From positions 2,232,001-2,296,000 of the forward strand of contig NZ_CP109178.1 in NCBI RefSeq assembly GCF_036248255.1: a stretch of 64,000 nt of DNA, in the 5' to 3' direction. Positions 1 to 64,000 of the stretch are shown here, piece after piece. The DNA is from Streptomyces sp. NBC_01717. GTDB taxonomy: Bacteria > Actinomycetota > Actinomycetes > Streptomycetales > Streptomycetaceae. The notes beneath the pieces were generated by a model that was not told the DNA's origin, did no database searches, and saw only the letters and a program-made list of their open reading frames with translations. The translations under genes and the position numbers were made by a program. Within the stretch, counting starts at the first letter, position 1. The number at the start of each line of letters is the position of its first letter.

Positions 1-346
1 CGATGTCCTGCGGCCGGGGCCCGCAGAGCACAGTGCCATGGCAGAGCCCACGCGGCGCGGGCCCGCCGCGGGGCGCCCCGTCGTGCGGGAAGCCGGTGAA
101 CCGCGGGTCGGTGAGGGCGGTGGTCACATCGGCGTACCGGCTGAGCAGCCAGGCGCCGAGGAGTGCGTCGTAGCTGAGCGGGTACTCCTCGCGCAGCACG
201 CGGTAGAGCCGGTACGGATCGTGCGCGGCGCCGGGGGCGAGGAGGCTCGGGCCGGTGCCGGGCCGGGCGGCGCGGTGGCCGAGGCCCGCTGCGGGCGCGG
301 GCACAGGCGTGGGCACGGGTATGCGGTCGGGCTCATCAGCCGGCAT
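1..346 (-). CDS. Cytochrome P450, N-terminal part (cut by the window edge)
   Basis: Only the first ~115 codons lie in the window; the heme-binding part is beyond position 1. Reading the minus strand from the ATG at 346 gives a Pro/Ala-rich leader, then DPYRLYRVLREEYP and LSRYADVTTALTDPRFTG. That is the usual opening of Streptomyces class I P450s (A-helix, beta-1 strand, then the B-helix region). A purine-rich ribosome site (GGGGGG, about 355-360) precedes the ATG. The frame is also open upstream of this ATG, but the extension looks non-coding. These enzymes are soluble monooxygenases that need ferredoxin partners. The substrate cannot be told from this part, and no ferredoxin gene is adjacent. 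Confidence 0.75.
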   Translation of the reverse strand, partial: MPADEPDRIPVPTPVPAPAAGLGHRAARPGTGPSLLAPGAAHDPYRLYRVLREEYPLSYDALLGAWLLSRYADVTTALTDPRFTGFPHDGAPRGGPAPRGLCHGTVLCGPRPQDI

Positions 347-768
347 CCGTACCCCCCTGGATCGGTGCGCCGCGGTATGGCGCGGATGATTCCAGGGGAC
401 CATCGCGGCGCACTCACTGCACTGGCGGTACGGCCATTCGGGTAACAGGAGGCGCCGGGAGCGGCTACCGACCGTGCCCCCGCCCGCAGCGGTGCGAGCC
501 GGCTGAGCCGCGTGCCCCCGGCCCGCCCGCAGCAGCTCCGTGAACGCCGCAGCGGCGCCCGTCGGCTCCACTCGGGAGAACACCACGAGATGTCTCCGAG
601 ATGATCGCCGAGAGCCGGATGACCGTCGGCCGGGACGCCGATCCGTCCGATGTGGCACACCACGTCCACGCCCGTCCGACGCCCTCCGAGGCGGTCGGCG
701 AGGCCTCCCTCACCCTCGCCGGACGCGGCCTCCACCAACAGGCCTGATCCGCAGCCGGCCCATCGGCA
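347..768. other. Gap of 422 bases with no convincing gene
   Basis: This stretch separates the P450 start from the end of the FHA gene, both on the minus strand. Several frames are open because of the GC content, but none shows a recognisable domain, a good ribosome site or a plausible neighbour relationship. Any P450 promoter would be near 350-420; no clear -35/-10 pair was recognised. Confidence 0.4.
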
Positions 769-1362
769 TCAGACCGGACGCCCGGGAATCCCAGGAAACT
801 CGGGAGGCTTGAGTACGGGCGCGGAGAGCCGGAAGGTGATCCTGCCGAAGCTCACCTGGTCCCCGTCGCGCACCGACACCGCCCCGGTCACCCGCTGCCC
901 GTTCACACACGTGCCGTTGGTCGAGCCGAGATCGCGCAGGATCCATCGGCCACCCTGCACCGTGAGTTCGGCGTGCATCCGCGAGACGGTCTCGTGGGTG
1001 AGCCGCAATCCGTTCGCCGGGTCGCGGCCGATCAGCACGGGGTACGGGGTGGGCGCGGGCAGCAGCAACTTCGGCAGCCGCTCGGCCTGCCAGGCCCTGC
1101 GCACCCGCGCGGGGAATCCGGAGACCGCGCCCACCACCTGGAACAGCCCGCGTGTCCAGCGGCCTTCGGTCCTCAGGTCGGCGGTGAGTGCCTCCAGCTC
1201 CTCCGAGCGGTCGACGGACAGGGCCAGTTCCATGCGCCGCATGAACGTGTCATGGGACAGCTTGCCCTGGGCCGCGCCTTCTCTGAGCACACCGAGAACA
1301 CGGTCGCGCTGGGCGTCGGAGACCCGCGCGGGATACGTGTGGAACTCGAAGGAGGACGTCAC
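769..1362 (-). CDS. DUF1707 and FHA domain protein
   Basis: A 197-residue cytosolic signalling-type protein. Residues ~10-60 (VSDAQRDRVLGVLREG ... SEELEALTADL) form the DUF1707 module common at the N terminus of actinobacterial regulatory or membrane proteins. Residues ~105-180 form a forkhead-associated domain with the classic phosphothreonine-binding motifs IGRD, SRMHAEL and DLGSTNGT. FHA domains bind phosphothreonine peptides, usually products of Ser/Thr protein kinases; no kinase gene is nearby. No membrane segment is visible. The start chosen is a GTG at 1362 (VTSSFEFH), where similarity to DUF1707 proteins begins. The ~74 residues available upstream look non-coding, and the ribosome site is weak. 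Confidence 0.85.
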   Translation of the reverse strand: MTSSFEFHTYPARVSDAQRDRVLGVLREGAAQGKLSHDTFMRRMELALSVDRSEELEALTADLRTEGRWTRGLFQVVGAVSGFPARVRRAWQAERLPKLLLPAPTPYPVLIGRDPANGLRLTHETVSRMHAELTVQGGRWILRDLGSTNGTCVNGQRVTGAVSVRDGDQVSFGRITFRLSAPVLKPPEFPGIPGRPV

Positions 1363-1568
1363 AGGACCGATTGTCGGGCCGACCGCCCCGGAGTGTCCAG
1401 AACATGCCTGCTTTCCGCCCGCCTGACCTGCGCGCGCGGCATGGCTGCGCAGAACGCCCGTGCCGAAAGTCGGGGGCGGTGTCCGGCGAAGGTTGCTACT
1501 GTCTGCCGCCGCGTGCCGTGCGCTGAGAACCGGTTGGCCGGCACGCCTCAAGGAGACATGGAGACTTG

Positions 1569-2528
1569 GTGACCCCTGCACCACTGGAGCTGACCGTCCG
1601 TCCGCTCACCGGGCCCGACGAACTCGGGCTCTTCCGAAGCCTGTTGTACGTCCTCGACCACGAACTGGCCGACGACCTCGCCACCGGGCGCCGCCGCCCG
1701 GAGTGGCTGTGGTTGGCGCTGCGCGGCGACCGGGTGGTGGCGCGGGCCGGCTGGTGGAGCCAGGGCGGGGACGTACCGCTGGCGCTCGACTTCTTCGACG
1801 TCGACGACACGCTGCCCGAGCCCGAACGCACCGAGACAGGTGTCCGGCTGCTGGAGGCGGCGACGGCGGCCGTCGTTCCCGCCGGGGTCCCGCGGCCGGA
1901 GTACGGGCGATTCGTACCGCCGGACTGGCGCGAGGACCCGGTGGCCCGCGACATCGTCGAGGCCCGGATCCGGGTGATGGAGCGCACCGGTGCGCGGATG
2001 CTGGTCGAACGGCTGCGCCTGGAGTGGCGGGCAGGTACGCCGGTCCCGGCCGACACCGGCCGGCTGCGCTTCCGTCCGGTGGCCGGGCGCGAGGATCTGC
2101 TCGCGCTGATGACCCCGGTGATGGAGGGCACCCTGGACGCGCACGGCCAGGAGGATCTCGCGTCGGGCCTGTCCGCGCGCAAGGCGGCGGAGAAGCACTA
2201 CGACGAGGAGCTCGCGGAGTACACCACCCCGCGGGAGTGGTGGCGGATCGCCGAACTCCCCGACGGTGAGCCGGTCGGGTTCGTGATCCCGGCCCGTAAC
2301 AGCTACAACCCGATCATCGCGTACATCGGAGTGCTGCCGGCGCAGCGCGGTCGCGGCCATATCGACGAGCTGCTCGCCGAGGGCACGCGGGTGCTCGCCG
2401 CGCAGGACGGCGTGGAGCGGATCCGGGCCGCGACGGACCTCGGCAATGTGCCGATGGCGAAGTCGTTCGAGCGCCTGGGGTACGTCAACTTCGAGCGCGC
2501 GTTCAACATGATCTGGGAACCGGCATGA
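1569..2528 (+). CDS. GNAT-family N-acetyltransferase (copy 1 of a tandem pair)
   Basis: About 319 residues. The C-terminal ~110 residues carry the GNAT fold, with the acetyl-CoA pyrophosphate loop seen as IGVLPAQRGRGHIDELL, followed by ATDLGNVPMAKSFERLGY. The N-terminal half (WLALRGDRVVARAGWWSQ ... LPEPERTETGVRLL) looks like a degenerate second GNAT domain, so the enzyme is probably a double-domain type. GTG at 1569 is chosen over the in-frame TTG at 1566 because GGAG (1560-1563) sits five bases upstream. The next gene encodes a paralogue of similar length and layout. The acceptor substrate (small molecule or protein) is unknown. Confidence 0.85.
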   Translation: MTPAPLELTVRPLTGPDELGLFRSLLYVLDHELADDLATGRRRPEWLWLALRGDRVVARAGWWSQGGDVPLALDFFDVDDTLPEPERTETGVRLLEAATAAVVPAGVPRPEYGRFVPPDWREDPVARDIVEARIRVMERTGARMLVERLRLEWRAGTPVPADTGRLRFRPVAGREDLLALMTPVMEGTLDAHGQEDLASGLSARKAAEKHYDEELAEYTTPREWWRIAELPDGEPVGFVIPARNSYNPIIAYIGVLPAQRGRGHIDELLAEGTRVLAAQDGVERIRAATDLGNVPMAKSFERLGYVNFERAFNMIWEPA

Positions 2529-2602
2529 ATTCGGTGGACCGTGCGCCGTGGGGCCGGTTACGGTGGGCGCCCGCCCGAGGATCGAGGAAGGAGGCGAGAA
2601 CA

Positions 2603-2671
2603 GTGCGTACCAGTACCACTTCATTCCCGCGCTCCCGTCCCGTTCGCCGGGCGGTTTCGGTTTCGGTCTGA
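2603..2671 (+). other. Possible 22-codon leader reading frame
   Basis: A GTG-started frame of 22 codons ending at TGA 2669-2671 lies in the leader of the second GNAT gene. It is preceded by a near-perfect ribosome site, AAGGAGG (2588-2594), eight bases from the GTG. The peptide is short and basic (VRTSTTSFPRSRPVRRAVSV, then SV). Its stop is 36 bases before the GNAT start. It could be a translated upstream frame that affects expression of the next gene, or a chance match to the ribosome-site consensus. Confidence 0.3.
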
Positions 2672-2707
2672 CCGGGAGCGCATCGCTTCTTCCGGAGGAC
2701 TTTTTCC

Positions 2708-3619
2708 ATGACCGATCTGGTCGTTCGCGCTCTCACCGAGAGCGACGCACATCTTTTCCGCACCCTGCAGGACCCCGGTCTCGTCGGCCGCGCCGCCTTC
2801 GGCCACAGCTACGCCACCGTGCACGAGGGCGGCGAGTACCGCCCCGAGTGGACCTGGGTCGCTCTACGCGACGGTGTCGTCGTGGCCAGGGCCGCCTGGT
2901 GGTCGGGGCCCGATGACACCGAGCCGGTGACGCTCGACCGGTTCGACTTCGCCGACGGCGAGGACGAGGCGGGCAGCGAACTGCTGCGCCGTGCACCGCT
3001 GTACGCCGAGTACGAGCTGATGCTGCCCGCCGACTGGCGGGAGCGGCCCGATGTCACGGCCGCCGCCGAGTCGAGGATCGCCGCCGCCCGCGCGGCCGGC
3101 ATGGAGCCGCTGGTGGAGCGGTACCGGTACGAGTGGACACCGGAGTGCGGGCTGCCCGAGCGGCCCGGCCGGCTCGTGTTCCGCCCGGAGCCGGACGACG
3201 CGGTGATCCTCGATGTGCTGCGCCGGGTCCACTCCGTCACGCTGGACGCGCACGCCCGGCGGGCCATCGAGGGCCCCGGCGGACTGGAGCAGGCGGCGCA
3301 GGAGGAGCTCGACTTCTTCCACTGGTGCCCCTCGCCGCGCTCCTGGTGGCAACTGGCGTACACCCCCGACGGCGAGGTGGCCGGCATCCAGGTGCCGGCC
3401 CGTAACCCGGGCGGTCCGTGCATCGGCTTCATCGGCGTCGTGCCCGAACAGCGTGGCCACGGCTACGGGTACGACCTGCTCGTCGAGTGCACGCACTTCC
3501 TGGCGGCCGAGGGCGCCGAGTTCATCGCGGGCGCCACCGACCGGGGCAATGCGCCGATGGCGGCCGCGTTCGCCCGGGCCGGCCATCGGGTCATACAGGA
3601 ACGCATCCATCTGGTGTGA
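2708..3619 (+). CDS. GNAT-family N-acetyltransferase (copy 2 of a tandem pair)
   Basis: A 303-residue paralogue of the preceding protein. The same blocks occur in the same order: WTWVALRDGVVVARAAWW near residue 50, LPADWRERPDV near 105, VERYRYEW near 140, and a C-terminal GNAT core with IGVVPEQRGHGYGYDLL (acetyl-CoA loop), then GATDRGNAPMAAAFARAGH. The ATG at 2708 has a good GGAGG site (about 2694-2698). The two genes are 179 bases apart and probably arose by tandem duplication. They are clearly diverged, so they may act on different acceptors. The substrate is unknown. Confidence 0.85.
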   Translation: MTDLVVRALTESDAHLFRTLQDPGLVGRAAFGHSYATVHEGGEYRPEWTWVALRDGVVVARAAWWSGPDDTEPVTLDRFDFADGEDEAGSELLRRAPLYAEYELMLPADWRERPDVTAAAESRIAAARAAGMEPLVERYRYEWTPECGLPERPGRLVFRPEPDDAVILDVLRRVHSVTLDAHARRAIEGPGGLEQAAQEELDFFHWCPSPRSWWQLAYTPDGEVAGIQVPARNPGGPCIGFIGVVPEQRGHGYGYDLLVECTHFLAAEGAEFIAGATDRGNAPMAAAFARAGHRVIQERIHLV

Positions 3620-3620
3620 G

Positions 3621-3752
3621 GTGCGAGGTGAGTTCCGCCGGCCGGTAGAGGCGGAGCTGCTGCGCGGCGGGGATGGTCGCATCCTCGCCGCGCGGTCCCA
3701 CCTTCAGCAGCAGGTTGCCTCCTGCGGCCGCCGTCCCGGTCTCCAGCGCGGT
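3621..3752 (-). pseudogene. Remnant of a GH29 alpha-L-fucosidase C-terminal region
   Basis: One minus-strand frame, antisense to the gap after the second GNAT gene, reads ...ALETGTAAAGGNLLLKVGP followed by RGEDATIPAAQQLRLYRPAE. The block GGNLLLKVGPxGxxTIPxxQxxRL is a hallmark near the end of the catalytic region of alpha-L-fucosidases (GH29). The upstream catalytic part is missing and neighbouring frames are broken, so this is a degraded tail, not a working gene. It lies beside a sugar transporter and a beta-glucosidase, which suggests an older glycan-use locus that lost a member. The call rests on motif recognition only. Confidence 0.5.
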
Positions 3753-3877
3753 GCCACCACGAGGACCATGGCGCGAAGTATTGATCGCTCAGGGGGTCGT
3801 TCGTAGGATCCGGGCACCTCCGGGGCACCTCCGACCGTGATGGCTACGCGCACCACCGAGCTGATGGCGAGCGGCCG

Positions 3878-5104
3878 ATGACCGTGGACGACACCCGAAC
3901 GGAACCGCAGTCCCGCGTCGGCGGCGGCTGGATCAGCGGTCTGGTGCTGGCCAACCTGGGCCTGTACATGGCTTTCCTCACCCCGATCCAGGTGCTGCTG
4001 GCCGAGCAGATCGACGATCTGACGACGTCCGGCAAGGAGGTGGCGCTCGGCTGGGCGACGGGTGTCGGGGCGTTGGTGGCGGTGGTCGCCAACCCGGTCG
4101 CCGGTGCGCTGTCGGACCGGACGGGCGGGAGGTTCGGGCGCCGTCACCCGTGGATCGTGGGCGGCGCGCTGGTGGGTGCGGTCGGTCTGGTGGTGACGGC
4201 GGCGCAGACGACCGTGGTCGGGGTGGCGCTCGGCTGGTGTCTGGCGCAGCTGGGGCTGAACGCGATGCTGGCGGGCACGAATGCGGTGGTGCCGGACCAG
4301 GTGCCGGTGCGGCAGCGGGCGGCGGTGTCCGGGTTCATCGGGATACCGCAGACGCTGGGGCTGGTCCTCGGCGTGCTGCTGGTGTCGGTGGTGGTGACCG
4401 GGATCGCCTCGGGGTATCTGATGCTGGCGGGTCTGGTGGTGCTGTGCGCGGTGCCGTTCGTGCTGCTGACGCGTGATCCGGCGGTGCCCGGGATTCCGGG
4501 GTCGGCGGTACGGCTGAAGGACTTCTGGGTGAGTCCGCGGCTGCATCCGGACTTCGGCTGGGCGTGGCTGACCCGGTTCCTCGTCCAGCTGGGCAATGCG
4601 ATCGGCACCCTGTATCTGCTGTATTTCCTCAAGGACGCGGTGCATTACCCGGACCCGGACATGGGTGTGCTGTATCTGACGCTGCTCTACACCGGCGGCG
4701 TGGTGGTGACGGCGGTGGCGGGCGGCATCGTCTCGGACCGGCTGGGCAAGCGGAAGATGATGGTCAGCGCCTGTTCGATGGTGATGGCGGTGGGTTCGCT
4801 GCTGCTGACGTTCTGGCACACCTGGCCGGCTGCGATGGGCGCGGCGGTGCTCCTCGGGCTCGGCTACGGGATCTATGTGGCGGTCGACCAGGCACTGATC
4901 ACCCAGGTCCTGCCGGCGGCCGAGGACCGGGCGAAGGACCTGGGGGTGATCAATGTCGCCAACTCCGCGCCCCAGGTGCTCGGTCCGGCGCTGGCCGCGC
5001 CGATCGTGGCGTACGCGGGTGGCTACGCGGGGCTGTACCTGGCGTCCACCGTGGTGACGGTGGTGGGCGGGGTGCTGGTGTGGCGGATCAGGTCAGTCCG
5101 CTGA
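3878..5104 (+). CDS. MFS transporter, probably sugar
   Basis: A 408-residue polytopic membrane protein with about 12 hydrophobic segments, starting at WISGLVLANLGLYMAFLTPI. The loop after the second helix reads LSDRTGGRFGRRHPWIVGGA, close to MFS motif A, and its RRHPW is typical of the sugar/GPH-like branch. A repeat of the motif (SDRLGKRKMM) follows the eighth segment, as expected from the internal MFS duplication. The gene is convergent with a GH1 beta-glucosidase, and the two stops overlap by 12 bases. The pairing suggests uptake of a beta-glucoside or oligosaccharide, but the substrate is inferred. No operator was recognised upstream. Confidence 0.8.
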   Translation: MTVDDTRTEPQSRVGGGWISGLVLANLGLYMAFLTPIQVLLAEQIDDLTTSGKEVALGWATGVGALVAVVANPVAGALSDRTGGRFGRRHPWIVGGALVGAVGLVVTAAQTTVVGVALGWCLAQLGLNAMLAGTNAVVPDQVPVRQRAAVSGFIGIPQTLGLVLGVLLVSVVVTGIASGYLMLAGLVVLCAVPFVLLTRDPAVPGIPGSAVRLKDFWVSPRLHPDFGWAWLTRFLVQLGNAIGTLYLLYFLKDAVHYPDPDMGVLYLTLLYTGGVVVTAVAGGIVSDRLGKRKMMVSACSMVMAVGSLLLTFWHTWPAAMGAAVLLGLGYGIYVAVDQALITQVLPAAEDRAKDLGVINVANSAPQVLGPALAAPIVAYAGGYAGLYLASTVVTVVGGVLVWRIRSVR

Positions 5105-6463
5105 CTCCACGGTCCGTGCGGCCTTCTGGCTGCGGATGACGTCGCGGTACCAGGCGTACGACTCCTTGGGGGTCCGGCGCAGTGTCTCGTAGTCGATGTG
5201 GACGAGGCCGAACCGCTTGCTGGCGCCCTCGATCCACTCGACGTTGTCGGTCAGTGACCAGGTGAAGTAGCCGCGGACGTCGACGCCCGCGTCGATCGCG
5301 GTGCGCAGGGCGCCCAGGTGGCCTTCGAGGAAGGCGATCCGGCGGGTGTCGGTGACGGCCTCGTCGACGGCGCAGCCGTTCTCGGTGATGTAGAGGGGAG
5401 GGAGCCGGTCCCCGTAGCGGGCCTGCAGCTGGACGAGGGTTTCGCGCAGTCCGTCGGGGACGACGGGCCAGCCGAAGTCGGTCTTCTCGTAACCCTCGAT
5501 CTCGCGGATGCCGAAGGGGAGTTCGGCGGGCATCCCGAAGCCGGAGAACGTTTCGAGCGCGTCCGCCCTGGGGGCGCCGACGAGGGTGGGGTTGTAGTAA
5601 TTGACCCCGTACCAGTCGAGCGGGGTGGAGATCGTCCTGAGGTCGTCCTCCACCGGTCCGGGCATCAGCGCGGCGAAGTTCTCGTCGGGGTAGCGGCCGG
5701 TGAGGATCGGGTCGGCGAACATCCAGTTGGTGAGGGTGTCGTACAACTCGGCACCGAACCGGTCTTCGTCCGACTCACCCGCGGTCCACACCGGGGTGTG
5801 CGAGACGGCGACGCCGATCTCGGTTGCGCCGGCCGCCCGCAGCGCGCGGACACCCAGACCGTGGGCGAGGAGCTGGTGGTGGGCGGCGGGCAGCGCGTCG
5901 AAGAGGAGGGTGCGGCCCGGGGCGTGCTCGCCCAACGCGTAGCCGAGCATGGTCACTTCGGCGGGTTCGTTGATGGTGATCCACATGGGTACGCGGTCGG
6001 CGAGCCGCTCGGCGACGATGCCCGCGTACTCGGCGAAGCGGTAGGCGGTGTCCCGGTTCAGCCAGCCGCCCGCCTCGTCGAGCGGCAGCGGGGTGTCCCA
6101 GTGGTACAGGGTGGGGGCCGGGGTGATGCCGTGGGCGCAGAGTTCGTCGACGAGCCGGTCGTAGAAGTCGAGCCCTGCCGGGTTGACGGCGCCGCTGCCG
6201 CCCGGCACCACGCGCGGCCAGCTGACGGAGAACCGGAAGGCGTCGGCGCCGAGACCGGCCAGCAGGGCGACGTCCTCGCGGTAGCGCTCGTGGAAGCCGG
6301 TGCCGCGGCTGGTGTCGGTGCCGTCCTTGATCCGTCCCGGCTGGGCGGCGAAGGCGTCCCAGCCGGAGGGGCCCTTGCCGTCGGCGTCGGCCGCTCCTTC
6401 GGTCTGGAAGGCGGAGGCGGAGGCTCCCCAGAGGAATCCCGGCGGGAACGTCGGCACAGTCAT
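5093..6463 (-). CDS. GH1 beta-glucosidase
   Basis: A 456-residue, full-length family 1 glycoside hydrolase that hydrolyses beta-linked glucosides with retention. Visible family features are the N-terminal FPPGFLWGASASAFQTEGA, acid/base glutamate in ITINEPAEVTMLGYA (~residue 170), nucleophile glutamate in LYITENGCA (~residue 360), and the C-terminal GYFTWSLTDNVEW and RFGLVHIDYETLRRTPKES. There is no signal peptide, so it acts in the cytosol on imported sugar, which fits the neighbouring MFS transporter. The ATG at 6463 has GGAGG seven bases upstream. It is divergent from treZ across ~158 bases. No CebR-like operator palindrome was seen there. Confidence 0.92.
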   Translation of the reverse strand: MTVPTFPPGFLWGASASAFQTEGAADADGKGPSGWDAFAAQPGRIKDGTDTSRGTGFHERYREDVALLAGLGADAFRFSVSWPRVVPGGSGAVNPAGLDFYDRLVDELCAHGITPAPTLYHWDTPLPLDEAGGWLNRDTAYRFAEYAGIVAERLADRVPMWITINEPAEVTMLGYALGEHAPGRTLLFDALPAAHHQLLAHGLGVRALRAAGATEIGVAVSHTPVWTAGESDEDRFGAELYDTLTNWMFADPILTGRYPDENFAALMPGPVEDDLRTISTPLDWYGVNYYNPTLVGAPRADALETFSGFGMPAELPFGIREIEGYEKTDFGWPVVPDGLRETLVQLQARYGDRLPPLYITENGCAVDEAVTDTRRIAFLEGHLGALRTAIDAGVDVRGYFTWSLTDNVEWIEGASKRFGLVHIDYETLRRTPKESYAWYRDVIRSQKAARTVESAD

Positions 6464-6621
6464 CTCGGCCTCCAGCAGCCGTACGTATGAGCCAGAACCT
6501 GGCAGGGCAATGATCAGAACCAGACCTTAATCGCCAGTAATGGGCTCGATCCAGTGTCGTGGGCCGGTGATCGCGACTTCTGCCGACCATGGGGCCGAGG
6601 CGACGAGACGAGGAGCGATGC

Positions 6622-8382
6622 ATGCTGTTCGAGGTATGGGCACCTGAGGCGGACTCGGTCCGCCTGCGACTGGCCGGCGCGCTGCGGCCGATGACGCGTG
6701 ACGAGGTGCGAACGGGCTGGTGGACGGCCGATGCGGAGGCCGCGGACGGCGACCGGTACGGCTTCGTCCTCGACGACGGCCCCGTGCTTCCCGACCCGCG
6801 TTCGCGCCGCCAGCCCGACGGCCCGGACGGCGAGAGCGCCGTCGTCGACCAGGAGGCGTACCCCTGGCGCGCCGCGTGGACGGGGCGCGGGCTACCAGGC
6901 GCCGTCCTGTACGAGCTGCACATCGGTACGTACACCGAGGAGGGCACCTTCGACGCCGCCGCGGCGCGCCTGCCGCACCTCGCCGAGCTGGGCATCACGC
7001 ATGTGTCGCTGATGCCCGTCTGCCCGTTCCCCGGCACTCACGGGTGGGGGTACGAAGGGGTGTCGCTGTGGGCCGTGCACGAACCGTACGGCGGCCCGGA
7101 CGGACTGAAGCGCTTTGTCGACACGGCGCACGGGCTCGGCCTTGCGGTGGTCCTCGACGTGGTCCACAACCACCTGGGCCCGTCCGGCAACTACCTCCCG
7201 GCGTTCGGCCCGTACTTCACCGAGACCCACCACACGCCGTGGGGCGCCGCGGTCAACCTCGACGCCGCCGGCTCGGACGAGGTCCGCGGGTACCTGCTCT
7301 GCAGTGCGCTCGGCTGGCTGCGCGACTACCGGCTCGACGGGCTCCGGCTCGACGCCGTCCACGCCCTCGCCGACACCCGGGCCCTCACCTTCCTGGAGGA
7401 GCTGTCCACGGCGGTCGACGCACTCGCCGCGGAACTCGGCCGCCCGCTGACCCTGATCGCCGAGTCCGACCTCTGCGACCCGCGCACCACGACGCCGCGC
7501 GCGGAGGGCGGGATCGGTCTGCACACCCAGTGGAACGACGACTTCCACCACGCCCTGCACACGGCTCTGACCGGCGAGTCCCAGGGCTACTACGCCGACT
7601 TCGCCACCGCCCCGCTGGCCGCCGTCGCCAAGACCGTGACCAGAGCCTTCTTCCACGACGGCACGTACTCCGCCTTCCGTGGCCGCACGCACGGCCGCCC
7701 CGTCGACACCGTCCGCACCCCGGCCACCCGCTTCGTCGGCTACGCACAGACCCATGACCAGATCGGCAACCGGGCGCTCGGCGACCGGCTCTCCGCCACG
7801 CTCTCCCCCGGTCTGCTGGCCTGCGCGGCGGCACTGGTGCTGACCGGCCCGTTCACCCCGATGCTGTTCATGGGAGAGGAGTGGGGTGCCCGCACCCCCT
7901 GGCAGTTCTTCACCGACCACACCGATCCGGCACTCGCCGAGGCGGTACGCAACGGCAGGCGGCGGGAGTTCGCGGCGCACGGCTGGGCGGCGGACGACAT
8001 CCCGGACCCGCAGGACCCGGCCACCCGCGACCGCTCCTGCCTGGACTGGACCGAACCGGAACGCGAACCGCATGCCCGCCTCCACGCCTGGTACCGCGAA
8101 CTGATCGCGCTGCGCCGCACCATGCCCGACCTGTCGGATCCGGATCTGGCCGCGGTGAAGACCGCCCACGACGAGCAGGGTCGCTGGCTGGCGTACCGCA
8201 GGGGCGACCTGCGGATCGCGGTCAACCTCGACGAGAAGCCGGCCACGATCCCGCTCGGCGGTGGACGGAACCGGACCGGCATGGGCAGGGTGCTGGCCGC
8301 CTGGGAACCGGTGGCGGCGCCGGACGCGGACGGGCTGCTGCACCTGCCGCCGGAGTCGAGCGTGGTACTCGCCGACGACTGA
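6622..8382 (+). CDS. treZ: Malto-oligosyltrehalose trehalohydrolase
   Basis: A 586-residue GH13 enzyme that releases trehalose from maltooligosyl-trehalose, the second step of the TreY-TreZ route. An N-terminal CBM48-like beta domain ([15 protein letters not shown]) is followed by the barrel, with [17 protein letters not shown], the nucleophile in [11 protein letters not shown] (~residue 245), the acid/base glutamate in LIAESDLCD (~285), and [16 protein letters not shown] for the catalytic-site aspartate. [13 protein letters not shown] is also typical of TreZ. The start is the ATG at 6622, with AGGAG six bases upstream; an earlier in-frame ATG at 6589 lacks a ribosome site. Its usual partner treY is not in the window. 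Confidence 0.9.
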
Positions 8383-8470
8383 CGCGGCGCGGCACAGCAC
8401 GGGGAACGGGACACGTGGGCCGTCGGGACCTCTTGCCTTCGTGTGCGCTTCACCTCGTACGGTCGGTGCC

Positions 8471-9481
8471 ATGAAGCAGCGATTTCTCGGCGGGACCGGA
8501 CTCCAGGTCAGCGAACTGTGCCTGGGCACCATGACGTTCACCAGGGCGGGCGACGAAGCGGCCGCCCACCGCGTTCTCGACACGTTCACCGAGGCGGGTG
8601 GCACCTTCATCGACACCGCGGACATGTACGACCGCGGTGGCTCGGAGGAGGTGCTCGGCCGCTGGCTGAAGGGCCGCAACCGCGACGATCTCGTCATCGC
8701 GACCAAGGTGTGGGGTCAGATGGGCGACGGCGCGAACGACGGGGGGCTGAGCCGCAAGCACATCCTCTCCGCCGTCGAGGCGAGTCTGCGCCGCCTGAAC
8801 ACGGAGTACATCGACCTGTACCAGACCCATCTGTGGGACGCGACGACGCCGATCGAGGAGACCCTCGCCACGCTCGACACGCTGGTGAAGGCCGGCAAGG
8901 TCCGCTATCTCGGCGCGAGCAATCTCGCCCCCTCCCAGCTCCAGAAGTCACTGGACCTCGCGCGACGGCGCGACTGGACTCCGTACGTGTGCCTCCAGCC
9001 GCTCTACAACCTGCTGCACCGCGAGGTGGAGTGGGAGCTGGCCCCGCTGAGCGTCCAGGAGGGCGTCGGAATCATCCCGTGGTCCCCGCTGGACGGCGGC
9101 TGGCTGTCCGGCAAGTACCGGCGCGGCATGACCGAGGCGCCCGCCGGCTCCCGCGCCGCCGTCCGGCAGGAGAACGGGAGCGACGACTGGCGGCTCCGCG
9201 ACAACGAGGAGACCTGGGGCGTCGTGGACGCCGTCGTCGCCGTCGCCGAGGAGGCCGGACGCACACCCGCCCAGGTCGCGCTGCGCTGGCTGCTCGGAAG
9301 GCCGGGGGTCACTGCCCCGATCATCGGGGCCCGTACCGTCGAGCAGCTGACCGACAATCTCGGCGCCGTCGGCTGGGAACTGACGGCCGAGCAGACGGCG
9401 CGGCTCGACGGGGCGAGCGCGCGGCCGCTGCCGTATCCGTACGCGACCCTGGAGCGCCTCAGCAACCGCGGCGGCTCGTGA
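8471..9481 (+). CDS. Aldo/keto reductase
   Basis: A 336-residue NADPH-dependent oxidoreductase of the AKR superfamily. The (beta/alpha)8 landmarks are [19 protein letters not shown] at the N terminus, [18 protein letters not shown] with catalytic Asp/Tyr (~residues 53-57), [10 protein letters not shown] with catalytic lysine (~80), DLYQTHLWD with the histidine (~120), and the phosphate-binding end [21 protein letters not shown]. The physiological carbonyl substrate is not predictable. The ATG at 8471 begins where the family alignment begins; longer in-frame extensions run into treZ. It is convergent with the M24 peptidase gene, with one base between the stops. Confidence 0.88.
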
Positions 9482-9482
9482 A

Positions 9483-10610
9483 CTACTCGACGACTGCCAG
9501 CTCGCGCGCGGTGGTGTTCAGCCGCCGCCCGCCGTCTTCGGTGACGGTCACGATGTCCTCGATGCGCACGCCGAACCGGCCCGGCAGATAGATCCCGGGC
9601 TCCACGGAGAAGCACATCCCGGGCACCAGCAGCTGCTCCTCGCCCTCGATCATGTACGGGGGTTCATGGGTGGTGACGCCGATGCCGTGGCCGGTGCGGT
9701 GGATGAAGCGCTCGCCGTAACCGAATTCGGTGATGACGGCGCGGGCCGCCCGGTCGATCTCCTGGCAGGCGATGCCGGGCCGGACGGCGCGGCAGCCGGC
9801 CTCCTGCGCCTCCCGCACGATGTCGTGCACCCGCTGCTCCTCGGCAGTGGGCTCGCCGACATGGACCGTGCGGGAGGTGTCGGAGCCGTAGCCGTGCTTG
9901 AGGCCGCCGAAGTCGAGCACCACCATGTCGCCGCGCTCGATGGTGCGGTCGCCCGCCTCGTGGTGCGGGTTGGCGCCGTTCGGGCCGGAGCCGACGACGG
10001 TGAAGTCGACCTGCGAGTGTCCGAACTGCTTGAGCAGTGCGGCGAGATCGGCTGCGACGTCGGTCTCCTTTCGGCCGGAGAAGCGGACCTTCAGGATCTC
10101 CTCGTACGTGGCGTCGGCGGCGGCCCCGGCCGCGGCGAGGCGTTCCAGCTCGGCCGCGTCCTTGACCGCCCGCAGCATCGGCAGGGCCTCGGTGAGGGAG
10201 ACGTACGAGGTGCCGGGGAGGAACTGCTGCAGTCCGAGCAGATGCATCGCCCAGGCGTTGTCGCTGATCCCGAAACGGCCGTCCGCGTCGAGCAGCGGGG
10301 CGGCGACGGCGTACGGGTCCTTGCCGTCGGTCCAGTCGCGCAGGGTCAGGGCCGGGGAGCCGACGGCCTGCTCGGCGTCCGGCGCCTCCAGGGTGGGGAC
10401 GACGAGCACCGGGTCCTCGCCCGCCCTGAGGACGAGGAGAGTGAGGCGTTCGGTGTTCACGGGCCGGTAGCCGGTGAGATGGACGAGGTCCGGGCCCGGT
10501 GCGACGAGGACGCCTGCGAGCCCGGCTTCGGCGGCGGACTCGGCGGCCCGCGCCATCCTCGCCCGGTAGTCGTCGGCGGTGAACGGCACGGGCTGGTTCG
10601 GGCTGGACAT
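9483..10610 (-). CDS. M24-family Xaa-Pro peptidase
   Basis: A 375-residue pita-bread metallopeptidase that probably removes N-terminal residues before proline (Xaa-Pro dipeptidase or aminopeptidase type). An N-terminal creatinase-like domain (residues ~1-140, with LTGYRPVNTERLTLLVL) precedes the catalytic domain. All five metal ligands are visible: Asp in VVLDFGG, Asp in YGSDTSRTVHVG, His in IHRTGHGIGVTTHEPP, Glu in CFSVEPGIYLPG and Glu in VRIEDIVTV. It is cytosolic, with no signal peptide. The ATG at 10610 is preceded by a full AGGAGG site. An upstream extension in frame is not conserved-looking and was not used. Confidence 0.9.
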   Translation of the reverse strand: MSSPNQPVPFTADDYRARMARAAESAAEAGLAGVLVAPGPDLVHLTGYRPVNTERLTLLVLRAGEDPVLVVPTLEAPDAEQAVGSPALTLRDWTDGKDPYAVAAPLLDADGRFGISDNAWAMHLLGLQQFLPGTSYVSLTEALPMLRAVKDAAELERLAAAGAAADATYEEILKVRFSGRKETDVAADLAALLKQFGHSQVDFTVVGSGPNGANPHHEAGDRTIERGDMVVLDFGGLKHGYGSDTSRTVHVGEPTAEEQRVHDIVREAQEAGCRAVRPGIACQEIDRAARAVITEFGYGERFIHRTGHGIGVTTHEPPYMIEGEEQLLVPGMCFSVEPGIYLPGRFGVRIEDIVTVTEDGGRRLNTTARELAVVE

Positions 10611-10681
10611 GCGGAACCTCCTGGCGAAGCGATACGGCACACAGCATCCTGCCCGGCGGCGGGGACAGGCGCGAGCGTGGG

Positions 10682-11326
10682 TCAGACGGCGGGTCGCAGT
10701 CGTACGACGAGGTCGGCGCGGTCCCGGCCACGGTCGACTAGCCGGGCATTGGTCTCGTCCGACTCCGCGACCCAGCGCTCGGCGTGCGGCCGGGGCTTGC
10801 CGAACCGCACATGGCGGTCGACGAGTCGGCGGACCCTGACGTCCGGTTCGAGATCCAGGAACCAGACCTCGTCGAGCAGCCGGCGCACCGGAGCCCACGG
10901 CCCGTCGTCATGGAGGAGGTAGTTGCCTTCGGTGACGACGAGCGGGATGTCCGGGGGTACGGGAACGGCCCCGGCGATCGGCTCCTCCAGGGCGCGGTCG
11001 AAGGCGGGGGCGTAGACGGGCCCCTGATCCCCGGGTGTGCGCAGGCGTCGGAGCAGGGCGGCGTATCCGGCCGCGTCGAAGGTGTCGGGGGCGCCCTTGC
11101 GGCCGGCGCGGCCGAGGCGGTCCAGTTCGGCCTGCGCGAGATGGAAGCCGTCCATCGGGACGAGGACGGCGCGCCCGCCGAGCCCGTCGACCAGCCGCTC
11201 GGCGAGCGTGGACTTCCCGGCGCCGGGCGGCCCCGCGATGCCGAGGATGCGGCGGCGGCCGGGGACGGCGAGCCGGCGGGCGCGGGCCGACAGTTCACCG
11301 ACGTCACTCGTCTGCATGCGGCGCAT
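10682..11326 (-). CDS. P-loop nucleoside/uridine-kinase-like protein
   Basis: A 214-residue kinase of the uridine kinase/pantothenate kinase-like P-loop group. Walker A is GIAGPPGAGKSTLAERL (~residues 29-45), the substrate loop VLVPMDGFHLAQ is typical, and VVTEGNYLLHDDGPW (~residues 125-140) fills the Walker B/substrate position. The C terminus has RRLVDRHVRFGKPRPHAERW, the lid arginines. Such proteins are usually annotated as nucleoside/nucleotide or fructose kinase-like, and the substrate is not certain. The start is ATG 11326 or, nine bases later, ATG 11317; neither has a strong ribosome site. It is divergent from the VOC gene. Confidence 0.8.
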   Translation of the reverse strand: MRRMQTSDVGELSARARRLAVPGRRRILGIAGPPGAGKSTLAERLVDGLGGRAVLVPMDGFHLAQAELDRLGRAGRKGAPDTFDAAGYAALLRRLRTPGDQGPVYAPAFDRALEEPIAGAVPVPPDIPLVVTEGNYLLHDDGPWAPVRRLLDEVWFLDLEPDVRVRRLVDRHVRFGKPRPHAERWVAESDETNARLVDRGRDRADLVVRLRPAV

Positions 11327-11356
11327 TGTCCCGGCACGAGCGGCATCCTGGGTAGT

Positions 11357-11368
11357 GTTACGTATAAC
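11357..11368. promoter_or_regulatory. Short palindrome in a divergent promoter region
   Basis: GTTACGTATAAC is an inverted repeat (GTTA, four bases, TAAC) in the 68-base space between the divergent kinase and VOC genes. GTTA/TAAC half-sites are typical of operators or -10-like elements in AT-poor DNA. No regulator gene is adjacent, so its role is open. Confidence 0.35.
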
Positions 11369-11394
11369 CGACTCAGTACCCTCGAGGAACCGCC

Positions 11395-11784
11395 ATGTCA
11401 CACATCGCCCTGGTCACCCTGGTCGTCCGCGACTACGACGAGGCCATCTCCTTCTACACGGACGCGCTCGGCTTCGAGCTCCTGGAGGACACCGACCGCG
11501 GGGACGGCTCCCGCTGGGTCGTCGTCCGGCCGCGCGGCGCGGCAGAGGGAACGGGGCTCGTGCTGGCCCGCGCGAAGGACGACGAGCAGCGGAGCCGCGT
11601 CGGCGCACAGACCGGCGGCCGGGTCGGCTTCTTCCTGCACACCGAGGACTTCGCGGGCGACCATGCGCGGATGCAGGCAGCCGGAGTGCGCTTCCTGGAG
11701 GAGCCGCGCCACGAACCCTACGGCTCGGTCGCGGTCTTCGAGGACCTGTACGGCAACCGCTGGGACCTGCTGCAGCCCGCGTGA
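11395..11784 (+). CDS. VOC (glyoxalase/dioxygenase-fold) protein
   Basis: A 129-residue single-module protein of the vicinal oxygen chelate superfamily. It has the two beta-alpha-beta-beta-beta repeats: HIALVTLVVRDYDEAISFYT at the N terminus, and VGFFLHTEDFAGDHARMQAAG, then SVAVFEDLYGNRWDLLQP at the C terminus. The C-terminal FEDLYGNRWDL carries the usual acidic metal-ligand position. Members include lyases, dioxygenases and antibiotic-binding proteins; nothing here picks one. The ATG at 11395 is supported by the conserved first strand. It is divergent from the kinase gene. Confidence 0.8.
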   Translation: MSHIALVTLVVRDYDEAISFYTDALGFELLEDTDRGDGSRWVVVRPRGAAEGTGLVLARAKDDEQRSRVGAQTGGRVGFFLHTEDFAGDHARMQAAGVRFLEEPRHEPYGSVAVFEDLYGNRWDLLQPA

Positions 11785-11907
11785 GCCGCCCCGAGATGTT
11801 CCCTCTGCCGAGGACTCCGGCGGGATGGGAGCGATCCGTCGTGCGGCCGGGCCTCGGAACGCATGTGCTGTCGACCGCCGCGAAGGGGTCAACTCGCCTG
11901 CAGCCAC

Positions 11908-12375
11908 TCAGCCGTGAGGCCTGGCCGCAGGCCCGGGCAGGACCGTGACCTCGGCCGGGGTGAGTGCGGCGTGCTCACCGGAGCACTCGACCACGACCTG
12001 CACCGGGGCGCCGCAATCGCTGTGCCGCATGTCCAGGACCGGCCCCTCGGCATCGCCGACGTAGGTCTCGCCCCACTGCCTGAGCGCCACGAGAACGGGC
12101 CACAGATCCCGGCCCTTGCGGGTCAGGCGATATTCCTGCCGGGTCCGGCTGCCCTGCTCCTGATACGGGACGGTCTGCAGGACCCCGGCCGCGACCAGCT
12201 TGCGGAGCCGGCCGGCCAGGACCGCCTCCGAGAGCCCCACATGCCGGCGGAAGTCGTCGAAGCGGCGCACCCCGTTGAAGGCGTCACGCAGGATCAGCAG
12301 CGTCCACTTCTCGCCGACCACGTCGAGGGTGCGCTGGACCGTGCAGTTCTCCGTGCTCATCTCCAGCCACTTCAT
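11908..12375 (-). CDS. HxlR-family transcriptional regulator
   Basis: A 155-residue winged-helix regulator. The HxlR signature runs from CTVQRTLDVVGEKWTLLILR through FDDFRRHVGLSEAVLAGRLRKL (recognition helix region) to YRLTRKGRDLWPVLVALRQW. Such proteins act as dimers and often repress a divergent gene in response to small electrophiles or aromatics. Here the divergent neighbour is a PaaI-type thioesterase, with the shared control region at 12376-12469. The ATG at 12375 is chosen because the conserved opening MKWLEMSTENC starts there; upstream in-frame sequence overlaps the promoter and the thioesterase. Confidence 0.85.
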   Translation of the reverse strand: MKWLEMSTENCTVQRTLDVVGEKWTLLILRDAFNGVRRFDDFRRHVGLSEAVLAGRLRKLVAAGVLQTVPYQEQGSRTRQEYRLTRKGRDLWPVLVALRQWGETYVGDAEGPVLDMRHSDCGAPVQVVVECSGEHAALTPAEVTVLPGPAARPHG

Positions 12376-12405
12376 TCCGTCATGGTAGCCCGCCTGGCTT
12401 CGATA

Positions 12406-12435
12406 TTGACAGTCAGCTGCACCGACAGCTAGCTT
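12406..12435 (+). promoter_or_regulatory. Putative promoter of the PaaI-type thioesterase
   Basis: TTGACA (12406-12411) and TAGCTT (12430-12435) are separated by 18 bases, close to the housekeeping sigma-70-type consensus. Transcription would begin near 12442, just ahead of the GAGGAGG site at 12454-12460. The spacer has a repeated CAGCT (CAGCTG and CAGCTA), a plausible contact site for the divergent HxlR regulator. Confidence 0.45.
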
Positions 12436-12469
12436 CATCGAACAAAGCCAGATGAGGAGGATCAGCCGC

Positions 12470-12964
12470 ATGGGACGGTCACGTACATACGAATGGGAAG
12501 ATCCGGCGGTCTCGGCGGCCGCCGTCGGACAGACCACGGGTCTGGAGTTCCTGCGCGAGATCGCCACCGGACGGCTGCCCGGCCCTCCGATCGCCGCCAC
12601 CCTGGACATCACTCTCGACGAAGCCGAGCACGGGCGTGTGGTGTTCTCGCTGGTCCCGGGCGAGGAGCACTACAACCCCATCGGCAGCGTGCACGGCGGG
12701 GTCTACGCCACACTGCTCGACTCGGCCGCCGGTTGCGCGGTCCAGTCCACCCTGCCGTCGGGCATGGGGTACACGTCGCTCGACCTGACCGTGAAGTTCC
12801 TGCGCCCCGTCACCGTCGACACCGGCAGGATCCGCGCCGTCGGCACGGTCACCAGCAGCGGCCGCCGCACCGCCCTCGCCGAAGCCCGGCTCCTCGACGA
12901 GAAGGACCGCCTGCTCGCTCACGCCACCAGTACGTGCATGCTGTTTCCGCTGCCGTCGTCCTGA
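12470..12964 (+). CDS. PaaI-family hot-dog thioesterase
   Basis: A 164-residue hot-dog-fold acyl-CoA thioesterase. HYNPIGSVHGGVYATLLDSAAGCAV has the HGG/active-site acidic pattern of the PaaI/YdiI group, followed by GYTSLDLTVKFLRPV for the central strand. The likely role is hydrolysis of an aromatic or other acyl-CoA in the cytosol. The ATG at 12470 is nine bases after GAGGAGG (12454-12460); the earlier ATG at 12452 overlaps that site and is rejected. The divergent HxlR gene probably controls it. Confidence 0.85.
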   Translation: MGRSRTYEWEDPAVSAAAVGQTTGLEFLREIATGRLPGPPIAATLDITLDEAEHGRVVFSLVPGEEHYNPIGSVHGGVYATLLDSAAGCAVQSTLPSGMGYTSLDLTVKFLRPVTVDTGRIRAVGTVTSSGRRTALAEARLLDEKDRLLAHATSTCMLFPLPSS

Positions 12965-13123
12965 GGGCTTCGAAGGCCTTGGGCCGAGCCCTATGTGACG
13001 GGGCTAAGACCTTCATGAAGCCCGCGAGGTGGCGGGCCGACAAGCCGGGGCCGATTGCGCAGACGACGCGATGCAAGCCCGCCGGGCGATCGACGGCAGA
13101 GCCCGTCGCGGGCGCACGCGCGC

Positions 13124-14047
13124 TCAGCCCGCAGGCAACCGCACTGCCGCGCCCCGCAAAGCGTCGAGCACCGGTCTGATCAGTGGGTGGCCCTCCGCCC
13201 CGTGCCGTACCGCTGCGAACACCCGTCGGGTCGGTGCGCTGCCCTCCACCGGCCGCACCACCACGCCCGCCAGGTCCATGCCGCGCAGCGCCCACCTCGG
13301 CACCAGTGCCACTCCGGCCCCCGCCCCGGCCAGCGCCACCACCGCCCGGAAGTCGTCCGAGGAGTGCTCGAGTCTCGGCTGGAAGCCGGCGAACTCGCAG
13401 GCCAGGACCACCACGTCGTGGCACGGGTTGCCGGGATACTGACCGATCCACGGGTCCTTCTCCAGGTCCGCGATCGTCACCTGGTCCTGGCCGGCCAGCC
13501 GGTGGCCCACCGGCAGCACCGCGTCGAACGGCTCCGAGTACAGCGGTACCCGGGTCAGCCGCCGGTCGTCCTCGTCGGGCGCGCCCCGGTATTCGACGGC
13601 GACCGCCACATCCACCTGCCGGTCGAGCACCATCGGCACGCTCGCGTCGCCCTCCGCGTCCTGGACCCGGACCCGGATGCCGGGGGCGGTCAGCGTCAGC
13701 TCGGCGATCGCGGGGGCGAGCACCAGGCCGATGCCCGTGGCGAACGCGGCGACCGTGACCGTACCGGCGTCCCCCGCGCTGTACGCGGCTAGCTCGGCCT
13801 CCGCCCGTTCCAGTTGGGCGAGGACCGCGTTGGTGTGGGTCAGCAGGATCTCGCCGGCGGCGGTGAGCCGGACGCCCCGGGCGCTGCGGTCGACCAGCCG
13901 GTGGCCGGTCTCCTGTTCCAGCGCGGCGAGTTGCTGGGAGACGGCGGAAGGGGTCAGATACAGCGCGGCGGCTGCCGCGGTCACGGTGCGGTGGTCGGCC
14001 ACCGCACGGAGAATACGCAGCCGCCGTGCATCGATCATGCGATCCAT
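13124..14047 (-). CDS. LysR-family transcriptional regulator
   Basis: A 307-residue LysR-type regulator. The N-terminal winged HTH covers residues ~5-65 (LRILRAVADHRTVTAAAAAL, then TPSAVSQQLAALEQETG), with RGVRLTAAGEILLTH at the linker helix. The effector-binding domain follows from ~90 (TVTVAAFATGIGLVLAPAI) to the end, with VALAGAGAGVALVPRWAL near 255. A second in-frame ATG lies at 14038. It sits downstream of kbl on the same strand, but a 40-base palindromic terminator separates them. Its target is therefore not evident, and no divergent neighbour exists. Confidence 0.88.
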   Translation of the reverse strand: MDRMIDARRLRILRAVADHRTVTAAAAALYLTPSAVSQQLAALEQETGHRLVDRSARGVRLTAAGEILLTHTNAVLAQLERAEAELAAYSAGDAGTVTVAAFATGIGLVLAPAIAELTLTAPGIRVRVQDAEGDASVPMVLDRQVDVAVAVEYRGAPDEDDRRLTRVPLYSEPFDAVLPVGHRLAGQDQVTIADLEKDPWIGQYPGNPCHDVVVLACEFAGFQPRLEHSSDDFRAVVALAGAGAGVALVPRWALRGMDLAGVVVRPVEGSAPTRRVFAAVRHGAEGHPLIRPVLDALRGAAVRLPAG

Positions 14048-14103
14048 TGTCCCAGGTCCCGTGGGATGTCCCGGCCCTGGGACGGGGCGGGGAAGCCCGG
14101 GAT

Positions 14104-14143
14104 CGCCGGAGGCCCGGGACCGTACGGTCCCGGGCCTCCGGCG
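14104..14143 (-). terminator. Strong palindromic terminator after kbl
   Basis: A perfect 40-base palindrome (two 20-base arms, no loop bases needed) begins five bases past the kbl stop. Its centre is ACCGTACGGT (14119-14128). It lacks a T-tract, as is common for Streptomyces terminators. It should end tdh-kbl transcription and, being symmetrical, could act in both directions. Confidence 0.75.
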
Positions 14144-14148
14144 GGGAC

Positions 14149-15342
<1,194 letters not shown>

Positions 15343-15380
15343 GAGGGGTGTCTCCCGGCTCGATAGCTGGATACGGGTGG

Positions 15381-16409
15381 TCAGGAGGTCCAGTCGAGGA
15401 TGACCTTGCCGCCGCGTCCGCTCGCCGCGTCGTCGAAGGCCGCCTCGAAGTCGCGGTAGCCGTACCGTCCGGTGATCACCGGGTGGAGGTCGAGGCCGCC
15501 CTCCAGCAGTACGGACATGGCGTACCAGGTCTCGTACATCTCGCGCCCGTAGATCCCCTTGATCGTGATCATCGAGGTGACGATGCGCGACCAGTCGACG
15601 GCGAACTCCTCGGACGGCAGTCCGAGCATGGCGATCCGTCCGCCGTGCGTCATGTTCGCGATCATGTCGCGCATGGCCTCGGGGCGGCCGGACATCTCCA
15701 GGCCGATGTCGAAGCCCTCGCGCAGGCCGAGCTTCTGCTGACCGTCGGCGATCGTCTGCTCGCCGACGTTGAGGGCGAGGCTGACGCCGACCTTCCGGGC
15801 CAGGTCGAGCCGGGCCTCACTGACGTCGGTGATCACGACGTTGCGGGCACCCGCGTGCTTGGCGACGGCAGCGGCCATGATGCCGATGGGACCGGCGCCG
15901 GTGATCAGGACGTCCTCGCCGACCAGCGGGAACGACAGCGCGGTGTGCACGGCGTTGCCGAACGGGTCGAAGATCGCGGCGATGTCGAGGTCGACGGGGA
16001 CCCGGTGCACCCACACGTTGGAGGCGGGCAGCGCGACGTACTCGGCGAATGCCCCGTCGCGGCCCACGCCGAGTCCCAGGGTGGAGCGGCACAGGTGGCG
16101 GCGTCCGGCCAGACAGTTGCGGCACTTTCCGCAGACCAGGTGGCCTTCGCCGCTGACCAGGTCGCCGACGGTGATGTCGACGACGTCGGCGCCCATCGCG
16201 GCGACCTCGCCGACGAACTCGTGGCCGAGGACGAGCGGCGTCTTCACGGCCTGCTGGGCCCAGCCGTCGTAGTTGCGGATGTGCAGGTCGGTCCCGCAGA
16301 TACCGGTACGGAGCACCTTGATCAGCACGTCCGAGGGGCCGATCTCCGGCTCGGGAACGTCCATCAGCCAGAGCCCGGGCTCGGCCTTGTGCTTCACGAG
16401 TGCCTTCAC
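15381..16409 (-). CDS. tdh: L-threonine 3-dehydrogenase
   Basis: A 342-residue zinc-dependent medium-chain dehydrogenase that oxidises L-threonine to 2-amino-3-ketobutyrate with NAD. The catalytic zinc site includes the cysteine in [11 protein letters not shown] (~residue 38) and [10 protein letters not shown]. The structural zinc loop has four cysteines in [18 protein letters not shown]. The nucleotide fold is [18 protein letters not shown] (~residue 165). The start is the GTG at 16409 ([12 protein letters not shown]), which gives the family's usual length and has a purine-rich GGGAG site; longer extensions would cross a large hairpin at 16445-16486. It is the first gene of the tdh-kbl operon. 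Confidence 0.93.
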
Positions 16410-16444
16410 GGCTGCGGCTCCCTGTACGTGGTACGTGGTGATTG

Positions 16445-16486
16445 CCCCGGGCCGGGGGCATGCCTGAGGCAGCCTGCGGCCCGGGG
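16445..16486 (-). promoter_or_regulatory. Large hairpin in the tdh leader
   Basis: CCCCGGGCCG (16445-16454) and CGGCCCGGGG (16477-16486) form a perfect 10-base-pair stem, and the 22-base loop has its own small stem (TGCCT/AGGCA). It lies 35 bases upstream of the tdh GTG. It may be a leader structure affecting tdh expression, or part of a terminator system for the small gene upstream. Confidence 0.4.
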
Positions 16487-16635
16487 AAGAAGGAGGGACG
16501 ACATGGCAGCGCGCGGTGATCGGCTGCCGCGCACCATCCTCTGCCGTCACGGAGAAATCTGCCGTACCCCGCGCCCCAGGTCCATCGAGGTTTTCTTAAG
16601 CGCAGCCGCAGCTCCGCTTCATGCCGCACCGGACG

Positions 16636-16654
16636 GGAGGGCCGGCCGCCCTCC
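16636..16654 (-). terminator. Hairpin downstream of a small minus-strand gene
   Basis: GGAGGGC and GCCCTCC form a 7-base-pair stem with a 5-base loop. It is 36 bases beyond the stop of the short reading frame at 16691-16828 and upstream of tdh, consistent with a simple terminator. Confidence 0.4.
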
Positions 16655-16690
16655 GGAACGGGCGACCGGCCCCCTGGACCGAGCGGACGA

Positions 16691-16828
16691 TCAGTCGCCG
16701 ATCTCCTGCGGCGGGGTGTCGCGGCCCGGCACCTCATCGGGTGAGAGGACCCGGTCGTCCCGCGGGTACGGCTTGGTCCATCCGGTGGACGCGTGCCAGG
16801 TGATCCGGTTCGGCTGCGCCGGGTTCAC
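16691..16828 (-). CDS. Small hypothetical protein (45 residues)
   Basis: A short GTG-started frame (VNPAQPNRITWHASTGWTKP at its start, TPPQEIGD at its end) has the composition of a real hydrophilic protein: two Trp, a Pro-rich acidic tail and few codon oddities. A hairpin follows its stop. The ribosome site is poor (GGAG directly adjoins the GTG). No further upstream start exists before the frame runs under the gapR promoter, so it may be a fragment. The function is unknown. Confidence 0.35.
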   Translation of the reverse strand: MNPAQPNRITWHASTGWTKPYPRDDRVLSPDEVPGRDTPPQEIGD

Positions 16829-16972
16829 TCCGGATCGGCACGAGCCGGCGCGCGCTTGTCGTCCGGCTCCCCGGCGGCCGTACCGCGCTCTCGCGGGCGT
16901 CCACCGGGCAGGGGACGAAGCCGCCGACGCGCTGACCGTGAGCGGGCCCGCACCCCTGCGTACCCTGTCTCC

Positions 16973-17929
16973 GTGTCAGCCTCCCGCCTGCGTCGCGTCG
17001 CCGTTCTTGTGCTCGAGGGTGCGAAGCCGCTCGATGTCGGGATCCCCGCGCAGGTGTTCACGACGCGCGCGAGCATGCCGTACGAGGTGCGGTTGTGCGG
17101 CGCGGCACCTGGTCTCGTGACCGGCGGCGACGGCCTTTCGTACCACGTCGCCCATGGCCTCGACGCACTTGCGTGGGCCGACATCGTCTTCATCCCCGGT
17201 TACCGGTTCCCGGACCGTGACGATCCGCCGCAGGCCGTCGTCGACGCGCTGATCGCTGCCCACGACCGGGGCGCGCGGCTCGCCGCCATCTCGACGGGCG
17301 CCTTCGCGCTCGCCGCCACGGGCCTGCTCGACGGCAAGCGTGCCACGACGCACTGGCACTACTCACGGGCGCTGGCGGCGAAGCATCCGCTCGTTCAGGT
17401 CGACGAGAACGTTCTGTTCGTCGACGAGGGCAGCGTGCTGACGTCGGCCGGCGCCGCCTCGGGCATCGACCTGTGCCTGCACATTCTGCGCGGCGACCTC
17501 GGGGTGGCCGCATCGAACCACGCGGCGCGGCGACTGGTCGCAGCCCCCTACCGCAGCGGCGGTCAGGCGCAGTATGTGCCGCGCAGCGTGCCCGAGCCGC
17601 TCGGTGAGCGGTTCGCCGACACCCGCGAGTGGGCGCTGCACCGGCTCGATGAGCCTCTCACTCTCGAGGTACTGGCGCGGCAGGCAGCGGTCTCGCCGCG
17701 TACGTTCTCGCGGCGCTTCGTGGAGGAGACCGGGTACACCCCGATGCAGTGGGTCATGCGAGCCCGCGTCGACATGGCCCGCGAGCTGCTCGAGCGTTCG
17801 CAGCGCAGCGTCGAGCAGATCGCCGCCGACGTCGGTCTCGGCACCGGTGCGAATCTGCGGCTGCACTTCCAGCGCATCCTCGGCACCACGCCGAGCGAGT
17901 ACCGGCGCACCTTCGCCCGAGGCGAGTAG
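16973..17929 (+). CDS. gapR: GapR-like regulator (DJ-1/PfpI-type domain with AraC-family HTH)
   Basis: A 318-residue GlxA-type regulator. Residues ~5-175 form a DJ-1/PfpI amidotransferase-like domain (RVAVLVLEGAKPLDVGIPAQ ... GYRFPDRDDPP ... AISTGAFALAATGLLDGKRATTHW). The nucleophile-elbow cysteine usual in related proteins (CTGAF) is replaced by serine-threonine, so this is a sensor, not an enzyme. Residues ~220-315 hold two AraC helix-turn-helices (LEVLARQAAVSPRTFSRRF and VEQIAADVGLGTGANLRLHF). A GAPDH gene follows by 101 bases. In Streptomyces aureofaciens an AraC-family protein called GapR, encoded next to gap, activates gap; this pair matches that layout. The GTG at 16973 fits the family start. 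Confidence 0.82.
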   Translation: MSASRLRRVAVLVLEGAKPLDVGIPAQVFTTRASMPYEVRLCGAAPGLVTGGDGLSYHVAHGLDALAWADIVFIPGYRFPDRDDPPQAVVDALIAAHDRGARLAAISTGAFALAATGLLDGKRATTHWHYSRALAAKHPLVQVDENVLFVDEGSVLTSAGAASGIDLCLHILRGDLGVAASNHAARRLVAAPYRSGGQAQYVPRSVPEPLGERFADTREWALHRLDEPLTLEVLARQAAVSPRTFSRRFVEETGYTPMQWVMRARVDMARELLERSQRSVEQIAADVGLGTGANLRLHFQRILGTTPSEYRRTFARGE

Positions 17930-18030
17930 CCCCGCCGCCTGGCGCGATCCTTTTGAACGGTGGCGATCCCGCCACTGTCACGGGCGGGTGCCGCGAGCGA
18001 GCCTGGTGGCGAACCGAAGGGACAGCACTT

Positions 18031-19029
18031 ATGACTCGCATCGCCATCAACGGATTCGGCCGCATCGGACGCAACGTGCTGCGCGCGTTGCTCGAACGTG
18101 ACAGCACCCTCGAGGTCGTCGCCGTCAACGACCTCACGGAGCCCGCCACCCTCGCACGACTGCTCGCATACGACACGACGGCCGGCCGGCTCGGTCGCCC
18201 GGTGACCGCCGACGGGGACGCCCTCGTTGTCGACGGCCGTCGCATCAAGGTGCTCGCGGAGCGTGAACCGGCGCAGCTGCCGTGGGCCGAACTCGGTGTC
18301 GACGTCGTCCTCGAAGCGACCGGCCGCTTCACGTCGGCCAAGGCCGCCCGCGCCCACCTCGATGCGGGCGCGAAGAAGGTGCTGGTCAGTGCTCCGTCGG
18401 ACGGTGCCGATGTCACGCTGGCATTCGGGGTCAACACCGACGTGTACGACCCGACCGTGCACACGATCGTCTCCAACGCTTCGTGCACGACCAACGCGCT
18501 TGCACCGCTGGCGGCGGTACTCGACGAACTCGCCGGGATCGAGCACGGCTTCATGACCACGGTGCACGCCTACACGCAGGAGCAGAACCTTCAGGACGGT
18601 CCGCACCGCGACGCCCGTCGCGCCCGAGCTGCCGCCGTCAACATCGTGCCGACCACGACGGGCGCCGCCAAGGCGATCGGTCTGGTCCTGCCGAACCTGG
18701 AAGGCAAGCTGTCGGGCGACTCGATCCGGGTGCCGGTTCCGGTGGGCTCGATCGTCGAGCTCAACACGACGGTCGCCCGCGACGTGACGCGCGACGACGT
18801 ACTGGCGGCGTACCGCGCCGCGGCGGATGGACCGCTCGCCGGCATCCTCGAGTACTCGGACTTCCCGCTCGTGTCCTCCGACATCACGGGCAATCCGGCT
18901 TCTTCGATCTTCGACTCGGACCTCACCCGGGTCGACGGCCGGCACGTGAAGGTGGTCGCCTGGTACGACAACGAGTGGGGCTTCTCGAACCGTGTGATCG
19001 ACACACTCGAGCTCCTCGCCACCCGCTGA
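18031..19029 (+). CDS. gap: Glyceraldehyde-3-phosphate dehydrogenase
   Basis: A 332-residue type I GAPDH that makes 1,3-bisphosphoglycerate from glyceraldehyde-3-phosphate, phosphate and NAD. The NAD-binding start is TRIAINGFGRIGRNVLRALL. The active-site cysteine is in VSNASCTTNALAPLAAVLD (~residue 151), the catalytic histidine in TTVHAYTQEQNLQDGPH (~178), and WYDNEWGFSNRVIDTL closes the protein. Because the partner is GapR, this is probably the regulated or alternative GAPDH, not the gap-pgk-tpi glycolytic copy. A ribosome site (GAAGGGA) lies ~8 bases before the ATG. It is ended by the hairpin at 19058-19095. Confidence 0.93.
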   Translation: MTRIAINGFGRIGRNVLRALLERDSTLEVVAVNDLTEPATLARLLAYDTTAGRLGRPVTADGDALVVDGRRIKVLAEREPAQLPWAELGVDVVLEATGRFTSAKAARAHLDAGAKKVLVSAPSDGADVTLAFGVNTDVYDPTVHTIVSNASCTTNALAPLAAVLDELAGIEHGFMTTVHAYTQEQNLQDGPHRDARRARAAAVNIVPTTTGAAKAIGLVLPNLEGKLSGDSIRVPVPVGSIVELNTTVARDVTRDDVLAAYRAAADGPLAGILEYSDFPLVSSDITGNPASSIFDSDLTRVDGRHVKVVAWYDNEWGFSNRVIDTLELLATR

Positions 19030-19057
19030 CCGGAGCCTGTCCGGCCGCTGCGGGCCA

Positions 19058-19095
19058 GGAGCGCGTCGGTACCCGACCGGGTCAGGACGCGCTCC
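19058..19095 (+). terminator. Terminator after gap
   Basis: GGAGCGCGTC (19058-19067) pairs perfectly with GACGCGCTCC (19086-19095), and an inner ACCC/GGGT stem fills the loop. It starts 28 bases after the gap stop and would also serve the convergent erythromycin-esterase-family gene from the other side. Confidence 0.7.
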
Positions 19096-19164
19096 GCACA
19101 CGGACCTGCGCAGCGCCGCCCCGCCCCGCCCCGGGGGCCGGCTCCCGTCGGCGATGGGCAGGAA

Positions 19165-20385
19165 CTACGGGCTCCGGAGGACGTCCTTGACGAACACGAT
19201 GCCGTCGCTGTCCGCCAGGTGGGCCGGGTCGAACGGGGCGTAGCCGAACCAGGGGGACACGCGGGGCGCGGGCCGCGTGTCGCCGAGGGCGGTGGCCAGC
19301 CGCGGGGCGTCGATGACGCAGCGGTCCTCCGGGAGCGTGTACAGGAGTCCTTCGACGGTGTCCGGCGGCGGCGTGTCCACTCCCTGGTGCCGGATCGTGC
19401 CGAGGGTCGTGGCCACGAAGGCGTACTCCTCGCCGAGTTGGGCGCTCACCAGCGCACCGGCGCTCCACCACTCCAGCGGCATCCCGCCCATCCGCATCGT
19501 GCTCTTCTCCCGCTGGAGATGGGAGTTGTGGGCGTGGACGAGTGCCGGGCCCCGAGCGGCGACGGCGAGGAGGTTGTGGGCCATCATCTGGTCCCGCACA
19601 CCAACCAGCCGGGTCATGCGGGCCGGTGAGGTGTCGGCCATCCAGTAGTGGTAGCGCAGCAGACCGAGGGCGGTGCGCCCGTACAGTCGCGCCCGGTCCC
19701 AGTCGTCCCGCGGGGTCTCCGTGATCAGGTGGGGCGTCTGCGCGTCGAGCAGCGCCACCAGATCGTCGGCGAGCAGCCGCAGTTGGCCGGCCTCGGCCGA
19801 CTGCCCCGTGGACCGGGGCGGGTCCATCATCGCGGCAGGATCGGTCCACCGCTCTTCGGTGCCGAGCAGGCGGTCGAGTGTGTCCGCGGTGCAGGGGAGC
19901 AGGTCCGCGTCCACCCGGGCCGCGAGGTAGTTGTGGAGTGCGGTGAGGGCCTGACGGGGGCTCGCGGCGTGGGTGATCTCCAGCGGGCCGTCGAAACCGG
20001 CGAAGCGGAGCCGCTCGGACGCGGGCCTGCCGTCGTTGTCGGCGCGGACGTTGTAGGCGCGCATCCAGCGCAACAGCTCGCGGTTGGCCGCGAAGGTGCC
20101 CCAGCCGTGGCTGATCCCCTGCTCCATGACCTCGTCGAGAGTGCCCGTGCCCGAGGTGACGTAGTCGTCCACGACCAGGCCCGTCATGCAGTCGCTCTCG
20201 ATCGCGATCGTCCGGTAGCCCTCCTGCTCGACAAGCTGCCGGAAGAGCTCGTTACGCAGGTCGAGCAGAGCGTCCTCGCCGTGGGTGGGCTCGCCCAGGG
20301 CGAGCAGCCGAGGCCGGCCCGGGAGCAGCCTCATGACGGCGGCAGCCTCGACGGCATGGGCGGTGTCCTTGATGTCGGTAGCCAT
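19165..20385 (-). CDS. Erythromycin-esterase-family protein
   Basis: A 406-residue protein of the EreA/EreB-like hydrolase family. It has the conserved catalytic blocks: RLLALGEPTHGEDALLDLRN (Glu and His of the active site, ~residue 30), TIAIESDCMTGLVVDDYV (~65), MEQGISHGWGTFAANRELLR (~90), and ALVHAHNSHLQRE (~285). Family enzymes hydrolyse macrolide lactone rings or related esters, but most environmental members are uncharacterised. There is no signal peptide. The start used is the ATG at 20385 (MATDIKDTAHAV), because further upstream the frame passes through the operator. The divergent MerR-type regulator suggests drug- or ligand-responsive control. Confidence 0.82.
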   Translation of the reverse strand: MATDIKDTAHAVEAAAVMRLLPGRPRLLALGEPTHGEDALLDLRNELFRQLVEQEGYRTIAIESDCMTGLVVDDYVTSGTGTLDEVMEQGISHGWGTFAANRELLRWMRAYNVRADNDGRPASERLRFAGFDGPLEITHAASPRQALTALHNYLAARVDADLLPCTADTLDRLLGTEERWTDPAAMMDPPRSTGQSAEAGQLRLLADDLVALLDAQTPHLITETPRDDWDRARLYGRTALGLLRYHYWMADTSPARMTRLVGVRDQMMAHNLLAVAARGPALVHAHNSHLQREKSTMRMGGMPLEWWSAGALVSAQLGEEYAFVATTLGTIRHQGVDTPPPDTVEGLLYTLPEDRCVIDAPRLATALGDTRPAPRVSPWFGYAPFDPAHLADSDGIVFVKDVLRSP

Positions 20386-20388
20386 GCC

Positions 20389-20406
20389 TTCAACGGTATC
20401 GTTGAA
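20389..20406. promoter_or_regulatory. Inverted-repeat operator between the esterase and MerR genes
   Basis: TTCAACG and CGTTGAA, spaced by GTAT, form a perfect inverted repeat in the 58-base divergent space. A further GTTGAA copy follows at 20413-20418 in direct orientation. The AT-rich GTTGAA half-sites differ sharply from the surrounding sequence. They are the natural binding site for the divergently encoded MerR protein, which probably controls both itself and the esterase gene. Confidence 0.6.
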
Positions 20407-20443
20407 CCTTCGGTTGAAACTTTCCCGCGATATCGTCAGTCGC

Positions 20444-21193
20444 ATGGGGAGAAACCTTCAAAGCGGCGATCGGCTCAGGCCGGTTGATCTGGCGCGCGGG
20501 CACGGTCTGTCCACGCAGGCGATCAGGAACTACGAGGAGGCCGGCATCCTTCCGGCCGCCGGTCGCACACCCCACGGCTACCGCACCTACACCTCGCTGC
20601 ACGCGGGGGCCCTGCGCGCGTTCCTTGCCCTCGTGCCCGGCCACGGCCACCGGACAGCGACGTCGATCATGCGGGCCGTGAACCAGGGCGCGGTCGACGG
20701 GGCGTTCCGCCTCATCGACGAGAGCCACGCCCAGCTCCTCGACGACCGGCAGACCCTCCAGGCCGTGGAGGGCGCCCTCCGCGACCTGGAGCCCACCACG
20801 GCGCCCGAGCCCGGTGTGGGGTCCGAGCCGGCCGCGGTGTCCGGGCCCGGCGGCACGTTCATCGGGCCGCTGGCGGACAAGCTCGGAATCCGGCCCGCGA
20901 CGCTGCGCAAATGGGAGCGCGCCGGGCTGATGCGCCCGCACCGCGACCCGCGGACCGGGTACCGCGTCTACGACGAGGCCGACGTACGGGACGCCCGGCT
21001 GGCCCACCAACTCAGGCGGGGCGGCTACTTGCTGGACCAGATCGCCCCGCTGATCGCCCAGGTGCGGGCGGCCGGCGGCCTGGAGCCGCTGGAGGCCGCA
21101 CTGCGCGACTGGCACGGCCGGCTGTTCGCCCGCGGGCGAGCGATGCTGACCGGGGCCGCAGAGCTGGAGGCGTACCTGCGCGAGCGCGGATGA
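20444..21193 (+). CDS. MerR-family regulator with two HTH domains (TioE-like)
   Basis: A 249-residue regulator with two MerR-type winged HTH units. The first is at residues ~13-50 (PVDLARGHGLSTQAIRNYEE, then HGYRTYTSLHAGAL). The second is at ~140-190 (PLADKLGIRPATLRKWERAG, then RTGYRVYDEADVRDARLAHQ). A dimerisation helix region separates them (FRLIDESHAQLLDDRQTLQ). This duplicated layout resembles the group annotated as TioE-like. Most MerR proteins have one HTH and bind as dimers; here one chain may supply both. The ATG at 20444 sits just past the operator. It is divergent from the erythromycin-esterase-family gene, its likely target. Confidence 0.82.
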   Translation: MGRNLQSGDRLRPVDLARGHGLSTQAIRNYEEAGILPAAGRTPHGYRTYTSLHAGALRAFLALVPGHGHRTATSIMRAVNQGAVDGAFRLIDESHAQLLDDRQTLQAVEGALRDLEPTTAPEPGVGSEPAAVSGPGGTFIGPLADKLGIRPATLRKWERAGLMRPHRDPRTGYRVYDEADVRDARLAHQLRRGGYLLDQIAPLIAQVRAAGGLEPLEAALRDWHGRLFARGRAMLTGAAELEAYLRERG

Positions 21194-21195
21194 GA

Positions 21196-21218
21196 CTTCG
21201 GCCGCCTGCCGGCCGAAG
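21196..21218. terminator. Hairpin terminator between the MerR and XRE genes
   Basis: CTTCGGCCG and CGGCCGAAG form a perfect 9-base-pair stem with a 5-base loop, starting two bases after the MerR stop. The two flanking genes converge, so it probably serves both. Confidence 0.7.
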
Positions 21219-21313
21219 AGAATCAGGAGTCACCACCGGTGATGCCGATACGTGGGCCTCGGCGACGACCCCGCGCTCACCATCAACTCTTAACAACGGT
21301 CCGATCCGCTACC

Positions 21314-21946
21314 TCACCTGCTCGCACCCGGTTCCGGTTGGCCTGGTGCGATGGCGTTGGCGTCGGTGTGCGGTCGCAGGCGTTCGCCTTGGGGCCCGAA
21401 CATGATCAGGTATTCGACCGGTCCGTCAGGTCCGGCGTTCGCGATTCCGTGAGGGGTGCGGGTGTCGAACTCGGCGACTTCCCCGGCGGTGAGGACGAGG
21501 TCGCGTTCGCCGAGGGCCAGCCATAGCCGTCCGTACAGCACGCACAGCCATTCGTACCCTTCGTGGGACTCCTGCCGCGGCCGCATGGGCTGTTCGCCGG
21601 TGGCGGGCAGGACGTGCTTGTGGGCGTGCAGTCCACCGACGTACCGGGTCAGCGGCAAGACCGCCTTGTCCTCCCCCGGACGCCGCGGCGCGGAGGTACG
21701 CGCTCCGGCCGACGTGGCGGATGCGGTGCCGGCCAGTTCGTCCAGCGAGACGCCGTACGCCTTCGCCAGATGCAGCAGTGCCTCCAGGGTCGGCTTGCGC
21801 CGGCCGGTCTCAATCCGCGACAGCGTGCTCAGCGAGATGCCGGTCGCACGGCTGACGTCGGTGAGCGTGGCACCGTGCCGCTCGCGCAGGGCCCGCAGCC
21901 GGGGGCCCAGGGTCGCCAGCGTGTCGGCTGTGCCGTCGTCCGTCAT
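21314..21946 (-). CDS. XRE-cupin transcriptional regulator
   Basis: A 210-residue regulator. An N-terminal Cro/CI-type HTH (residues ~12-68: LGPRLRALRERHGATLTDVS, then TGISLSTLSRIETGRRKPTL) is joined to a C-terminal cupin sensor domain (~105-190: ESHEGYEWLCVLYGRLWLAL, then EVAEFDTRTPHGIANAG). Cupin histidine and glutamate positions are present, so a metal or small ligand may be sensed. It is divergent from an epoxide-hydrolase-like gene; the 144-base space between them should hold the shared promoter. The ATG at 21946 fits the family start; upstream extension runs under the neighbouring gene. Confidence 0.87.
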   Translation of the reverse strand: MTDDGTADTLATLGPRLRALRERHGATLTDVSRATGISLSTLSRIETGRRKPTLEALLHLAKAYGVSLDELAGTASATSAGARTSAPRRPGEDKAVLPLTRYVGGLHAHKHVLPATGEQPMRPRQESHEGYEWLCVLYGRLWLALGERDLVLTAGEVAEFDTRTPHGIANAGPDGPVEYLIMFGPQGERLRPHTDANAIAPGQPEPGASR

Positions 21947-22090
21947 CGTCGCCCTGCTCTTTCCAGCCGGGCCGCGTCCACGGCCCTGTCCTGCAAGTTT
22001 GCCCGAATGGCAAGGAGAGTCGCGTCTCTCGGCTGCCGCACCGCATGATCGGTGCGTAACCGCGGCCGCCCGTGAACCCGAGGAGAAGCC

Positions 22091-23086
22091 ATGCAGCAGC
22101 CCACGCCCTCCGCTGACCTGCGCCACCGCACCATCGAGGCACCCGCCGGGCGGCTGCACCTGGTCGAGCAGGGGACCGGGCCGCTGGTCGTGCTCGTCCA
22201 TGGCTTCCCCGAGTCCTGGTACTCCTGGCGCCGGCAGCTTCCGGTACTCGCCGCGGCGGGGTACCGGGCCGTCGCTCTCGACGTGCGCGGCTACGGCCGC
22301 TCCTCCAAGCCGGCCGCGACGGACGCGTACCGGATGCTCGCCCTGGTGGAGGACAACGTCGCGCTCGTGCGCGCCCTGGGCGAGGAGACAGCGGTGATCA
22401 TCGGCCACGACTGGGGCTCGAACATCGCGGCGACCTCCGCCCTGCTCCACTCCGAGGTCTTCCGTGCCGTCGGGTTGCTGAGCGTCCCTTACGCCCCGCC
22501 CGGCGGGCCCCGCCCCACCGACGTCTTCGCGCAGATGGGCGGCGACCAGGAGTTCTACGTCTCGTACTTCCAGGAGCCCGGCCGTGCCGAGGCCGAGATC
22601 GAGCCCGACGTCCGGGGCTGGCTCGCGGGCTTCTACGCGGCCCTGTCCGGCGACACCATGCCGACGCAGGCCGAGTCCGACCCGCACTTCGTGAACCGCA
22701 CCGGCGGACAGCTGTGCGACCGCTTCCCCGGCGGCCGGCTGCCCTCCTGGCTGACCGAGGGCGACCTCGACGTGTACGCCGGGGAATTCGAGCGCACCGG
22801 CATGACCGGGGCGCTCAACCGCTACCGCAACATGGACCGCGACTGGGAGGACCTCGCCCCGTACAGCGGCGCCCCCGTCAAGCAGCCCTCCCTGTTCATC
22901 GGCGGCGGCCTGGACGCCTCCACGACCTGGATGGCCGACGCGATCAACGCCTACCCGGCAACACTCCCCGGCCTGGCCGACTCGCACATCCTCGACGGCT
23001 GCGGCCACTGGCTCCAGCAGGAACGCCCCGACGAGGTCAACCGCCTCCTGATCGGCTGGCTCGATTCCCTGCGCCCCACCGCATGA
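22091..23086 (+). CDS. Alpha/beta hydrolase, epoxide-hydrolase-like
   Basis: A 331-residue alpha/beta-fold enzyme. The oxyanion motif is LVVLVHGFPESWYSWRRQLP (~residue 35), the nucleophile is the aspartate in VIIGHDWGSNIA (~residue 107), and the catalytic histidine is in HILDGCGHWLQQERPDEVN near the end. An Asp nucleophile with HGFPESW is typical of epoxide hydrolases (haloalkane dehalogenase relatives). The cap domain holds MGGDQEFYVSYFQEPG and the tyrosine in NRYRNMDRDW. It is cytosolic. The ATG at 22091 follows a GAGGAGAA ribosome site. The divergent XRE-cupin regulator is the probable controller. Confidence 0.87.
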   Translation: MQQPTPSADLRHRTIEAPAGRLHLVEQGTGPLVVLVHGFPESWYSWRRQLPVLAAAGYRAVALDVRGYGRSSKPAATDAYRMLALVEDNVALVRALGEETAVIIGHDWGSNIAATSALLHSEVFRAVGLLSVPYAPPGGPRPTDVFAQMGGDQEFYVSYFQEPGRAEAEIEPDVRGWLAGFYAALSGDTMPTQAESDPHFVNRTGGQLCDRFPGGRLPSWLTEGDLDVYAGEFERTGMTGALNRYRNMDRDWEDLAPYSGAPVKQPSLFIGGGLDASTTWMADAINAYPATLPGLADSHILDGCGHWLQQERPDEVNRLLIGWLDSLRPTA

Positions 23087-23190
23087 CCCGCCCCCTCCGA
23101 GGCGGCGGCGTAGCCCGCATGCGTCTGCACGGCTCGCTGACGGGTACGGGCGCTGGCGAACTGAGCAGCCCATTACGAGGAGTTGAGCAC

Positions 23191-23316
23191 GTGACCCTCA
23201 TCTACTCCCGCCCATCGGACGGCTGCGCAACGGCGCTTGCCCGATTGGCGGGGAGCGGATCGAGCCGCGGCCGCCACGCAAGGAACGCCGATTCAGGCAC
23301 CCTGGCTGCGAGCTGA
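23191..23316 (+). other. Possible 41-codon reading frame
   Basis: A GTG frame (VTLIYSRPSDGCATALARLA at the start) follows a good GAGGAG site (23177-23182), eight bases upstream. It lies in a 273-base gap with no other candidate. The product has no recognisable domain. It may be the start of a gene truncated by rearrangement, or a genuine small protein. Confidence 0.3.
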
Positions 23317-23359
23317 GTCGATCAAGGAACACTAAGCACAGCGACGTAAGACGCCAAGC

Positions 23360-24814
23360 TCAGGGCGCGGGTACCCCTGTGTCCGCGGGGGCCGCCGCGG
23401 CGTGCTCCAGGGCGCGCAGGACACGGGCCAGATCGTCCGGGGCGGCGGAGAGGCGCACGGGCATGCCCGCGTCGTCGAACTCGGCGATGTGCCAGTCGCG
23501 GGGTACCCCGTCGCCGTCGGCGCCCCTGGCCCGCCGCACACGGTGGAGGGTCAGCCGCTCCACAGGCACTCTGCGCACCCCGAACCGTCCGGGGCCGGAG
23601 TGCGGCGACACCGCGAGCACCTCGCCTCCGCCCAGCACGACATGGGTCCCGAAGTCGTACGGGTTGTACTCCGTGTGCTCCAGGAAGCGGGCGGGCAGGA
23701 AGACCTCCTCCCAACCGGCGTCGTCCGTCCCGTCCGTGGGCCCCGCGACTCCGGGAAGCCGGACGCGGCTGGCGCGGAAGGCCAGGACGAGGAGCCCCAC
23801 CGTCACCGCCGTGCCCGACACCGCCCACGTGATCGTCGCGGGCGAGCCGAGCGGGTCCGTGGGGTGCAGGACGCAGAGCGGCAGCAGCCACAGGGCGGTC
23901 ATGAGCAGGACGCCCGCGAAGGGGAGGGCCGAGGGGAGGACCTCGTCGTCCGGCAGCCGGCGTCCACGTACCCGCTGTACGGCACGGGCGGCGGGGTAGC
24001 AGGCGGCGAGCGCGAACGCCACCGCGAGAGCCAGCAACTGCCCTGCCGGAGCCCGGTATTCGTGCCACGCCCCGTGCGCGCCGACGACTGCTCTCGGCCT
24101 GCCGCGCCAGAAGGTCACCTCGATCGGGTCGCCCGGGGCGAACGCCCCGGCCGTCTCGTGGGACACGCGTATCCGTTCGGGCCCCCGACCGGCCGAGAGA
24201 TAGAGCGAGTTGTACTTGCTGCGCTCGTGGACATCGGTGCGCAGAACCACCCCCGGGAGCGTGGCCAGGCACTCACCGCGATCTGCGACGGGCGTCGCGG
24301 CGGTGCACGGGACGGCCGCCCGCCACGCGCGTTCGTCCGCGAGGGAACGGGGCACCGCCCAGAGGGCGATCACCATCGCCACGATGAGTAGCGGAGCGCA
24401 CCAGGCGATCGGTCCGAACACGCTGTGCCCCCCGGTGCGGGCGGTGATGACGTGCAGGTGCTCCGGCTCTTCGGGGGTCCCGTGGCGGCGCTGCAGCGCC
24501 CGCAGCGCCTCCACCTTGGCGTCGAATTCCGGGTCCGTGGTCTCGTAGCTGCAGGGCTGGGGCAGTTTGCGGAAGCGCCCATCGCGCAGCAACAGGCTGA
24601 CCCGCCGGTACTCCTGGTACCGGGAGCGGACGAACGTCCGGTGGACGCGCACGGCCGCCACGTCCTGCCACGGTATGGTGTGGCGCCGCAGCGGTGTCCG
24701 GTAACGCACTCCGTCCGCGTCGGCGTGCACCACGGGAGCAGCGCTCCCGAGTCCGACGAGCGACCACACTCCTCCGGCGTCGGAACGGTAGTTCAGGTGC
24801 GGGTCATCGGCCAT
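23360..24814 (-). CDS. Membrane protein of unknown function (DUF3592-like region)
   Basis: About 484 residues with roughly four to five hydrophobic segments: one near residue 140 (PIAWCAPLLIVAMVIALWAV), one near 270 (LLALAVAFALAACYPAARAV), then a pair near 310-350. Between the first two lies an extracytoplasmic block with two cysteines (VPCTAATPVADRGECLATLP) and a beta-rich stretch (IRVSHETAGAFAPGDPIEVTFWRG). This resembles DUF3592-type SH3-like domains between membrane helices. The N-terminal ~120 residues are cytosolic and PH-like (IPWQDVAAVRVHRTF). The function is unknown. The start at 24814 is tentative; the frame is open further upstream, into what looks like a GNAT fragment. Confidence 0.6.
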   Translation of the reverse strand: MADDPHLNYRSDAGGVWSLVGLGSAAPVVHADADGVRYRTPLRRHTIPWQDVAAVRVHRTFVRSRYQEYRRVSLLLRDGRFRKLPQPCSYETTDPEFDAKVEALRALQRRHGTPEEPEHLHVITARTGGHSVFGPIAWCAPLLIVAMVIALWAVPRSLADERAWRAAVPCTAATPVADRGECLATLPGVVLRTDVHERSKYNSLYLSAGRGPERIRVSHETAGAFAPGDPIEVTFWRGRPRAVVGAHGAWHEYRAPAGQLLALAVAFALAACYPAARAVQRVRGRRLPDDEVLPSALPFAGVLLMTALWLLPLCVLHPTDPLGSPATITWAVSGTAVTVGLLVLAFRASRVRLPGVAGPTDGTDDAGWEEVFLPARFLEHTEYNPYDFGTHVVLGGGEVLAVSPHSGPGRFGVRRVPVERLTLHRVRRARGADGDGVPRDWHIAEFDDAGMPVRLSAAPDDLARVLRALEHAAAAPADTGVPAP

Positions 24815-24899
24815 ACGCGCAGTCTGCCACCGGCCGGCCGGTTCGGTGCGGAGCTCTTCGTCGGACATCTCGTCCACCGGCATGGTGGAGCCGCCCGTG

Positions 24900-25051
24900 C
24901 CGGCGCTCGTGTGGCGGAAGTACGCTTCGATGCCCTCCCGCGTGCCGGGACCGCCGTTGAGATGGCGAGCGAGCAACTCATCCTCTCCCGTGAGGTGCAC
25001 CTCCACATCGACCAGGCGCAGCGGGGACAGAGTGACGATCCCGTCGGACAG
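24900..25051 (-). pseudogene. N-terminal fragment of a GNAT acetyltransferase
   Basis: The minus-strand frame upstream of the membrane protein reads LSDGIVTLSPLRLVDVEVHL, then TGEDELLARHLNGGPGTREG and IEAYFRHTSAG. This is the usual opening of a group of Streptomyces GNAT proteins (substrate-binding helices alpha1-alpha2), but the acetyl-CoA-binding core is absent. It runs in frame into the membrane protein gene, so either a deletion joined the two or the fragment is untranslated debris. It is the main content of the 397-base gap at 24815-25211. Confidence 0.45.
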
Positions 25052-25211
25052 TCCACGGCAAGGCCCCCATACCCGGACAACGCTGAACTCCTGACGCGGA
25101 CACGGTCACCAGAACCGATGCACTTGTGTTGGCCGTTGTCAGTCAAAAGGATCTCGGATCTGACGGACATGCGGCATACCCTGAGCCCCGTCCGCACTAT
25201 CTGGGAGAGTC

Positions 25212-25601
25212 ATGACAAGTAGGTTCACCGAGTTGGTCGTTGACTGCCACGATCCGGAGATGCTCGCGGCCTTCTGGTGCGCGGTCCTGGACTTCAAGGT
25301 GATCGAACGGAGCGAGGGCAAGGTCGAGATCGGCTCCTGGGTGCCGACCGTCGAGGATGTCCGGGCCCGCCAGATGCCGCCCACCCTGCTGTTCATCCAG
25401 GTGCCCGAGGGTAAGACCGTGAAGAACCGACTTCACCTCGACGTCAGCCCGATCGACGGCAGCACCGAGGACGAGGTGACCCGATTGCTCGGCCTCGGCG
25501 CCACCAAGACGGATGTGGGTCAGGGCTCAGACGGAAACTGGGTGGTCATGGCAGACCCCGAGGGCAACGAGTTCGACGTCCTGCGCACCCTGGCACCGTA
25601 G
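25212..25601 (+). CDS. VOC-family (glyoxalase-like) protein
   Basis: A 129-residue glyoxalase-like-domain protein: RFTELVVDCHDPEMLAAFWC (first strand/helix with a metal-ligand-like position), RLHLDVSPIDGSTEDEVTRL (centre) and WVVMADPEGNEFDVLRTLAP (C-terminal acidic ligand motif). It belongs to the small cytosolic VOC group common in Streptomyces, with unknown substrate. The ATG at 25212 has GGGAGAG seven bases upstream. It shares only low similarity with the VOC protein at 11395-11784. Insertion-sequence debris follows immediately downstream. Confidence 0.82.
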   Translation: MTSRFTELVVDCHDPEMLAAFWCAVLDFKVIERSEGKVEIGSWVPTVEDVRARQMPPTLLFIQVPEGKTVKNRLHLDVSPIDGSTEDEVTRLLGLGATKTDVGQGSDGNWVVMADPEGNEFDVLRTLAP

Positions 25602-25680
25602 GACCAGGGCCTGTCCGGAGTCGTGATCAGTGCGGTCTGTATCGGACCCGAGGGGAACGCGGAGCTGGTGGAACGCCGCG

Positions 25681-25800
25681 GTGACGCGACGTGAACTGAG
25701 CGATGGCGAGTGGGAACTGTAGAGCCGTTCTCGCCGATAGGCCGGTGCGGCCCCGTCCCGCAGCGCCTGCGCGAACAGTTCGAGGGGGTCATACGTATGG
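25681..25800 (+). pseudogene. IS5-type transposase N-terminal remnant (frameshifted)
   Basis: GTG at 25681 begins VTRRELSDGEWEL, and after a stop/frameshift at ~25719 the sequence continues EPFSPIGRCGPVPQRLREQF and EGVI. This is the well-known opening of IS5/IS4-group transposases of Streptomyces (ELSDxEWELIEPxLP...). The catalytic DDE part is missing, and the sequence ends where the next minus-strand gene ends. It is non-functional debris marking past insertion. Confidence 0.75.
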
Positions 25801-25804
25801 CAGC

Positions 25805-26362
25805 TCAGCTCAGCTCGAACGAGCTGGCCCGGTTCTGGCAGCCGTCATTGCGTAGGTCCGCCTGCATGTGAATCCACCGGTTGCCGCACTCGCCCTCAAA
25901 ATTGATGTCGGACGAGAACCACACATCGCAGTGCGTGCCGTTGCCCATCTGCGTGGTCACCGAACTGACCCTGTCGTTCCAATCTCCAGGCATCTCCGCA
26001 AGACGCAAGTCCTTGTCGCCGGTGGAGGCGGTGCAGTCCCTCGGCATGATGATGACCAGCGTGTCGCCGGTCCTGTTGTTGTACCCGAGCCCGTCGTAGA
26101 ACACAGCCACGCCATAGCCCACAGAATTGGCGTAACGCAGCGATTCCGCATACGAGATGTGGGTCCCCAATGACCCATTCAAGGCGTTGTAGGTTTCATG
26201 GTACGGAGCAGCCTGAGCCCCATCCGGCGCGGTTGGTGCCCCGGCAAGAAGCGCGAGCGGAGCAACAGGCGCCGCGAGAGACGACCCCTGGCTCAACGCT
26301 GTCGCCCCCAAAGCCAGGACCAAGACCGCCAGGATCCGGCCAACCACATGTGTGATCTTCAC
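25805..26362 (-). CDS. Secreted protein, beta/gamma-crystallin or inhibitor-I36-like
   Basis: A 185-residue exported protein. Residues ~1-30 form a signal peptide (VKITHVVGRILAVLVLALGA, then cleavage near SLAAP). The mature part has GDKDLRLAEMPGDWNDRVSS followed by CDVWFSSDINFEGECGNRWI, which resembles the strand pattern of bacterial beta/gamma-crystallin-like and peptidase-inhibitor I36 proteins (DWNDRVSS is the characteristic turn). Four cysteines could make two disulfides. The start is the GTG at 26362 with AAGGGGGAAG upstream. It lies between two transposase remnants and is slightly AT-richer than its left neighbours, suggesting acquisition. An exported inhibitor or structural role is inferred only. 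Confidence 0.65.
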   Translation of the reverse strand: MKITHVVGRILAVLVLALGATALSQGSSLAAPVAPLALLAGAPTAPDGAQAAPYHETYNALNGSLGTHISYAESLRYANSVGYGVAVFYDGLGYNNRTGDTLVIIMPRDCTASTGDKDLRLAEMPGDWNDRVSSVTTQMGNGTHCDVWFSSDINFEGECGNRWIHMQADLRNDGCQNRASSFELS

Positions 26363-26460
26363 GCGCTTCCCCCTTACCCGCGGACCTCACAACGCGTGAG
26401 CCCGGCCATCGCCACAGCGGAATGCTCTGAGGTACACCGGCGAATCCATACCCACCCTCA

Positions 26461-26736
26461 GCAGTCGTCATCCGGGCACATGAGACCGACTACGCCCGCC
26501 TGCTGGACGACACACACCAGCAGCTCGGCGGCGGTCCCGTCGTCCTGGTGTGGGACAACTTGAACACGCACGTCAGACGCACCATGCACCGGCTGATCGC
26601 CGCCCGGTCGGGGCTGATTGTCTACCAGCTGCCGTCGTACGCACCCGAGCTCAATCCGGTCGAGGGCGTGTGGTCACACCTGATTCGCATGGCAACCCCT
26701 CGTCGAGCGCCCCGAGTCCCTTTCTTGCCCCGATGA
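26461..26736 (+). pseudogene. IS630-type transposase C-terminal remnant
   Basis: The plus-strand frame reads AVVIRAHETDYARLLDDTHQ, then LVWDNLNTHVRRTMHRL and LPSYAPELNPVEGVWSHLIR. These are the second aspartate (VWDNLNTH) and final glutamate (APELNPVEGVW) motifs of DDE-type IS630 transposases. There is no start or N-terminal half, and after HLIRM the sequence diverges from the family. It is a dead fragment and is the only content recognised in the gap at 26363-26804. Confidence 0.8.
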
Positions 26737-26804
26737 TCCGGACGTGCTGTCGACATTCTTTCGGCGGGCGACGAAGAGCCAATCGTCCGGTCGGGTCGCA
26801 CATG

Positions 26805-27245
26805 TCACGAAAAATGGTGTGTAACGATCCAGTCCTCTTCGTCTTCGATCGATACTGCGCAGAGTTCTTTTCCGTCCAACGACACCGCAATGAATTCACG
26901 ATATCCGGTGGCCATCGCCACCCGAGAGGGGAGTCTTTCATTGACGAGATCCTTTACTTGAATCCACCCTCGGGCTTCACTACTTGGGTCCGAGAGTCGA
27001 AGGAGGAGCTTCCCGTCATCGCCATAGAGACGGATCCTGTTTGCCTGTTCGTGCCAGTGTCGATCTACTTGGTCCTCAACATCCGAGTCCGACTGAGGAA
27101 TTGAAACTGTCGCTTGGACGTAGAACCCGGTCACCGCGAGGATGGCAGACAAGGGGGGAGGTGCAGTTGCTGGAATTTCACCCTCAATGACCAGCATTCC
27201 TTGCTTCTCCAAAGCAGCGCGAATCTCATTGTCGTCAGGATTCAT
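26805..27245 (-). CDS. Putative immunity protein for the adjacent Rhs toxin
   Basis: A 146-residue, acidic, soluble protein (for example QSDSDVEDQVDRHWHEQANR and VSIEDEEDWIVTHHF at the end) with no domain I recognise. It starts 28 bases after the stop of the Rhs toxin gene on the same strand and is clearly AT-richer than the chromosome around it. That position, size and composition are those of immunity genes in polymorphic toxin loci, so the role is inferred from context. It would neutralise the C-terminal toxin in the cytosol. A weak hydrophobic stretch (LSAILAVTGFYVQATV) near residue 32 leaves membrane attachment possible. Confidence 0.6.
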   Translation of the reverse strand: MNPDDNEIRAALEKQGMLVIEGEIPATAPPPLSAILAVTGFYVQATVSIPQSDSDVEDQVDRHWHEQANRIRLYGDDGKLLLRLSDPSSEARGWIQVKDLVNERLPSRVAMATGYREFIAVSLDGKELCAVSIEDEEDWIVTHHFS

Positions 27246-27273
27246 GCGAACGGTGCCTCTCTGATCTGCTTGC

Positions 27274-30200
27274 TCACCATGTCCCCCAACCTTCCTCGTA
27301 GAAGAAGTGGTGATCGCCGCCGGATTTATTTATCTTCTGATACTTTTCGAATGTGTTGGTGTATCGATAGAATTCACCAGGAGAATTATCCCATCCGAAG
27401 TTTACACCTGCACGGTTGGCGCCTTGCTTCGGCATCCCGGCGTGGAAATGTGCTCCTTGCCTGTCGAAGGTATGCTCCACCACGACGCGCGATCCGCCGT
27501 CGGTTTCGAATTGACGGAATCGACCCCAGTGCGTCGGGTTGTCAGAATAGAAGAATCCAGGCATGTGGGCGTTGACAACATTCCCTGTCACGATCCATTC
27601 AGCATCGGGAATCGTTCCATCCGGAACCCCTGCAGCCTCAAATGCTGCACGCTCGGCCTCGCTCCGGTGCTTGAAAGGGTTGCTTGCCTCACCCTTCGGT
27701 GGGCAGCCATCCGGAGCCAGCCCCAAAGGGTCGGCCCAAGTATTCGGGTTATCAACGTAGCCCACCGGATTGGGGGAAGGCATGAGGCCGAGCGGGTCCG
27801 GGGCGAGGTAGCGCGCCGATTCCGGGTCGTAGTAGCGGAAGTAGTTGTAGTGAAGGCCCGTCTCAGGGTCGAAGTGCTGGCCGGGGAAGCGGAGTGGGGT
27901 ATACGCCGTGCTGGCCGTGGACCACGTTGTTGTGCCCCATAGCGTGCTGCGGGTGTGCCACGCGAGGGCGCCTGACTCGTCGATGAGTTCGGTCGGGGTG
28001 CCGATGAGGTCCGTGACAATGGCGAAGAAGCGTTCATCGACGGTGCCCTGCGGGGAGTCCGTCGACAGGATGCGTTCGGTCTGGGCCAACGGACGGAAGC
28101 CGTCGTGGTCCCAAGTGAGGGCGACCTGGTTGGGCAGCGCTTCTGCTTCGGTGATCTGCTCGCACAGATTGGTCCCATCCCAGACGAAGGAGACCTGCTC
28201 CACCACGGAATCGCCGTCGGCAGCCAGTCGCCGTTTGGCTGTACGGCGACCGAGAGGGTCGTAGACGTAGCGCCAGCGGGTGCCGTCAGGCGTGGTGACA
28301 GAGGTGAGCCGGTCTTCGCAATCCCAGGTGTAGCGCCAGGTGTCAGGCGTGCGGGACAGCCTGGTCTTCTGGCGTAGCACCATGCGGCCCTGGGCGTCGT
28401 GTTCGTATCGGACGCGCCCGGCGCTGGTGACGCGTGTGCCTGTGTATGAGCGTTCCCCTGTCGCTTCCTGGCCCGGATGCGAGACGGGCCACGAAGCCTG
28501 GATCTGGTTACCCGCTTCGTCGTAGGCGTAGGTCTCCGTCCAGTTCGCTCCGGAAACGGCGGTGACTCGTCCTGCCGCGTCCAGTTCGAAGCGGCGATTG
28601 CCAGAGATCTGATCGTGGATACCGACGAGGTTGCCATCCGCACGGTATGCGTAGGTGCGATGCTGCAGGCTGTGGCCTCCGGCCGATACCTGCTGGCCGG
28701 CGAGACGGCCGACCGTGTCGAACTCGTGCGTGAGGACGATCGTCTCGCCGATGCGACGAGCAGTCTCCTGGCCCACGGCATCGTGGGCAAACGTCAGGAT
28801 TCGACCTGACGTCGTGAGACTGCTGCGTCGGCCAACCGCGTCGTACATCCAGGTGCTCGCCGCACCGGAGGGAGTCGTACGGGAGACACGCCGCCCCAAC
28901 GTGTCGTGGGTGTAGGTGAGCGTGCGCCCGTTCACGGTCTCCGACCTGAGTCGTCCGTGCCGGTCGCGCAGCCAGTTCAGTGACGCGTCCGCACTGGTGG
29001 CTACGGCGAGCTGGTCGAAGATGTCGTACTCGAAGGTGGTGACCGAGCCGTCCGCGTCCTTACTGAGGAGCTGTCCGAGTTCGTTGCGCTCGTAGCGGAT
29101 GGTCTCGCCGGCGCCGTTGGAACGGGTAGTGAGTCGGCCCGCGCGATCGTGGGTGTAGGAAAGCGTCCGTCCGTCGAAGTCGGTCTCGGCGGTGAGGCGC
29201 CCGGCCGCGTCGTAGACATAACTCCAGACCGCCCCCTGAGGGTTGGTGACTTGTGTCAGCTGGAGATTGCTGTCGTGGTCGAATTCGTAACGCGCTCCGT
29301 CCGGCTCGGTGCGGGCCACCAGCAGGTCGAAGTCGGTGTATTCGAAGCGACTGACCGCACCCATTGCGTCGGTGTGGGACAAGCAGTTTCCCTCACCGTC
29401 ATAGACCCAGGTCTGCTCGCTTCCGTCACGTTCGATACGCCGCGTGAGTTGGCCCTCCACCGTCCACTGACGACGGCTGATCGCCCCGAGGGCATCGACG
29501 AGAACGACCGGGCGTCCGAAAGCATCGCGTTCGCAGCGGGTTGTCGCACCGAGCGCATCGGTGATCTCGACAGGCAGCCCCGCCGGATCGTTGCGCACAT
29601 GTGTGGTGTGCCCGAGGGCGTCTGTCACCGAAGTCAGGTGTCCGGCGTCGTCGTACGTGAAGCGGGTGGTGGCGCGTGATCCATCGGTGACCGAGGTGCG
29701 ATTGCCCTGTGCGTCGTATGTCTGGCGCACGACGAGACCATCCGTGCCGGTTACCTTCAGAGGGAGGCCGAGTTCGTTGTACTCAGCGGTGGATCGGCGG
29801 CCGTCCGCGCGGACCACCGCAGTCGATCGGCCCGATTCGTCGTACTCGAAGCGGCTCTCATGCCCGAGCGGGCCGGTGTGGGAGAGCAGTCGGTTGTAGC
29901 GGTCGTACTCGAAGCGGGTGACAGCACCGGTCGCGTCGATCTCGCCGACGACCTGGGCACGTTCGTTGATCACATAGCGGCTGGTGTGGCCCAGTGAATC
30001 GGTGAGTGCGGTGATGCGCAGACCGGTATCCGGGGCAGGGTCGTCATAAGTGAGGCGCGAGTTCAGATGACCGTTGGCGCCGGACTGGGAGATACAACGG
30101 TCCTCCTCGTCATAGACGTAATCGAAGCGGCTTCCGTTGGTGTCGGTCCAGGACGTGATGCGACCGTGTTCGTCGCAGCCGAAGCGCAGCGGCCGGCCCG

Positions 30201-32004
30201 AGGAGTTGGTGACCTCGGTGAGGTGACCGTCGGTGTAGCCGTAGCGGAGGATCTCCTGATCACTGCCGTCCGGGGCTCCTCCTGCCAGGTGAAGGGCGGA
30301 TATTCGGCCCTGGTGAGTGCTGAACTTCAGGTGATAGCCGCCGTGGTGCACGATCGAGGTCGGCGTGCCTTCGTTGTCGTACTCGAAGGTGATCCACTGT
30401 CCGTTGCGATCGTCGATCTGGACCAGTGAAGCCTGGTCTTCCCGGTGGCCGGTGAAGTGCCAGACCCGGCCGGTGTCAGGGTCGGTGACCGTGTAGTCGC
30501 CGTCGGAAGTGCGGTCAAGCGGCCAGCGCTGTCCGTGTACGGGCATGACGGGGACGCCCGGGGCGGGATGGGGATAGGCCAGCAGGCTGCCGTCCTCCCG
30601 GACGAAGATCACACCTTGGGAATCGATCTCCAGGCGCTGATCGATCGTGCTCGCCCACGCCGTGCCGAACCAGCGGCCCGCACGGTAGGAGGACTCGAAG
30701 GAGCGCTGGAAGACCAGCGGCAGCGAACCGGGCAGCGCGATATCTGTCTGCGGCAGCACCATCCGGCCAGTGGCGACGTCGATCGGGTCGATCTTGCATG
30801 TCTTGTCCCCGGGGCGTCTCGCGGAGGCCTCTGGCTCGCGGTCGACCCCGCGCCGCGCCGCCCTCCGCGCGCCCGCCTCGGCGCTGTCCTTCATCCCGGC
30901 ACGGAGGAACGACTTGAACCCTCCGGCGCCCTTGGTGGTGAGGAGTTCGGGTACCAATCGGCCGAGGAACTCGCTGGGATCCCCCTTGGCGGACTCCCAC
31001 GCGCCCTTGAGAGCGCGGTCGGGGTGGGCCGCGGTGGAGGCCAGCCCGGCGAGGGTCATGTTGACGCTCTTGTAGTACTCGGCCGGGTGGGAGATGTTGT
31101 ACGGGTCGAGCGGGTAGATCGAGCGGACGAAGTTCGTGATGCCGACGGTGCCCTTCACGATGCCGCCGCCGAAGTGCATGAGCTCCACGCCCTGGCCGGT
31201 GCCGTAGTCCGCCAGGTCGAACTTGGCCCGGTCAGTCGCGGAGGGCTCCGCCGGTGCATGGGCGAGGGCCGCCGAGACAGCCTTCTGCGCCGTGCCGGCC
31301 GCCTCGTCGCGCTGGCTGCGGGCATCCGCCAGGATCTCCTGCGCGCGATCCCGCTGGGCCGTGCCCGGGTCCACGAACGCACCCGGCTCAGGAAGCGGGT
31401 CCTTGCTGTCGTATGCGTCCTTGTAGGCGTCGACCGCCTTGTTGTACGCGGTGGCCGCCGACTTCGAGGTCGCATTGCCCTGCTTGTAGAGGGCGATCGC
31501 CTCCTGCGCCTTGTCCTGCGCCCAGGTCACAGTCGTGGCATACGCCTCCAGAGCCCTGGCCGCGTCGTCGAAGGCGTCCGCGGCCCGCATCCAGTCGGTG
31601 GGGAGTGTCGTGAACTTCTCCCGGAACGCGTCGGCCGCCGCGCCCTTCCAGTGACTGGAGTCCAGCCCCTTCATGCCCCGGCCGACCAGATCGAACGCTG
31701 CTTTGAAGTCCCGCAGATTCTTCACACTCGCGTTGATCTTGCCCACGTTGCCGTGAATCAGCTCGTTGGCCTGCTCGCTCCGGCCGAGCTGCTGCTCACC
31801 GACCTCCGCACCCAGCGACGAGGCCGTACGGTCGCCCCAGTCCTCGATGACGTCCGCCATCGCGTCCTGGTGCACGTGTTCAAGGCCGTCACCGACCTTG
31901 TCCGTCGCCCAGTCGACTCCCTCGCCGACCTTTTCCTTCCCGGCCTCCCAGCCGTCCTCCAGCTTGCCGAGCCCCTTCTCGACCAGTCCGCCCCAGTCCG
32001 GCAT
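27274..32004 (-). CDS. Rhs/YD-repeat polymorphic toxin
   Basis: A 1,576-residue toxin. Residues ~1-200 are alpha-helical and WXG-like (LDSSHWKGAAADAFREKFTT), as in type VII-exported effectors. A DUF6531 module follows at ~400-475 (KIDPIDVATGRMVLPQTDIA). About 520-1,390 are YD/Rhs repeats (many YEYDxxGRL units) that form a shell. The Rhs core end is YLAPDPLGLMPSPNPVGYV (~1,410), after which a variable ~145-residue tip begins. The tip has VVVEHTFDRQGAHFHAG and NKSGGDHHFFYE, suggestive of a His-based nuclease, but its family is not certain. The ATG at 32004 shares its A with the stop of the WXG-like gene, and GGGGGG lies seven bases upstream. The tip coding sequence is AT-richer than the body. 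Confidence 0.88.
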   Translation of the reverse strand: MPDWGGLVEKGLGKLEDGWEAGKEKVGEGVDWATDKVGDGLEHVHQDAMADVIEDWGDRTASSLGAEVGEQQLGRSEQANELIHGNVGKINASVKNLRDFKAAFDLVGRGMKGLDSSHWKGAAADAFREKFTTLPTDWMRAADAFDDAARALEAYATTVTWAQDKAQEAIALYKQGNATSKSAATAYNKAVDAYKDAYDSKDPLPEPGAFVDPGTAQRDRAQEILADARSQRDEAAGTAQKAVSAALAHAPAEPSATDRAKFDLADYGTGQGVELMHFGGGIVKGTVGITNFVRSIYPLDPYNISHPAEYYKSVNMTLAGLASTAAHPDRALKGAWESAKGDPSEFLGRLVPELLTTKGAGGFKSFLRAGMKDSAEAGARRAARRGVDREPEASARRPGDKTCKIDPIDVATGRMVLPQTDIALPGSLPLVFQRSFESSYRAGRWFGTAWASTIDQRLEIDSQGVIFVREDGSLLAYPHPAPGVPVMPVHGQRWPLDRTSDGDYTVTDPDTGRVWHFTGHREDQASLVQIDDRNGQWITFEYDNEGTPTSIVHHGGYHLKFSTHQGRISALHLAGGAPDGSDQEILRYGYTDGHLTEVTNSSGRPLRFGCDEHGRITSWTDTNGSRFDYVYDEEDRCISQSGANGHLNSRLTYDDPAPDTGLRITALTDSLGHTSRYVINERAQVVGEIDATGAVTRFEYDRYNRLLSHTGPLGHESRFEYDESGRSTAVVRADGRRSTAEYNELGLPLKVTGTDGLVVRQTYDAQGNRTSVTDGSRATTRFTYDDAGHLTSVTDALGHTTHVRNDPAGLPVEITDALGATTRCERDAFGRPVVLVDALGAISRRQWTVEGQLTRRIERDGSEQTWVYDGEGNCLSHTDAMGAVSRFEYTDFDLLVARTEPDGARYEFDHDSNLQLTQVTNPQGAVWSYVYDAAGRLTAETDFDGRTLSYTHDRAGRLTTRSNGAGETIRYERNELGQLLSKDADGSVTTFEYDIFDQLAVATSADASLNWLRDRHGRLRSETVNGRTLTYTHDTLGRRVSRTTPSGAASTWMYDAVGRRSSLTTSGRILTFAHDAVGQETARRIGETIVLTHEFDTVGRLAGQQVSAGGHSLQHRTYAYRADGNLVGIHDQISGNRRFELDAAGRVTAVSGANWTETYAYDEAGNQIQASWPVSHPGQEATGERSYTGTRVTSAGRVRYEHDAQGRMVLRQKTRLSRTPDTWRYTWDCEDRLTSVTTPDGTRWRYVYDPLGRRTAKRRLAADGDSVVEQVSFVWDGTNLCEQITEAEALPNQVALTWDHDGFRPLAQTERILSTDSPQGTVDERFFAIVTDLIGTPTELIDESGALAWHTRSTLWGTTTWSTASTAYTPLRFPGQHFDPETGLHYNYFRYYDPESARYLAPDPLGLMPSPNPVGYVDNPNTWADPLGLAPDGCPPKGEASNPFKHRSEAERAAFEAAGVPDGTIPDAEWIVTGNVVNAHMPGFFYSDNPTHWGRFRQFETDGGSRVVVEHTFDRQGAHFHAGMPKQGANRAGVNFGWDNSPGEFYRYTNTFEKYQKINKSGGDHHFFYEEGWGTW

Positions 32005-32648
32005 CAGCGATCCCCCCAATTCGGCTGCTGGGCCTGCTGGACCGCCTCTTCGGACGGGGCGAACGTCTCGCGGGACTGCCCGTCGATGGCCTCACGCACC
32101 TCCGGTGAGATGACTCCGGAGTTGCGCATCGAATCGAGCAAGCCGTCCTGCACGTCGTACCCCGTGTCCCGCCACGTCTGCTCGACGTCGTCCTGCGCCT
32201 TCGAAAACGACTCCCGGCTCCAGTCGGCGCCGTCGTACGGGGACTGCGTACTGATCTCGTCCCAGTTCTTCTGCTTGACCTCGTCCTCGGTCAGATGCGG
32301 ATTGCCGTTCACCCCGTTGACCGCGATCTTGAACGTGTCCTTGATGTACTGCTCCTGCTCATGGACCGCCCCGGCCGACAGGCCCACTGCCGACGCGAAC
32401 CCGTTCCCCCGGATCATCAGGGCGCGTACGCCCCACTCCCAGCGCTCGCAGAATGTCTGGAACCCGGCGGTCAGACCCTCGTGCCCCAACTCCAGTCCCG
32501 ACAGCGCCAGATCGGAGAAGCCTCGCCCCATCGATGCCTCGCCGATCATGCCGAGGTCCTTCAGTTCCCCGTGTGCTTTGTCGATCCCCTGCGCAATCAG
32601 CGCGAGCGCCTCCGGCGGTACCTCCAGATCCGGCCGATCCCCGCTCAT
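32004..32648 (-). CDS. WXG-like partner protein of the Rhs toxin
   Basis: A 214-residue helical, soluble protein encoded immediately before the Rhs gene; stop and start overlap (TGATG), so translation is coupled. Features are MGRGFSDLALSGLELGHEGL, FQTFCERWEWGVRALMIRGN and CSA-poor helices ending QQAQQPNWGD. It resembles the ESX/WXG100-type or export-partner proteins that precede large toxins in Streptomyces, though no exact WXG sits in a loop. The likely role is chaperone or export partner for the toxin, by context. Its own start (ATG 32648) overlaps the end of the SseB-like gene by four bases. Confidence 0.65.
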   Translation of the reverse strand: MSGDRPDLEVPPEALALIAQGIDKAHGELKDLGMIGEASMGRGFSDLALSGLELGHEGLTAGFQTFCERWEWGVRALMIRGNGFASAVGLSAGAVHEQEQYIKDTFKIAVNGVNGNPHLTEDEVKQKNWDEISTQSPYDGADWSRESFSKAQDDVEQTWRDTGYDVQDGLLDSMRNSGVISPEVREAIDGQSRETFAPSEEAVQQAQQPNWGDR

Positions 32649-33106
32649 GCCGGCTCCTCGAGATTCACCGCGACCGCGTCCGGCACAATCCCGGCCACGG
32701 GCGGGAACAGCATCCCGTCCGTACCGCCCGCGTCCAGTGCCACCCCGGCCGGGCCCGGCAGCAGCGGCACCATCACGTCCAGCAGTCGCGCGCCCAAAAT
32801 CGTCCGGTACGTCCACTCCCGATCGGCGTCGCCCTGTGCGCGGGCAAATCCGGCCAGCGCTTGCTCGTCGGAGAACGCGCAGATCCACCGCACGCCGTTG
32901 TGGTCGGCCGACCACAGACTCCCGGAGGCATCGAGCGGAACCAACACCGACGTACGCCGGAACTCGCTCAGCAGCACCGCGAACTCTCTGCGAGCGTCAA
33001 CGCCTGACGTCTCGTCCGCTACCCCCGCAACCGGCGCCGGGCCCGCCAAGTCGGCCAGACGAAGCCGTCGTTGCTGCCCCGGCAGTCCATCCCCACCCAT
33101 GGTCAT
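32645..33106 (-). CDS. SseB-like protein, first gene of the toxin operon
   Basis: About 153 residues with an SseB-type N-terminal domain: REFAVLLSEFRRTSVLVPLD, then VRWICAFSDEQALAGFARAQ and VNLEEPA at the end. SseB-like domains are common beside WXG/Rhs genes in actinobacteria, but their molecular role is unclear. The gene ends in an ATGA overlap with the WXG-like gene, so it starts the four-gene operon. Start choice is uncertain (ATG 33106 or 33100); no strong ribosome site is seen, and the frame is open further upstream. The operon promoter should lie in 33107-33331. Confidence 0.7.
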   Translation of the reverse strand: MTMGGDGLPGQQRRLRLADLAGPAPVAGVADETSGVDARREFAVLLSEFRRTSVLVPLDASGSLWSADHNGVRWICAFSDEQALAGFARAQGDADREWTYRTILGARLLDVMVPLLPGPAGVALDAGGTDGMLFPPVAGIVPDAVAVNLEEPA

Positions 33107-33331
33107 GGGGGAGATCATCACACAGCCCAATTTACAGCTGCAATGCGAGGTGACGCGCTGACCGAATGCGGTGGCTGTGACGGTGCCCCCTCGGCGGTAC
33201 CCAGTCCCGAGAACTCGGTTCGCCCAGCTCAGGCACGTGGTGATCGGGACCCGTACCAACGGCCCCGATACTCAAGGCCTGAGCTAACGCCCGTGGCGTG
33301 CCCGGGTCACCACCCCTAGCCCCCCCTTTTC

Positions 33332-33889
33332 TCACAACTCGCCCGTGTCCAGGTCCAGATCGAACGGCCCCGGAAGGTGCAAGACGGTCCCGAACGGGTG
33401 CGGTCCGTCCACCCGCGTGTACCCCAGCCGCCCGGGCTCGGCAAACAGGGTGACGCTTCGTTCCACCCGGTCGACCAGCAGGTACAGCGGCGCGCCGTAC
33501 TCGGCATACCGTTTCCGCTTCACGATCCGGTCCGTTTCCGCATTGGACTCGCTGGTGACCTCGACCACGAGCAGCGTCTGATCGGGCAGCAGCGCACCGG
33601 CGCCCTTCGCGTCCGCAGCCGGTACGACGGCGATGTCGGGTACGTACCAGTTCGACGAGCCGGGCAGGTCCAGGTTTCCCGAGCCGGTGACGCATCCCAA
33701 TTCGCCAGCTCGCGGCTTGATCTGGTCGCGGATCGCCTCGGCCGTGGCCTCGTGATCCCAGATGGGCGACGCCGGCTCGATGATCCCTTCGACAATCTGG
33801 GCGCGATCGCCCCGGATGTACTGGACGGCATACTTCAGAGCACGTTCGGGATCGATGCCTCGGCTGTAGTCGGCAGGCTCGGCGGTCAT
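33332..33889 (-). CDS. Uma2-family (DUF820) restriction-endonuclease-fold protein
   Basis: A 185-residue protein of the Uma2/DUF820 family, a PD-(D/E)xK-like nuclease fold widespread and multi-copy in Streptomyces and cyanobacteria. Motif-bearing blocks are IVEGIIEPASPIWDHEATAE, YVPDIAVVPAADAKGAG (acidic PD position), LLVVEVTSESNAETDRIVKR with the E-x-x-S pattern, and KRKRYAEYGAPLYLLVD. The biological role is not established. The ATG at 33889 is where the family alignment begins. It stands alone between the toxin operon and a SpoIIAB-like remnant. Confidence 0.82.
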   Translation of the reverse strand: MTAEPADYSRGIDPERALKYAVQYIRGDRAQIVEGIIEPASPIWDHEATAEAIRDQIKPRAGELGCVTGSGNLDLPGSSNWYVPDIAVVPAADAKGAGALLPDQTLLVVEVTSESNAETDRIVKRKRYAEYGAPLYLLVDRVERSVTLFAEPGRLGYTRVDGPHPFGTVLHLPGPFDLDLDTGEL

Positions 33890-33948
33890 GTGCCCAGAGT
33901 GCCCCATTTTCGATCGCCACGACAAGCATTACCGGCCGGTGGGAACGG

Positions 33949-34074
33949 TCAGCGCAACCAGCACAGCAGGTCCAGCTCGGCGCGGACCGTCTTGCCCGGT
34001 TGTACGCGGTCCACCCACCGCCCATCGGCCGGCCGGTGCCTCGACCAGATCAGCCCGTGCCCGCTGCCGGAACC
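33949..34074 (-). pseudogene. C-terminal remnant of a SpoIIAB/RsbW-like ATP-binding protein
   Basis: A 41-codon minus-strand tail reads GSGSGHGLIWSRHRPADGRW, then VDRVQPGKTVRAELDLL. The pattern GxGL...ADRW...GKTVxxELD is the end of the HATPase domain in the small anti-sigma-factor-like ATP-binding proteins that Streptomyces carries in dozens. The nucleotide-binding N-terminal part is not readable upstream, where frames are broken. It is interpreted as a decayed gene and is the main content of the 434-base gap between Uma2 and the GAP1-type gene. Confidence 0.5.
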
Positions 34075-34323
34075 GGGCGGTGGCGCCGCCGGCTCCCCCG
34101 ACAACCGTCGGTCCGAATGCTTCCGTGGCAGTTGCCCAGATCACGTTTCGGGAGCGTGCCTGCGGGACCGCCGCACCTTGATAGCGTCGCTCCCGCGATT
34201 GCGGACCGTTCCCCGCCGGGGTCGTCGCCGCGCCCGTACGGCCGGTCCATGACGGATGGCCGACGAGGGCGGGGCGTGCTGACGCACGGGGACGTACGTG
34301 GCAAGGACGAAGAGGGCCGACGC

Positions 34324-36744
34324 ATGAGCCTCGCGCAGTTGCACTACACCTCGGCCTCCGCGGGGGAAGACGGGGTCGGCGCACGGTTCACGGCGGTTGG
34401 TGGCGGCATACCCACGCCGGTGCTGACCGAGGCGGAGCAGCTGCTCGGTTACGAGCCTCCGACCGGGGCGCCGTACCATCCGACCGCCGCTGAACTCCGT
34501 GCGTTCCCCGAGACGTTCAGCTTCAGCGCGCTCTCCGACGGCAGCCATCTGCTGAGTCGTACCGTGGCAGTAGGGGGTTCCGGTGCCGGTCACTTCCACG
34601 CGCATGCGGTACATCTTCCGGCCGGCACGCGCCTGCCGGGGGACGCCCTCCCGATCACGGCGTGGCGGTCGCCGCGCTGGGCATCGACCACGCCCGACGG
34701 CGGTACGCCGGACCGCATATCGGCCCTCCCCGCCTCTGCCGCCTTCGGCCAGGAGACGCTCAACGACTTCGCGGTCTCCCGCAGCCCCTGGCTCGCGGCG
34801 GTCTTCGCCGATCTGCGCAAGGTGAGCGAGAAGCCGTCGTCGGCGCAGATCGTCCTCGTGGAGCGACAGAGCGCGGACGTGGCCCGGTGGATCGCGCTGG
34901 CCGGGGCCGTGCTCCCGCCGGAGGTCGCACAGCGGCTGACGTTCACCACGTACACCCGCCGCCCGGCACACTCCCCGCACCAGGTGATCGGCGTAATGCC
35001 GGACGACGCACACGAGCTGACCGGCCCGGGCTTCCGTGTGCACGCGTGCACCGGCCGCGCCCCGGAGGGTCCGGTGGACGATGCCTGGGCGGAGACGGTG
35101 GCCCGGATCTGGCGCGGCCGCGCACCGGAACTGTTCCGGGCAGCTGCCGGGCTGCCCGGCGAACCCTTCGCCGCCGGACCACTCGCCTTCACCGCACTGC
35201 ACGCGGGCATCGCGCTCGGCCCCGACGGGCGTGCCGCGGCCGCCGATTGGGCTGCCGAGAGGCCGTACGCGCTGGACGAACAGCAGGTGCACCGGCTGAC
35301 CACCGCGCTCACGGCACCGGCCGACGACCGTACCGCCGCCGAGTCCGCGTCGGTGGCCCGGCTGCTGGCGGCACTCGAGGGACGTGTCCCTGCCACCGCC
35401 ACGGCACCGCTCGCGGCACTGCTGGTGACGGAGGCGGTGCGGCGCAGCGACGCCGTGCTCGCGCTCCCGCCCCGGTCGGCGTTCGCCGAACCCGCCGCCG
35501 TCAAGGAGCTGGCCGAGGAGCTCGGTCCGGACCTGCTCGCCGAGCTCACCTCGGAAACGACGGAATCCACGGTCGGGGAGACCATCGGGCGCCAGGTGCA
35601 GTTGCTCCGGATCGCCCGGCTGCTCGACATGGATCTGACGGACCAACTTCCCTCGGTGGCCCGGCACATGGCCCGGACTCTGCTCGCAGCTCCGGCGCCG
35701 GGCAGCGGCCCCGCACTGCTCGACCTCCTGGACGAGCAGTTCGACGTCCGCACGGCGCTCCTCGGCGAACTCGACCAGCTCGCCCTGACCGCCCCCTCAG
35801 CCGCCGAAGAACTCCTCACCCGCGTCGCCCTCCCCTTCACCGGCGCGCAGGCGCTGCCGCATCTGCGGATGTGCGCCGAGGCGCCCCGCGCGAAGGAGCA
35901 GGGGTCCGACCGCATCATGGCGCTGCACACGGTGCTGCGCGCCGCCGGGTTCTCGCCCTTCGCCGAGCCGCTGGTACTGCGTACAGCCGTCGGGCTGATC
36001 TGGGGCGATGCCACCCCGACGGCGGGCCAGGCACGGCTCCTGCTCGGCGAGTCCGGCTCCGACTCCCACCGGACGGCCGGTACGTGGTCACACCTCGTCG
36101 CCGCGGCACTCTCCGCGCCTTCGGACGACGCGGAGGCCGCCGAACTCGCCCACGATCTGCTGCGCTGTTTCCCTCAGGAGATCGACGCGCGGGGCCGCGG
36201 TGCGCTGCGGCTGCTGGAGTTCGCCCGCGACGTCAGGTCCGGTGAGTCGGCGCCCGGCTGGCCCGACCGCGCAAAGGCTCTGCGCGCCCGCGCCGAGCCG
36301 GTGGAACCCACCGTGTTGGAGCACGCCTACGGCACCCTTGCCCACCGCCTGCTCGCATCGGAGCGCCCTGAGGCGGAGCTGTACGCATTCGTGCACAGCG
36401 ACGACCCTGACCTGATCGCGGCCTACGGCAGGGCCGCCCGCCACGACACCGTCCTGGCCCGGCTGCGGTCCGAACCGGCTTACGTGGCGGACTGCTTCAC
36501 CGTCTGGACCTCCCACCCGCACGCGGGCCGGGCCTGGAGTGAGACCCGGGCCGCGCTGCTGGAGGAGGTGCTGCGTCCAGTGGTGCGCGACTTGTCCGGC
36601 AGCGAGATCGCGGCGGTGGAGAAGGCCGCCGAACGGACGGGCAGCAGCCGCACGGCGGAGGCGTTCCGGACCTGGCGCCGTCGGCCGGGCACCTTCGGCA
36701 GACGACTGGGAAGCCGACTGGCGGCGCGGGTGCGGCGGAGCTGA
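34324..36744 (+). CDS. GTPase-associated protein 1 (GAP1)-related protein
   Basis: An 806-residue soluble protein. The N terminus (SLAQLHYTSASAGEDGVGAR, then LLGYEPPTGAPYHPTAAELR and FSFSALSDGSHLLSRTV) matches the GAP1-N domain of proteins encoded beside TRAFAC/dynamin-like GTPases in actinobacterial conflict-type loci. Residues ~180-230 hold the middle domain (LPPEVAQRLTFTTYTRRPAH); the C-terminal ~400 residues are helical repeats. No partner GTPase, kinase or vWA gene is next to it, so this copy is an orphan. The ATG at 34324 begins the conserved domain; a GAGGG site is nearby. The function is unknown, and a role in defence or signalling is only suggested by family context. Confidence 0.7.
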   Translation: MSLAQLHYTSASAGEDGVGARFTAVGGGIPTPVLTEAEQLLGYEPPTGAPYHPTAAELRAFPETFSFSALSDGSHLLSRTVAVGGSGAGHFHAHAVHLPAGTRLPGDALPITAWRSPRWASTTPDGGTPDRISALPASAAFGQETLNDFAVSRSPWLAAVFADLRKVSEKPSSAQIVLVERQSADVARWIALAGAVLPPEVAQRLTFTTYTRRPAHSPHQVIGVMPDDAHELTGPGFRVHACTGRAPEGPVDDAWAETVARIWRGRAPELFRAAAGLPGEPFAAGPLAFTALHAGIALGPDGRAAAADWAAERPYALDEQQVHRLTTALTAPADDRTAAESASVARLLAALEGRVPATATAPLAALLVTEAVRRSDAVLALPPRSAFAEPAAVKELAEELGPDLLAELTSETTESTVGETIGRQVQLLRIARLLDMDLTDQLPSVARHMARTLLAAPAPGSGPALLDLLDEQFDVRTALLGELDQLALTAPSAAEELLTRVALPFTGAQALPHLRMCAEAPRAKEQGSDRIMALHTVLRAAGFSPFAEPLVLRTAVGLIWGDATPTAGQARLLLGESGSDSHRTAGTWSHLVAAALSAPSDDAEAAELAHDLLRCFPQEIDARGRGALRLLEFARDVRSGESAPGWPDRAKALRARAEPVEPTVLEHAYGTLAHRLLASERPEAELYAFVHSDDPDLIAAYGRAARHDTVLARLRSEPAYVADCFTVWTSHPHAGRAWSETRAALLEEVLRPVVRDLSGSEIAAVEKAAERTGSSRTAEAFRTWRRRPGTFGRRLGSRLAARVRRS

Positions 36745-36917
36745 GGGCTGTCCCGGTCTCGCTGCGGATCACACCACGCGACGTCGGCTGCCCCGCTCGT
36801 CTTCAGCTGTCCGGTCACGGTCTGTGGTCGGCGGTTCGCCATCTCTGCGAGAGCTGATCGTGGAGCCCGGACCCAATTCGGTTGGCAGCAGCGCGCCCAT
36901 GCCGTGAACTTCAGCCC

Positions 36918-37685
36918 ATGACTTTCATAACTGAGGTGCGACGCACGGCCATTGTCACCGGCGCGGCACGCGGCATCGGTGCCGCGGTGGCCAGGCAGCT
37001 GGCCCACGACGGCCTGGCGGTCGGCGTGATCGACCTGGACGAGGCGGACTGCGCCGGCACGGTGGATGCCATCAGGGGCGACGGCGGGTGGGCGGTGGCG
37101 GTCGCCGCTGATGTCGCGGACGAGGCCGCGGTGACCGCCGCTGTCGCCCGGGTCACCACCGAACTGGGTCCGCCGACGGTGCTGGTCAACAACGCCGGTG
37201 TCGGTCCCCGTGCCGATCTCGTGGAGATGACCACGGAGCAGTGGGACACGGTCCTGGGGATCAATCTGCGCGGCCCGTTCTTCGCCACCCGAGCCGTCAC
37301 CCCACACATGATCACGGCCGGCTGGGGGCGGATCGTCACCATGTCGAGCATCTCCGCGGTCGGCGACGCCGCCCGTGTCGACTACGCCAGCGCGAAGGCG
37401 GGTCTGGTCGGCTTCACCAAGTCGCTCGCCCTGCAGCTCGGCCGGCACGGCATCACGGCCAACGCCATCGCCCCGGGCTTCGTGGTGAGCGACATGACCA
37501 GGACCTCGGCTCGCCGGCTGGGCCTCGGCTTCGAGGAGTTCCAGCGCAACGCGGCGCAGTCCATTCCGGTCGGCAGAGTGGGTCAGCCGGAGGACATCGC
37601 CCATACCGCGTCCTACCTTGTGAGCCCCGGGGCGGCGTTCGTCTCCGGCCAGGTCATCTATGTGGCGGGCGGTCCGGTGGACTGA
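36918..37685 (+). CDS. Short-chain dehydrogenase/reductase (FabG-like)
   Basis: A 255-residue classical SDR. The cofactor motif is AIVTGAARGIGAAVARQL (TGxxxGIG, ~residue 15), then VLVNNAGVGPRADLVEM, catalytic serine in IVTMSSISAVGD (~140) and YASAK (Tyr and Lys, ~155). IDLDEAD after the second strand suggests NAD use. Similarity is to 3-oxoacyl-ACP reductase-like enzymes; the substrate is unknown. The ATG at 36918 gives standard SDR length, but no good ribosome site precedes it. It converges on the end of the injection-system operon and shares a terminator hairpin. Confidence 0.85.
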   Translation: MTFITEVRRTAIVTGAARGIGAAVARQLAHDGLAVGVIDLDEADCAGTVDAIRGDGGWAVAVAADVADEAAVTAAVARVTTELGPPTVLVNNAGVGPRADLVEMTTEQWDTVLGINLRGPFFATRAVTPHMITAGWGRIVTMSSISAVGDAARVDYASAKAGLVGFTKSLALQLGRHGITANAIAPGFVVSDMTRTSARRLGLGFEEFQRNAAQSIPVGRVGQPEDIAHTASYLVSPGAAFVSGQVIYVAGGPVD

Positions 37686-37694
37686 CATCACCGT

Positions 37695-37727
37695 CCGGGC
37701 GGCCCTTTCGAGGAGAGGTCCGCCCGG
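37695..37727. terminator. Bidirectional terminator at the end of the injection-system operon
   Basis: CCGGGCGG (37695-37702) pairs with CCGCCCGG (37720-37727), and the stem can extend past a one-base mismatch. It lies between the SDR stop and the amidase stop, which converge, and should end both transcripts. Confidence 0.65.
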
Positions 37728-37747
37728 CCGGCGACGGGTGCGGTGGA

Positions 37748-38632
37748 TCAGACGTTGGGCACCTTGAGCCTGTCCCAGCTCGCCTTGCCCGGAATGCCGT
37801 CCGCGTCGGTCCCCAGGTAGCCCAGCTTGCGCTGCCACGCGGCGTACGACTTGCGGTCCGCCTCCGACCAGTCCGGACCCGGACCGACCTCGTACCTTCC
37901 GCAGCCCTCGGCCACCAGTCTCTTTCCCATCGCTGTGATGACGGCGCTGTGCCGGCCCGCCCGGAAGAACGTGGCTCCGGGAAAAGGCTCCAGCTTCGCC
38001 GGGGGCTTCGGCGCGGGCGGCTTCGACGGGCCGTCCGGCGTGCCGCCGAGACGTGCCCCGATCCGGCTGCGCATCGAGTCCATGGTGAACCCGCGCGGGT
38101 CGATCTTCCCCGGCTGCCACTCCTTGTGGCCGATCACCGAGCGTTGGGACCAGCCGTGTGCCCGGCAGATCGCGGCCGCCGCCTTCTCGATGGCCTCCAG
38201 CTGAGCCGCCGGCCACGGGTCCTTGCCGTCGCCGAGGTTGACGCACTCGAAGCCGTAGAAGGAGCGGTTGCCGTCGGTGTTGGCCTCGTTGTCGGAGGGC
38301 AGGGCCGACTCGTTGATCACCGCGCGCAGGACGTCGTCGTCGCCGAGCCCGGCGTGATTGGCGCGGCCATGACCGACCAGGTGGACCGTGCCGTCCTTGG
38401 CTATCACCCCGTGACACAGCGGCCCCGGCAGGCTGGAGTGGCCGTTGTAGCAGATGTCCACGGAGTTCTGGGTGCCCGAGGTCACGGTGTGATGGATCAT
38501 CACGCCGTGCATGGGCCCCCATGGGCCCTTGTGGTTGCGGTTGTGCGTGCGCCAGCTCCGGTGCTCGACGACGCGCAGACCTTCGTCCCGGAGGGCCTTG
38601 AGCAGTCTGTCGGCGGACAGAGGCGTTGCCAT
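37748..38632 (-). CDS. N-acetylmuramoyl-L-alanine amidase with peptidoglycan-binding tail
   Basis: A 294-residue cell-wall hydrolase. Residues ~30-190 form an amidase_2/PGRP domain with zinc-ligand histidines in GVMIHHTVTSGTQN, the NHAGLGDD loop and VIGHKEWQPGKIDPRGF. Residues ~225-294 form a helical wall-binding unit (SYAAWQRKLGYLGTDADGIP, then GKASWDRLKV). There is no signal peptide, so it resembles phage endolysins that reach the wall by another route. It is the last gene of the contractile-system operon, 28 bases after the DUF6519 gene, and may help the injection system or its release pass the producer's wall, or be a delivered effector. Both are inferences. Confidence 0.87.
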   Translation of the reverse strand: MATPLSADRLLKALRDEGLRVVEHRSWRTHNRNHKGPWGPMHGVMIHHTVTSGTQNSVDICYNGHSSLPGPLCHGVIAKDGTVHLVGHGRANHAGLGDDDVLRAVINESALPSDNEANTDGNRSFYGFECVNLGDGKDPWPAAQLEAIEKAAAAICRAHGWSQRSVIGHKEWQPGKIDPRGFTMDSMRSRIGARLGGTPDGPSKPPAPKPPAKLEPFPGATFFRAGRHSAVITAMGKRLVAEGCGRYEVGPGPDWSEADRKSYAAWQRKLGYLGTDADGIPGKASWDRLKVPNV

Positions 38633-38660
38633 CGTGGTGCTCCTTTTCTCTGGTGATGCG

Positions 38661-40241
38661 TCAGTTCCCGTGCTGGGCCTCGTCGTCCTGCGCCGTCGTC
38701 GGCACGCCCGGACCGGTCGCGGCAGCGGCCTCCGCCGCCTTGGCCTCCGCCTCGGCCGCGGCCTCCGCCGCCAGCTCCTCCTCGTTCGCGGCGGGGATGA
38801 CGGCAGCCAGCGGTCCGAACGTCATCCGCAGATCCGGGACCGAGCCCTCCCCCAGTACCCAGGCCAGTGGCGCGTAGTGGACCTGGATCCCCATCGGGGA
38901 CTGCAGCAGCGGCCGGCGGGCCGCGTCCGTCGGCCATTCGACATTCCCCGTCGCCGTACGGGCCGGGACGGTCCAGAAGTCACCGGCCCGATACGTCCTG
39001 CCCGGCTCGAAGTACACGAGCACTCCGTCCTCCAGCGGCAGCCAGCCGCCTTCCTCGATACGGAGGGCGCCACCTCGCAACTTGGCCGCCGTCTGCTTCG
39101 TACGGCCCGCTCCTGCCCCGTACCGGGAAGCGGACCGCTGGTCCCAGCGCCGCAGGAACGGGTGGAGTTCGGGTCGCCGTCCGACCGAAGGATCCGGCTC
39201 GCCGGAGAGCCGCACCCGCCGCCCCGGCAGGTCGACCTCCTCGACGCGCAGCAGTGGCAGCGGCTCGCCCCGGCTGGTGTAGGCGGTGTCCACGAGCTCC
39301 ACCCAGTCGCCCACATTCAGGTCGAGCTTGTCGTCGCTGCCGAGGGAGGCCAGCTCCACCCACGTACCGTCGAGTCCGTCGACCGGGAAGGTCACCGAGC
39401 CGTTCTCCCGCGACCACTTGAAGGTCGCCTCCTTGGCCGTTCCACCCTCGTGGATCTCCACGCGGTACATCTGGTTCTCCTGGCCCCGGTACCGGGCGTC
39501 CGGCTTCACCAGGCAGGGGTCCTCGTCGGCGTGCTCAGGCCGCTCGCTGCGCGCCGCCATCCGTGCGGTCGGCGCCTGCGCGGCCGCCCACTGCGCAAAC
39601 GCGGCGCGGACCTCGTCCTTGCTCGCCCCGTCCGCCAGGTCCAGCTGTGTGCCGGGCAGCGGCAGCACCTGCCAGACGGTCTTGAGCCGGGCTGCGGTGT
39701 CGGGCATCGCCGAGCCCAGCGCCACCTCACGCAGCAGCGGGTCCTCGGCCGCGGTCACCGAGCGCTCCCACACCTTGAGGTAGGCCAGATAAGGGAATTG
39801 GCCGGGCAGCCGGTCACCGGGGCGTTCCGCGTCGCGGTATCCGTCGGGCTGGTCCCAGTACGTCCAGGTCGCCGCAGGCTGCTCGTCCGCCGGGGCGTCC
39901 TTGTCGCCGTCCTCCGTGGCGTGTCCGGCGTCGACGACCGGGACGCCGGCCTGCGGACGCGTCGCGTCCACCAGAATGCCGTCCACGTAGTAGCGGCCGC
40001 CGCCGATGGACAGATCGTCCAGCTCCCGGCCGCCGCTCACGAAACCAAGCGCGAAGCCGGTTGCGCCGCCCGGGCCGCCGTGCTGCCCGATCAGATCGGC
40101 TGCGGTCGTACGAGCCTGCAGCAGCTGGATGGCGGCCTGCTCGTTGGCGTCCGCGTCGAGCTGTACCCGGCCCTGCTGTGCGATCACCGCCGAGTAGTGC
40201 CGGTCCGGCCGGAAGGTGTTGCGGGAGATGTCTGCGTACAT
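38661..40241 (-). CDS. DUF6519 protein of the contractile injection system
   Basis: A 526-residue protein. The first ~45 residues (DISRNTFRPDRHYSAVIAQQ, then GRVQLDADANEQAAIQLLQ) are the DUF6519 signature, found in tail/baseplate clusters of contractile systems. The middle is beta-rich (NQMYRVEIHEGG, FKWSRENGSVTFPVDG, VEEVDLPGRRVRLSGEPDP), like fibre or carbohydrate-contacting domains. The last ~45 residues are an Ala/Glu-rich disordered tail. It is probably a surface or fibre-like baseplate part. The ATG at 40241 is supported by the signature; upstream in-frame sequence overlaps the next gene antisense and is not used. Confidence 0.75.
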   Translation of the reverse strand: MYADISRNTFRPDRHYSAVIAQQGRVQLDADANEQAAIQLLQARTTAADLIGQHGGPGGATGFALGFVSGGRELDDLSIGGGRYYVDGILVDATRPQAGVPVVDAGHATEDGDKDAPADEQPAATWTYWDQPDGYRDAERPGDRLPGQFPYLAYLKVWERSVTAAEDPLLREVALGSAMPDTAARLKTVWQVLPLPGTQLDLADGASKDEVRAAFAQWAAAQAPTARMAARSERPEHADEDPCLVKPDARYRGQENQMYRVEIHEGGTAKEATFKWSRENGSVTFPVDGLDGTWVELASLGSDDKLDLNVGDWVELVDTAYTSRGEPLPLLRVEEVDLPGRRVRLSGEPDPSVGRRPELHPFLRRWDQRSASRYGAGAGRTKQTAAKLRGGALRIEEGGWLPLEDGVLVYFEPGRTYRAGDFWTVPARTATGNVEWPTDAARRPLLQSPMGIQVHYAPLAWVLGEGSVPDLRMTFGPLAAVIPAANEEELAAEAAAEAEAKAAEAAAATGPGVPTTAQDDEAQHGN

Positions 40242-40287
40242 GGGAAGGGGTCCCCCTCGGAAGTTCGTACGTCGGTGAGAAGTCGTG

Positions 40288-42447
40288 TCAGGTGACGGGG
40301 ATGATCCCGGCGTCGGTACCGGCCGGGGTGTACTCGGCGAGGCGGGCCCGCAGGCTGTCCTCGCGCTGCGGCTGGTAGAGGTCGTGGAAGGCGCCCATCT
40401 CGGAGCCGTCCTCGGCACCGCGCCTGATCTCGTCGGCGCAGCCTGCGGCCGGCTGTCCGTAGGCGGGAGTGCCGTACCGCTCGCCGGCGAACAGCGGTCG
40501 TACCCGCTGAGCCTCCTCGTGGCCTGCCAGGTCCGGTTGGCAGCGGTGCCGGCGTGGCGTCCGGGACCCGGGCGGCACGTACGAGAAGCGCACGCAGCCG
40601 ATGCCCCGCCGGGCCACTCGCATCGGCCCGGTGAAGATGCTGTTCTCGGCGATCTCCACCGCGTGGGTGTGGACCTCGCCGATGACGGTGGTGCGGTGCG
40701 CGTACAGAACGGCATGCGCATGGCGGCAGTCCGGCGCCGAGAGCGCCGCCCGGTCGTGTCCTGTGGCATCGAGGATGCTGTCCCGGATGTGGATGGGCAG
40801 CGGATCGTGGCGTACTTCGTCGCCGATGACCTCGATGGTGCCCAGGATGCTGCGCTCGATGGACACGCACGCGGTGGTCCGGTCCAGGACCAGGCTCGGT
40901 TCCTCGGGCGAGTGCGGGTCGCACTCCGGCTCCAGCGACCAGCCCGGTACGAGCGTGCAGTGCCGCAGCACGACCGCGCCGACCGGACCGGTGACATTGA
41001 GCCCGCGACCGGTGATCAGCAGACCGTCGAGCACGATCCGCGGAGGCTCACCCTCGCAGTCCTCCTGGGCACGGATGTTGAGCGCGTCGGGCCGGTTGCT
41101 GTACCAGTCGAGCAGCCGGATCACCGGCCGTGTGCCCTCGGCGGCCCGCACTTCGAGACGGTCGCCCGGATCCAGATCGAAGTCCAGCTGCTCCTGGTAG
41201 GCGCCGCTGTGCGTGATCTCGATGATGCCGTCGGGGCCGCACCGCCCGGAACGCCGGTCGCGCTGCCAGTCGTTGTACGCGTCCGTGATCCGCTGGTAGC
41301 TCTGGCCGGGGCCGACGCGGTAGAACTTTGCGGCCGTCGGTGTCTCCCGATCGCGCGGGTACTCTCCGCCGCCCATGTCGTCCGCGAACGCGTAGTGGTA
41401 GGTGACCCAGACGCCCTGCCGCGGCGCGGACCGCGAACCGAAGGCGATCCGGCCGAGCGCCGGATCGACGGCCACCTGGCCGCGCTTGGGCCGGTAGCGC
41501 CAGTGGGTCAGATCCGCCACCACGATGTCCGACAGCGGCACCGGCTCGTCCTGGCCGTCACGCCAGATCGTGAAGCTCTTGCCCGGCCCGTAGTAGTCGG
41601 CGAGCCGGTCGGCGAGCTGCCGGCGGCGGATGTACGCGGGAACGTTGTCGATCGTCGCGATATGGGTCGCGGACGGCTCCGGCACCGGCTTGGTCACCAG
41701 CGGAGCGTCATTGCCGAGAATCGAGAAGGTGTAGAGGTTGCGGGCCCGGTCGATGCAGTACGCGGGCGAGCCCGTCAGGTGATACGGCTTCAGCCGCCAG
41801 ACGAAAAGGCCTACCCCGGCCGGCGAGTAACCGCCTTGGGTGCGTGCGGAGTCGGTCCGGCGCACATTCACCGACTGCGCGACCGTGCCGAACGGCCCGC
41901 CCGCCAGGTCCAGCGCGGCCCCTTCCCGTACGTCCACGAGCCTGCCGCGCTCCAGGCGGCGCCCGTCGGCGGCCTCCGTGCCCGATCCGTACAGCTTCAC
42001 GGGCTGCTGGTGCGAGACGAGCCGGGAGAACTCCACGGCCCGCGAAGGCCATCCGGCCACGTCCTCCGCCAGCTCCTCGAGCAGCGCGAGGGTGCCCTTG
42101 CGCCGTCGGTTGGCGACCGTGGCGGCCACATCGCGGCGCGGCGCCAGGGCCTCGGCGAGGCGCAGCCGCGAATCGGCCCCGCCCTCGCCCTCAAGTCCCT
42201 GTGCCTGTACCCGTTCATAGCCCGGCAGGGGTGAGTAGCCGACCAGATCGCCCAAGTACGGAAGGACCCAGGGCGCGGCCGTCTCGACGAACCAGTCCTC
42301 GTACCCCTGCTCGACTCCGTCCCGCACCCGGTCCACCTGCTCGGCCATCACCGCGAGCAGCGCGCGCAGCGGCTCGCCGCCCTCCGCGTCCCGCAGGCGG
42401 TGCCACTGCGGGAGCAGATCCGCGAGGCCGTCCGGTTCCCTGGTCAT
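40288..42447 (-). CDS. Tail protein I-like protein with beta-helix domain
   Basis: A 719-residue protein. The N terminus (LLPQWHRLRDAEGGEPLRAL, then VPRY-like PWVLPYLGDLVGYSPLPGY) matches phage tail protein I/gpI, the wedge piece that joins fibres to the baseplate. Residues ~360-600 carry repeated right-handed beta-helix-like strands (RPVIRLLDWYSNRPDALNIR, IVLDGLLITGRGLNVTG, ISIERSILGTIEVIGDEV-type units), as in fibre or pectate-lyase-fold parts. A C-terminal Arg/Pro-rich tail follows. Its start overlaps the stop of the large baseplate gene by ATGA. The role is as a structural baseplate-fibre adaptor. Confidence 0.78.
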   Translation of the reverse strand: MTREPDGLADLLPQWHRLRDAEGGEPLRALLAVMAEQVDRVRDGVEQGYEDWFVETAAPWVLPYLGDLVGYSPLPGYERVQAQGLEGEGGADSRLRLAEALAPRRDVAATVANRRRKGTLALLEELAEDVAGWPSRAVEFSRLVSHQQPVKLYGSGTEAADGRRLERGRLVDVREGAALDLAGGPFGTVAQSVNVRRTDSARTQGGYSPAGVGLFVWRLKPYHLTGSPAYCIDRARNLYTFSILGNDAPLVTKPVPEPSATHIATIDNVPAYIRRRQLADRLADYYGPGKSFTIWRDGQDEPVPLSDIVVADLTHWRYRPKRGQVAVDPALGRIAFGSRSAPRQGVWVTYHYAFADDMGGGEYPRDRETPTAAKFYRVGPGQSYQRITDAYNDWQRDRRSGRCGPDGIIEITHSGAYQEQLDFDLDPGDRLEVRAAEGTRPVIRLLDWYSNRPDALNIRAQEDCEGEPPRIVLDGLLITGRGLNVTGPVGAVVLRHCTLVPGWSLEPECDPHSPEEPSLVLDRTTACVSIERSILGTIEVIGDEVRHDPLPIHIRDSILDATGHDRAALSAPDCRHAHAVLYAHRTTVIGEVHTHAVEIAENSIFTGPMRVARRGIGCVRFSYVPPGSRTPRRHRCQPDLAGHEEAQRVRPLFAGERYGTPAYGQPAAGCADEIRRGAEDGSEMGAFHDLYQPQREDSLRARLAEYTPAGTDAGIIPVT

Positions 42448-45400
42448 GAAGTGACCTCCGTCAGAATCAGCGTGTCCGCGACATGCGGGAAGAGCAGGGC
42501 GAGCTGGGCCGGCCGGATGCCGCGGAAGACGAACACGGCCCGGCCCTTCTCCAGCCGCCGCACATCGGTGATGTCCGGGTTCAGCCGCAGCAGTTCGGCG
42601 AGCGAGATGCCGTACCTGGCGGCGACCTGGGTGAGCGTCTCGCCGTCGTCGGCGGTGACGCGGTGCACGTCCTCGTCGTATGCGGCGAGCCGGGCCCCGA
42701 CGGCGGTGCGCGGCCGGGCGAGCGAATCCGCGAGTCCGGCCAGCTCATCGGGTGTCACGGACGCGGGCACACCGGTGAAGACATCCACGTCGACGTAGTC
42801 GACGCCGGGCACCGCGTGGGCCGTCGCCAGCACCTCGGACAGTCGCGCGGGCCGACCCAACTCACTTCGGCCGCTTCCGAATTGGGTCAGCAGCGCCTGA
42901 CGCAGCCGTGGTTCGACGACACTCCAGGTGTGGCCGGGGGCGACCTTCACCTTCGCCGCGAGGAGCAGCAGCACCAGTTCGCGTACGTCCACCCGGACCG
43001 GAAGGCGCGAGTCGCCGTACTCGACGAGCGAGGAGCGCAGAGCCCGCAGCACCTCGGAGTCGTCCGCGATCGCGATGTCGTCGACCCCGGCGACCGTCAT
43101 GTGCAGGATGCGCCGCCGCCCGTCGACGATCTCGCGCGCCGCCGCCCGGCCGATGCCGGCCCGTGAGCGGGCGAAGTCCTCGTAATCCGTGAGGGAGACG
43201 AGGCGGTCCAGCGCGGAGACCGCGAGCGGAATCGTTCGGCGGGTCAGGCCCGGGCCGTCGGTCTCGGCGCCGCCCGTGGCGGGCTGTGGATTGGTGACGG
43301 CGGTGACCCCCAGCGGCCGGGTGATGGCCTGGGTGATGCGGTCCGCCCCGACGTTGGCGGCCCGGCCGGTGCCGAAGCGGTACTGGGCCCGGACGTTCTC
43401 GTGACCCGTGGGCAGCCGCGCGCCGTGCATCCCGTCGCCGAACGTCACGGTCGTGCGCCCGTCCCCGGCCCTGCCCGAGACATAGACCCGCTCGCGCGGC
43501 CCGCGTCCGGCCAGGCTGTCCACTTCGTGCCACAACAGCCCGTCCACGCGCACCTCCAGCGTAGGGGTGGCCCCCAGCGGATTGTCGGCCGGAAGCCAGG
43601 TCAGCGGTGACTGCCAGAGCGTGAGCGTCTGGTTGGTCCGGCCGGCGTCGCCGCTGCCGATCGGCTCGTCACGGCTCTCGCCGTGCGTCGCGGGCACGAC
43701 ATTGCCCTGAACGCGCACCGTGTCGCGCCGGTAGCGGTAGGCCAGGTCCGTGGTGAGTGTCAGCCTGGTGTGGACATGGTCCCCGGGCAGCTGCGGGTCG
43801 AACCGCTGCTCCACCGAGGCGATCACCACCAGTTCGGTGCCGCGGATCCCGGCCGTGTCGGGGATGTCGGTGCGCTCGCCCGACACCACCAGATGACGCC
43901 CGGGGCGCAACCCGTCGTACAGTTCGGCCAGTTCGAGTTGATTTCCGTGAACGTCCTCGCCCAGCGGCTCGTCGGCGGGGCGCAGCGCCTCGCCGCCCGC
44001 GTGGACGGTCGCGTCCCGGATCGCCGAGAGCAGCACGTCGTGCTCGTCCAGCCACGGATCGGCGAGTGTCAGCTCGGTGCCGCGGCCGGTGATCCCGTAG
44101 TTGGTGTACGCGGCCGTGCGCACGGCGGTGACACGGGTGGTCACGAACGCGAGCTTCTTGTCACCCGGGATGCCGTCGGGTTCCCCGGAGCCCTTGCGGG
44201 GACGCTCGATCGCGACCCAGCTGCCGACGGTGATCCCGTCCTGTACGGAGTCGAGCGGAAGCACATGACGGTTCGCCTGCTCCGGCACGGTCACGATGCC
44301 GATCTCGACATTCGCGGGCTCGCTGCCGACCGTGTACCGCGCCGTCACCTCGACACCGCCGTGGGTGACCTGCTTGTGCTCACCGGGAGCCAGCAGCCAG
44401 TTGAGCGGCGTGCCGTTCTGCACGGCCACATGTACCCGCCCGTCCTCGGCCGGCCTCGACACGAACAGCGTCCGTTCCGGCAGCCCTTGGGAGAACTCGG
44501 CTGTCACACCGGGCTCCTGGGAGTCCGCGGGGCGCCTGGTCAGCCAGCTCAGATCGTGGTCCTGGCCCACCCGGGTCTGCAGCGAGACCTTGCCCGGCCC
44601 CAGACCGAAGCTCGTGTCCGCGGGCAGATTCTCCGAACGCTGCCAGGACGACCCCGTCTCGATGTGCTGGAACTCGGCGCGCACCGGAACCCGTCCGGCC
44701 GTGTCGTACACGATCCGCATCGTGGTGAGTTCCCCGCCGCTCACGGGCCAGTCCGTCTGCCGGATCACCCGCCCGCGCTCGTCCTGCACGGGCTTGAGCG
44801 GCGCCGTCGCCCCGAACGGCGCAGCGGTCACCCGCATCGCCTGAAGCTCCCGCAGCAGCGCGGGCACGGCAGGCGCCGCCTGCCGCCACGCCGGGTACAG
44901 GCCGTCGACGACCCGCGGATCGAGCGCCGACAGCAGCTGCGCACCGAGATCGGAACCCGGCGCGAAGTACCGGCCAGGATCGAGGGAGAGCGTGCGCGCC
45001 CCCGCCGGCGGCCGCACCACACGGGTGCGCAGCGCGGGAAGTACGGCCCCCAGAGCCCGCATGGCCGCCGAGTTGGAAGCGGCCGCGGGCGCATCCGAGC
45101 GGGAAGGCTCCAGATCGGCCGCGTGCTCGATCAGTTCACCGATCACGGCCTCCAACTGTTCGAACCAGGTGGCCACTTCCTCGTACGGCGCGGCTATCGC
45201 CTGCGCCTCCGCGAGCCGGTCGTGCGGCTCGACGAGCCGCGCCGCGAACTGCGCGGGCGTCTTGATACCGGCAAGATCCGCACGCAGCGGCGCGAGCACC
45301 TGAGCGTCGAAGTCCTCGATGATCCGGCTGACAGGGCGCGGGTTGGGGTTGTCGGGGGTGGGCTCACCCTCCTCGACTTCCCGCTCGTCCTCGGTGATCC

Positions 45401-46196
45401 ACTCGCGCAGCTCGGACACCAGCTCGGAAAGCGAGGGCGGGGCGGACTGCGGCAGCCCGATCGCCGTGACCGCGTCGTCCCGGTCGATGCGGATACGCGC
45501 CACCGGAAGCATCAGCCGCTGCCCGGGGATGTCCTTGTCCCCGCTGAAGACGAAGAGCAGCCTGTCCCCGGTCTGCAGGGAGATGTCGGTCCCGGAGACG
45601 AAGATCTCCGGGCGCTTGCGCAGATCGTCCGGCGTGAGCAGCGCCGGCCGCCGCCGGCGCACCGCCAGCTCGTTCCACGCCCAGCGCGCGATGAGGTCCT
45701 CGCTGGTCTCGAAGGCCTGCGACTCCTCGTCGGAGGTGCTGGGCACGCTGTTGGCGCGCGCGCCGCGCGGGATCAGCACCGGAACGTCCTCGGCCCGCGG
45801 ATCCCTGTCCAGCGTGTACGCGAGATGGGTGTCGGCGGCGATGCCCGGCCGCGGCCGGTGCCCCACGAGACGCCCCAGCAGAGCCAGCGAGCGGTGCTCG
45901 TCGGCCGTGCGCAGATATCCCTCGTCGGCGATGCGCTCGGAGTGGAAGGTGAGCAGATCGCCCACGACCGCCCACGCGTCGAGCAGTCCGATCGACGGAT
46001 CGTCCGGGGTGCGGACCGTCAGCCCGCGCAGCGCCGGATAGGCGGGTGAGGCGAGCCGGTCGAGCATTGCCGCCAGGAACGAGCCGTACTCGCCGACCCG
46101 GTAGTCGAGGGCGGCGCGACCCGGCGCGTTGTACAGGGCCTTGGGCGCGTGGCGTTCGTCGTGCCCGCCGCACCCGCAACCGCAGGAGCCGCTCAT
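42444..46196 (-). CDS. Baseplate assembly protein, Pvc12-like, with C-terminal LysM
   Basis: A 1,250-residue baseplate (gpJ-like) protein. It opens with a Cys/Gly-rich tip (SGSCGCGCGGHDERH), then RAALDYRVGEYGSFLAAMLD, LLDAWAVVGDLLTFHSERIADEGYL-type text and large beta domains. The gpJ-like core follows (VYVSGRAGDGRTTVTFGDGM; RSRAGIGRAAAREIVDGRR). The last ~70 residues hold a LysM domain (DGETLTQVAARYGISLAELL, LNPDITDV), which binds peptidoglycan in other proteins. LysM at this position is worth noting. Four-base ATGA overlaps join it to both neighbours. The role is a ring-forming wedge of the injection apparatus. Confidence 0.82.
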   Translation of the reverse strand: MSGSCGCGCGGHDERHAPKALYNAPGRAALDYRVGEYGSFLAAMLDRLASPAYPALRGLTVRTPDDPSIGLLDAWAVVGDLLTFHSERIADEGYLRTADEHRSLALLGRLVGHRPRPGIAADTHLAYTLDRDPRAEDVPVLIPRGARANSVPSTSDEESQAFETSEDLIARWAWNELAVRRRRPALLTPDDLRKRPEIFVSGTDISLQTGDRLLFVFSGDKDIPGQRLMLPVARIRIDRDDAVTAIGLPQSAPPSLSELVSELREWITEDEREVEEGEPTPDNPNPRPVSRIIEDFDAQVLAPLRADLAGIKTPAQFAARLVEPHDRLAEAQAIAAPYEEVATWFEQLEAVIGELIEHAADLEPSRSDAPAAASNSAAMRALGAVLPALRTRVVRPPAGARTLSLDPGRYFAPGSDLGAQLLSALDPRVVDGLYPAWRQAAPAVPALLRELQAMRVTAAPFGATAPLKPVQDERGRVIRQTDWPVSGGELTTMRIVYDTAGRVPVRAEFQHIETGSSWQRSENLPADTSFGLGPGKVSLQTRVGQDHDLSWLTRRPADSQEPGVTAEFSQGLPERTLFVSRPAEDGRVHVAVQNGTPLNWLLAPGEHKQVTHGGVEVTARYTVGSEPANVEIGIVTVPEQANRHVLPLDSVQDGITVGSWVAIERPRKGSGEPDGIPGDKKLAFVTTRVTAVRTAAYTNYGITGRGTELTLADPWLDEHDVLLSAIRDATVHAGGEALRPADEPLGEDVHGNQLELAELYDGLRPGRHLVVSGERTDIPDTAGIRGTELVVIASVEQRFDPQLPGDHVHTRLTLTTDLAYRYRRDTVRVQGNVVPATHGESRDEPIGSGDAGRTNQTLTLWQSPLTWLPADNPLGATPTLEVRVDGLLWHEVDSLAGRGPRERVYVSGRAGDGRTTVTFGDGMHGARLPTGHENVRAQYRFGTGRAANVGADRITQAITRPLGVTAVTNPQPATGGAETDGPGLTRRTIPLAVSALDRLVSLTDYEDFARSRAGIGRAAAREIVDGRRRILHMTVAGVDDIAIADDSEVLRALRSSLVEYGDSRLPVRVDVRELVLLLLAAKVKVAPGHTWSVVEPRLRQALLTQFGSGRSELGRPARLSEVLATAHAVPGVDYVDVDVFTGVPASVTPDELAGLADSLARPRTAVGARLAAYDEDVHRVTADDGETLTQVAARYGISLAELLRLNPDITDVRRLEKGRAVFVFRGIRPAQLALLFPHVADTLILTEVTS

Positions 46197-49100
46197 CGCG
46201 TACCTCCGCCGAGCTCGATCGAAAGCCGGCCCGGCTCGGGCCGGTCGGGGTCGTTGTCGCAACGCGCGATCTCCAGCGGGCCGAGCCGCAGCACGCCTGC
46301 CTCCAGTGCCGTGTCATCGAGTGGATCTTCGTGGAACAGTCGGCGTAGCCGGGTCACCCGTACGCTCTCCACGCCTTGCACCGCCGCGGCCACCGCCACC
46401 AGACGGCTGAGCCGCACCGGTTCACCGAAGGTCAGCGCGTCGGGATGGAAGAAGCCGAGACGTCCGCCGGTCAGCCGGCGGTTGCCGAGGAGTCGGTACA
46501 GCTCGGCGAGGATCTGGCCGTGCTGATGACCGGGCGCCGCGCACACCGCCAGCACGATGTCCAGCGGCACGGACCGCGCGGGCCCCACCACCAGGTCGTG
46601 CCCGATCCTGCGGTAGCTCTCCAGCGCGTACGCCACCGAGTCGAGCAGCTCGGGGGACGGTTCCCCCTCCCCCAGAGCGTCGACGGCGACGTGCGCCTCC
46701 TGCACACTGCCGGTCCAGCGGATCTCCGCGGCTGCCCGCTGCACCCCCGGGAGCTTTGTTGCCAGAGCCGCGTAGTCCTCGGCGGTGACGGCCCGCAGCC
46801 GGGTGCGCTTCAGGTCGAGCGGGGCGAGCTGACGCACTTGCTCGACCGGTTCGGGCTCCGTGCCGCCGACGGCGGGCAGCGGATTGCGTACGCCCGCCAC
46901 GGGCATCGGATCACCCGCGTCCGCGTCCCCGGGATCACGGCACAGCACCAGATGGTTGATGGCCTCGGCGCCGACATTGCCGGCGGTGCCGCCGCCGAGC
47001 CGGTAGTGCAGCTCCAGCCGGGCGCCCGGCTGCGGGCGGGCGCCGTGGCGCCCGTCCCCGAACCGCAGCGCGATCCGGCCGTCGTCCTCCAGCTCACCGA
47101 CGAAGTGGCGCTCGCGCGCACCCGAGTCGAGCAGATCCCGCTTCGCGGTCCACCACTTCTCGCCGTCCGCGACCGTCACGGCGGGAAGCGCGGCCCGCGG
47201 ATCCTGTACGAGCGCGGCCGCGGGACCCCGCAGCACCGGATCGTCCGGATCGATCCCCGCCGCGTACTCGGCGCCCCAGGTGTGGGTGATCTCCCAGGCG
47301 ATCGAATCGTCCAGCACCGCTCCGGCCCGCGCCCGGGCCGTCAGCACCTCCAGACGACGCAGCTTCGCGGCCAGCAGCCGTTCGCTGCGGTGCAGCAACT
47401 CCCGCAACGCGCGCACCGGATGACGGCGCAGCTCGAAACGCTCCAGCACGCGCAGCCCGAAGAGCACCGTCAGTTCGGCGATTTCGGGCTCCGTGAGTCC
47501 GTCGCAGTCGCGGGCGCTGCGCCACAGCTCCACCAGCCGCTGCCGGACGCGTCCGGGGATGACGGCCAGCCGGGTGGACTGTCCCGCCGAGACATGACGC
47601 GGGTCGGGGAACGGCACCGACTGGACGACGGGGAAGCGCTGCAGCACCGGCCGGAAGCGTGCCGGGATACCGGGGTAGACGACCTGAGCCAGCAGGGTCT
47701 CAAGCGCCTCGGCCTGCTCGTAGGCGGTACCGGGGACGACCTTCTCCCGTCGGCGACCGGCGAGTTCCAGGCCGAGACCGGCGCGTGCCGTCCGGTCCTC
47801 GCCGACGACGGTGAACAGCTCCCGTATCTGGTCAGCGGTCAGAAGCCGACCACAACGGGTCTGTTCCAGTGAGGCGTTGATGAGATCCGCTGTGGCGTTT
47901 CCCTCCTTGCGGTCCCAGCAGCCGAAGCCGGACGGATCGCAGGACCCGAGGACGGCGGGCGCGGGAGGCACGGTGGCCGTCTCCGACGTCCCCCCGCAGA
48001 ACGTCAGTGAGCGCCCGTGATCGACGAGCACCACATTCCCGCGCGCCACGCTCACATCCTCGACCGGCTCGCAGTCCGTGCCGCCCCGCGTCGACAGACG
48101 GACGGGGAAGGCCAGCGCGTCCTCCTGCGCCCAGGTGACCTCCAGTACCGGCTGGTCGACCAGCCGGTCCACGCCCGGCGTGACCGAGGTGAGGCGCACG
48201 GCCTGACGGTGGGCGGGGTCGGCGTCGCCCGGCGTGCCGGAGCGTGCCCCCAGCACCTCCTCGATCAGCAGCAGATCGCCAGGAGCCAGCTCCAGCGACC
48301 TGACCTGGCACTCCTCGTCCGCCCACGCATCCCGCAGTGTCGCGGACGTGACGCCCTTGGGCAGCGAGCACACCTCGTCGCCCCAGGTCCAGAAGCGGAT
48401 GGTGTTGTGCTCGGGGCGCAGCGCCAGCGGTTCGTCGGCCACGACCGGCTCGAACACCTCGACCGATCCTCGCTCGTCCAGTACGGCCAGGTCCCGGTCG
48501 TCGATGACGGTGCCGATCGCGGGCCTGTCGCGCGGCCCCAGGCTGCGGACGTCGACGGCCGCGAAGCGGTATGTGCCGGGCCCCAGCGTCAGCTCCCGTA
48601 CGGTCTCGACCGCGACGAAGGCACGTGCGTTGACGCCGTCGTGCATCGGGTAGTCGATGAGCCGCACATGGCGGCGTACGGAGACGCGGCGGCGGGCGGT
48701 GTCGAGATACGCCTCCGTGGCCACCGCGTCCTGCTGATAGCTGATCCGGTCGGCGGTGTGGGCGAGCAGCTCGACCAGCGTCGTGCCGAGGTCGGCAGGG
48801 TTGCGCTCCACCCAGTCCGGCGTGGTCAGCGCCAGCCGGTCCAGGATCAGGCGGCGGATCGTGTCGTAGTCGCGCGCGGTGTAGTCGATGACCGGCGCGG
48901 CGGGGAAGGCAGGCGGGCAGTCGGGCTGCTCGTCCTTGCAGTCGAAGGGGGTCGGGCAGTCGGGCCGGAAGTCGAACCCGGCGGAGAAGTACCGCTGGTC
49001 GAAGCCGGGAAAGGGCGCGGTGCCGGGCCGCCCGTACGGATCGGTGTCCACCACGGAGAGCGTGTACCGGGATGTGTCGCCGGTGCGGTCCAGCGTGACG

Positions 49101-49360
49101 TACAGCCGGTCGTCGAGCTCCGGGTCCTCCTCGCGCTCGACGGACACCTCGACGGCCTCGATGCCGGTGATCCGCCGGCCGCCGTCGATGCGTATGTTCT
49201 CCGGGCACAGCCCGTGGGGCGCCTTGCCGAGGAAGGTGACGGTGAGGGTCAGCCCGTCGTCACCGACCTCGACGGCGTCCACGCCCCCGAGCTGCGCAGC
49301 CCGTACCTTGACGCGCCTGCCGTCCGTACGGCAGACCAACTCGTTGCTCGTACCGCTCAT
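46193..49360 (-). CDS. Baseplate assembly protein, Pvc11-like
   Basis: A 1,055-residue gpJ-like baseplate wedge protein. The N-terminal ~130 residues are a beta domain with a Cys/Pro-rich loop (PDCPTPFDCKDEQPDCPP). Then comes the family block YTARDYDTIRRLILDRLALT, NPADLGTTLVELLAHTADRI, YQQDAVATEAYLDTARRRVS. Later HYRLGGGTAGNVGAEAINHL and RLRAVTAEDYAALATKLPGV are the gpJ-like core (~residues 800-900). Two adjacent large gpJ-like proteins are normal for Pvc/CIS baseplates. ATGA overlaps link it to gp25 upstream and to the Pvc12-like gene downstream. Confidence 0.83.
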   Translation of the reverse strand: MSGTSNELVCRTDGRRVKVRAAQLGGVDAVEVGDDGLTLTVTFLGKAPHGLCPENIRIDGGRRITGIEAVEVSVEREEDPELDDRLYVTLDRTGDTSRYTLSVVDTDPYGRPGTAPFPGFDQRYFSAGFDFRPDCPTPFDCKDEQPDCPPAFPAAPVIDYTARDYDTIRRLILDRLALTTPDWVERNPADLGTTLVELLAHTADRISYQQDAVATEAYLDTARRRVSVRRHVRLIDYPMHDGVNARAFVAVETVRELTLGPGTYRFAAVDVRSLGPRDRPAIGTVIDDRDLAVLDERGSVEVFEPVVADEPLALRPEHNTIRFWTWGDEVCSLPKGVTSATLRDAWADEECQVRSLELAPGDLLLIEEVLGARSGTPGDADPAHRQAVRLTSVTPGVDRLVDQPVLEVTWAQEDALAFPVRLSTRGGTDCEPVEDVSVARGNVVLVDHGRSLTFCGGTSETATVPPAPAVLGSCDPSGFGCWDRKEGNATADLINASLEQTRCGRLLTADQIRELFTVVGEDRTARAGLGLELAGRRREKVVPGTAYEQAEALETLLAQVVYPGIPARFRPVLQRFPVVQSVPFPDPRHVSAGQSTRLAVIPGRVRQRLVELWRSARDCDGLTEPEIAELTVLFGLRVLERFELRRHPVRALRELLHRSERLLAAKLRRLEVLTARARAGAVLDDSIAWEITHTWGAEYAAGIDPDDPVLRGPAAALVQDPRAALPAVTVADGEKWWTAKRDLLDSGARERHFVGELEDDGRIALRFGDGRHGARPQPGARLELHYRLGGGTAGNVGAEAINHLVLCRDPGDADAGDPMPVAGVRNPLPAVGGTEPEPVEQVRQLAPLDLKRTRLRAVTAEDYAALATKLPGVQRAAAEIRWTGSVQEAHVAVDALGEGEPSPELLDSVAYALESYRRIGHDLVVGPARSVPLDIVLAVCAAPGHQHGQILAELYRLLGNRRLTGGRLGFFHPDALTFGEPVRLSRLVAVAAAVQGVESVRVTRLRRLFHEDPLDDTALEAGVLRLGPLEIARCDNDPDRPEPGRLSIELGGGTR

Positions 49361-49734
49361 GCCGGGCCGCTCCCCTCGAACACGTCGTCGCGCCGGCTCG
49401 CGGTGGAACGCACCACGTAGCGCAGATACACCCGGACCACGTTCTCCTCGCTGACCACGTCCAGGGACTCCACCTCGATCAGCTCCCCCAGCCAGCGCTG
49501 CAGGGATGCCTGCACCGACAGCTCCAGCGCGGAGGCCAGTTCGGGGCTGTTGGGCGTGAAGACCAGATCGAGCAGCCCGCAGCCGAAGTCGGGGCGCATC
49601 ACACGCTCGCCGGGACTGGTGAACAGCAACTGCTCGATCAGGTCGCGTACGTGCTCGTCATGAGCCGCGTGCGCGGTGCGTCCCCGCCGGTCGGTCCGGA
49701 AGGGGAAGGCGATGTCGCTCCTCGTCCGCGTCAT
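49357..49734 (-). CDS. gp25-like baseplate protein (Pvc9-like)
   Basis: A 125-residue gpW/gp25-family baseplate protein. The family signature is HDEHVRDLIEQLLFTSPGER and VMRPDFGCGLLDLVFTPNSP, followed by LQRWLGELIEVESLDV and VYLRYVV. In T4 and contractile injection systems gp25 starts sheath assembly on the baseplate. The ATG at 49734 begins the family alignment (MTRTRSDIAFPFRTD) and overlaps the PAAR-like gene end by ATGA; longer in-frame starts are rejected for that reason. Confidence 0.9.
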   Translation of the reverse strand: MTRTRSDIAFPFRTDRRGRTAHAAHDEHVRDLIEQLLFTSPGERVMRPDFGCGLLDLVFTPNSPELASALELSVQASLQRWLGELIEVESLDVVSEENVVRVYLRYVVRSTASRRDDVFEGSGPA

Positions 49735-50108
49735 CGGGAGGACACCCCCCGTGCGGATGCGGTCACGACCGGCGGGCCCTGCGGCACGAGCGCGGCGCTG
49801 AAGCAGAGCGCTGACGAGCTCTCCAGCAGCACGGGCCGGCCGTCGATCAGCACACCACCACGCTCCGGCGTCCAGCGGACCGTCACGCACGGATGCGGTA
49901 CGCCGTCGACCGTGTGCCGACAGCCGCTCACCGCGAAGACATCCGTCGCGGCGGGCACGGACAGCCCGTCGATCCGGACTCCGGACGACGGGGCGGAGGC
50001 GGGCGTGACACGGCCGCCGTGCGGACAGCTGATCGCCGAGCCGCTGCTCACGAGATTCCCGGACACCACGTATCTCCCCGTTCCTGTCGTACTCGTCGCT
50101 GTGGTCAT
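49731..50108 (-). CDS. PAAR-like spike-tip protein (Pvc10-like)
   Basis: A 125-residue small beta protein. SSGSAISCPHGGRVTPASAP, VDGVPHPCVTVRWTPERGGV and ALCFSAALVPQGPPVV show the repeated strands and conserved Cys/His of DUF4280/PAAR-like tips, whose residues can bind metal at the cone end. It would cap the gpV spike. The gene lies between gpV and gp25 with four-base overlaps on both sides, as expected for Pvc10 in these operons. Confidence 0.8.
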   Translation of the reverse strand: MTTATSTTGTGRYVVSGNLVSSGSAISCPHGGRVTPASAPSSGVRIDGLSVPAATDVFAVSGCRHTVDGVPHPCVTVRWTPERGGVLIDGRPVLLESSSALCFSAALVPQGPPVVTASARGVSSR

Positions 50109-50632
50109 CGCTTCTTCGGCACGATCAGCCGGCCCTCGTTGATATTGACCTCGTCGCCGGTCAGCACGATCGACGCACCCTTGCCGGTGCCGATGGTCAC
50201 GCCCTTCTCATCTATCTGGATGTAGGCGCCGCCCTTGGCCTCCAGCAGAATCCCCGTGCCACCGGGCACGTCCGACATCACCAACTTGTGCTCGCCCGGT
50301 GTCTGGATCACCACCGGCTGCGATCCGGGCAGTTCCGCGCTTGCCCGGGGAGGCAGCTCCGAGGCGTCCCCGTACCAACTCCCGGTCCAGATCGGGAAGC
50401 TCGGATCGCCCTGTTCGAACTCCATCCACACTCCGGAGCCGATCTGCGGGACGACGTACTGCCCAGCGTGCCGGCCGGTGAACGGCAGACAGGGCAGCGC
50501 CCACGTGGAGGCCTCGTCGCCGAGCACGTCCGGCACCTGGGCCGTGATCCGGCCCAGCTTGAGCGGATCCCTGTTGTCGATCACCCGGCCCCGGAACTTG
50601 CCGAGAAACCGGTTGTTCGGTCCTGCAGCCAT
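50105..50632 (-). CDS. gpV-like spike protein (Pvc8 family)
   Basis: A 175-residue baseplate spike protein. Residues ~8-95 form the gpV/VgrG OB-fold (FLGKFRGRVIDNRDPLKLGR; VPQIGSGVWMEFEQGDPSFP), and residues ~105-175 a short beta-prism (GGAYIQIDEKGVTIGTGKGA, SIVLTGDEVNINEGRLIV). Three chains would form the membrane-piercing needle. In many systems Pvc8 fuses gpD and gpV; here they are split into two adjacent genes, gpD first. The gene has ATGA overlap with the PAAR-like gene, and 40 bases separate it from gpD. Confidence 0.88.
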   Translation of the reverse strand: MAAGPNNRFLGKFRGRVIDNRDPLKLGRITAQVPDVLGDEASTWALPCLPFTGRHAGQYVVPQIGSGVWMEFEQGDPSFPIWTGSWYGDASELPPRASAELPGSQPVVIQTPGEHKLVMSDVPGGTGILLEAKGGAYIQIDEKGVTIGTGKGASIVLTGDEVNINEGRLIVPKKR

Positions 50633-50672
50633 GCGAAGTTCTCCTGGTCCTTACGTCTTTGCCGACGCGTCT

Positions 50673-51812
50673 TTACGGACGCACTGTCCTGCTGCGGGCG
50701 ATGAGGCCCTCGCGGGAGAGCGTGAAGTTCTGCTGGTACGAGCCGGGCCTGAGGTTGTGCGTCACGCTCTTGACGTAGTAGTCGCCGTCGTACGTCACGC
50801 CCGAGCCGCGAACCCCCACCAACTCCCGTGGCCGCAGGACGTATCCATGCCGATTGACATCCAGCGACCCTGACCCGGAAATCGCGTCCGCCGAGGTAGC
50901 AGCCCTGGCCAGCGTCTCGGCCTCGGCCTGCCCGAGCTCCTTCTTCGCGGTACCGGACAGCGTCCTGCGCTTCAGAGCGGGTGAGACCCGCAGGCCGAGG
51001 GGCGGCCGCAGCGGGCTGATGTCGGGCTGCGCCAGGAGGCGGACATCACGGGTGCGCGGGTCCTGGACGCGTGCCTGGGGCTCTTCCCTGGCCGTCCCGT
51101 CGTACGCGAAAGTCAGCTGGTCGACGGTGGAGTTGTTGTCCATGTTGACGTTCAGCGCGTGCTGACGCTGACCGAGCCGCTGCTCGGGACCCCAGAAGGC
51201 GATGGACCGGCCGAGGCCCGGGCCCGGCTCCAGGTAGAAGGTGTATCCGTTCGCCCGCGCGAGCTCGTTCAGATACTGCAGATCGGTGCCGGTCTGGTAG
51301 TCCACGCGCAGCTGCTCGCGGGGTGGCTGATGGATCTGCTCACGGATGATCCACGGGTCGATTCCGTAGTCGGCGTACCTCCGCAGAATCCGTTCGACCC
51401 GCTGGGCGGGGGCGAGATTCGGATACCTTTCGGTGCGCTCCTCGAGGTCCATCAGCAGCGTCAGATCCTCACCTGTGACGGTGAGAGTGCTCTGCCCCGG
51501 CTGATTGCTGGCACCGACCTCCTGTCGCACGATCAGCCCGTCCAGGATCACGGTCGGCGTCCCCTTGACCGAGGTCGCGACGATCACCCTGGTCTTCGGG
51601 TCGAAGAACCCCTCGGGCAGCAGCCGTTGTGTGATCAACCCCCGCTTGGTGAGATCGAAGGCGAGCTGGAACCCGCTCCGTTCCCCGGCCGTCATGGTGA
51701 TCTGTGCGGATAACAGGGCTTCGGCCACCTCGGCCGGCACCGGGCGGGTGAGCTTGGGGCCCATGTGCAGGGTGAGATGGACGGGCCCGCTCCCGATGGG
51801 CTCGTCAGCCAT
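50673..51812 (-). CDS. gpD-like late control protein (spike hub)
   Basis: A 379-residue gpD/phage late-control-D protein that forms the hub below the tube. Visible features are ITMTAGERSGFQLAFDLTKR, QSTLTVTGEDLTLLMDLEER, ERILRRYADYGIDPW and the hallmark QTGTDLQYLNELARANGYTF, ending in YDGDYYVKSVTHNLRPGSYQ and QNFTLSREGL. The start is the ATG at 51812 (MADEPIG); a GTG three codons upstream is possible. It overlaps the preceding LysM gene by eight bases. Together with the split gpV it fills the VgrG/Pvc8 role. Confidence 0.87.
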   Translation of the reverse strand: MADEPIGSGPVHLTLHMGPKLTRPVPAEVAEALLSAQITMTAGERSGFQLAFDLTKRGLITQRLLPEGFFDPKTRVIVATSVKGTPTVILDGLIVRQEVGASNQPGQSTLTVTGEDLTLLMDLEERTERYPNLAPAQRVERILRRYADYGIDPWIIREQIHQPPREQLRVDYQTGTDLQYLNELARANGYTFYLEPGPGLGRSIAFWGPEQRLGQRQHALNVNMDNNSTVDQLTFAYDGTAREEPQARVQDPRTRDVRLLAQPDISPLRPPLGLRVSPALKRRTLSGTAKKELGQAEAETLARAATSADAISGSGSLDVNRHGYVLRPRELVGVRGSGVTYDGDYYVKSVTHNLRPGSYQQNFTLSREGLIARSRTVRP

Positions 51813-52155
51813 GGAACCCACCCGGCAGAGGGATGTCGATCGTCCGCCCTGGCTCTGCGGTCAGCTCCTGCGGGTCGAGTACGGGATTGGCATCCGCGAT
51901 CTGCCACCACTGCCCGGGGTCGCCGAAATAGCGCTGCCCGAGATGGTCGGGCCGCTCGCCGCTGCTGACGGTGTGCGGGGCGGTCTCCTCGGCGGCCAGG
52001 CTGAGCGGAGGCAGCAAACGCCGCTTGGTGTACCGCACTTCGGTGCCGTCCGGGAGGCGGTGCACGCCGATCTCCGCGTCGTGGTACCGGCTGGTGCGGG
52101 GGTACGGATGTGCCCCCGGGATCGCGTCCAGCGCACTCTCATAAGGATCAATCAC
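51805..52155 (-). CDS. LysM-type baseplate protein
   Basis: A 116-residue protein. TEVRYTKRRLLPPL is followed by a LysM-like or gp53-like module: ERPDHLGQRYFGDPGQWWQI, ADANPVLDPQELT and IDIPLPGG. Small LysM proteins of this type sit between the tube-initiator and gpD genes in most Pvc/CIS operons and are thought to join the inner tube to the hub. It lies three bases after the CIS-tube gene stop and overlaps gpD by eight bases, so translation is coupled. Confidence 0.8.
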   Translation of the reverse strand: MIDPYESALDAIPGAHPYPRTSRYHDAEIGVHRLPDGTEVRYTKRRLLPPLSLAAEETAPHTVSSGERPDHLGQRYFGDPGQWWQIADANPVLDPQELTAEPGRTIDIPLPGGFHG

Positions 52156-52158
52156 GTC

Positions 52159-52824
52159 TTACAGCCCCCGTCCCAGACCGAGCTCGGCCAACCGACCGCC
52201 TCGCGCGGCGGCGGCGAGTCGTTCCTTCTGCGCCAGATGTGCGAGATACAGGTCGGCCCCGCGGTGCCCTGCGGGCAGATCACTCACGCTGAGCACCTTC
52301 ATGCCGATGCCGAGGCTCGCCCTGATCGGATTGAGACCGACGTCGAACGCCGACTCGTTGATGGACAGTTCGGTGAGCCGCACCGGCATGACGCGCTTGC
52401 TCCCCCAGGTGAAGAGAGTCAGCGGCATCTCGATCGGGCTGATCTCGATGGTGCCCTTCTGGGTTCGCCGGGAGGCCTCGCGGAGCTGGGCGCTGGTGGG
52501 ATGCACCAGCATCTCCAGCATCGCGAGCTGGGGATGGATCCCGTCGGGCGCGGCGACCTCGAACTGATCGGTGGCATCGATCTCGGCCGTGAACTTCCAG
52601 CTCTCCTCGGCAGGGCCCTTGAGCCGGAGAGCCTCGTTACGGTCCCCTCCACTTCCGCCTCCGCCGGCGTCACCGCTTCCGCCCGCGGATTGGGGCGCGA
52701 GGGAGCGTTCGAGGGTGTCGGGGTTGAACTGGAGGACGATGATGCGCTGAGGGGTTCCGCGCTCGGGGTCGACGACGACGATGCCGGAGCGGATGGGCTT
52801 GGGTATGTCTGCGTAGCGGACCAT
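52159..52824 (-). CDS. CIS tube/gp54-like tube-initiator protein (Pvc7-like)
   Basis: A 221-residue protein. The signature is VDPERGTPQRIIVLQFNPDT followed by LERSLAPQ, then a Gly-rich insert (GGSGDAGGGGSGG), WKFTAEIDATDQFEVAAPDG, LLV-type helices (LAMLEMLVHPTSAQLREASR) and VMPVRLTELSINESAFDVGL. This corresponds to the CIS-tube N-terminal domain of Pvc7/gp54-type proteins, without the LysM tail, which is encoded by the next gene. It caps the baseplate and starts tube assembly. It follows the HEAT-like gene, with 38 bases between. Confidence 0.82.
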   Translation of the reverse strand: MVRYADIPKPIRSGIVVVDPERGTPQRIIVLQFNPDTLERSLAPQSAGGSGDAGGGGSGGDRNEALRLKGPAEESWKFTAEIDATDQFEVAAPDGIHPQLAMLEMLVHPTSAQLREASRRTQKGTIEISPIEMPLTLFTWGSKRVMPVRLTELSINESAFDVGLNPIRASLGIGMKVLSVSDLPAGHRGADLYLAHLAQKERLAAAARGGRLAELGLGRGL

Positions 52825-52862
52825 TCCCTATCTTCCTGTTGTGAAACATACCGGAGCGGTGC

Positions 52863-53450
52863 TTACTGAATGTCGAGCTGCTCATAAACATCGAGGATGG
52901 TCCGCGCTTCCTCGCGGACTTCGACGGATGCATCGTTTCGCAGAGCTTCAGTCAGCATGGGAATGTATCTGCTGGACGGCGAATAAGTGGTGGCGAATAC
53001 TGCGGCCTTCCGCACTTCAGCACTCTCGTCCCGCAATGACTGATCGATGCTCGAAATGACGATTTCATTGTCTTGATTCGGTCCGCCGAGTGCTACGGAG
53101 AGAATGGCGCGGCGCCTTTCGTCCGGCGTCGTCGAATTTTCGAGATCAGCGAGCAGTTCGGACTGAGGTACCGGGTTCAAGTGGTTCTGCAAATGCGCCT
53201 GCATCGCGTGACAGGAGTTAATTGAATCGGCGGCCGCGAAGACATAGGGGCGTTGAGTGAAGTCGTCCGACATAAAATGCACGGCAACATCCTCGGAAAC
53301 CTGCCAGATACTTTCCTCGATCGTACCGCTTGCCGGATCCTCGGGAATGGTGGTCCCATCCCATCCGTAGCGATCTGTGTATTCTTGAACGGACCTCTTA
53401 GCCCTGTCCGTATCGCCGCGCAAAATCATTCGCCAGGAATAATGGATCAC
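52863..53450 (-). CDS. HEAT-like small protein, putative immunity partner of the giant DUF4157 protein
   Basis: A 195-residue acidic helical protein with HEAT-like repeats in its C-terminal half (RRRAILSVALGGPNQDNEIV, SSIDQSLRDESAEVRKAAVF, YIPMLTEALRNDASVEVREE). It is AT-richer than the rest of the operon. The GTG at 53450 is chosen: it is four bases after the stop of the giant gene, with GGAGG ten bases upstream inside that gene's end. An in-frame ATG at 53480 would overlap the giant gene by 26 bases and is less likely. HEAT proteins are not core parts of these systems. Position, size and base composition fit an immunity or chaperone gene for the preceding C-terminal domain, by inference. 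Confidence 0.6.
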   Translation of the reverse strand: MIHYSWRMILRGDTDRAKRSVQEYTDRYGWDGTTIPEDPASGTIEESIWQVSEDVAVHFMSDDFTQRPYVFAAADSINSCHAMQAHLQNHLNPVPQSELLADLENSTTPDERRRAILSVALGGPNQDNEIVISSIDQSLRDESAEVRKAAVFATTYSPSSRYIPMLTEALRNDASVEVREEARTILDVYEQLDIQ

Positions 53451-53454
53451 GGGT

Positions 53455-56400
53455 TCACGCCTCCGCGTCGAACTCATCAAGATGCATTCTCGTGCTGAGC
53501 GAGGACAGGAAGCCCTGATCGCTCGTCAAACTACTCGCTCCATACATATCCAGAATCCTTCGCCGAACCTCCAGTATCAGCTCATCCTGCTTCATCTTCT
53601 CGCCCCGGCTGTCTGCGACCTTTAGATCATCGAGCGACTTGAGCCACAGATCAACCGTGTGCAACTCGCGGCTGGCCAGACGGTTGGCCTCAGCGAACCC
53701 CTTGAACTTGGTGAGCGGACCACCCCCGGGCGTGTTCTCCTGGTCGCTGCTTGCATCCAGGTAATTCGACAGGGTTCGTGACCTGTTCTGAGATCTCTTG
53801 GGTTGCATCGCGAACATGCCGACACTGTTTTCCTGATTCTTTCCGGTCAGCCGATTGCCGTTCCTGTCTCGGGCCCAATCGTCGGCCACGGCGTCCGCGG
53901 GTGATGATTTGCCACGGTTCATCATGTCGACAACCATGCCATGGGTGGATAGCGCCGCGATATTCCGGTGCCCCTCCTGCTGAATCAGCCATGCCTTCAG
54001 CTGGAATGCCAGTGAGAGGTGTGCGCCCGAGGGGGCGCCGCCACGGGCAATCCTCATGATGTCGGACAGCAGGTCGGAAACGGCCTGAGGGCCGAGGTTT
54101 CTGCGCATCTCGGCCAGCCGGTCGGGGAGATCCTTGTAGGCCAGATCCTCCAATGGGTGACCAGGGAACTGCACCTTGACGATGCGATTCGCTCGCGGGT
54201 ATTTGCCTCCGCCCGGGTTGCGCTGTGCATCGAGCGTGCCGCCATTCGGAGTTTCCTGGCTGACGATGTCGCCCTTGGTGGGATCCAGATTCTGCCGATT
54301 TCGGTAGATGGCCTGCATCATTCCGCCCTTGGTTCCGTGCGGCTGCTGCTGAGACCCGCGTGTGGCGCCACCAGCCAGTGTCCGGTCCCGCTCCAGCTGG
54401 CTCATACCGCCGGCGCCGTGCATATCGTCGAGGCCACCCAAGTAGACCTCCAGCGACATCTGACGCAGCGCGCGAAGCAACCGATTTGCCTCCACCCGGA
54501 CGCCGGCGATGTCGACTGTCTGGCCCAGGACCACTGGTTCCTGTGGATTCAGCGCCGCGGTGATGGTGAACCGCTCGGCCGTTCCATAGGCCAGGCTGGT
54601 CAGCCGATACCACAGGCGCATGGCAGCGAGCGCCGACCGAAGCCCGATTCCGCGGACGCCCTTACGAAGCATGGTCTGGAGGCGTGGACGGATGCGAGAA
54701 ACGATCTTCTGGAGGCGGGCCTCCTTGGACTCCTTGGACTTCTCGTCCTTCCTCCGCTTGTCCTGGTTCTGCTTCTTCTGGTCCTGCTGGTTCTTCTTGT
54801 TGTCGCGCAGGTTGTCGCGCTTCTGCTTGAAGACGTTGCGCAGCTTCGACGCGCTGTTCTTCAGCGCCTTGCCCGGCTTGCTCTTCTTGAGCTTCTTGCC
54901 CAGCGTCTTCGCCGCGTTGCGGACCTTCGTCAGGGCCGACTTGACGGCCTTCTTCGCCTTGCCCAGGGCGTTGCCCAAAGGAGACTTCGGCTTCTTGGGC
55001 TTGGTCGGCTTCGGACCCTCGATTTCCCTCTTGTTCTTGGGAGTCCGGGGGGTGCTGTCCTTCTGGCCGTCCGGGGTCTTGTCCTTCGACGGACCCGGTG
55101 TCGTCTCCTTCGGCTTCGCCGGTGTCGGCTCCGGCTTCGCAGGGGACTTCGGCGTCGCCGTGTCCTTCGGTTTGGGCGGGGCCTTCGGGTTCGGGGAAGG
55201 CTTCGCCTTCGGCTTTGGGGACACGGCCGGCTTGTGCAGGGTCTGCTTGGCGTTCCGGATCGCGCCCCGCGCCTTGTTGACCGCCTCACCGGCCGCCTTC
55301 TTGGCGCCCTTGCCCGTCTTCTTGAGGCCCTTCATGATCCTCTCGGCCATCGCCTTGAGGCGTTTGCCGACCCCCTTGGTCGCCGAACCGAGGCGCTGCA
55401 GGAGGAAGTTGGCGATGAAGTCGAGCAGCGCGACAACGCCTGCGGCCACCGCCTCCGCGAACAGACAGGCCGCCGGGCCCGCCTTGACCGCCTTCAAGTA
55501 GGCCCAGAATTTGCTGAAGGCCGAGAGGATCGAGCTGACGCTCTGCCAGGCCGACATCAGGCCCTGGACGATCGTGAGGATCGCTCCCGCCGCGGGGACG
55601 ATCATCGAGACGACCTTCTCGATCACGAGCGAGGCGATCATCATCGGCAGCGAGGCGATGATCGCGTCCCACGCCATCTTCCCGATCTGCTTGATCGAGA
55701 CGCAGCCCTTCACCAGGACGTCGATCACGGCCTTGCCCAGGCCGAGGATGCCCTCGACCTTGGTGTCGAACCACCGCTTCACGCCCGTCTTGATGGCGCC
55801 CCAGAGGTGATCGGTGATGCCCGTCTTCGCCGAGCTGCCCGCCTTGCTGATCCAGCCACCCGGGTCCGGTGCGATGTCCGCCACAAGAGCCGCGAACTTG
55901 CCCAGCGCCTCGATCGCCGCCTGGGCGAACTTGATCGCGCCCAGAATCACGGCCTGGTAGATCTTGATGACGGCCTTGATGCCCGCTTCCAGCACGTCGA
56001 GCAGCGCGTTCAGGCCCGCCGCCAGGGCGTCGAGCAGGGCGTTCACTGCCTTCTTCAGACCGTCCGCCAGCGCGTTGACCGCCGCGATCGCCTTGTCCCG
56101 CAGGCCCTCGATCGCCTTGCGGAACTTGTCCCGTAGCTCGGGGAAGGCCGCCAGCAGTACGTCGCCGATGGCGATCAGCGCATCCGCCAGGACGTTGATC
56201 GCCTTGATGGCGAGGTCCCGTACGAAGTCGATGGCCTTGTTGGCCCAGTCCTTGAACGTGTCGATGATGCCGTTGACAAGCTTGCGCGCCGCGTCGAAGA
56301 CCTTGGTGACCGCGTCGAGGATCGCATTGAAGGCGCTCTTCACCTTGTCGGCGACCCAGCCGAAGAAGCCTCCCGAGGGCTTCTCCTCCTCCTTCTTCTT

Positions 56401-59400
56401 CTCGGCCTCCTTCTCCGCCTTCTCACGCTCGGTGTCGATCTGCGCGTTGTCCTTGTCCTTGCGGTCGCTGACCTCCTTGTCCTTGTCGTCGCGGGCCTTG
56501 ACGATTTCCTTGTTCTTCTCGGTGTGTTCCTTCTCGGACTTCCTGTCCGCGTCCTCGATCTTCTGGTCCTGCTCGGTGCGCCAGCTCTCGCGCTCGCGCT
56601 GGGCATCCTCCGCCGCGCGGCCGCGCTCGCCCGTCTGCTTCTCCGCGTTCCGGGTGACTTCGCGGTCGATCTCGGTCTGCTTCTCCTGCTTGGCCTGCTG
56701 CTCGCCCTGCTGCTGTTCCTTCTCCTTGGCGACCAGGTCGCCCTGAGCCTGGCCCGCGGCTCCCTGCATCTCGCTGCCGCGCTCCTGCTTGGCGACCGCA
56801 CCGACGCCGGGCTTGGGCTTGGATCCGGCCTGGAGTCCGCCCCCGCCGCCCCGTTTTCCGCCTGCCGTGGCCTTGCCGACCAGCTGCTCCTGGGGCGCGT
56901 TCGGGAAGATCTGGTCCTCGCCCATCGGCTTGGCCGCGTCCTCACGGCCTGTGCTCTGGATGTCGGACTGCTTCTCCTTGAGCGCCTTGGCCTGGTCGTC
57001 CGTGCGCTTGGGGTCGCTCTCGCCCTCCAGCCGGATCTTGGGGGCGGGGCCGACCGTCTTGTTCTGCAGTTCCGGGTCCACGGTCGGGACCGCGTCGGCC
57101 GCGGCGTCGACGTTCTTGGCCTCTTCCGCGGTCAGCTTGTCCGCCACGGGCGCCGGCGGCGGGGGAGTGTTGTCGGTGGGCTTCGCGCCCTCCGCCTTCT
57201 CACTGCCCTTGGCCTTCTGCTTCCCGATGCGGTCCTCGGGCCCGAGCTTCTCGACCTTGCCCGTCACCTGTTCGGCCGGAGCGGCCGCCTCGGGCGGGCC
57301 CGACCGAGTCTGCGGCGCACCCGAAGGACGTTCCCGCTTCGGTGGGTTGGCGTCCAGCCGCCGCTGCTCCTCGCCGACCTTCTTGTCCGCCGCGGCGTCC
57401 ACACCGGGCATGGCGGCTGCGGCCTGGTCCGGCGCCAGCTTGCTGACCGTCCCGATGGCGGCCTTCGGGTCCTGGCCCGAGACGTCCGGCGGCTCCTCCT
57501 GCTTCTCCTCGGGAGCGGCTCCACCGCCGCCTCCGCCGCAGCTGCCGCCTCCCTCTTCCTTCTCCGCCGCGGGCTCAGGCGGGGCGCAGCCGCCGCCGTC
57601 CTTCTCCAGCGACGCCTCGGGAGCAGCCTGGGCACCTTCCGGTGCGGGCGCGCCCATCCTGCCGGGGCTGTCGGTCTGTTCGCCCGCAGGGCTGACCGCC
57701 GCCTGTGCCGCGGACGGGGCCGCGCCAGGTCCCGCCGCGGCCGTCGGACCGGCCTGCTCGCCGCCGCCGACCGTCCCACGGGGAGCCGCACCGGGGCCGG
57801 TCTCCTTGGGGATCCGGCTCTGAGGTCCGGCCGCTTCCCGCTCGGACCTGGGCGGCTCGGCGTCACGCCGCGCTGCGGGGGAAGGGTTTCGGTCCTCGGC
57901 GGGCGCCTTCTGCGTCTGCGCACCCGCGGGCCGCATCGCCGCCGGGCCGGGCGACATGTCCGGCGCGGAAGCGCCCTGCGGCTGCCCCTGTTCGCCTCGC
58001 TGTTCCTGTTGCCCGCGCTCCTTCAGCTCCTGCTGCTCGTCCTGCGCGTCCTTGGCGTCCGGCCGCTCCTCGCCTTCGCCGGAGTCCTCGCCCCTGTCCT
58101 CCTGGTCCTGCTGCTGCGCAGGGTCCGTCTTCTCAGCCTCGGGCTCCTGCTGGTCCTTCTCAGTGGTCTCCGGGTCGGGGCCGACCTCCTGATCGGTCGG
58201 CTTCTCCGGCTGCAGGTCCTTCGCGCTGCGGTCCTGGGCCTCGGCCGCGGGCCCGCCCTCGGGCTTCGGAGCCTCGCCCTCGACCGGACCCACGTCCTCG
58301 CCCGGCGCCTTCGCCTCAGGCCCGGCGGAGTCCTCGTCCTCCTCGTTCGCCTCGTTCTCCCGCTGCTGCTCGACCCGTTCCGCCTTGGTCGGGGGCGGCG
58401 AAGGGAAGGTCGGGACGGACGGTTCCGCGGCGCCGGGGGTCATCCGGTCTGCGGTCGGTACGGAAGAAAGGTCCAGGTCGGTGTCGGGCAGATAGTCCTC
58501 GGGCTTCAGCTCCGGACCGCTCTTGGCGGCACCGCCCCTGTCATCGTCCTGCTCGCCGCCGATCTCCCCGTCCGCGCCCGCCTCCAGCCCGAGCGGCTTC
58601 TCCTCCTCGCGCGGCTCGTCCTCATCCTCGTCCTTCTCGTGCAGGCCGTGCTCGGACAGCGCGCTGTCCCGCTGCTCAGCCCGCTCGTCCACCTTCTCGG
58701 GGCGTACGGGACCGGGCCGGCCCTTCGCCTTCGGGTCGAGGTTCTCCTGCTTCGATCCGTCCGCCGGCTTCTTCGCGTCGTCGTTCCGCTTGCGCTTGTC
58801 TGCACCGGGGGCGTTCGCCTGCTCCGGGTCCTGCTCCTCCCGGTCGCGCTGCTCCTTGCGCTCCTCCTTGGTCTGCTCGGCGCCGTCCGCCTGGCCCTGC
58901 GCGCGCTCGTCCGCGGCCTCGTCGACCCGCTGACGGTCCTGGCCCTGCTTCTCCTCCTCCTGCCGCTGCTCCTGCGCGGCCTGCTGCCGGGACTGGGCCC
59001 GCTCGTCCTCCTGCTCCTTGCGCTGGGCAGCCTCCTGGTCCTCGGCCGCCGCGTCGGAGCGCGCCCTACTCCGGTCGCCGCTGCGCTTCTCGTCCCGTAC
59101 CGCGGCGTCCTTCTGCTCCTCGCGCGAGTCCTCGGCCTGCTTGTCCTTCGAACTCCGCCCGCTCTCCTCCTGCCGCTTCCACCGGGTGCGCTCGACACCC
59201 AGCAGCTCGAAGAGGTCCGTCTCCGGCTCGGGCACCTCGGCCGGCTGGAGGTCCACCGGCTCGGTCTCGGACTCCTCGGCGAGGTCGAGGAGCCGCTCGT
59301 ACTCGTCGGAGAGCAGCCGCACTTCCAGCCGGTCCAGCACCGAGTCCTGCAACTGCGGTGACATCCGTGCCAGTTGGAGTCGTACGCGTCCCGACAGGTC

Positions 59401-60018
59401 CGCCGGGTCACCGCGCAGCGAGCGCAGCACGCCGTTCGCGAGACGGTCCACCAGCGTTGCCGGATCCAGCTGTTCCATACGGGAGCGGTCGGCGTCGACC
59501 GTGGCGTACCGCAGCCAGCCGGGCGTCGATTGCTCGGGCTCCACTTCGGGGGCCTGCTGCTCGTCGCGTACGAGAGCCTGCGCCGCCGACTCCGCCTCGC
59601 GCTCCATCGCCTGCTGCGGAAGGCTCACCGCCCCCAGATCGCGGCCCGCGCGCAACGCGCCCAGACCGTCCGGGTTCTGCACCGTGTGCAGCAGCTCATG
59701 GGCGAGCAGCCGCTGCCCGTCCGCCGTACCCGGGCGATAGGCACCCTCGCGGAAGAAGATGTCCTGGCCGACCGCGACCGCGTCCGCGCCCAGCAGTTCC
59801 GTCAGCGTGCCCGCGTCCCGGTCGGTGTGCAGGCGTACCCGGCTGAAGTCGTGGCCGAGCCGCTCCTCCAGCTCCCGCCGTACGCTCAGATCGAGCGGAT
59901 GTCCGGCTCCGCTGACGATGTTCTTCGGCTCCGGCGTCCGGGACGTGGCGCGCTCCTTGCGCTTGCGCCGCCGTTCGGCCTGGGCCGCCTGCGCGTCCTG
60001 CGCATGTGACGTACTCAT
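53455..60018 (-). CDS. Giant DUF4157 (HExxH) protein, candidate payload of the injection system
   Basis: A 2,187-residue protein. Residues ~35-115 form DUF4157 (GHPLDLSVRRELEERLGHDF; HELLH at 107-111), a metalloprotease-like module frequent in eCIS-associated effectors. Residues ~270-1,210 are a Glu/Gln/Lys/Arg/Pro-rich, low-complexity, probably disordered and coiled region. About 1,215-1,545 are amphipathic helices (FFGWVADKVKSAFNAILDAV; MIASLVIEKVVSMIVPAAGA) that resemble tape-measure or pore-forming segments. A Pro/Lys linker (~1,600-1,650), a basic helical part and an unrecognised C-terminal domain (~1,850-2,187) follow. No core CIS protein has this layout. ATGA overlap joins it to the 98-residue gene upstream. 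The C-terminal domain is a candidate toxin. Confidence 0.85.
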   Translation of the reverse strand: MSTSHAQDAQAAQAERRRKRKERATSRTPEPKNIVSGAGHPLDLSVRRELEERLGHDFSRVRLHTDRDAGTLTELLGADAVAVGQDIFFREGAYRPGTADGQRLLAHELLHTVQNPDGLGALRAGRDLGAVSLPQQAMEREAESAAQALVRDEQQAPEVEPEQSTPGWLRYATVDADRSRMEQLDPATLVDRLANGVLRSLRGDPADLSGRVRLQLARMSPQLQDSVLDRLEVRLLSDEYERLLDLAEESETEPVDLQPAEVPEPETDLFELLGVERTRWKRQEESGRSSKDKQAEDSREEQKDAAVRDEKRSGDRSRARSDAAAEDQEAAQRKEQEDERAQSRQQAAQEQRQEEEKQGQDRQRVDEAADERAQGQADGAEQTKEERKEQRDREEQDPEQANAPGADKRKRNDDAKKPADGSKQENLDPKAKGRPGPVRPEKVDERAEQRDSALSEHGLHEKDEDEDEPREEEKPLGLEAGADGEIGGEQDDDRGGAAKSGPELKPEDYLPDTDLDLSSVPTADRMTPGAAEPSVPTFPSPPPTKAERVEQQRENEANEEDEDSAGPEAKAPGEDVGPVEGEAPKPEGGPAAEAQDRSAKDLQPEKPTDQEVGPDPETTEKDQQEPEAEKTDPAQQQDQEDRGEDSGEGEERPDAKDAQDEQQELKERGQQEQRGEQGQPQGASAPDMSPGPAAMRPAGAQTQKAPAEDRNPSPAARRDAEPPRSEREAAGPQSRIPKETGPGAAPRGTVGGGEQAGPTAAAGPGAAPSAAQAAVSPAGEQTDSPGRMGAPAPEGAQAAPEASLEKDGGGCAPPEPAAEKEEGGGSCGGGGGGAAPEEKQEEPPDVSGQDPKAAIGTVSKLAPDQAAAAMPGVDAAADKKVGEEQRRLDANPPKRERPSGAPQTRSGPPEAAAPAEQVTGKVEKLGPEDRIGKQKAKGSEKAEGAKPTDNTPPPPAPVADKLTAEEAKNVDAAADAVPTVDPELQNKTVGPAPKIRLEGESDPKRTDDQAKALKEKQSDIQSTGREDAAKPMGEDQIFPNAPQEQLVGKATAGGKRGGGGGLQAGSKPKPGVGAVAKQERGSEMQGAAGQAQGDLVAKEKEQQQGEQQAKQEKQTEIDREVTRNAEKQTGERGRAAEDAQRERESWRTEQDQKIEDADRKSEKEHTEKNKEIVKARDDKDKEVSDRKDKDNAQIDTEREKAEKEAEKKKEEEKPSGGFFGWVADKVKSAFNAILDAVTKVFDAARKLVNGIIDTFKDWANKAIDFVRDLAIKAINVLADALIAIGDVLLAAFPELRDKFRKAIEGLRDKAIAAVNALADGLKKAVNALLDALAAGLNALLDVLEAGIKAVIKIYQAVILGAIKFAQAAIEALGKFAALVADIAPDPGGWISKAGSSAKTGITDHLWGAIKTGVKRWFDTKVEGILGLGKAVIDVLVKGCVSIKQIGKMAWDAIIASLPMMIASLVIEKVVSMIVPAAGAILTIVQGLMSAWQSVSSILSAFSKFWAYLKAVKAGPAACLFAEAVAAGVVALLDFIANFLLQRLGSATKGVGKRLKAMAERIMKGLKKTGKGAKKAAGEAVNKARGAIRNAKQTLHKPAVSPKPKAKPSPNPKAPPKPKDTATPKSPAKPEPTPAKPKETTPGPSKDKTPDGQKDSTPRTPKNKREIEGPKPTKPKKPKSPLGNALGKAKKAVKSALTKVRNAAKTLGKKLKKSKPGKALKNSASKLRNVFKQKRDNLRDNKKNQQDQKKQNQDKRRKDEKSKESKEARLQKIVSRIRPRLQTMLRKGVRGIGLRSALAAMRLWYRLTSLAYGTAERFTITAALNPQEPVVLGQTVDIAGVRVEANRLLRALRQMSLEVYLGGLDDMHGAGGMSQLERDRTLAGGATRGSQQQPHGTKGGMMQAIYRNRQNLDPTKGDIVSQETPNGGTLDAQRNPGGGKYPRANRIVKVQFPGHPLEDLAYKDLPDRLAEMRRNLGPQAVSDLLSDIMRIARGGAPSGAHLSLAFQLKAWLIQQEGHRNIAALSTHGMVVDMMNRGKSSPADAVADDWARDRNGNRLTGKNQENSVGMFAMQPKRSQNRSRTLSNYLDASSDQENTPGGGPLTKFKGFAEANRLASRELHTVDLWLKSLDDLKVADSRGEKMKQDELILEVRRRILDMYGASSLTSDQGFLSSLSTRMHLDEFDAEA

Positions 60019-60311
60019 CGAGACTCGCCCCGCCCCGAGAGTCCCGCGTGCACCGCACGCGCCAGCGCCTCACCGAGCCGCCCCGGCGAGGTGGTCGAAG
60101 GCAGCGGCGGCAGTCCGGACAGTGCGTCCAGGGCCTGGCCGCCGTCAGCGGCCAGCGGCACGCCACGCTCCCGTACGAGCCGGGACAGCTCCGCCTCGAA
60201 AGCGGCCGAGACCCGGTCGGGGTCGAGCCGCTCGAAGCCGTCGAGCACCAGCTCGCCGATGTCCACGCGGATCGTGCGCTCCGAGGGGCGCGGTACCTCG
60301 TTCAGACCCAT
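60015..60311 (-). CDS. Small conserved CIS-operon protein
   Basis: A 98-residue protein: RTIRVDIGELVLDGFERLDP, then DRVSAAFEAELSRLVRERGV and LGEALARAVHAGLSGRGESR. Short proteins with the pattern I.V.I..LVLDGF..D....AFE.EL.RL occur between the AAA+ ATPase and downstream genes in many contractile-system operons; their role is not established. The gene overlaps the ATPase stop by 10 bases and the giant gene start by four, so all three are translationally coupled. Confidence 0.72.
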   Translation of the reverse strand: MGLNEVPRPSERTIRVDIGELVLDGFERLDPDRVSAAFEAELSRLVRERGVPLAADGGQALDALSGLPPLPSTTSPGRLGEALARAVHAGLSGRGESR

Positions 60312-62464
60312 CCGTGGACCTCCGAGGGTGTCAAGGAGCGGTCCAGCTTGAGGTATTCGGTACGCGCCGCCTCCAGCATGTGACGCATCTGGAGCCGGTC
60401 GCCCTCCTCCGCCGCGAGGAAGGCTCCCGACAGCGCGATATTGCGAATCGAGCCCCCCGCCACGGTCAGCCGGGCCAGCTGCTCGGGATCGATGTCCTTC
60501 ATCGGGGCCCGCGCGGGCAGCACCCGCCGCCAGATCTCGGCGCGCTCGCTCTCGCCGGGGAAGGGGAAGTCGACGACGAAACGGATACGCCGCATGAACG
60601 CCGTGTCCAGCGCCTGCTTCATGTTCGTCGTGAGGATCGCGAGCCCCCGGTACGCCTCCATCCGCATCAGCAGATAGCTGACCTCGAGGTTGGCGTACCG
60701 GTCATGGCTGTCCTTGACCTCGCTGCGCTTGCCGAACAGGGCGTCGGCCTCGTCGAACAGCAGCAGCGCGCCGCCTCGTTCAGCCGCGTCGAAGACCTTG
60801 CGCAGATTCTTCTCGGTCTCGCCGATGTACTTGCTGACCACCTGCGAGAGATCGATGATGAACAGATCCAGGCCAAGCTCCTTGGCCATCACCTCGGCGG
60901 CCAGGGTCTTTCCGGTGCCGGAGCCGCCGGCGAAGAGTGCGGTGACGCCGAGTCCGCGGCGCAGCGTCTCGGCGAAGCCCCACTCCTGGTACACGGTCGA
61001 GCGCTGACGCACATGCGCGACGATCTCGCGCAGAATCCGCAGCTGCCGCTCGGCCAGCACCAGATCGCCCCACGCCGCCTGCGGCTCGATCCGCCGTCCC
61101 AGCTCGTCCATGCCCATCCGGGCCTCGGTGAGCCCGGCACGCCAGGCCAGACCGGTCGCGTCCACCTCGTCCTCGCCGGGCAGATCCCGTACGACCGTCG
61201 CTCCGGCGGACTGGATCAGATGCGGCGGCAGCGAGAACTGCGCGACGAGATCCCGCAGATCGTCCTCGCTCACCTCCGGTACGTCCGCGAACGCGTCGGC
61301 CCACACGCCCAGTTGCTCCTCCGTGTCCAGCGGCGGCACGGTCACGCGCTCGCCGCGTGGACGGGCGGTCTGCCGGGGATCGGGGCTGGAGACGACGAGC
61401 GGAACGGCCGCGCTCTCGATGAACGCGTCCGTGGCCGCCGCCTGGTCGCGGTCGAGCTCGCCGACCTCGACGAGCAGCGCGGCGGGCAGCATGACGGCCT
61501 CGCGCTGCCACAGCCGTGCCAGCCGGTCGCGCTCGGCCGGATCGGTGGGCATGTCGTCGGCGGCCATGGCGTACAGACCGAGCCCCGAACGGCGCGCCGC
61601 CGCCGCGGCGATGTCGGTACGGGTCCGCAGATCGCCGCCGACGAGCTCGATCCGGAACGGAGCATGCGGCCCGGCACCCGCCCAGCCCGCGGCGACCTGG
61701 CTCGCCGCCAGGTCGTACGAGGCGGGCAGCGACTCCGGTACGGGCGCACGGCGCAGCAGTCCGTGCAGTCGGGAGTCCAGATAGGGCGAGCCGACGAGGA
61801 AGTGCAGGATGCGCTCGTCGAGGCGCAGCCGTGAGGTGGTCAGCCGGGTCTCGTCGTCGAGCTCGACGAGCCGCCAGCGGCGCAGCGGGGCGACGGGGGT
61901 GAGGGCGCTCCAGTGCGCACCGTCGAGGGCGGCGAGGGCGAGCGAGAACGTGGGGTGGGCGCGCTCGGGGTCCCCGCCGGCGGCGGCACACCGCCCACCG
62001 GTGGTGGGGTCGAGCTCCGCGGCGGCGGCGAGCAGGACGACGTCGCGCTCGAAGGGGCTGAGCCCGAAGCAGGCGACGAGCGAGTCGAGCGTGGCGGGCG
62101 CGCGCACACCGGGGGCGGCCGGTTCGCCTCCGGCTGGGGCGGTGGGGGTGCTGCCTTCGGCAGTGAGTTCGCTCTGTCGCGGGGGCGCTGCGGCGCCCGC
62201 GTCGCCGTCTCGCCGGACGGGCTCGGCCGCGGCCTTCGCGGCGGGGCGCTCCGCACCGGCGCCCGGAACGGCACCGTCCGCGGGTGCGGCCCCCGCGTGC
62301 GGCTGGTCCGCGGTGCCCTGTCCGGAGCCGGGCCCGCCGGGGCGGCCCTGTGCCCGGGCCGCGTGGGCGTCCACGCGGGCGAGCACGGATCGTACGGCCG
62401 CGAACAGCGCCCGTCCGTCCGCACCCGCGTTCGCCGACGTACCAGTTGACTCATACGTCCCCAT
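60302..62464 (-). CDS. AAA+ ATPase of the contractile injection system (Pvc15-like)
   Basis: A 720-residue AAA+ protein. Residues ~35-125 are a Pro/Ala-rich disordered linker. A helical region follows (LDSLVACFGLSPFERDVVLL; HFLVGSPYLDSRLHGLLRRA). The AAA+ core is near residues 485-660, with Walker A FAGGSGTGKTLAAEVMAKEL (~515), Walker B ALLLFDEADALFGKRSEVKD (~568) and sensor ILTTNMKQALDTAFMRRIRF. Pvc15-type ATPases are thought to load effectors or help assembly. The start is the ATG at 62464 (MGTYESTG); a further upstream start at 62491 is possible. It follows DUF4255 by 33 bases. Confidence 0.9.
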   Translation of the reverse strand: MGTYESTGTSANAGADGRALFAAVRSVLARVDAHAARAQGRPGGPGSGQGTADQPHAGAAPADGAVPGAGAERPAAKAAAEPVRRDGDAGAAAPPRQSELTAEGSTPTAPAGGEPAAPGVRAPATLDSLVACFGLSPFERDVVLLAAAAELDPTTGGRCAAAGGDPERAHPTFSLALAALDGAHWSALTPVAPLRRWRLVELDDETRLTTSRLRLDERILHFLVGSPYLDSRLHGLLRRAPVPESLPASYDLAASQVAAGWAGAGPHAPFRIELVGGDLRTRTDIAAAAARRSGLGLYAMAADDMPTDPAERDRLARLWQREAVMLPAALLVEVGELDRDQAAATDAFIESAAVPLVVSSPDPRQTARPRGERVTVPPLDTEEQLGVWADAFADVPEVSEDDLRDLVAQFSLPPHLIQSAGATVVRDLPGEDEVDATGLAWRAGLTEARMGMDELGRRIEPQAAWGDLVLAERQLRILREIVAHVRQRSTVYQEWGFAETLRRGLGVTALFAGGSGTGKTLAAEVMAKELGLDLFIIDLSQVVSKYIGETEKNLRKVFDAAERGGALLLFDEADALFGKRSEVKDSHDRYANLEVSYLLMRMEAYRGLAILTTNMKQALDTAFMRRIRFVVDFPFPGESERAEIWRRVLPARAPMKDIDPEQLARLTVAGGSIRNIALSGAFLAAEEGDRLQMRHMLEAARTEYLKLDRSLTPSEVHGWV

Positions 62465-62497
62465 ACCCTCACCCGCCCCCGTGTCGCGCACCGTGTC

Positions 62498-63340
62498 TCA
62501 GCTCTCCTTGTCGTCCGCGCCCGCTTCGGTGCCTTTCCGGGCACGAGCGGGCGCGGCCCGTTTCGCCACGGGCTTCGCGGCAGCCTTCGCGGTCTTGGCC
62601 GCGGCGCGCTTTCGCGTGGGAGCGGCCGCCTTTGGCGCCACGTCAGGCGCGGCCTCCGGTTCGGGCGAGGGCTCGGGCGAGGTCTCGGGTTCCGCGGCCT
62701 CCGGCCGCCCCGGCGGCACCGGCGCGCCTGGTGCCCCGAACGGCAGCACCTTCACCGTCCGCCGCTCCACCGGCTTCGCCGGGACCGGCCTCTCGCGGCC
62801 CTCGATCAGGACCAGCGACGCCTGATACGCCACCGACAGGGTGTACGGGGTCTGGTGGAGCATCCCCCACAGCTTCGACGTCTCGTCGATGTCCATCACC
62901 GTCGGCGTGAACCGCACCTTCTGCGGCGAGTCCGCCAGATCAGTGCCCGCGAGATACGGCCGCTCCGCCGCGAGTTCGATCAACTCCTTCGGCAGCAACG
63001 GGATTTCGTGGAGTGTCCGCACCACGCAGCCGATCAGCCGATGCCCGACCAGCTCCGCCTCCTCCCCGTACGCGCTGATCAGAAAATGCAGATCCAGCGC
63101 GGTGGCGGGCCGCTTGAGCAGCGTGCCGTCCGATGCGCGCGTCGGCAGGTCGGTGTGGCGCATCGAGGGGTTCGGGGTGACCTGGTACAGGAAGACGTTG
63201 ATGGTCGGCTCGGCCGGCGGCTCGGCCGGCGGTTTACGGGTCTCGACCTTTACCGCGATGTCCATCTCGGGGCTCAGGTTGTTCTCGATCAGCAGGGCCA
63301 GTGCCTGGGTGACCGTCGCGATGGCGAGTGCGTTGCTCAT
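62498..63340 (-). CDS. DUF4255 protein, tail-terminator/cap (Pvc16-like)
   Basis: A 280-residue protein. Residues ~1-195 form DUF4255 (ALAIATVTQALALLIENNLS; INVFLYQVTPNPSMRHTDLP; ALDLHFLISAYGEEAELVGH; YTLSVAYQASLVLIEGRE), the Pvc16 cap/terminator family that closes the distal end of the sheath-tube. The remaining ~85 residues are a Pro/Ala/Lys-rich disordered tail. It sits four bases after the preceding gene and 33 before the ATPase. Its presence, with gp25, gpV and PAAR, identifies the cluster as an eCIS. Confidence 0.88.
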   Translation of the reverse strand: MSNALAIATVTQALALLIENNLSPEMDIAVKVETRKPPAEPPAEPTINVFLYQVTPNPSMRHTDLPTRASDGTLLKRPATALDLHFLISAYGEEAELVGHRLIGCVVRTLHEIPLLPKELIELAAERPYLAGTDLADSPQKVRFTPTVMDIDETSKLWGMLHQTPYTLSVAYQASLVLIEGRERPVPAKPVERRTVKVLPFGAPGAPVPPGRPEAAEPETSPEPSPEPEAAPDVAPKAAAPTRKRAAAKTAKAAAKPVAKRAAPARARKGTEAGADDKES

Positions 63341-63344
63341 GACC

Positions 63345-64000
63345 TCAGTCCCTCTTCTCGCCGCGTGACAGGTAGTCGTCCAGCGTCAGCGCGGGCGCGC
63401 GCCGTCCGGTGTGGTCGGGGTGGCCGCCGGCGGGACGGCTCGCACCGGGCGGTGGGGCCGCGCTCACCTCCAGGCGGCCGATCTGTACGTGTACGACGCG
63501 TTCGGCGGGCCGCGGCGGGCGCCGCCCCACTCCGTTCTGCGCCGCACCCCGTGCCGCGGCCGTATCGGCGCCGCGCGGCCGGGCAGGTGCGGAGGCGGCC
63601 GGGGCAGCCGTGTCCGCCGCGCGCGGCACGGCAGCGGCCCGCGTCCGCGGCGCATCGGCCACCGGTACGGCGTCACCCCGCCGTGCCGCCCGCGGAGCAT
63701 CCGAGTCGGCCGGGCGGGTCGCCGAGGGGGCGGCCGTGGCCGGTCGCAACAACGGGCCCGTGACCGGCGCGGGTGGCGCCGCCCGCCGCTCGGGTTCACC
63801 CGGAACGGCCGCCGCCTCGGTCCGTACGACGGTCTCGCGATCCGTCCGTACCTCGCGCTCGTGCCGTACCGACTCGGCCGGTCCGAAGGCAGGCCGGGGC
63901 GCCGACGGAATCAGCGCCGCCGGCTCGTCCGGCTCCGGCGGCCCGCTCCGCACCGCCTCGACCCGTTCGAACGGGCCGGGCAGCCGCGGCCGGACCCGCG
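63345..64000 (-). CDS. CIS-operon protein of unknown function (cut by the window edge)
   Basis: The minus-strand frame is open from 63345 through the window end (about 218 codons); no stop or certain start is visible. Most of it is Pro/Ala/Arg-rich and probably disordered. Conserved-looking parts are near the C terminus: AERVVHVQIGRLEVSAAPP and ALTLDDYLSRGEKR. Short proteins ending in this way lie just before the DUF4255 gene in Streptomyces contractile-system operons. The role is unknown. A GTG at 63953 is a possible internal start. Confidence 0.6.
   Translation of the reverse strand, partial: RVRPRLPGPFERVEAVRSGPPEPDEPAALIPSAPRPAFGPAESVRHEREVRTDRETVVRTEAAAVPGEPERRAAPPAPVTGPLLRPATAAPSATRPADSDAPRAARRGDAVPVADAPRTRAAAVPRAADTAAPAASAPARPRGADTAAARGAAQNGVGRRPPRPAERVVHVQIGRLEVSAAPPPGASRPAGGHPDHTGRRAPALTLDDYLSRGEKRD

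What the first reader, a model, noticed from the sequence alone, without database searches (positions are those of the whole stretch)
52863..60018. Giant DUF4157 protein with an unrecognised C-terminal domain and a linked HEAT-like gene
A 2,187-residue protein (DUF4157 with HELLH, long charged linker, tape-measure-like helices, unknown ~330-residue C terminus) sits inside the eCIS operon. Four bases after it comes a 195-residue, AT-richer HEAT-like gene that is not a core CIS component. Base composition seems to drop in the last ~1 kb of the giant gene. This looks like a payload with an exchangeable toxin tip plus immunity gene carried by a contractile system in a Gram-positive host, an arrangement better known from Rhs/CDI loci.
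Basis: partly seen in the sequence, partly recalled or inferred. Interest (0 to 1): 0.88.

Follow-up and report, generated by a model that had tools for sequence, protein, structure and literature searches.

The report
Swappable toxin tip with matching immunity
A giant tape-measure-like payload protein of a Streptomyces contractile injection machine ends in an exchangeable, probably toxic domain that travels with its own HEAT-repeat protector gene, which suggests these machines carry diversified weapons against close relatives.

Summary
The giant (minus strand, 2,187 aa) and a 195-aa HEAT gene 4 bases after it sit between the AAA ATPase and a tube-like gene of a contractile injection system (CIS). 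The giant is a Tme-type effector: eCIS_core/DUF4157, linker, tape-measure helices, conserved neck, then a 357-aa tip without recognised domain. Two named relatives with 95% identical tape-measure segments match the window's DNA at 87-92% up to and after the cassette, but between giant residue ~1775 and the tube-gene start they hold other tips and partners. Over 94 distinct loci, 12 tip families map on 11 partner families; only one singleton tip shares the HEAT partner. Some slots hold recognised toxin (ADP-ribosyltransferase) and immunity (SUKH-4) domains. Within the HEAT-paired family the tip co-diverges with the HEAT gene (rho 0.47), not with tube gene (0.07) or backbone (0.05). Tip and partner GC3 lie below backbone in 94 of 94 loci. 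Best reading: a polymorphic toxin-immunity cassette on a tape-measure carrier, with a large tip superfamily (conserved ExxR) paired with HEAT proteins. Toxicity and neutralisation are inferred, not shown.

The parts
53455..60018 (-). Tme-type giant CIS effector, 2,187 aa
59668..59898 (-). eCIS_core / DUF4157 domain, residues 41-117 (HELLH at 59686-59700)
   Evidence: E 8e-28
56383..59667 (-). long linker, residues 118-1212; parts of it vary between relatives
55339..56382 (-). tape-measure-like helical segment, residues 1213-1560; hydrophobic stretches between 1269 and 1541
   Evidence: (PHROG E 3e-14)
54721..55338 (-). second low-complexity linker, residues 1561-1766
54529..54720 (-). conserved neck, residues 1767-1830 (RIRP..WYRLT..LNP), delimiter of the exchangeable part
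54685..54703 (-). 5' exchange boundary: DNA homology to L093 and L092 stops here (residues 1778 and 1772)
53458..54528 (-). exchangeable tip, residues 1831-2187; ExxR superfamily, no recognised domain
53965..53976 (-). E2015-x-x-R2018: E in 51 of 51, R in 50 of 51 aligned tips (H in L138); candidate active-site pair
52863..53450 (-). HEAT-repeat partner, 195 aa, GTG start, putative immunity protein; net charge -16, pI 4.6
52819..52832 (-). 3' exchange boundary at the tube-gene start: homology to L092 and L093 resumes
52159..52824 (-). CIS tube-like protein (conserved neighbour, used as control); Pfam match below cut-off
   Evidence: (CIS_tube E 0.0018)
60302..62491 (-). AAA ATPase of the CIS
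62498..63340 (-). Pvc16_N protein of the CIS
46193..50632 (-). CIS baseplate/spike genes (OB spike, gp25, Baseplate_J)

Best explanation
The locus is a polymorphic toxin-immunity system whose carrier is a tape-measure-type effector of a CIS. The DUF4157 end and tape-measure helices load the protein and take it across the target membrane (proposed for Tme in the literature, inferred here). The tip beyond the neck is the toxic domain (inferred). The HEAT protein, encoded just after the giant, binds and blocks that tip in the producer and its kin (inferred). Tip and partner are replaced together as one lower-GC cassette between the neck and the tube-gene start (shown by comparison; that recombination did it is inferred). 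The tip belongs to a diverse superfamily with a conserved E-x-x-R; the tips are mostly basic and their HEAT partners all acidic, so the target is perhaps a nucleic acid (weak inference).
For: Cassette exchange at DNA level: window vs L092 (Streptomyces sp. ISL-98) 88.6% to residue 1772, resuming at 52819 at 86.6%; vs L093 (NBC_01481) 87.6% to residue 1605 plus 77.8% over residues 1660-1778, resuming at 52832 at 91.7%; L019 shows the same pattern. Reverse case P0003: tip 39-48% identical while residues 201-1800 are 19-46% (residues 1-200: 82-83%). A partner ORF lies directly after the giant in 47/47 necked loci of the first collection (61 loci examined, 14 without neck or cut), 59/59 necked named loci (80 examined) and 19/19 complete neckless ones (2 cut); at random points inside the giants the same rule finds a spurious ORF of 170 aa or more at 114 of 470 points. 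Families: 94 distinct loci; in the 79 not chosen for a HEAT hit, 748 pairs share tip and partner family, 0 share the tip but not the partner, 0 of 5,000 shuffles reach 748 (max 295); earlier coarser clustering of 32 loci: 88 and 0, 0 of 10,000. Mirror-tree with controls, 48 of 50 members: tip-partner rho 0.474 (0/5,000), tip-tube 0.069 (915/5,000), tip-backbone 0.048 (945/5,000). SUKH-4 partners E 3e-15 and 2e-17; SMI1/KNR4-like partner E 7.5e-4, below cut-off. Tips: ADPrib_exo_Tox E 8e-9, BMT5-like E 3e-32; Endonuclea_NS_2 E 1e-4, below cut-off. GC3 of tip and of partner below backbone in 94 of 94 distinct loci. HEAT genes without a giant at 6 of 20 loci fetched around HEAT hits.
Against: No toxicity or rescue data. 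The window's tip has no recognised fold or family; its structure prediction failed (mean pLDDT 44.8). Covariation would also fit a tip-specific chaperone. Published work on Tme and S. coelicolor CIS stresses self-directed, developmental roles. Loci are related by descent, so shuffle counts are not probabilities. Family membership rests partly on profile merging: five HEAT-paired loci joined the tip family only in the larger sample, and L125 did not. The HEAT gene also shows a weak link with the tape-measure segment (rho 0.134, 25/5,000). 7 of 50 pairs are not basic tip with acidic partner.
Confidence: 0.82

Rival explanations
1. The partner is a tip-specific chaperone or loading adaptor, not an immunity protein; it keeps the tip unfolded or docks it in the tube.
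For: Adjacent, tip-specific and co-diverging; HEAT repeats bind proteins in general.
Against: Two partner families match SUKH domains, one of them below cut-off; HEAT copies persist without a giant in the ~11 kb fetched at 6 loci, useless for a chaperone; partner families are unrelated by sequence while the loading machinery is conserved.
Confidence: 0.1
2. The tip is an endogenous developmental effector (as proposed for Tme and Sle1) and the HEAT gene a brake on self-inflicted damage; there is no role between strains.
For: Tme-C endonuclease activity promotes eDNA release and sporulation in S. davawensis (PMC11126660); S. coelicolor eCIS mediates intra-strain lethality (PMC10020575, passages).
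Against: The window and two strains with 95% identical tape-measure segments carry three unrelated tip/partner pairs; such turnover is expected of conflict, not of a shared developmental role.
Confidence: 0.2
3. Ordinary gene turnover at a recombination hot spot: tip and partner are unrelated hitchhikers of low GC.
For: Low GC3 of both.
Against: No pair of loci with the same tip family and different partner families and specific co-divergence.
Confidence: 0.02

Closest known systems
Tme, tapemeasure-related effector BN159_7576 of Streptomyces davawensis (PMC11126660)
   Same: Giant size (2,247 aa, taken from the paper's Tme-C range 2030-2247), N-terminal DUF4157, tape-measure-like hydrophobic helices, position upstream of baseplate genes, functional C-terminal domain
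   Different: The published tip is an EndA-like endonuclease with a DRGH motif; none of 62 tips of the first collection (47 loci, 15 database proteins), 59 necked and 21 neckless named loci has DRGH (five neckless giants of the first collection not checked). The main text does not contain immunity or antitoxin; here a partner follows the gene and covaries with the tip.
Sle1-type effectors with diverse C termini, incl. the Micromonospora RS14790/RS14785 effector-immunity pair (PMC13277306)
   Same: Tape-measure-derived carrier, C termini with little similarity to each other, an immunity gene directly downstream in one tested case
   Different: Sle1 lacks DUF4157 and pairs with Sle2; a different CIS lineage; no survey of tip-partner covariation in the two sections read
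PVC-metallopeptidase (DUF4157) polymorphic toxins and Imm-HEAT (PMC3482391)
   Same: DUF4157-type domain with variable toxin domains; HEAT repeats listed as immunity class
   Different: That paper says a notable proportion of PVC systems lack adjacent immunity genes; HEAT immunity is listed there with Ntox34 and Tox-REase-7; the motifs given for Ntox34 are not ExxR (passages only)
Haloarchaeal T6SS DUF4157 toxins with downstream immunity genes (PMC11566945)
   Same: DUF4157 toxin followed by a gene that allows its expression, tested in vivo
   Different: Archaeal; no tape-measure fusion in the passages read, the paper reports that a tape-measure homologue was not found
eCIS-associated toxins (PMC8213781, PMC11297309)
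   Same: DUF4157 with long linker and C-terminal toxin; one toxin-immunity pair tested (EAT5)
   Different: No HEAT-repeat partner in the passages found; the word heat occurs only in other senses or not at all

Membership tests
Tme-like effectors | very long ORF in the CIS cluster | tested here: met
   2,187 aa
Tme-like effectors | DUF4157 in the N-terminal region | tested here: met
   PF13699 residues 41-117, E 8e-28
Tme-like effectors | synteny: upstream of tube/baseplate genes | tested here: met
[quoted passage not shown]
   PHROG tape-measure families, E 3e-14
Tme-like effectors | EndA-like C-terminal endonuclease (property of the type protein, not of the group definition) | tested here: not met
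   no Pfam match of the window's tip; no DRGH
Polymorphic toxin system | conserved carrier with exchangeable C-terminal domain behind a conserved delimiter | tested here: met
Polymorphic toxin system | partner gene directly downstream that covaries with the tip | tested here: met
Polymorphic toxin system | recognised toxin and immunity domains in the slot | tested here: met
   in some relatives: ADPrib_exo_Tox, SUKH-4; the window's own tip has none
Polymorphic toxin system | toxicity of the tip, rescue by the partner | not testable with these tools
   bench work
Imm-HEAT | HEAT repeats | tested here: met
   Pfam HEAT_2 E 2e-6; model pLDDT 90.8, helical C-terminal half; profile hits to alphaRep/HEAT chains
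Imm-HEAT | neutralises the neighbouring toxin | not testable with these tools
   bench work
Sle1-type effectors | no DUF4157 in the effector; separate Sle2 with the core domain | tested here: not met
   DUF4157 is part of the giant

The most novel reading that the evidence does not exclude
Tme-type CIS of Streptomyces and some relatives are kin-discrimination weapons: the tape-measure backbone is a fixed carrier on which strains swap toxin-immunity cassettes, and the ExxR/HEAT pair is the commonest of at least a dozen types in this sample, an unrecognised toxin superfamily with a new activity.
Probability: 0.5. Interest if true: 0.82.

Novelty: new variant of a known kind. Interest (0 to 1): 0.7.

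Why it matters
Streptomyces CIS are mostly read as developmental or self-directed, and DUF4157 systems were said often to lack adjacent immunity genes (PMC3482391). A tip-specific partner slot in every complete Tme locus with a detected giant end examined here argues that many Tme-type CIS carry payloads shaped by conflict between bacteria, and gives a list of untested toxin-immunity pairs, the commonest of which, ExxR/HEAT, has no known activity. It makes the question 'whom do Streptomyces CIS hit?' testable by competition between strains with matched and unmatched cassettes.

Tried and rejected
Structure of the tip: AlphaFold with 10 sequences gave pLDDT 44.8, pTM 0.30, not used further. A single-sequence scan of named genomes with the window tip found no relative; a single-sequence search of 392 genomes of the genus found 6 incl. 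the own one; a profile search of 296 genomes drawn over the phylum found only the window's own, so the family is rare outside; short stand-alone relatives: 2 proteins, of which P0019 was used in an alignment only. PF27499, precomputed on P0005 and P0013, is not in the local Pfam; both proteins belong to the ExxR tip cluster, so a newer Pfam family may already cover part of these giants, perhaps the tip. Foldseek of the HEAT model gave no match at E <= 0.001; the best ones are alphaRep/HEAT chains. A first clustering merged nearly all tips through the neck and was replaced by one with 45 residues trimmed; there five HEAT-paired loci (L026, L028, L030, L045, L086) and P0007, P0010, P0011 were outside the main cluster; the five loci joined with the larger sample and profile merging, L125 stays out. 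Random gene turnover was rejected.

Rows dropped before counts: 14 of 61 loci of the first collection: L034, L035, L038 fetched short at contig ends; L032, L039, L042, L047, L049 with no neck found; L069, L070, L073, L076, L084, L087 HEAT genes without a giant. 12 duplicates between collections. 2 truncated named loci. The 19 complete neckless named loci are not in the 94. Two of 50 family members lacked a segment, two of 47. Of the 37 HEAT-homologue places, 25 abut a giant, 6 do not, 6 were not examined. The match list was cut, so further giants were not seen; one search kept 80 of 153 loci.

The bare count of partner ORFs is weak evidence, because spurious ORFs are common at high GC (114 of 470 random points); what carries weight is that 91 of 94 partners belong to a family shared by two or more loci.
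Full report
What is there. On the minus strand the window holds a CIS operon: sheath, tube and a T4_baseplate gene just beyond the window's right edge, Pvc16_N (63340-62498), AAA ATPase (62491-60302), the giant (60018-53455), the HEAT gene (53450-52863), a CIS tube-like gene (52824-52159; Pfam E 0.0018, below cut-off), then OB spike, gp25 and Baseplate_J genes. The giant has eCIS_core/DUF4157 at residues 41-117 with HELLH, a long linker, a helical segment similar to phage tape measure proteins (best PHROG E 3e-14), a second linker, a neck of 64 residues, and a 357-residue tip. The genome (G000, 10.2 Mb) has one match each to eCIS_core, the tip and the HEAT gene. The genus is Streptomyces by inference: several contigs of the same-genus genomes have the lengths of named Streptomyces records.

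Carrier. By the group definition in PMC11126660 (long ORF, DUF4157, synteny; sections 6, 9, 10 and 12 read) this is a Tme-like effector. For S. davawensis the paper reports that Tme co-elutes with CIS baseplate proteins and that its C-terminal domain is an endonuclease, toxic in E. coli.

Sampling. Set 1: 40 loci picked only for an eCIS_core match inside an ORF of 1,700 aa or more in the cut match list of 392 genomes of the genus. Set 2: 20 loci fetched around homologues of the HEAT gene, biased and left out of the shuffle statistic. Set 3: 80 named loci found by the tape-measure segment, the best of 153. A profile found the neck in 47 of 61 loci (sets 1 and 2 plus the window) and, with a complete end, in 59 of 80 of set 3.

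A partner follows in each complete case. The rule was an ORF starting -60 to +130 bases from the giant's stop and running at least 330 bases past it. It is met in 47 of 47 and 59 of 59; the assigned partners of the 94 distinct loci are 173-414 aa and start at -59 to +58. Of the 21 neckless loci of set 3, 19 are complete and all 19 have one (looser rule, 240 bases); 18 share one endonuclease-like tip family and one ~230-aa partner family, L095 stands alone. Control: at random points inside the giants the rule finds an ORF of 170 aa or more at 114 of 470.

Tip decides partner. After removal of 12 duplicates, 94 loci give: ExxR tips with HEAT partner 50; nuclease-like tips with a ~234-aa partner 14; T2 with a different partner family 8 (HEAT_2 matched in L011 and L092, the two scanned); T3 with a ~407-aa partner 7; T4 5 (SUKH-4 in L027 and L093, the two scanned); three families of 2; three single pairs; one single tip (L125) with the window's HEAT family. 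L125 also has the conserved E and R. Among the 79 loci outside set 2 and the window there are 748 pairs with same tip and same partner, none with same tip and different partner, 35 with different tip and same partner (L125 against 35 loci), 2,298 with neither; 0 of 5,000 shuffles reach 748. Shuffles ignore descent. Two results speak to that. In sets 1 and 2 (45 of 47 loci, 990 pairs) N-terminal identity tracks tip identity hardly (rho 0.07) and partner identity not (-0.01), while tip and partner track each other (0.35); among HEAT pairs alone (300) the values are -0.06, -0.17 and 0.32. And inside the ExxR family (48 of 50) the tip follows the HEAT gene (0.474, 0 of 5,000) but not the tube gene (0.069) nor the tape-measure segment (0.048), although these two follow each other (0.273); without the closest pairs (tip identity under 0.35) tip-HEAT is 0.39, the controls 0.05 and 0.04. 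The HEAT gene shows a weak link with the tape-measure segment (0.134, 25 of 5,000), which I cannot explain.

Exchange seen at DNA level. Streptomyces sp. ISL-98 (L092) and NBC_01481 (L093), whose tape-measure segments are 95% identical to the window's, match it next to the cassette at 86.6-91.7% (in L093 the neck piece at 77.8%; a further upstream piece of L092 at 80.9%), with the break at giant residues 1772-1778 and at 52819-52832, i.e. five bases into or eight before the tube gene. L092 holds a T2 tip with a 266-aa HEAT_2 partner, L093 a T4 tip with SUKH-4. L019 from set 1 shows the same with an Endonuclea_NS_2-like tip. Conversely P0003 shares the tip (39-48%) but little of residues 201-1800 (19-46%; residues 1-200 82-83%).

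Composition. Mean GC3 over 94 distinct loci: backbone 0.92, tip 0.73, partner 0.71; tip and partner are below backbone in 94 of 94 (same in the parts). Backbone means up to 636 codons before the neck.

Identity of tips and partners. I scanned 10 + 10 tips and 10 + 10 partners chosen as representatives. Tips: ADPrib_exo_Tox in L130 (E 8e-9) and BMT5-like methyltransferase in L133 (E 3e-32) pass Pfam's cut-off; below it are Endonuclea_NS_2 in L019 (1e-4), HNH in L025 (0.01; NCBIfam IscB E 2e-5, also below its cut-off) and Tox-REase-9 in L023 (0.08). Partners: SUKH-4 in L027 and L093 and HEAT_2 in L011 and L092 pass; SMI1/KNR4 in L133 (7.5e-4) does not. Most of the others have no meaningful match. 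The window's tip family: 24 members scanned, three isolated hits at E 0.02-0.08; the cyanobacterial member L138 has Ntox17 at E 0.03, below cut-off; no PDB chain by profile up to E 5. A newer Pfam family, PF27499, is precomputed on two members and could not be examined.

The ExxR/HEAT pair. E2015 is kept in 51 of 51 and R2018 in 50 of 51 tips (H in L138); Y1961 in 49, G1993 and W2125 in 44. Members occur in Streptomyces, Kitasatospora, Wenjunlia, Streptoalloteichus, Nucisporomicrobium, Mangrovihabitans and, with weak necks (15 and 26 bits), on two cyanobacterial contigs, L138 and L140. All 50 partners are acidic (net -4 to -24); 43 of 50 pairs are basic tip with acidic partner, but the other cassette families look alike in this, so it is no proof of a nucleic-acid target. 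The HEAT protein model (pLDDT 90.8) has an N-terminal alpha/beta part and C-terminal helices; the N-terminal part holds the one invariant residue, W49, of 26 aligned partners. Six loci hold the HEAT gene with no neck or related tip in the ~11 kb fetched, two of them next to short frames matching the tube gene, as expected of orphan immunity genes or decayed loci.

Literature. Outlines of PMC13277306, PMC11126660, PMC12691689, PMC11297309, PMC8213781; sections 10 and 12 of PMC13277306; sections 6, 9, 10, 12 of PMC11126660; section 13 of PMC8213781; passages found by word in PMC11126660, PMC8213781, PMC11297309, PMC3482391, PMC13392607, PMC11566945 and PMC10020575. PMC3482391 lists Imm-HEAT and says that a notable proportion of PVC systems lack adjacent immunity genes. 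PMC13392607 describes an immunity protein, Tdi5a, with HEAT-like repeats. In eight searches no title or start of abstract told of a HEAT partner of a CIS effector or of tip-partner covariation in Tme genes; the one paper with both 'contractile injection system' and 'HEAT repeat' (PMC8163846) was not opened. Supplements, preprints and most subscription papers were not searched.

Judgement. Architecture, exchange and covariation are shown by comparison; delivery, toxicity and neutralisation are inferred. It is a new variant of polymorphic toxins with a known carrier and a tip superfamily that I could not match to a known one.

Noticed in passing
window 37748-38632, minus strand: N-acetylmuramoyl-L-alanine amidase (Amidase_2, E 1.3e-23) near the 3' end of the CIS cluster; could be a wall-opening accessory.
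   Followed up: no
L069, L073, L070, L076, L084, L087: HEAT-partner homologues with no giant found in the fetched stretch; two lie beside short frames matching the tube gene: likely orphan immunity genes or decayed CIS loci.
   Followed up: partly
L133:8849-9661: BMT5-like rRNA uridine-N3-methyltransferase domain used as a CIS effector tip, with an SMI1/KNR4-like partner below cut-off.
   Followed up: no
18 of the 21 neckless named loci, among L142-L168: A second, neckless class of Tme genes whose tips share an RMHLLP..LGG....NLVPA endonuclease-like motif (read by eye) and one ~230-aa partner family.
   Followed up: partly
L039 / L095: Neckless tip of Streptomyces sp. CB03234 that looks by eye like a nucleotidyltransferase; no supporting Pfam match.
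   Followed up: no
window 33332-33925, minus strand: Uma2-family gene (PF05685, E 9e-20) downstream of the CIS cluster.
   Followed up: no
P0005, P0013: A newer Pfam family, PF27499, is precomputed on these two ExxR-type giants but is not in the local Pfam; its name and place are unknown to me.
   Followed up: partly
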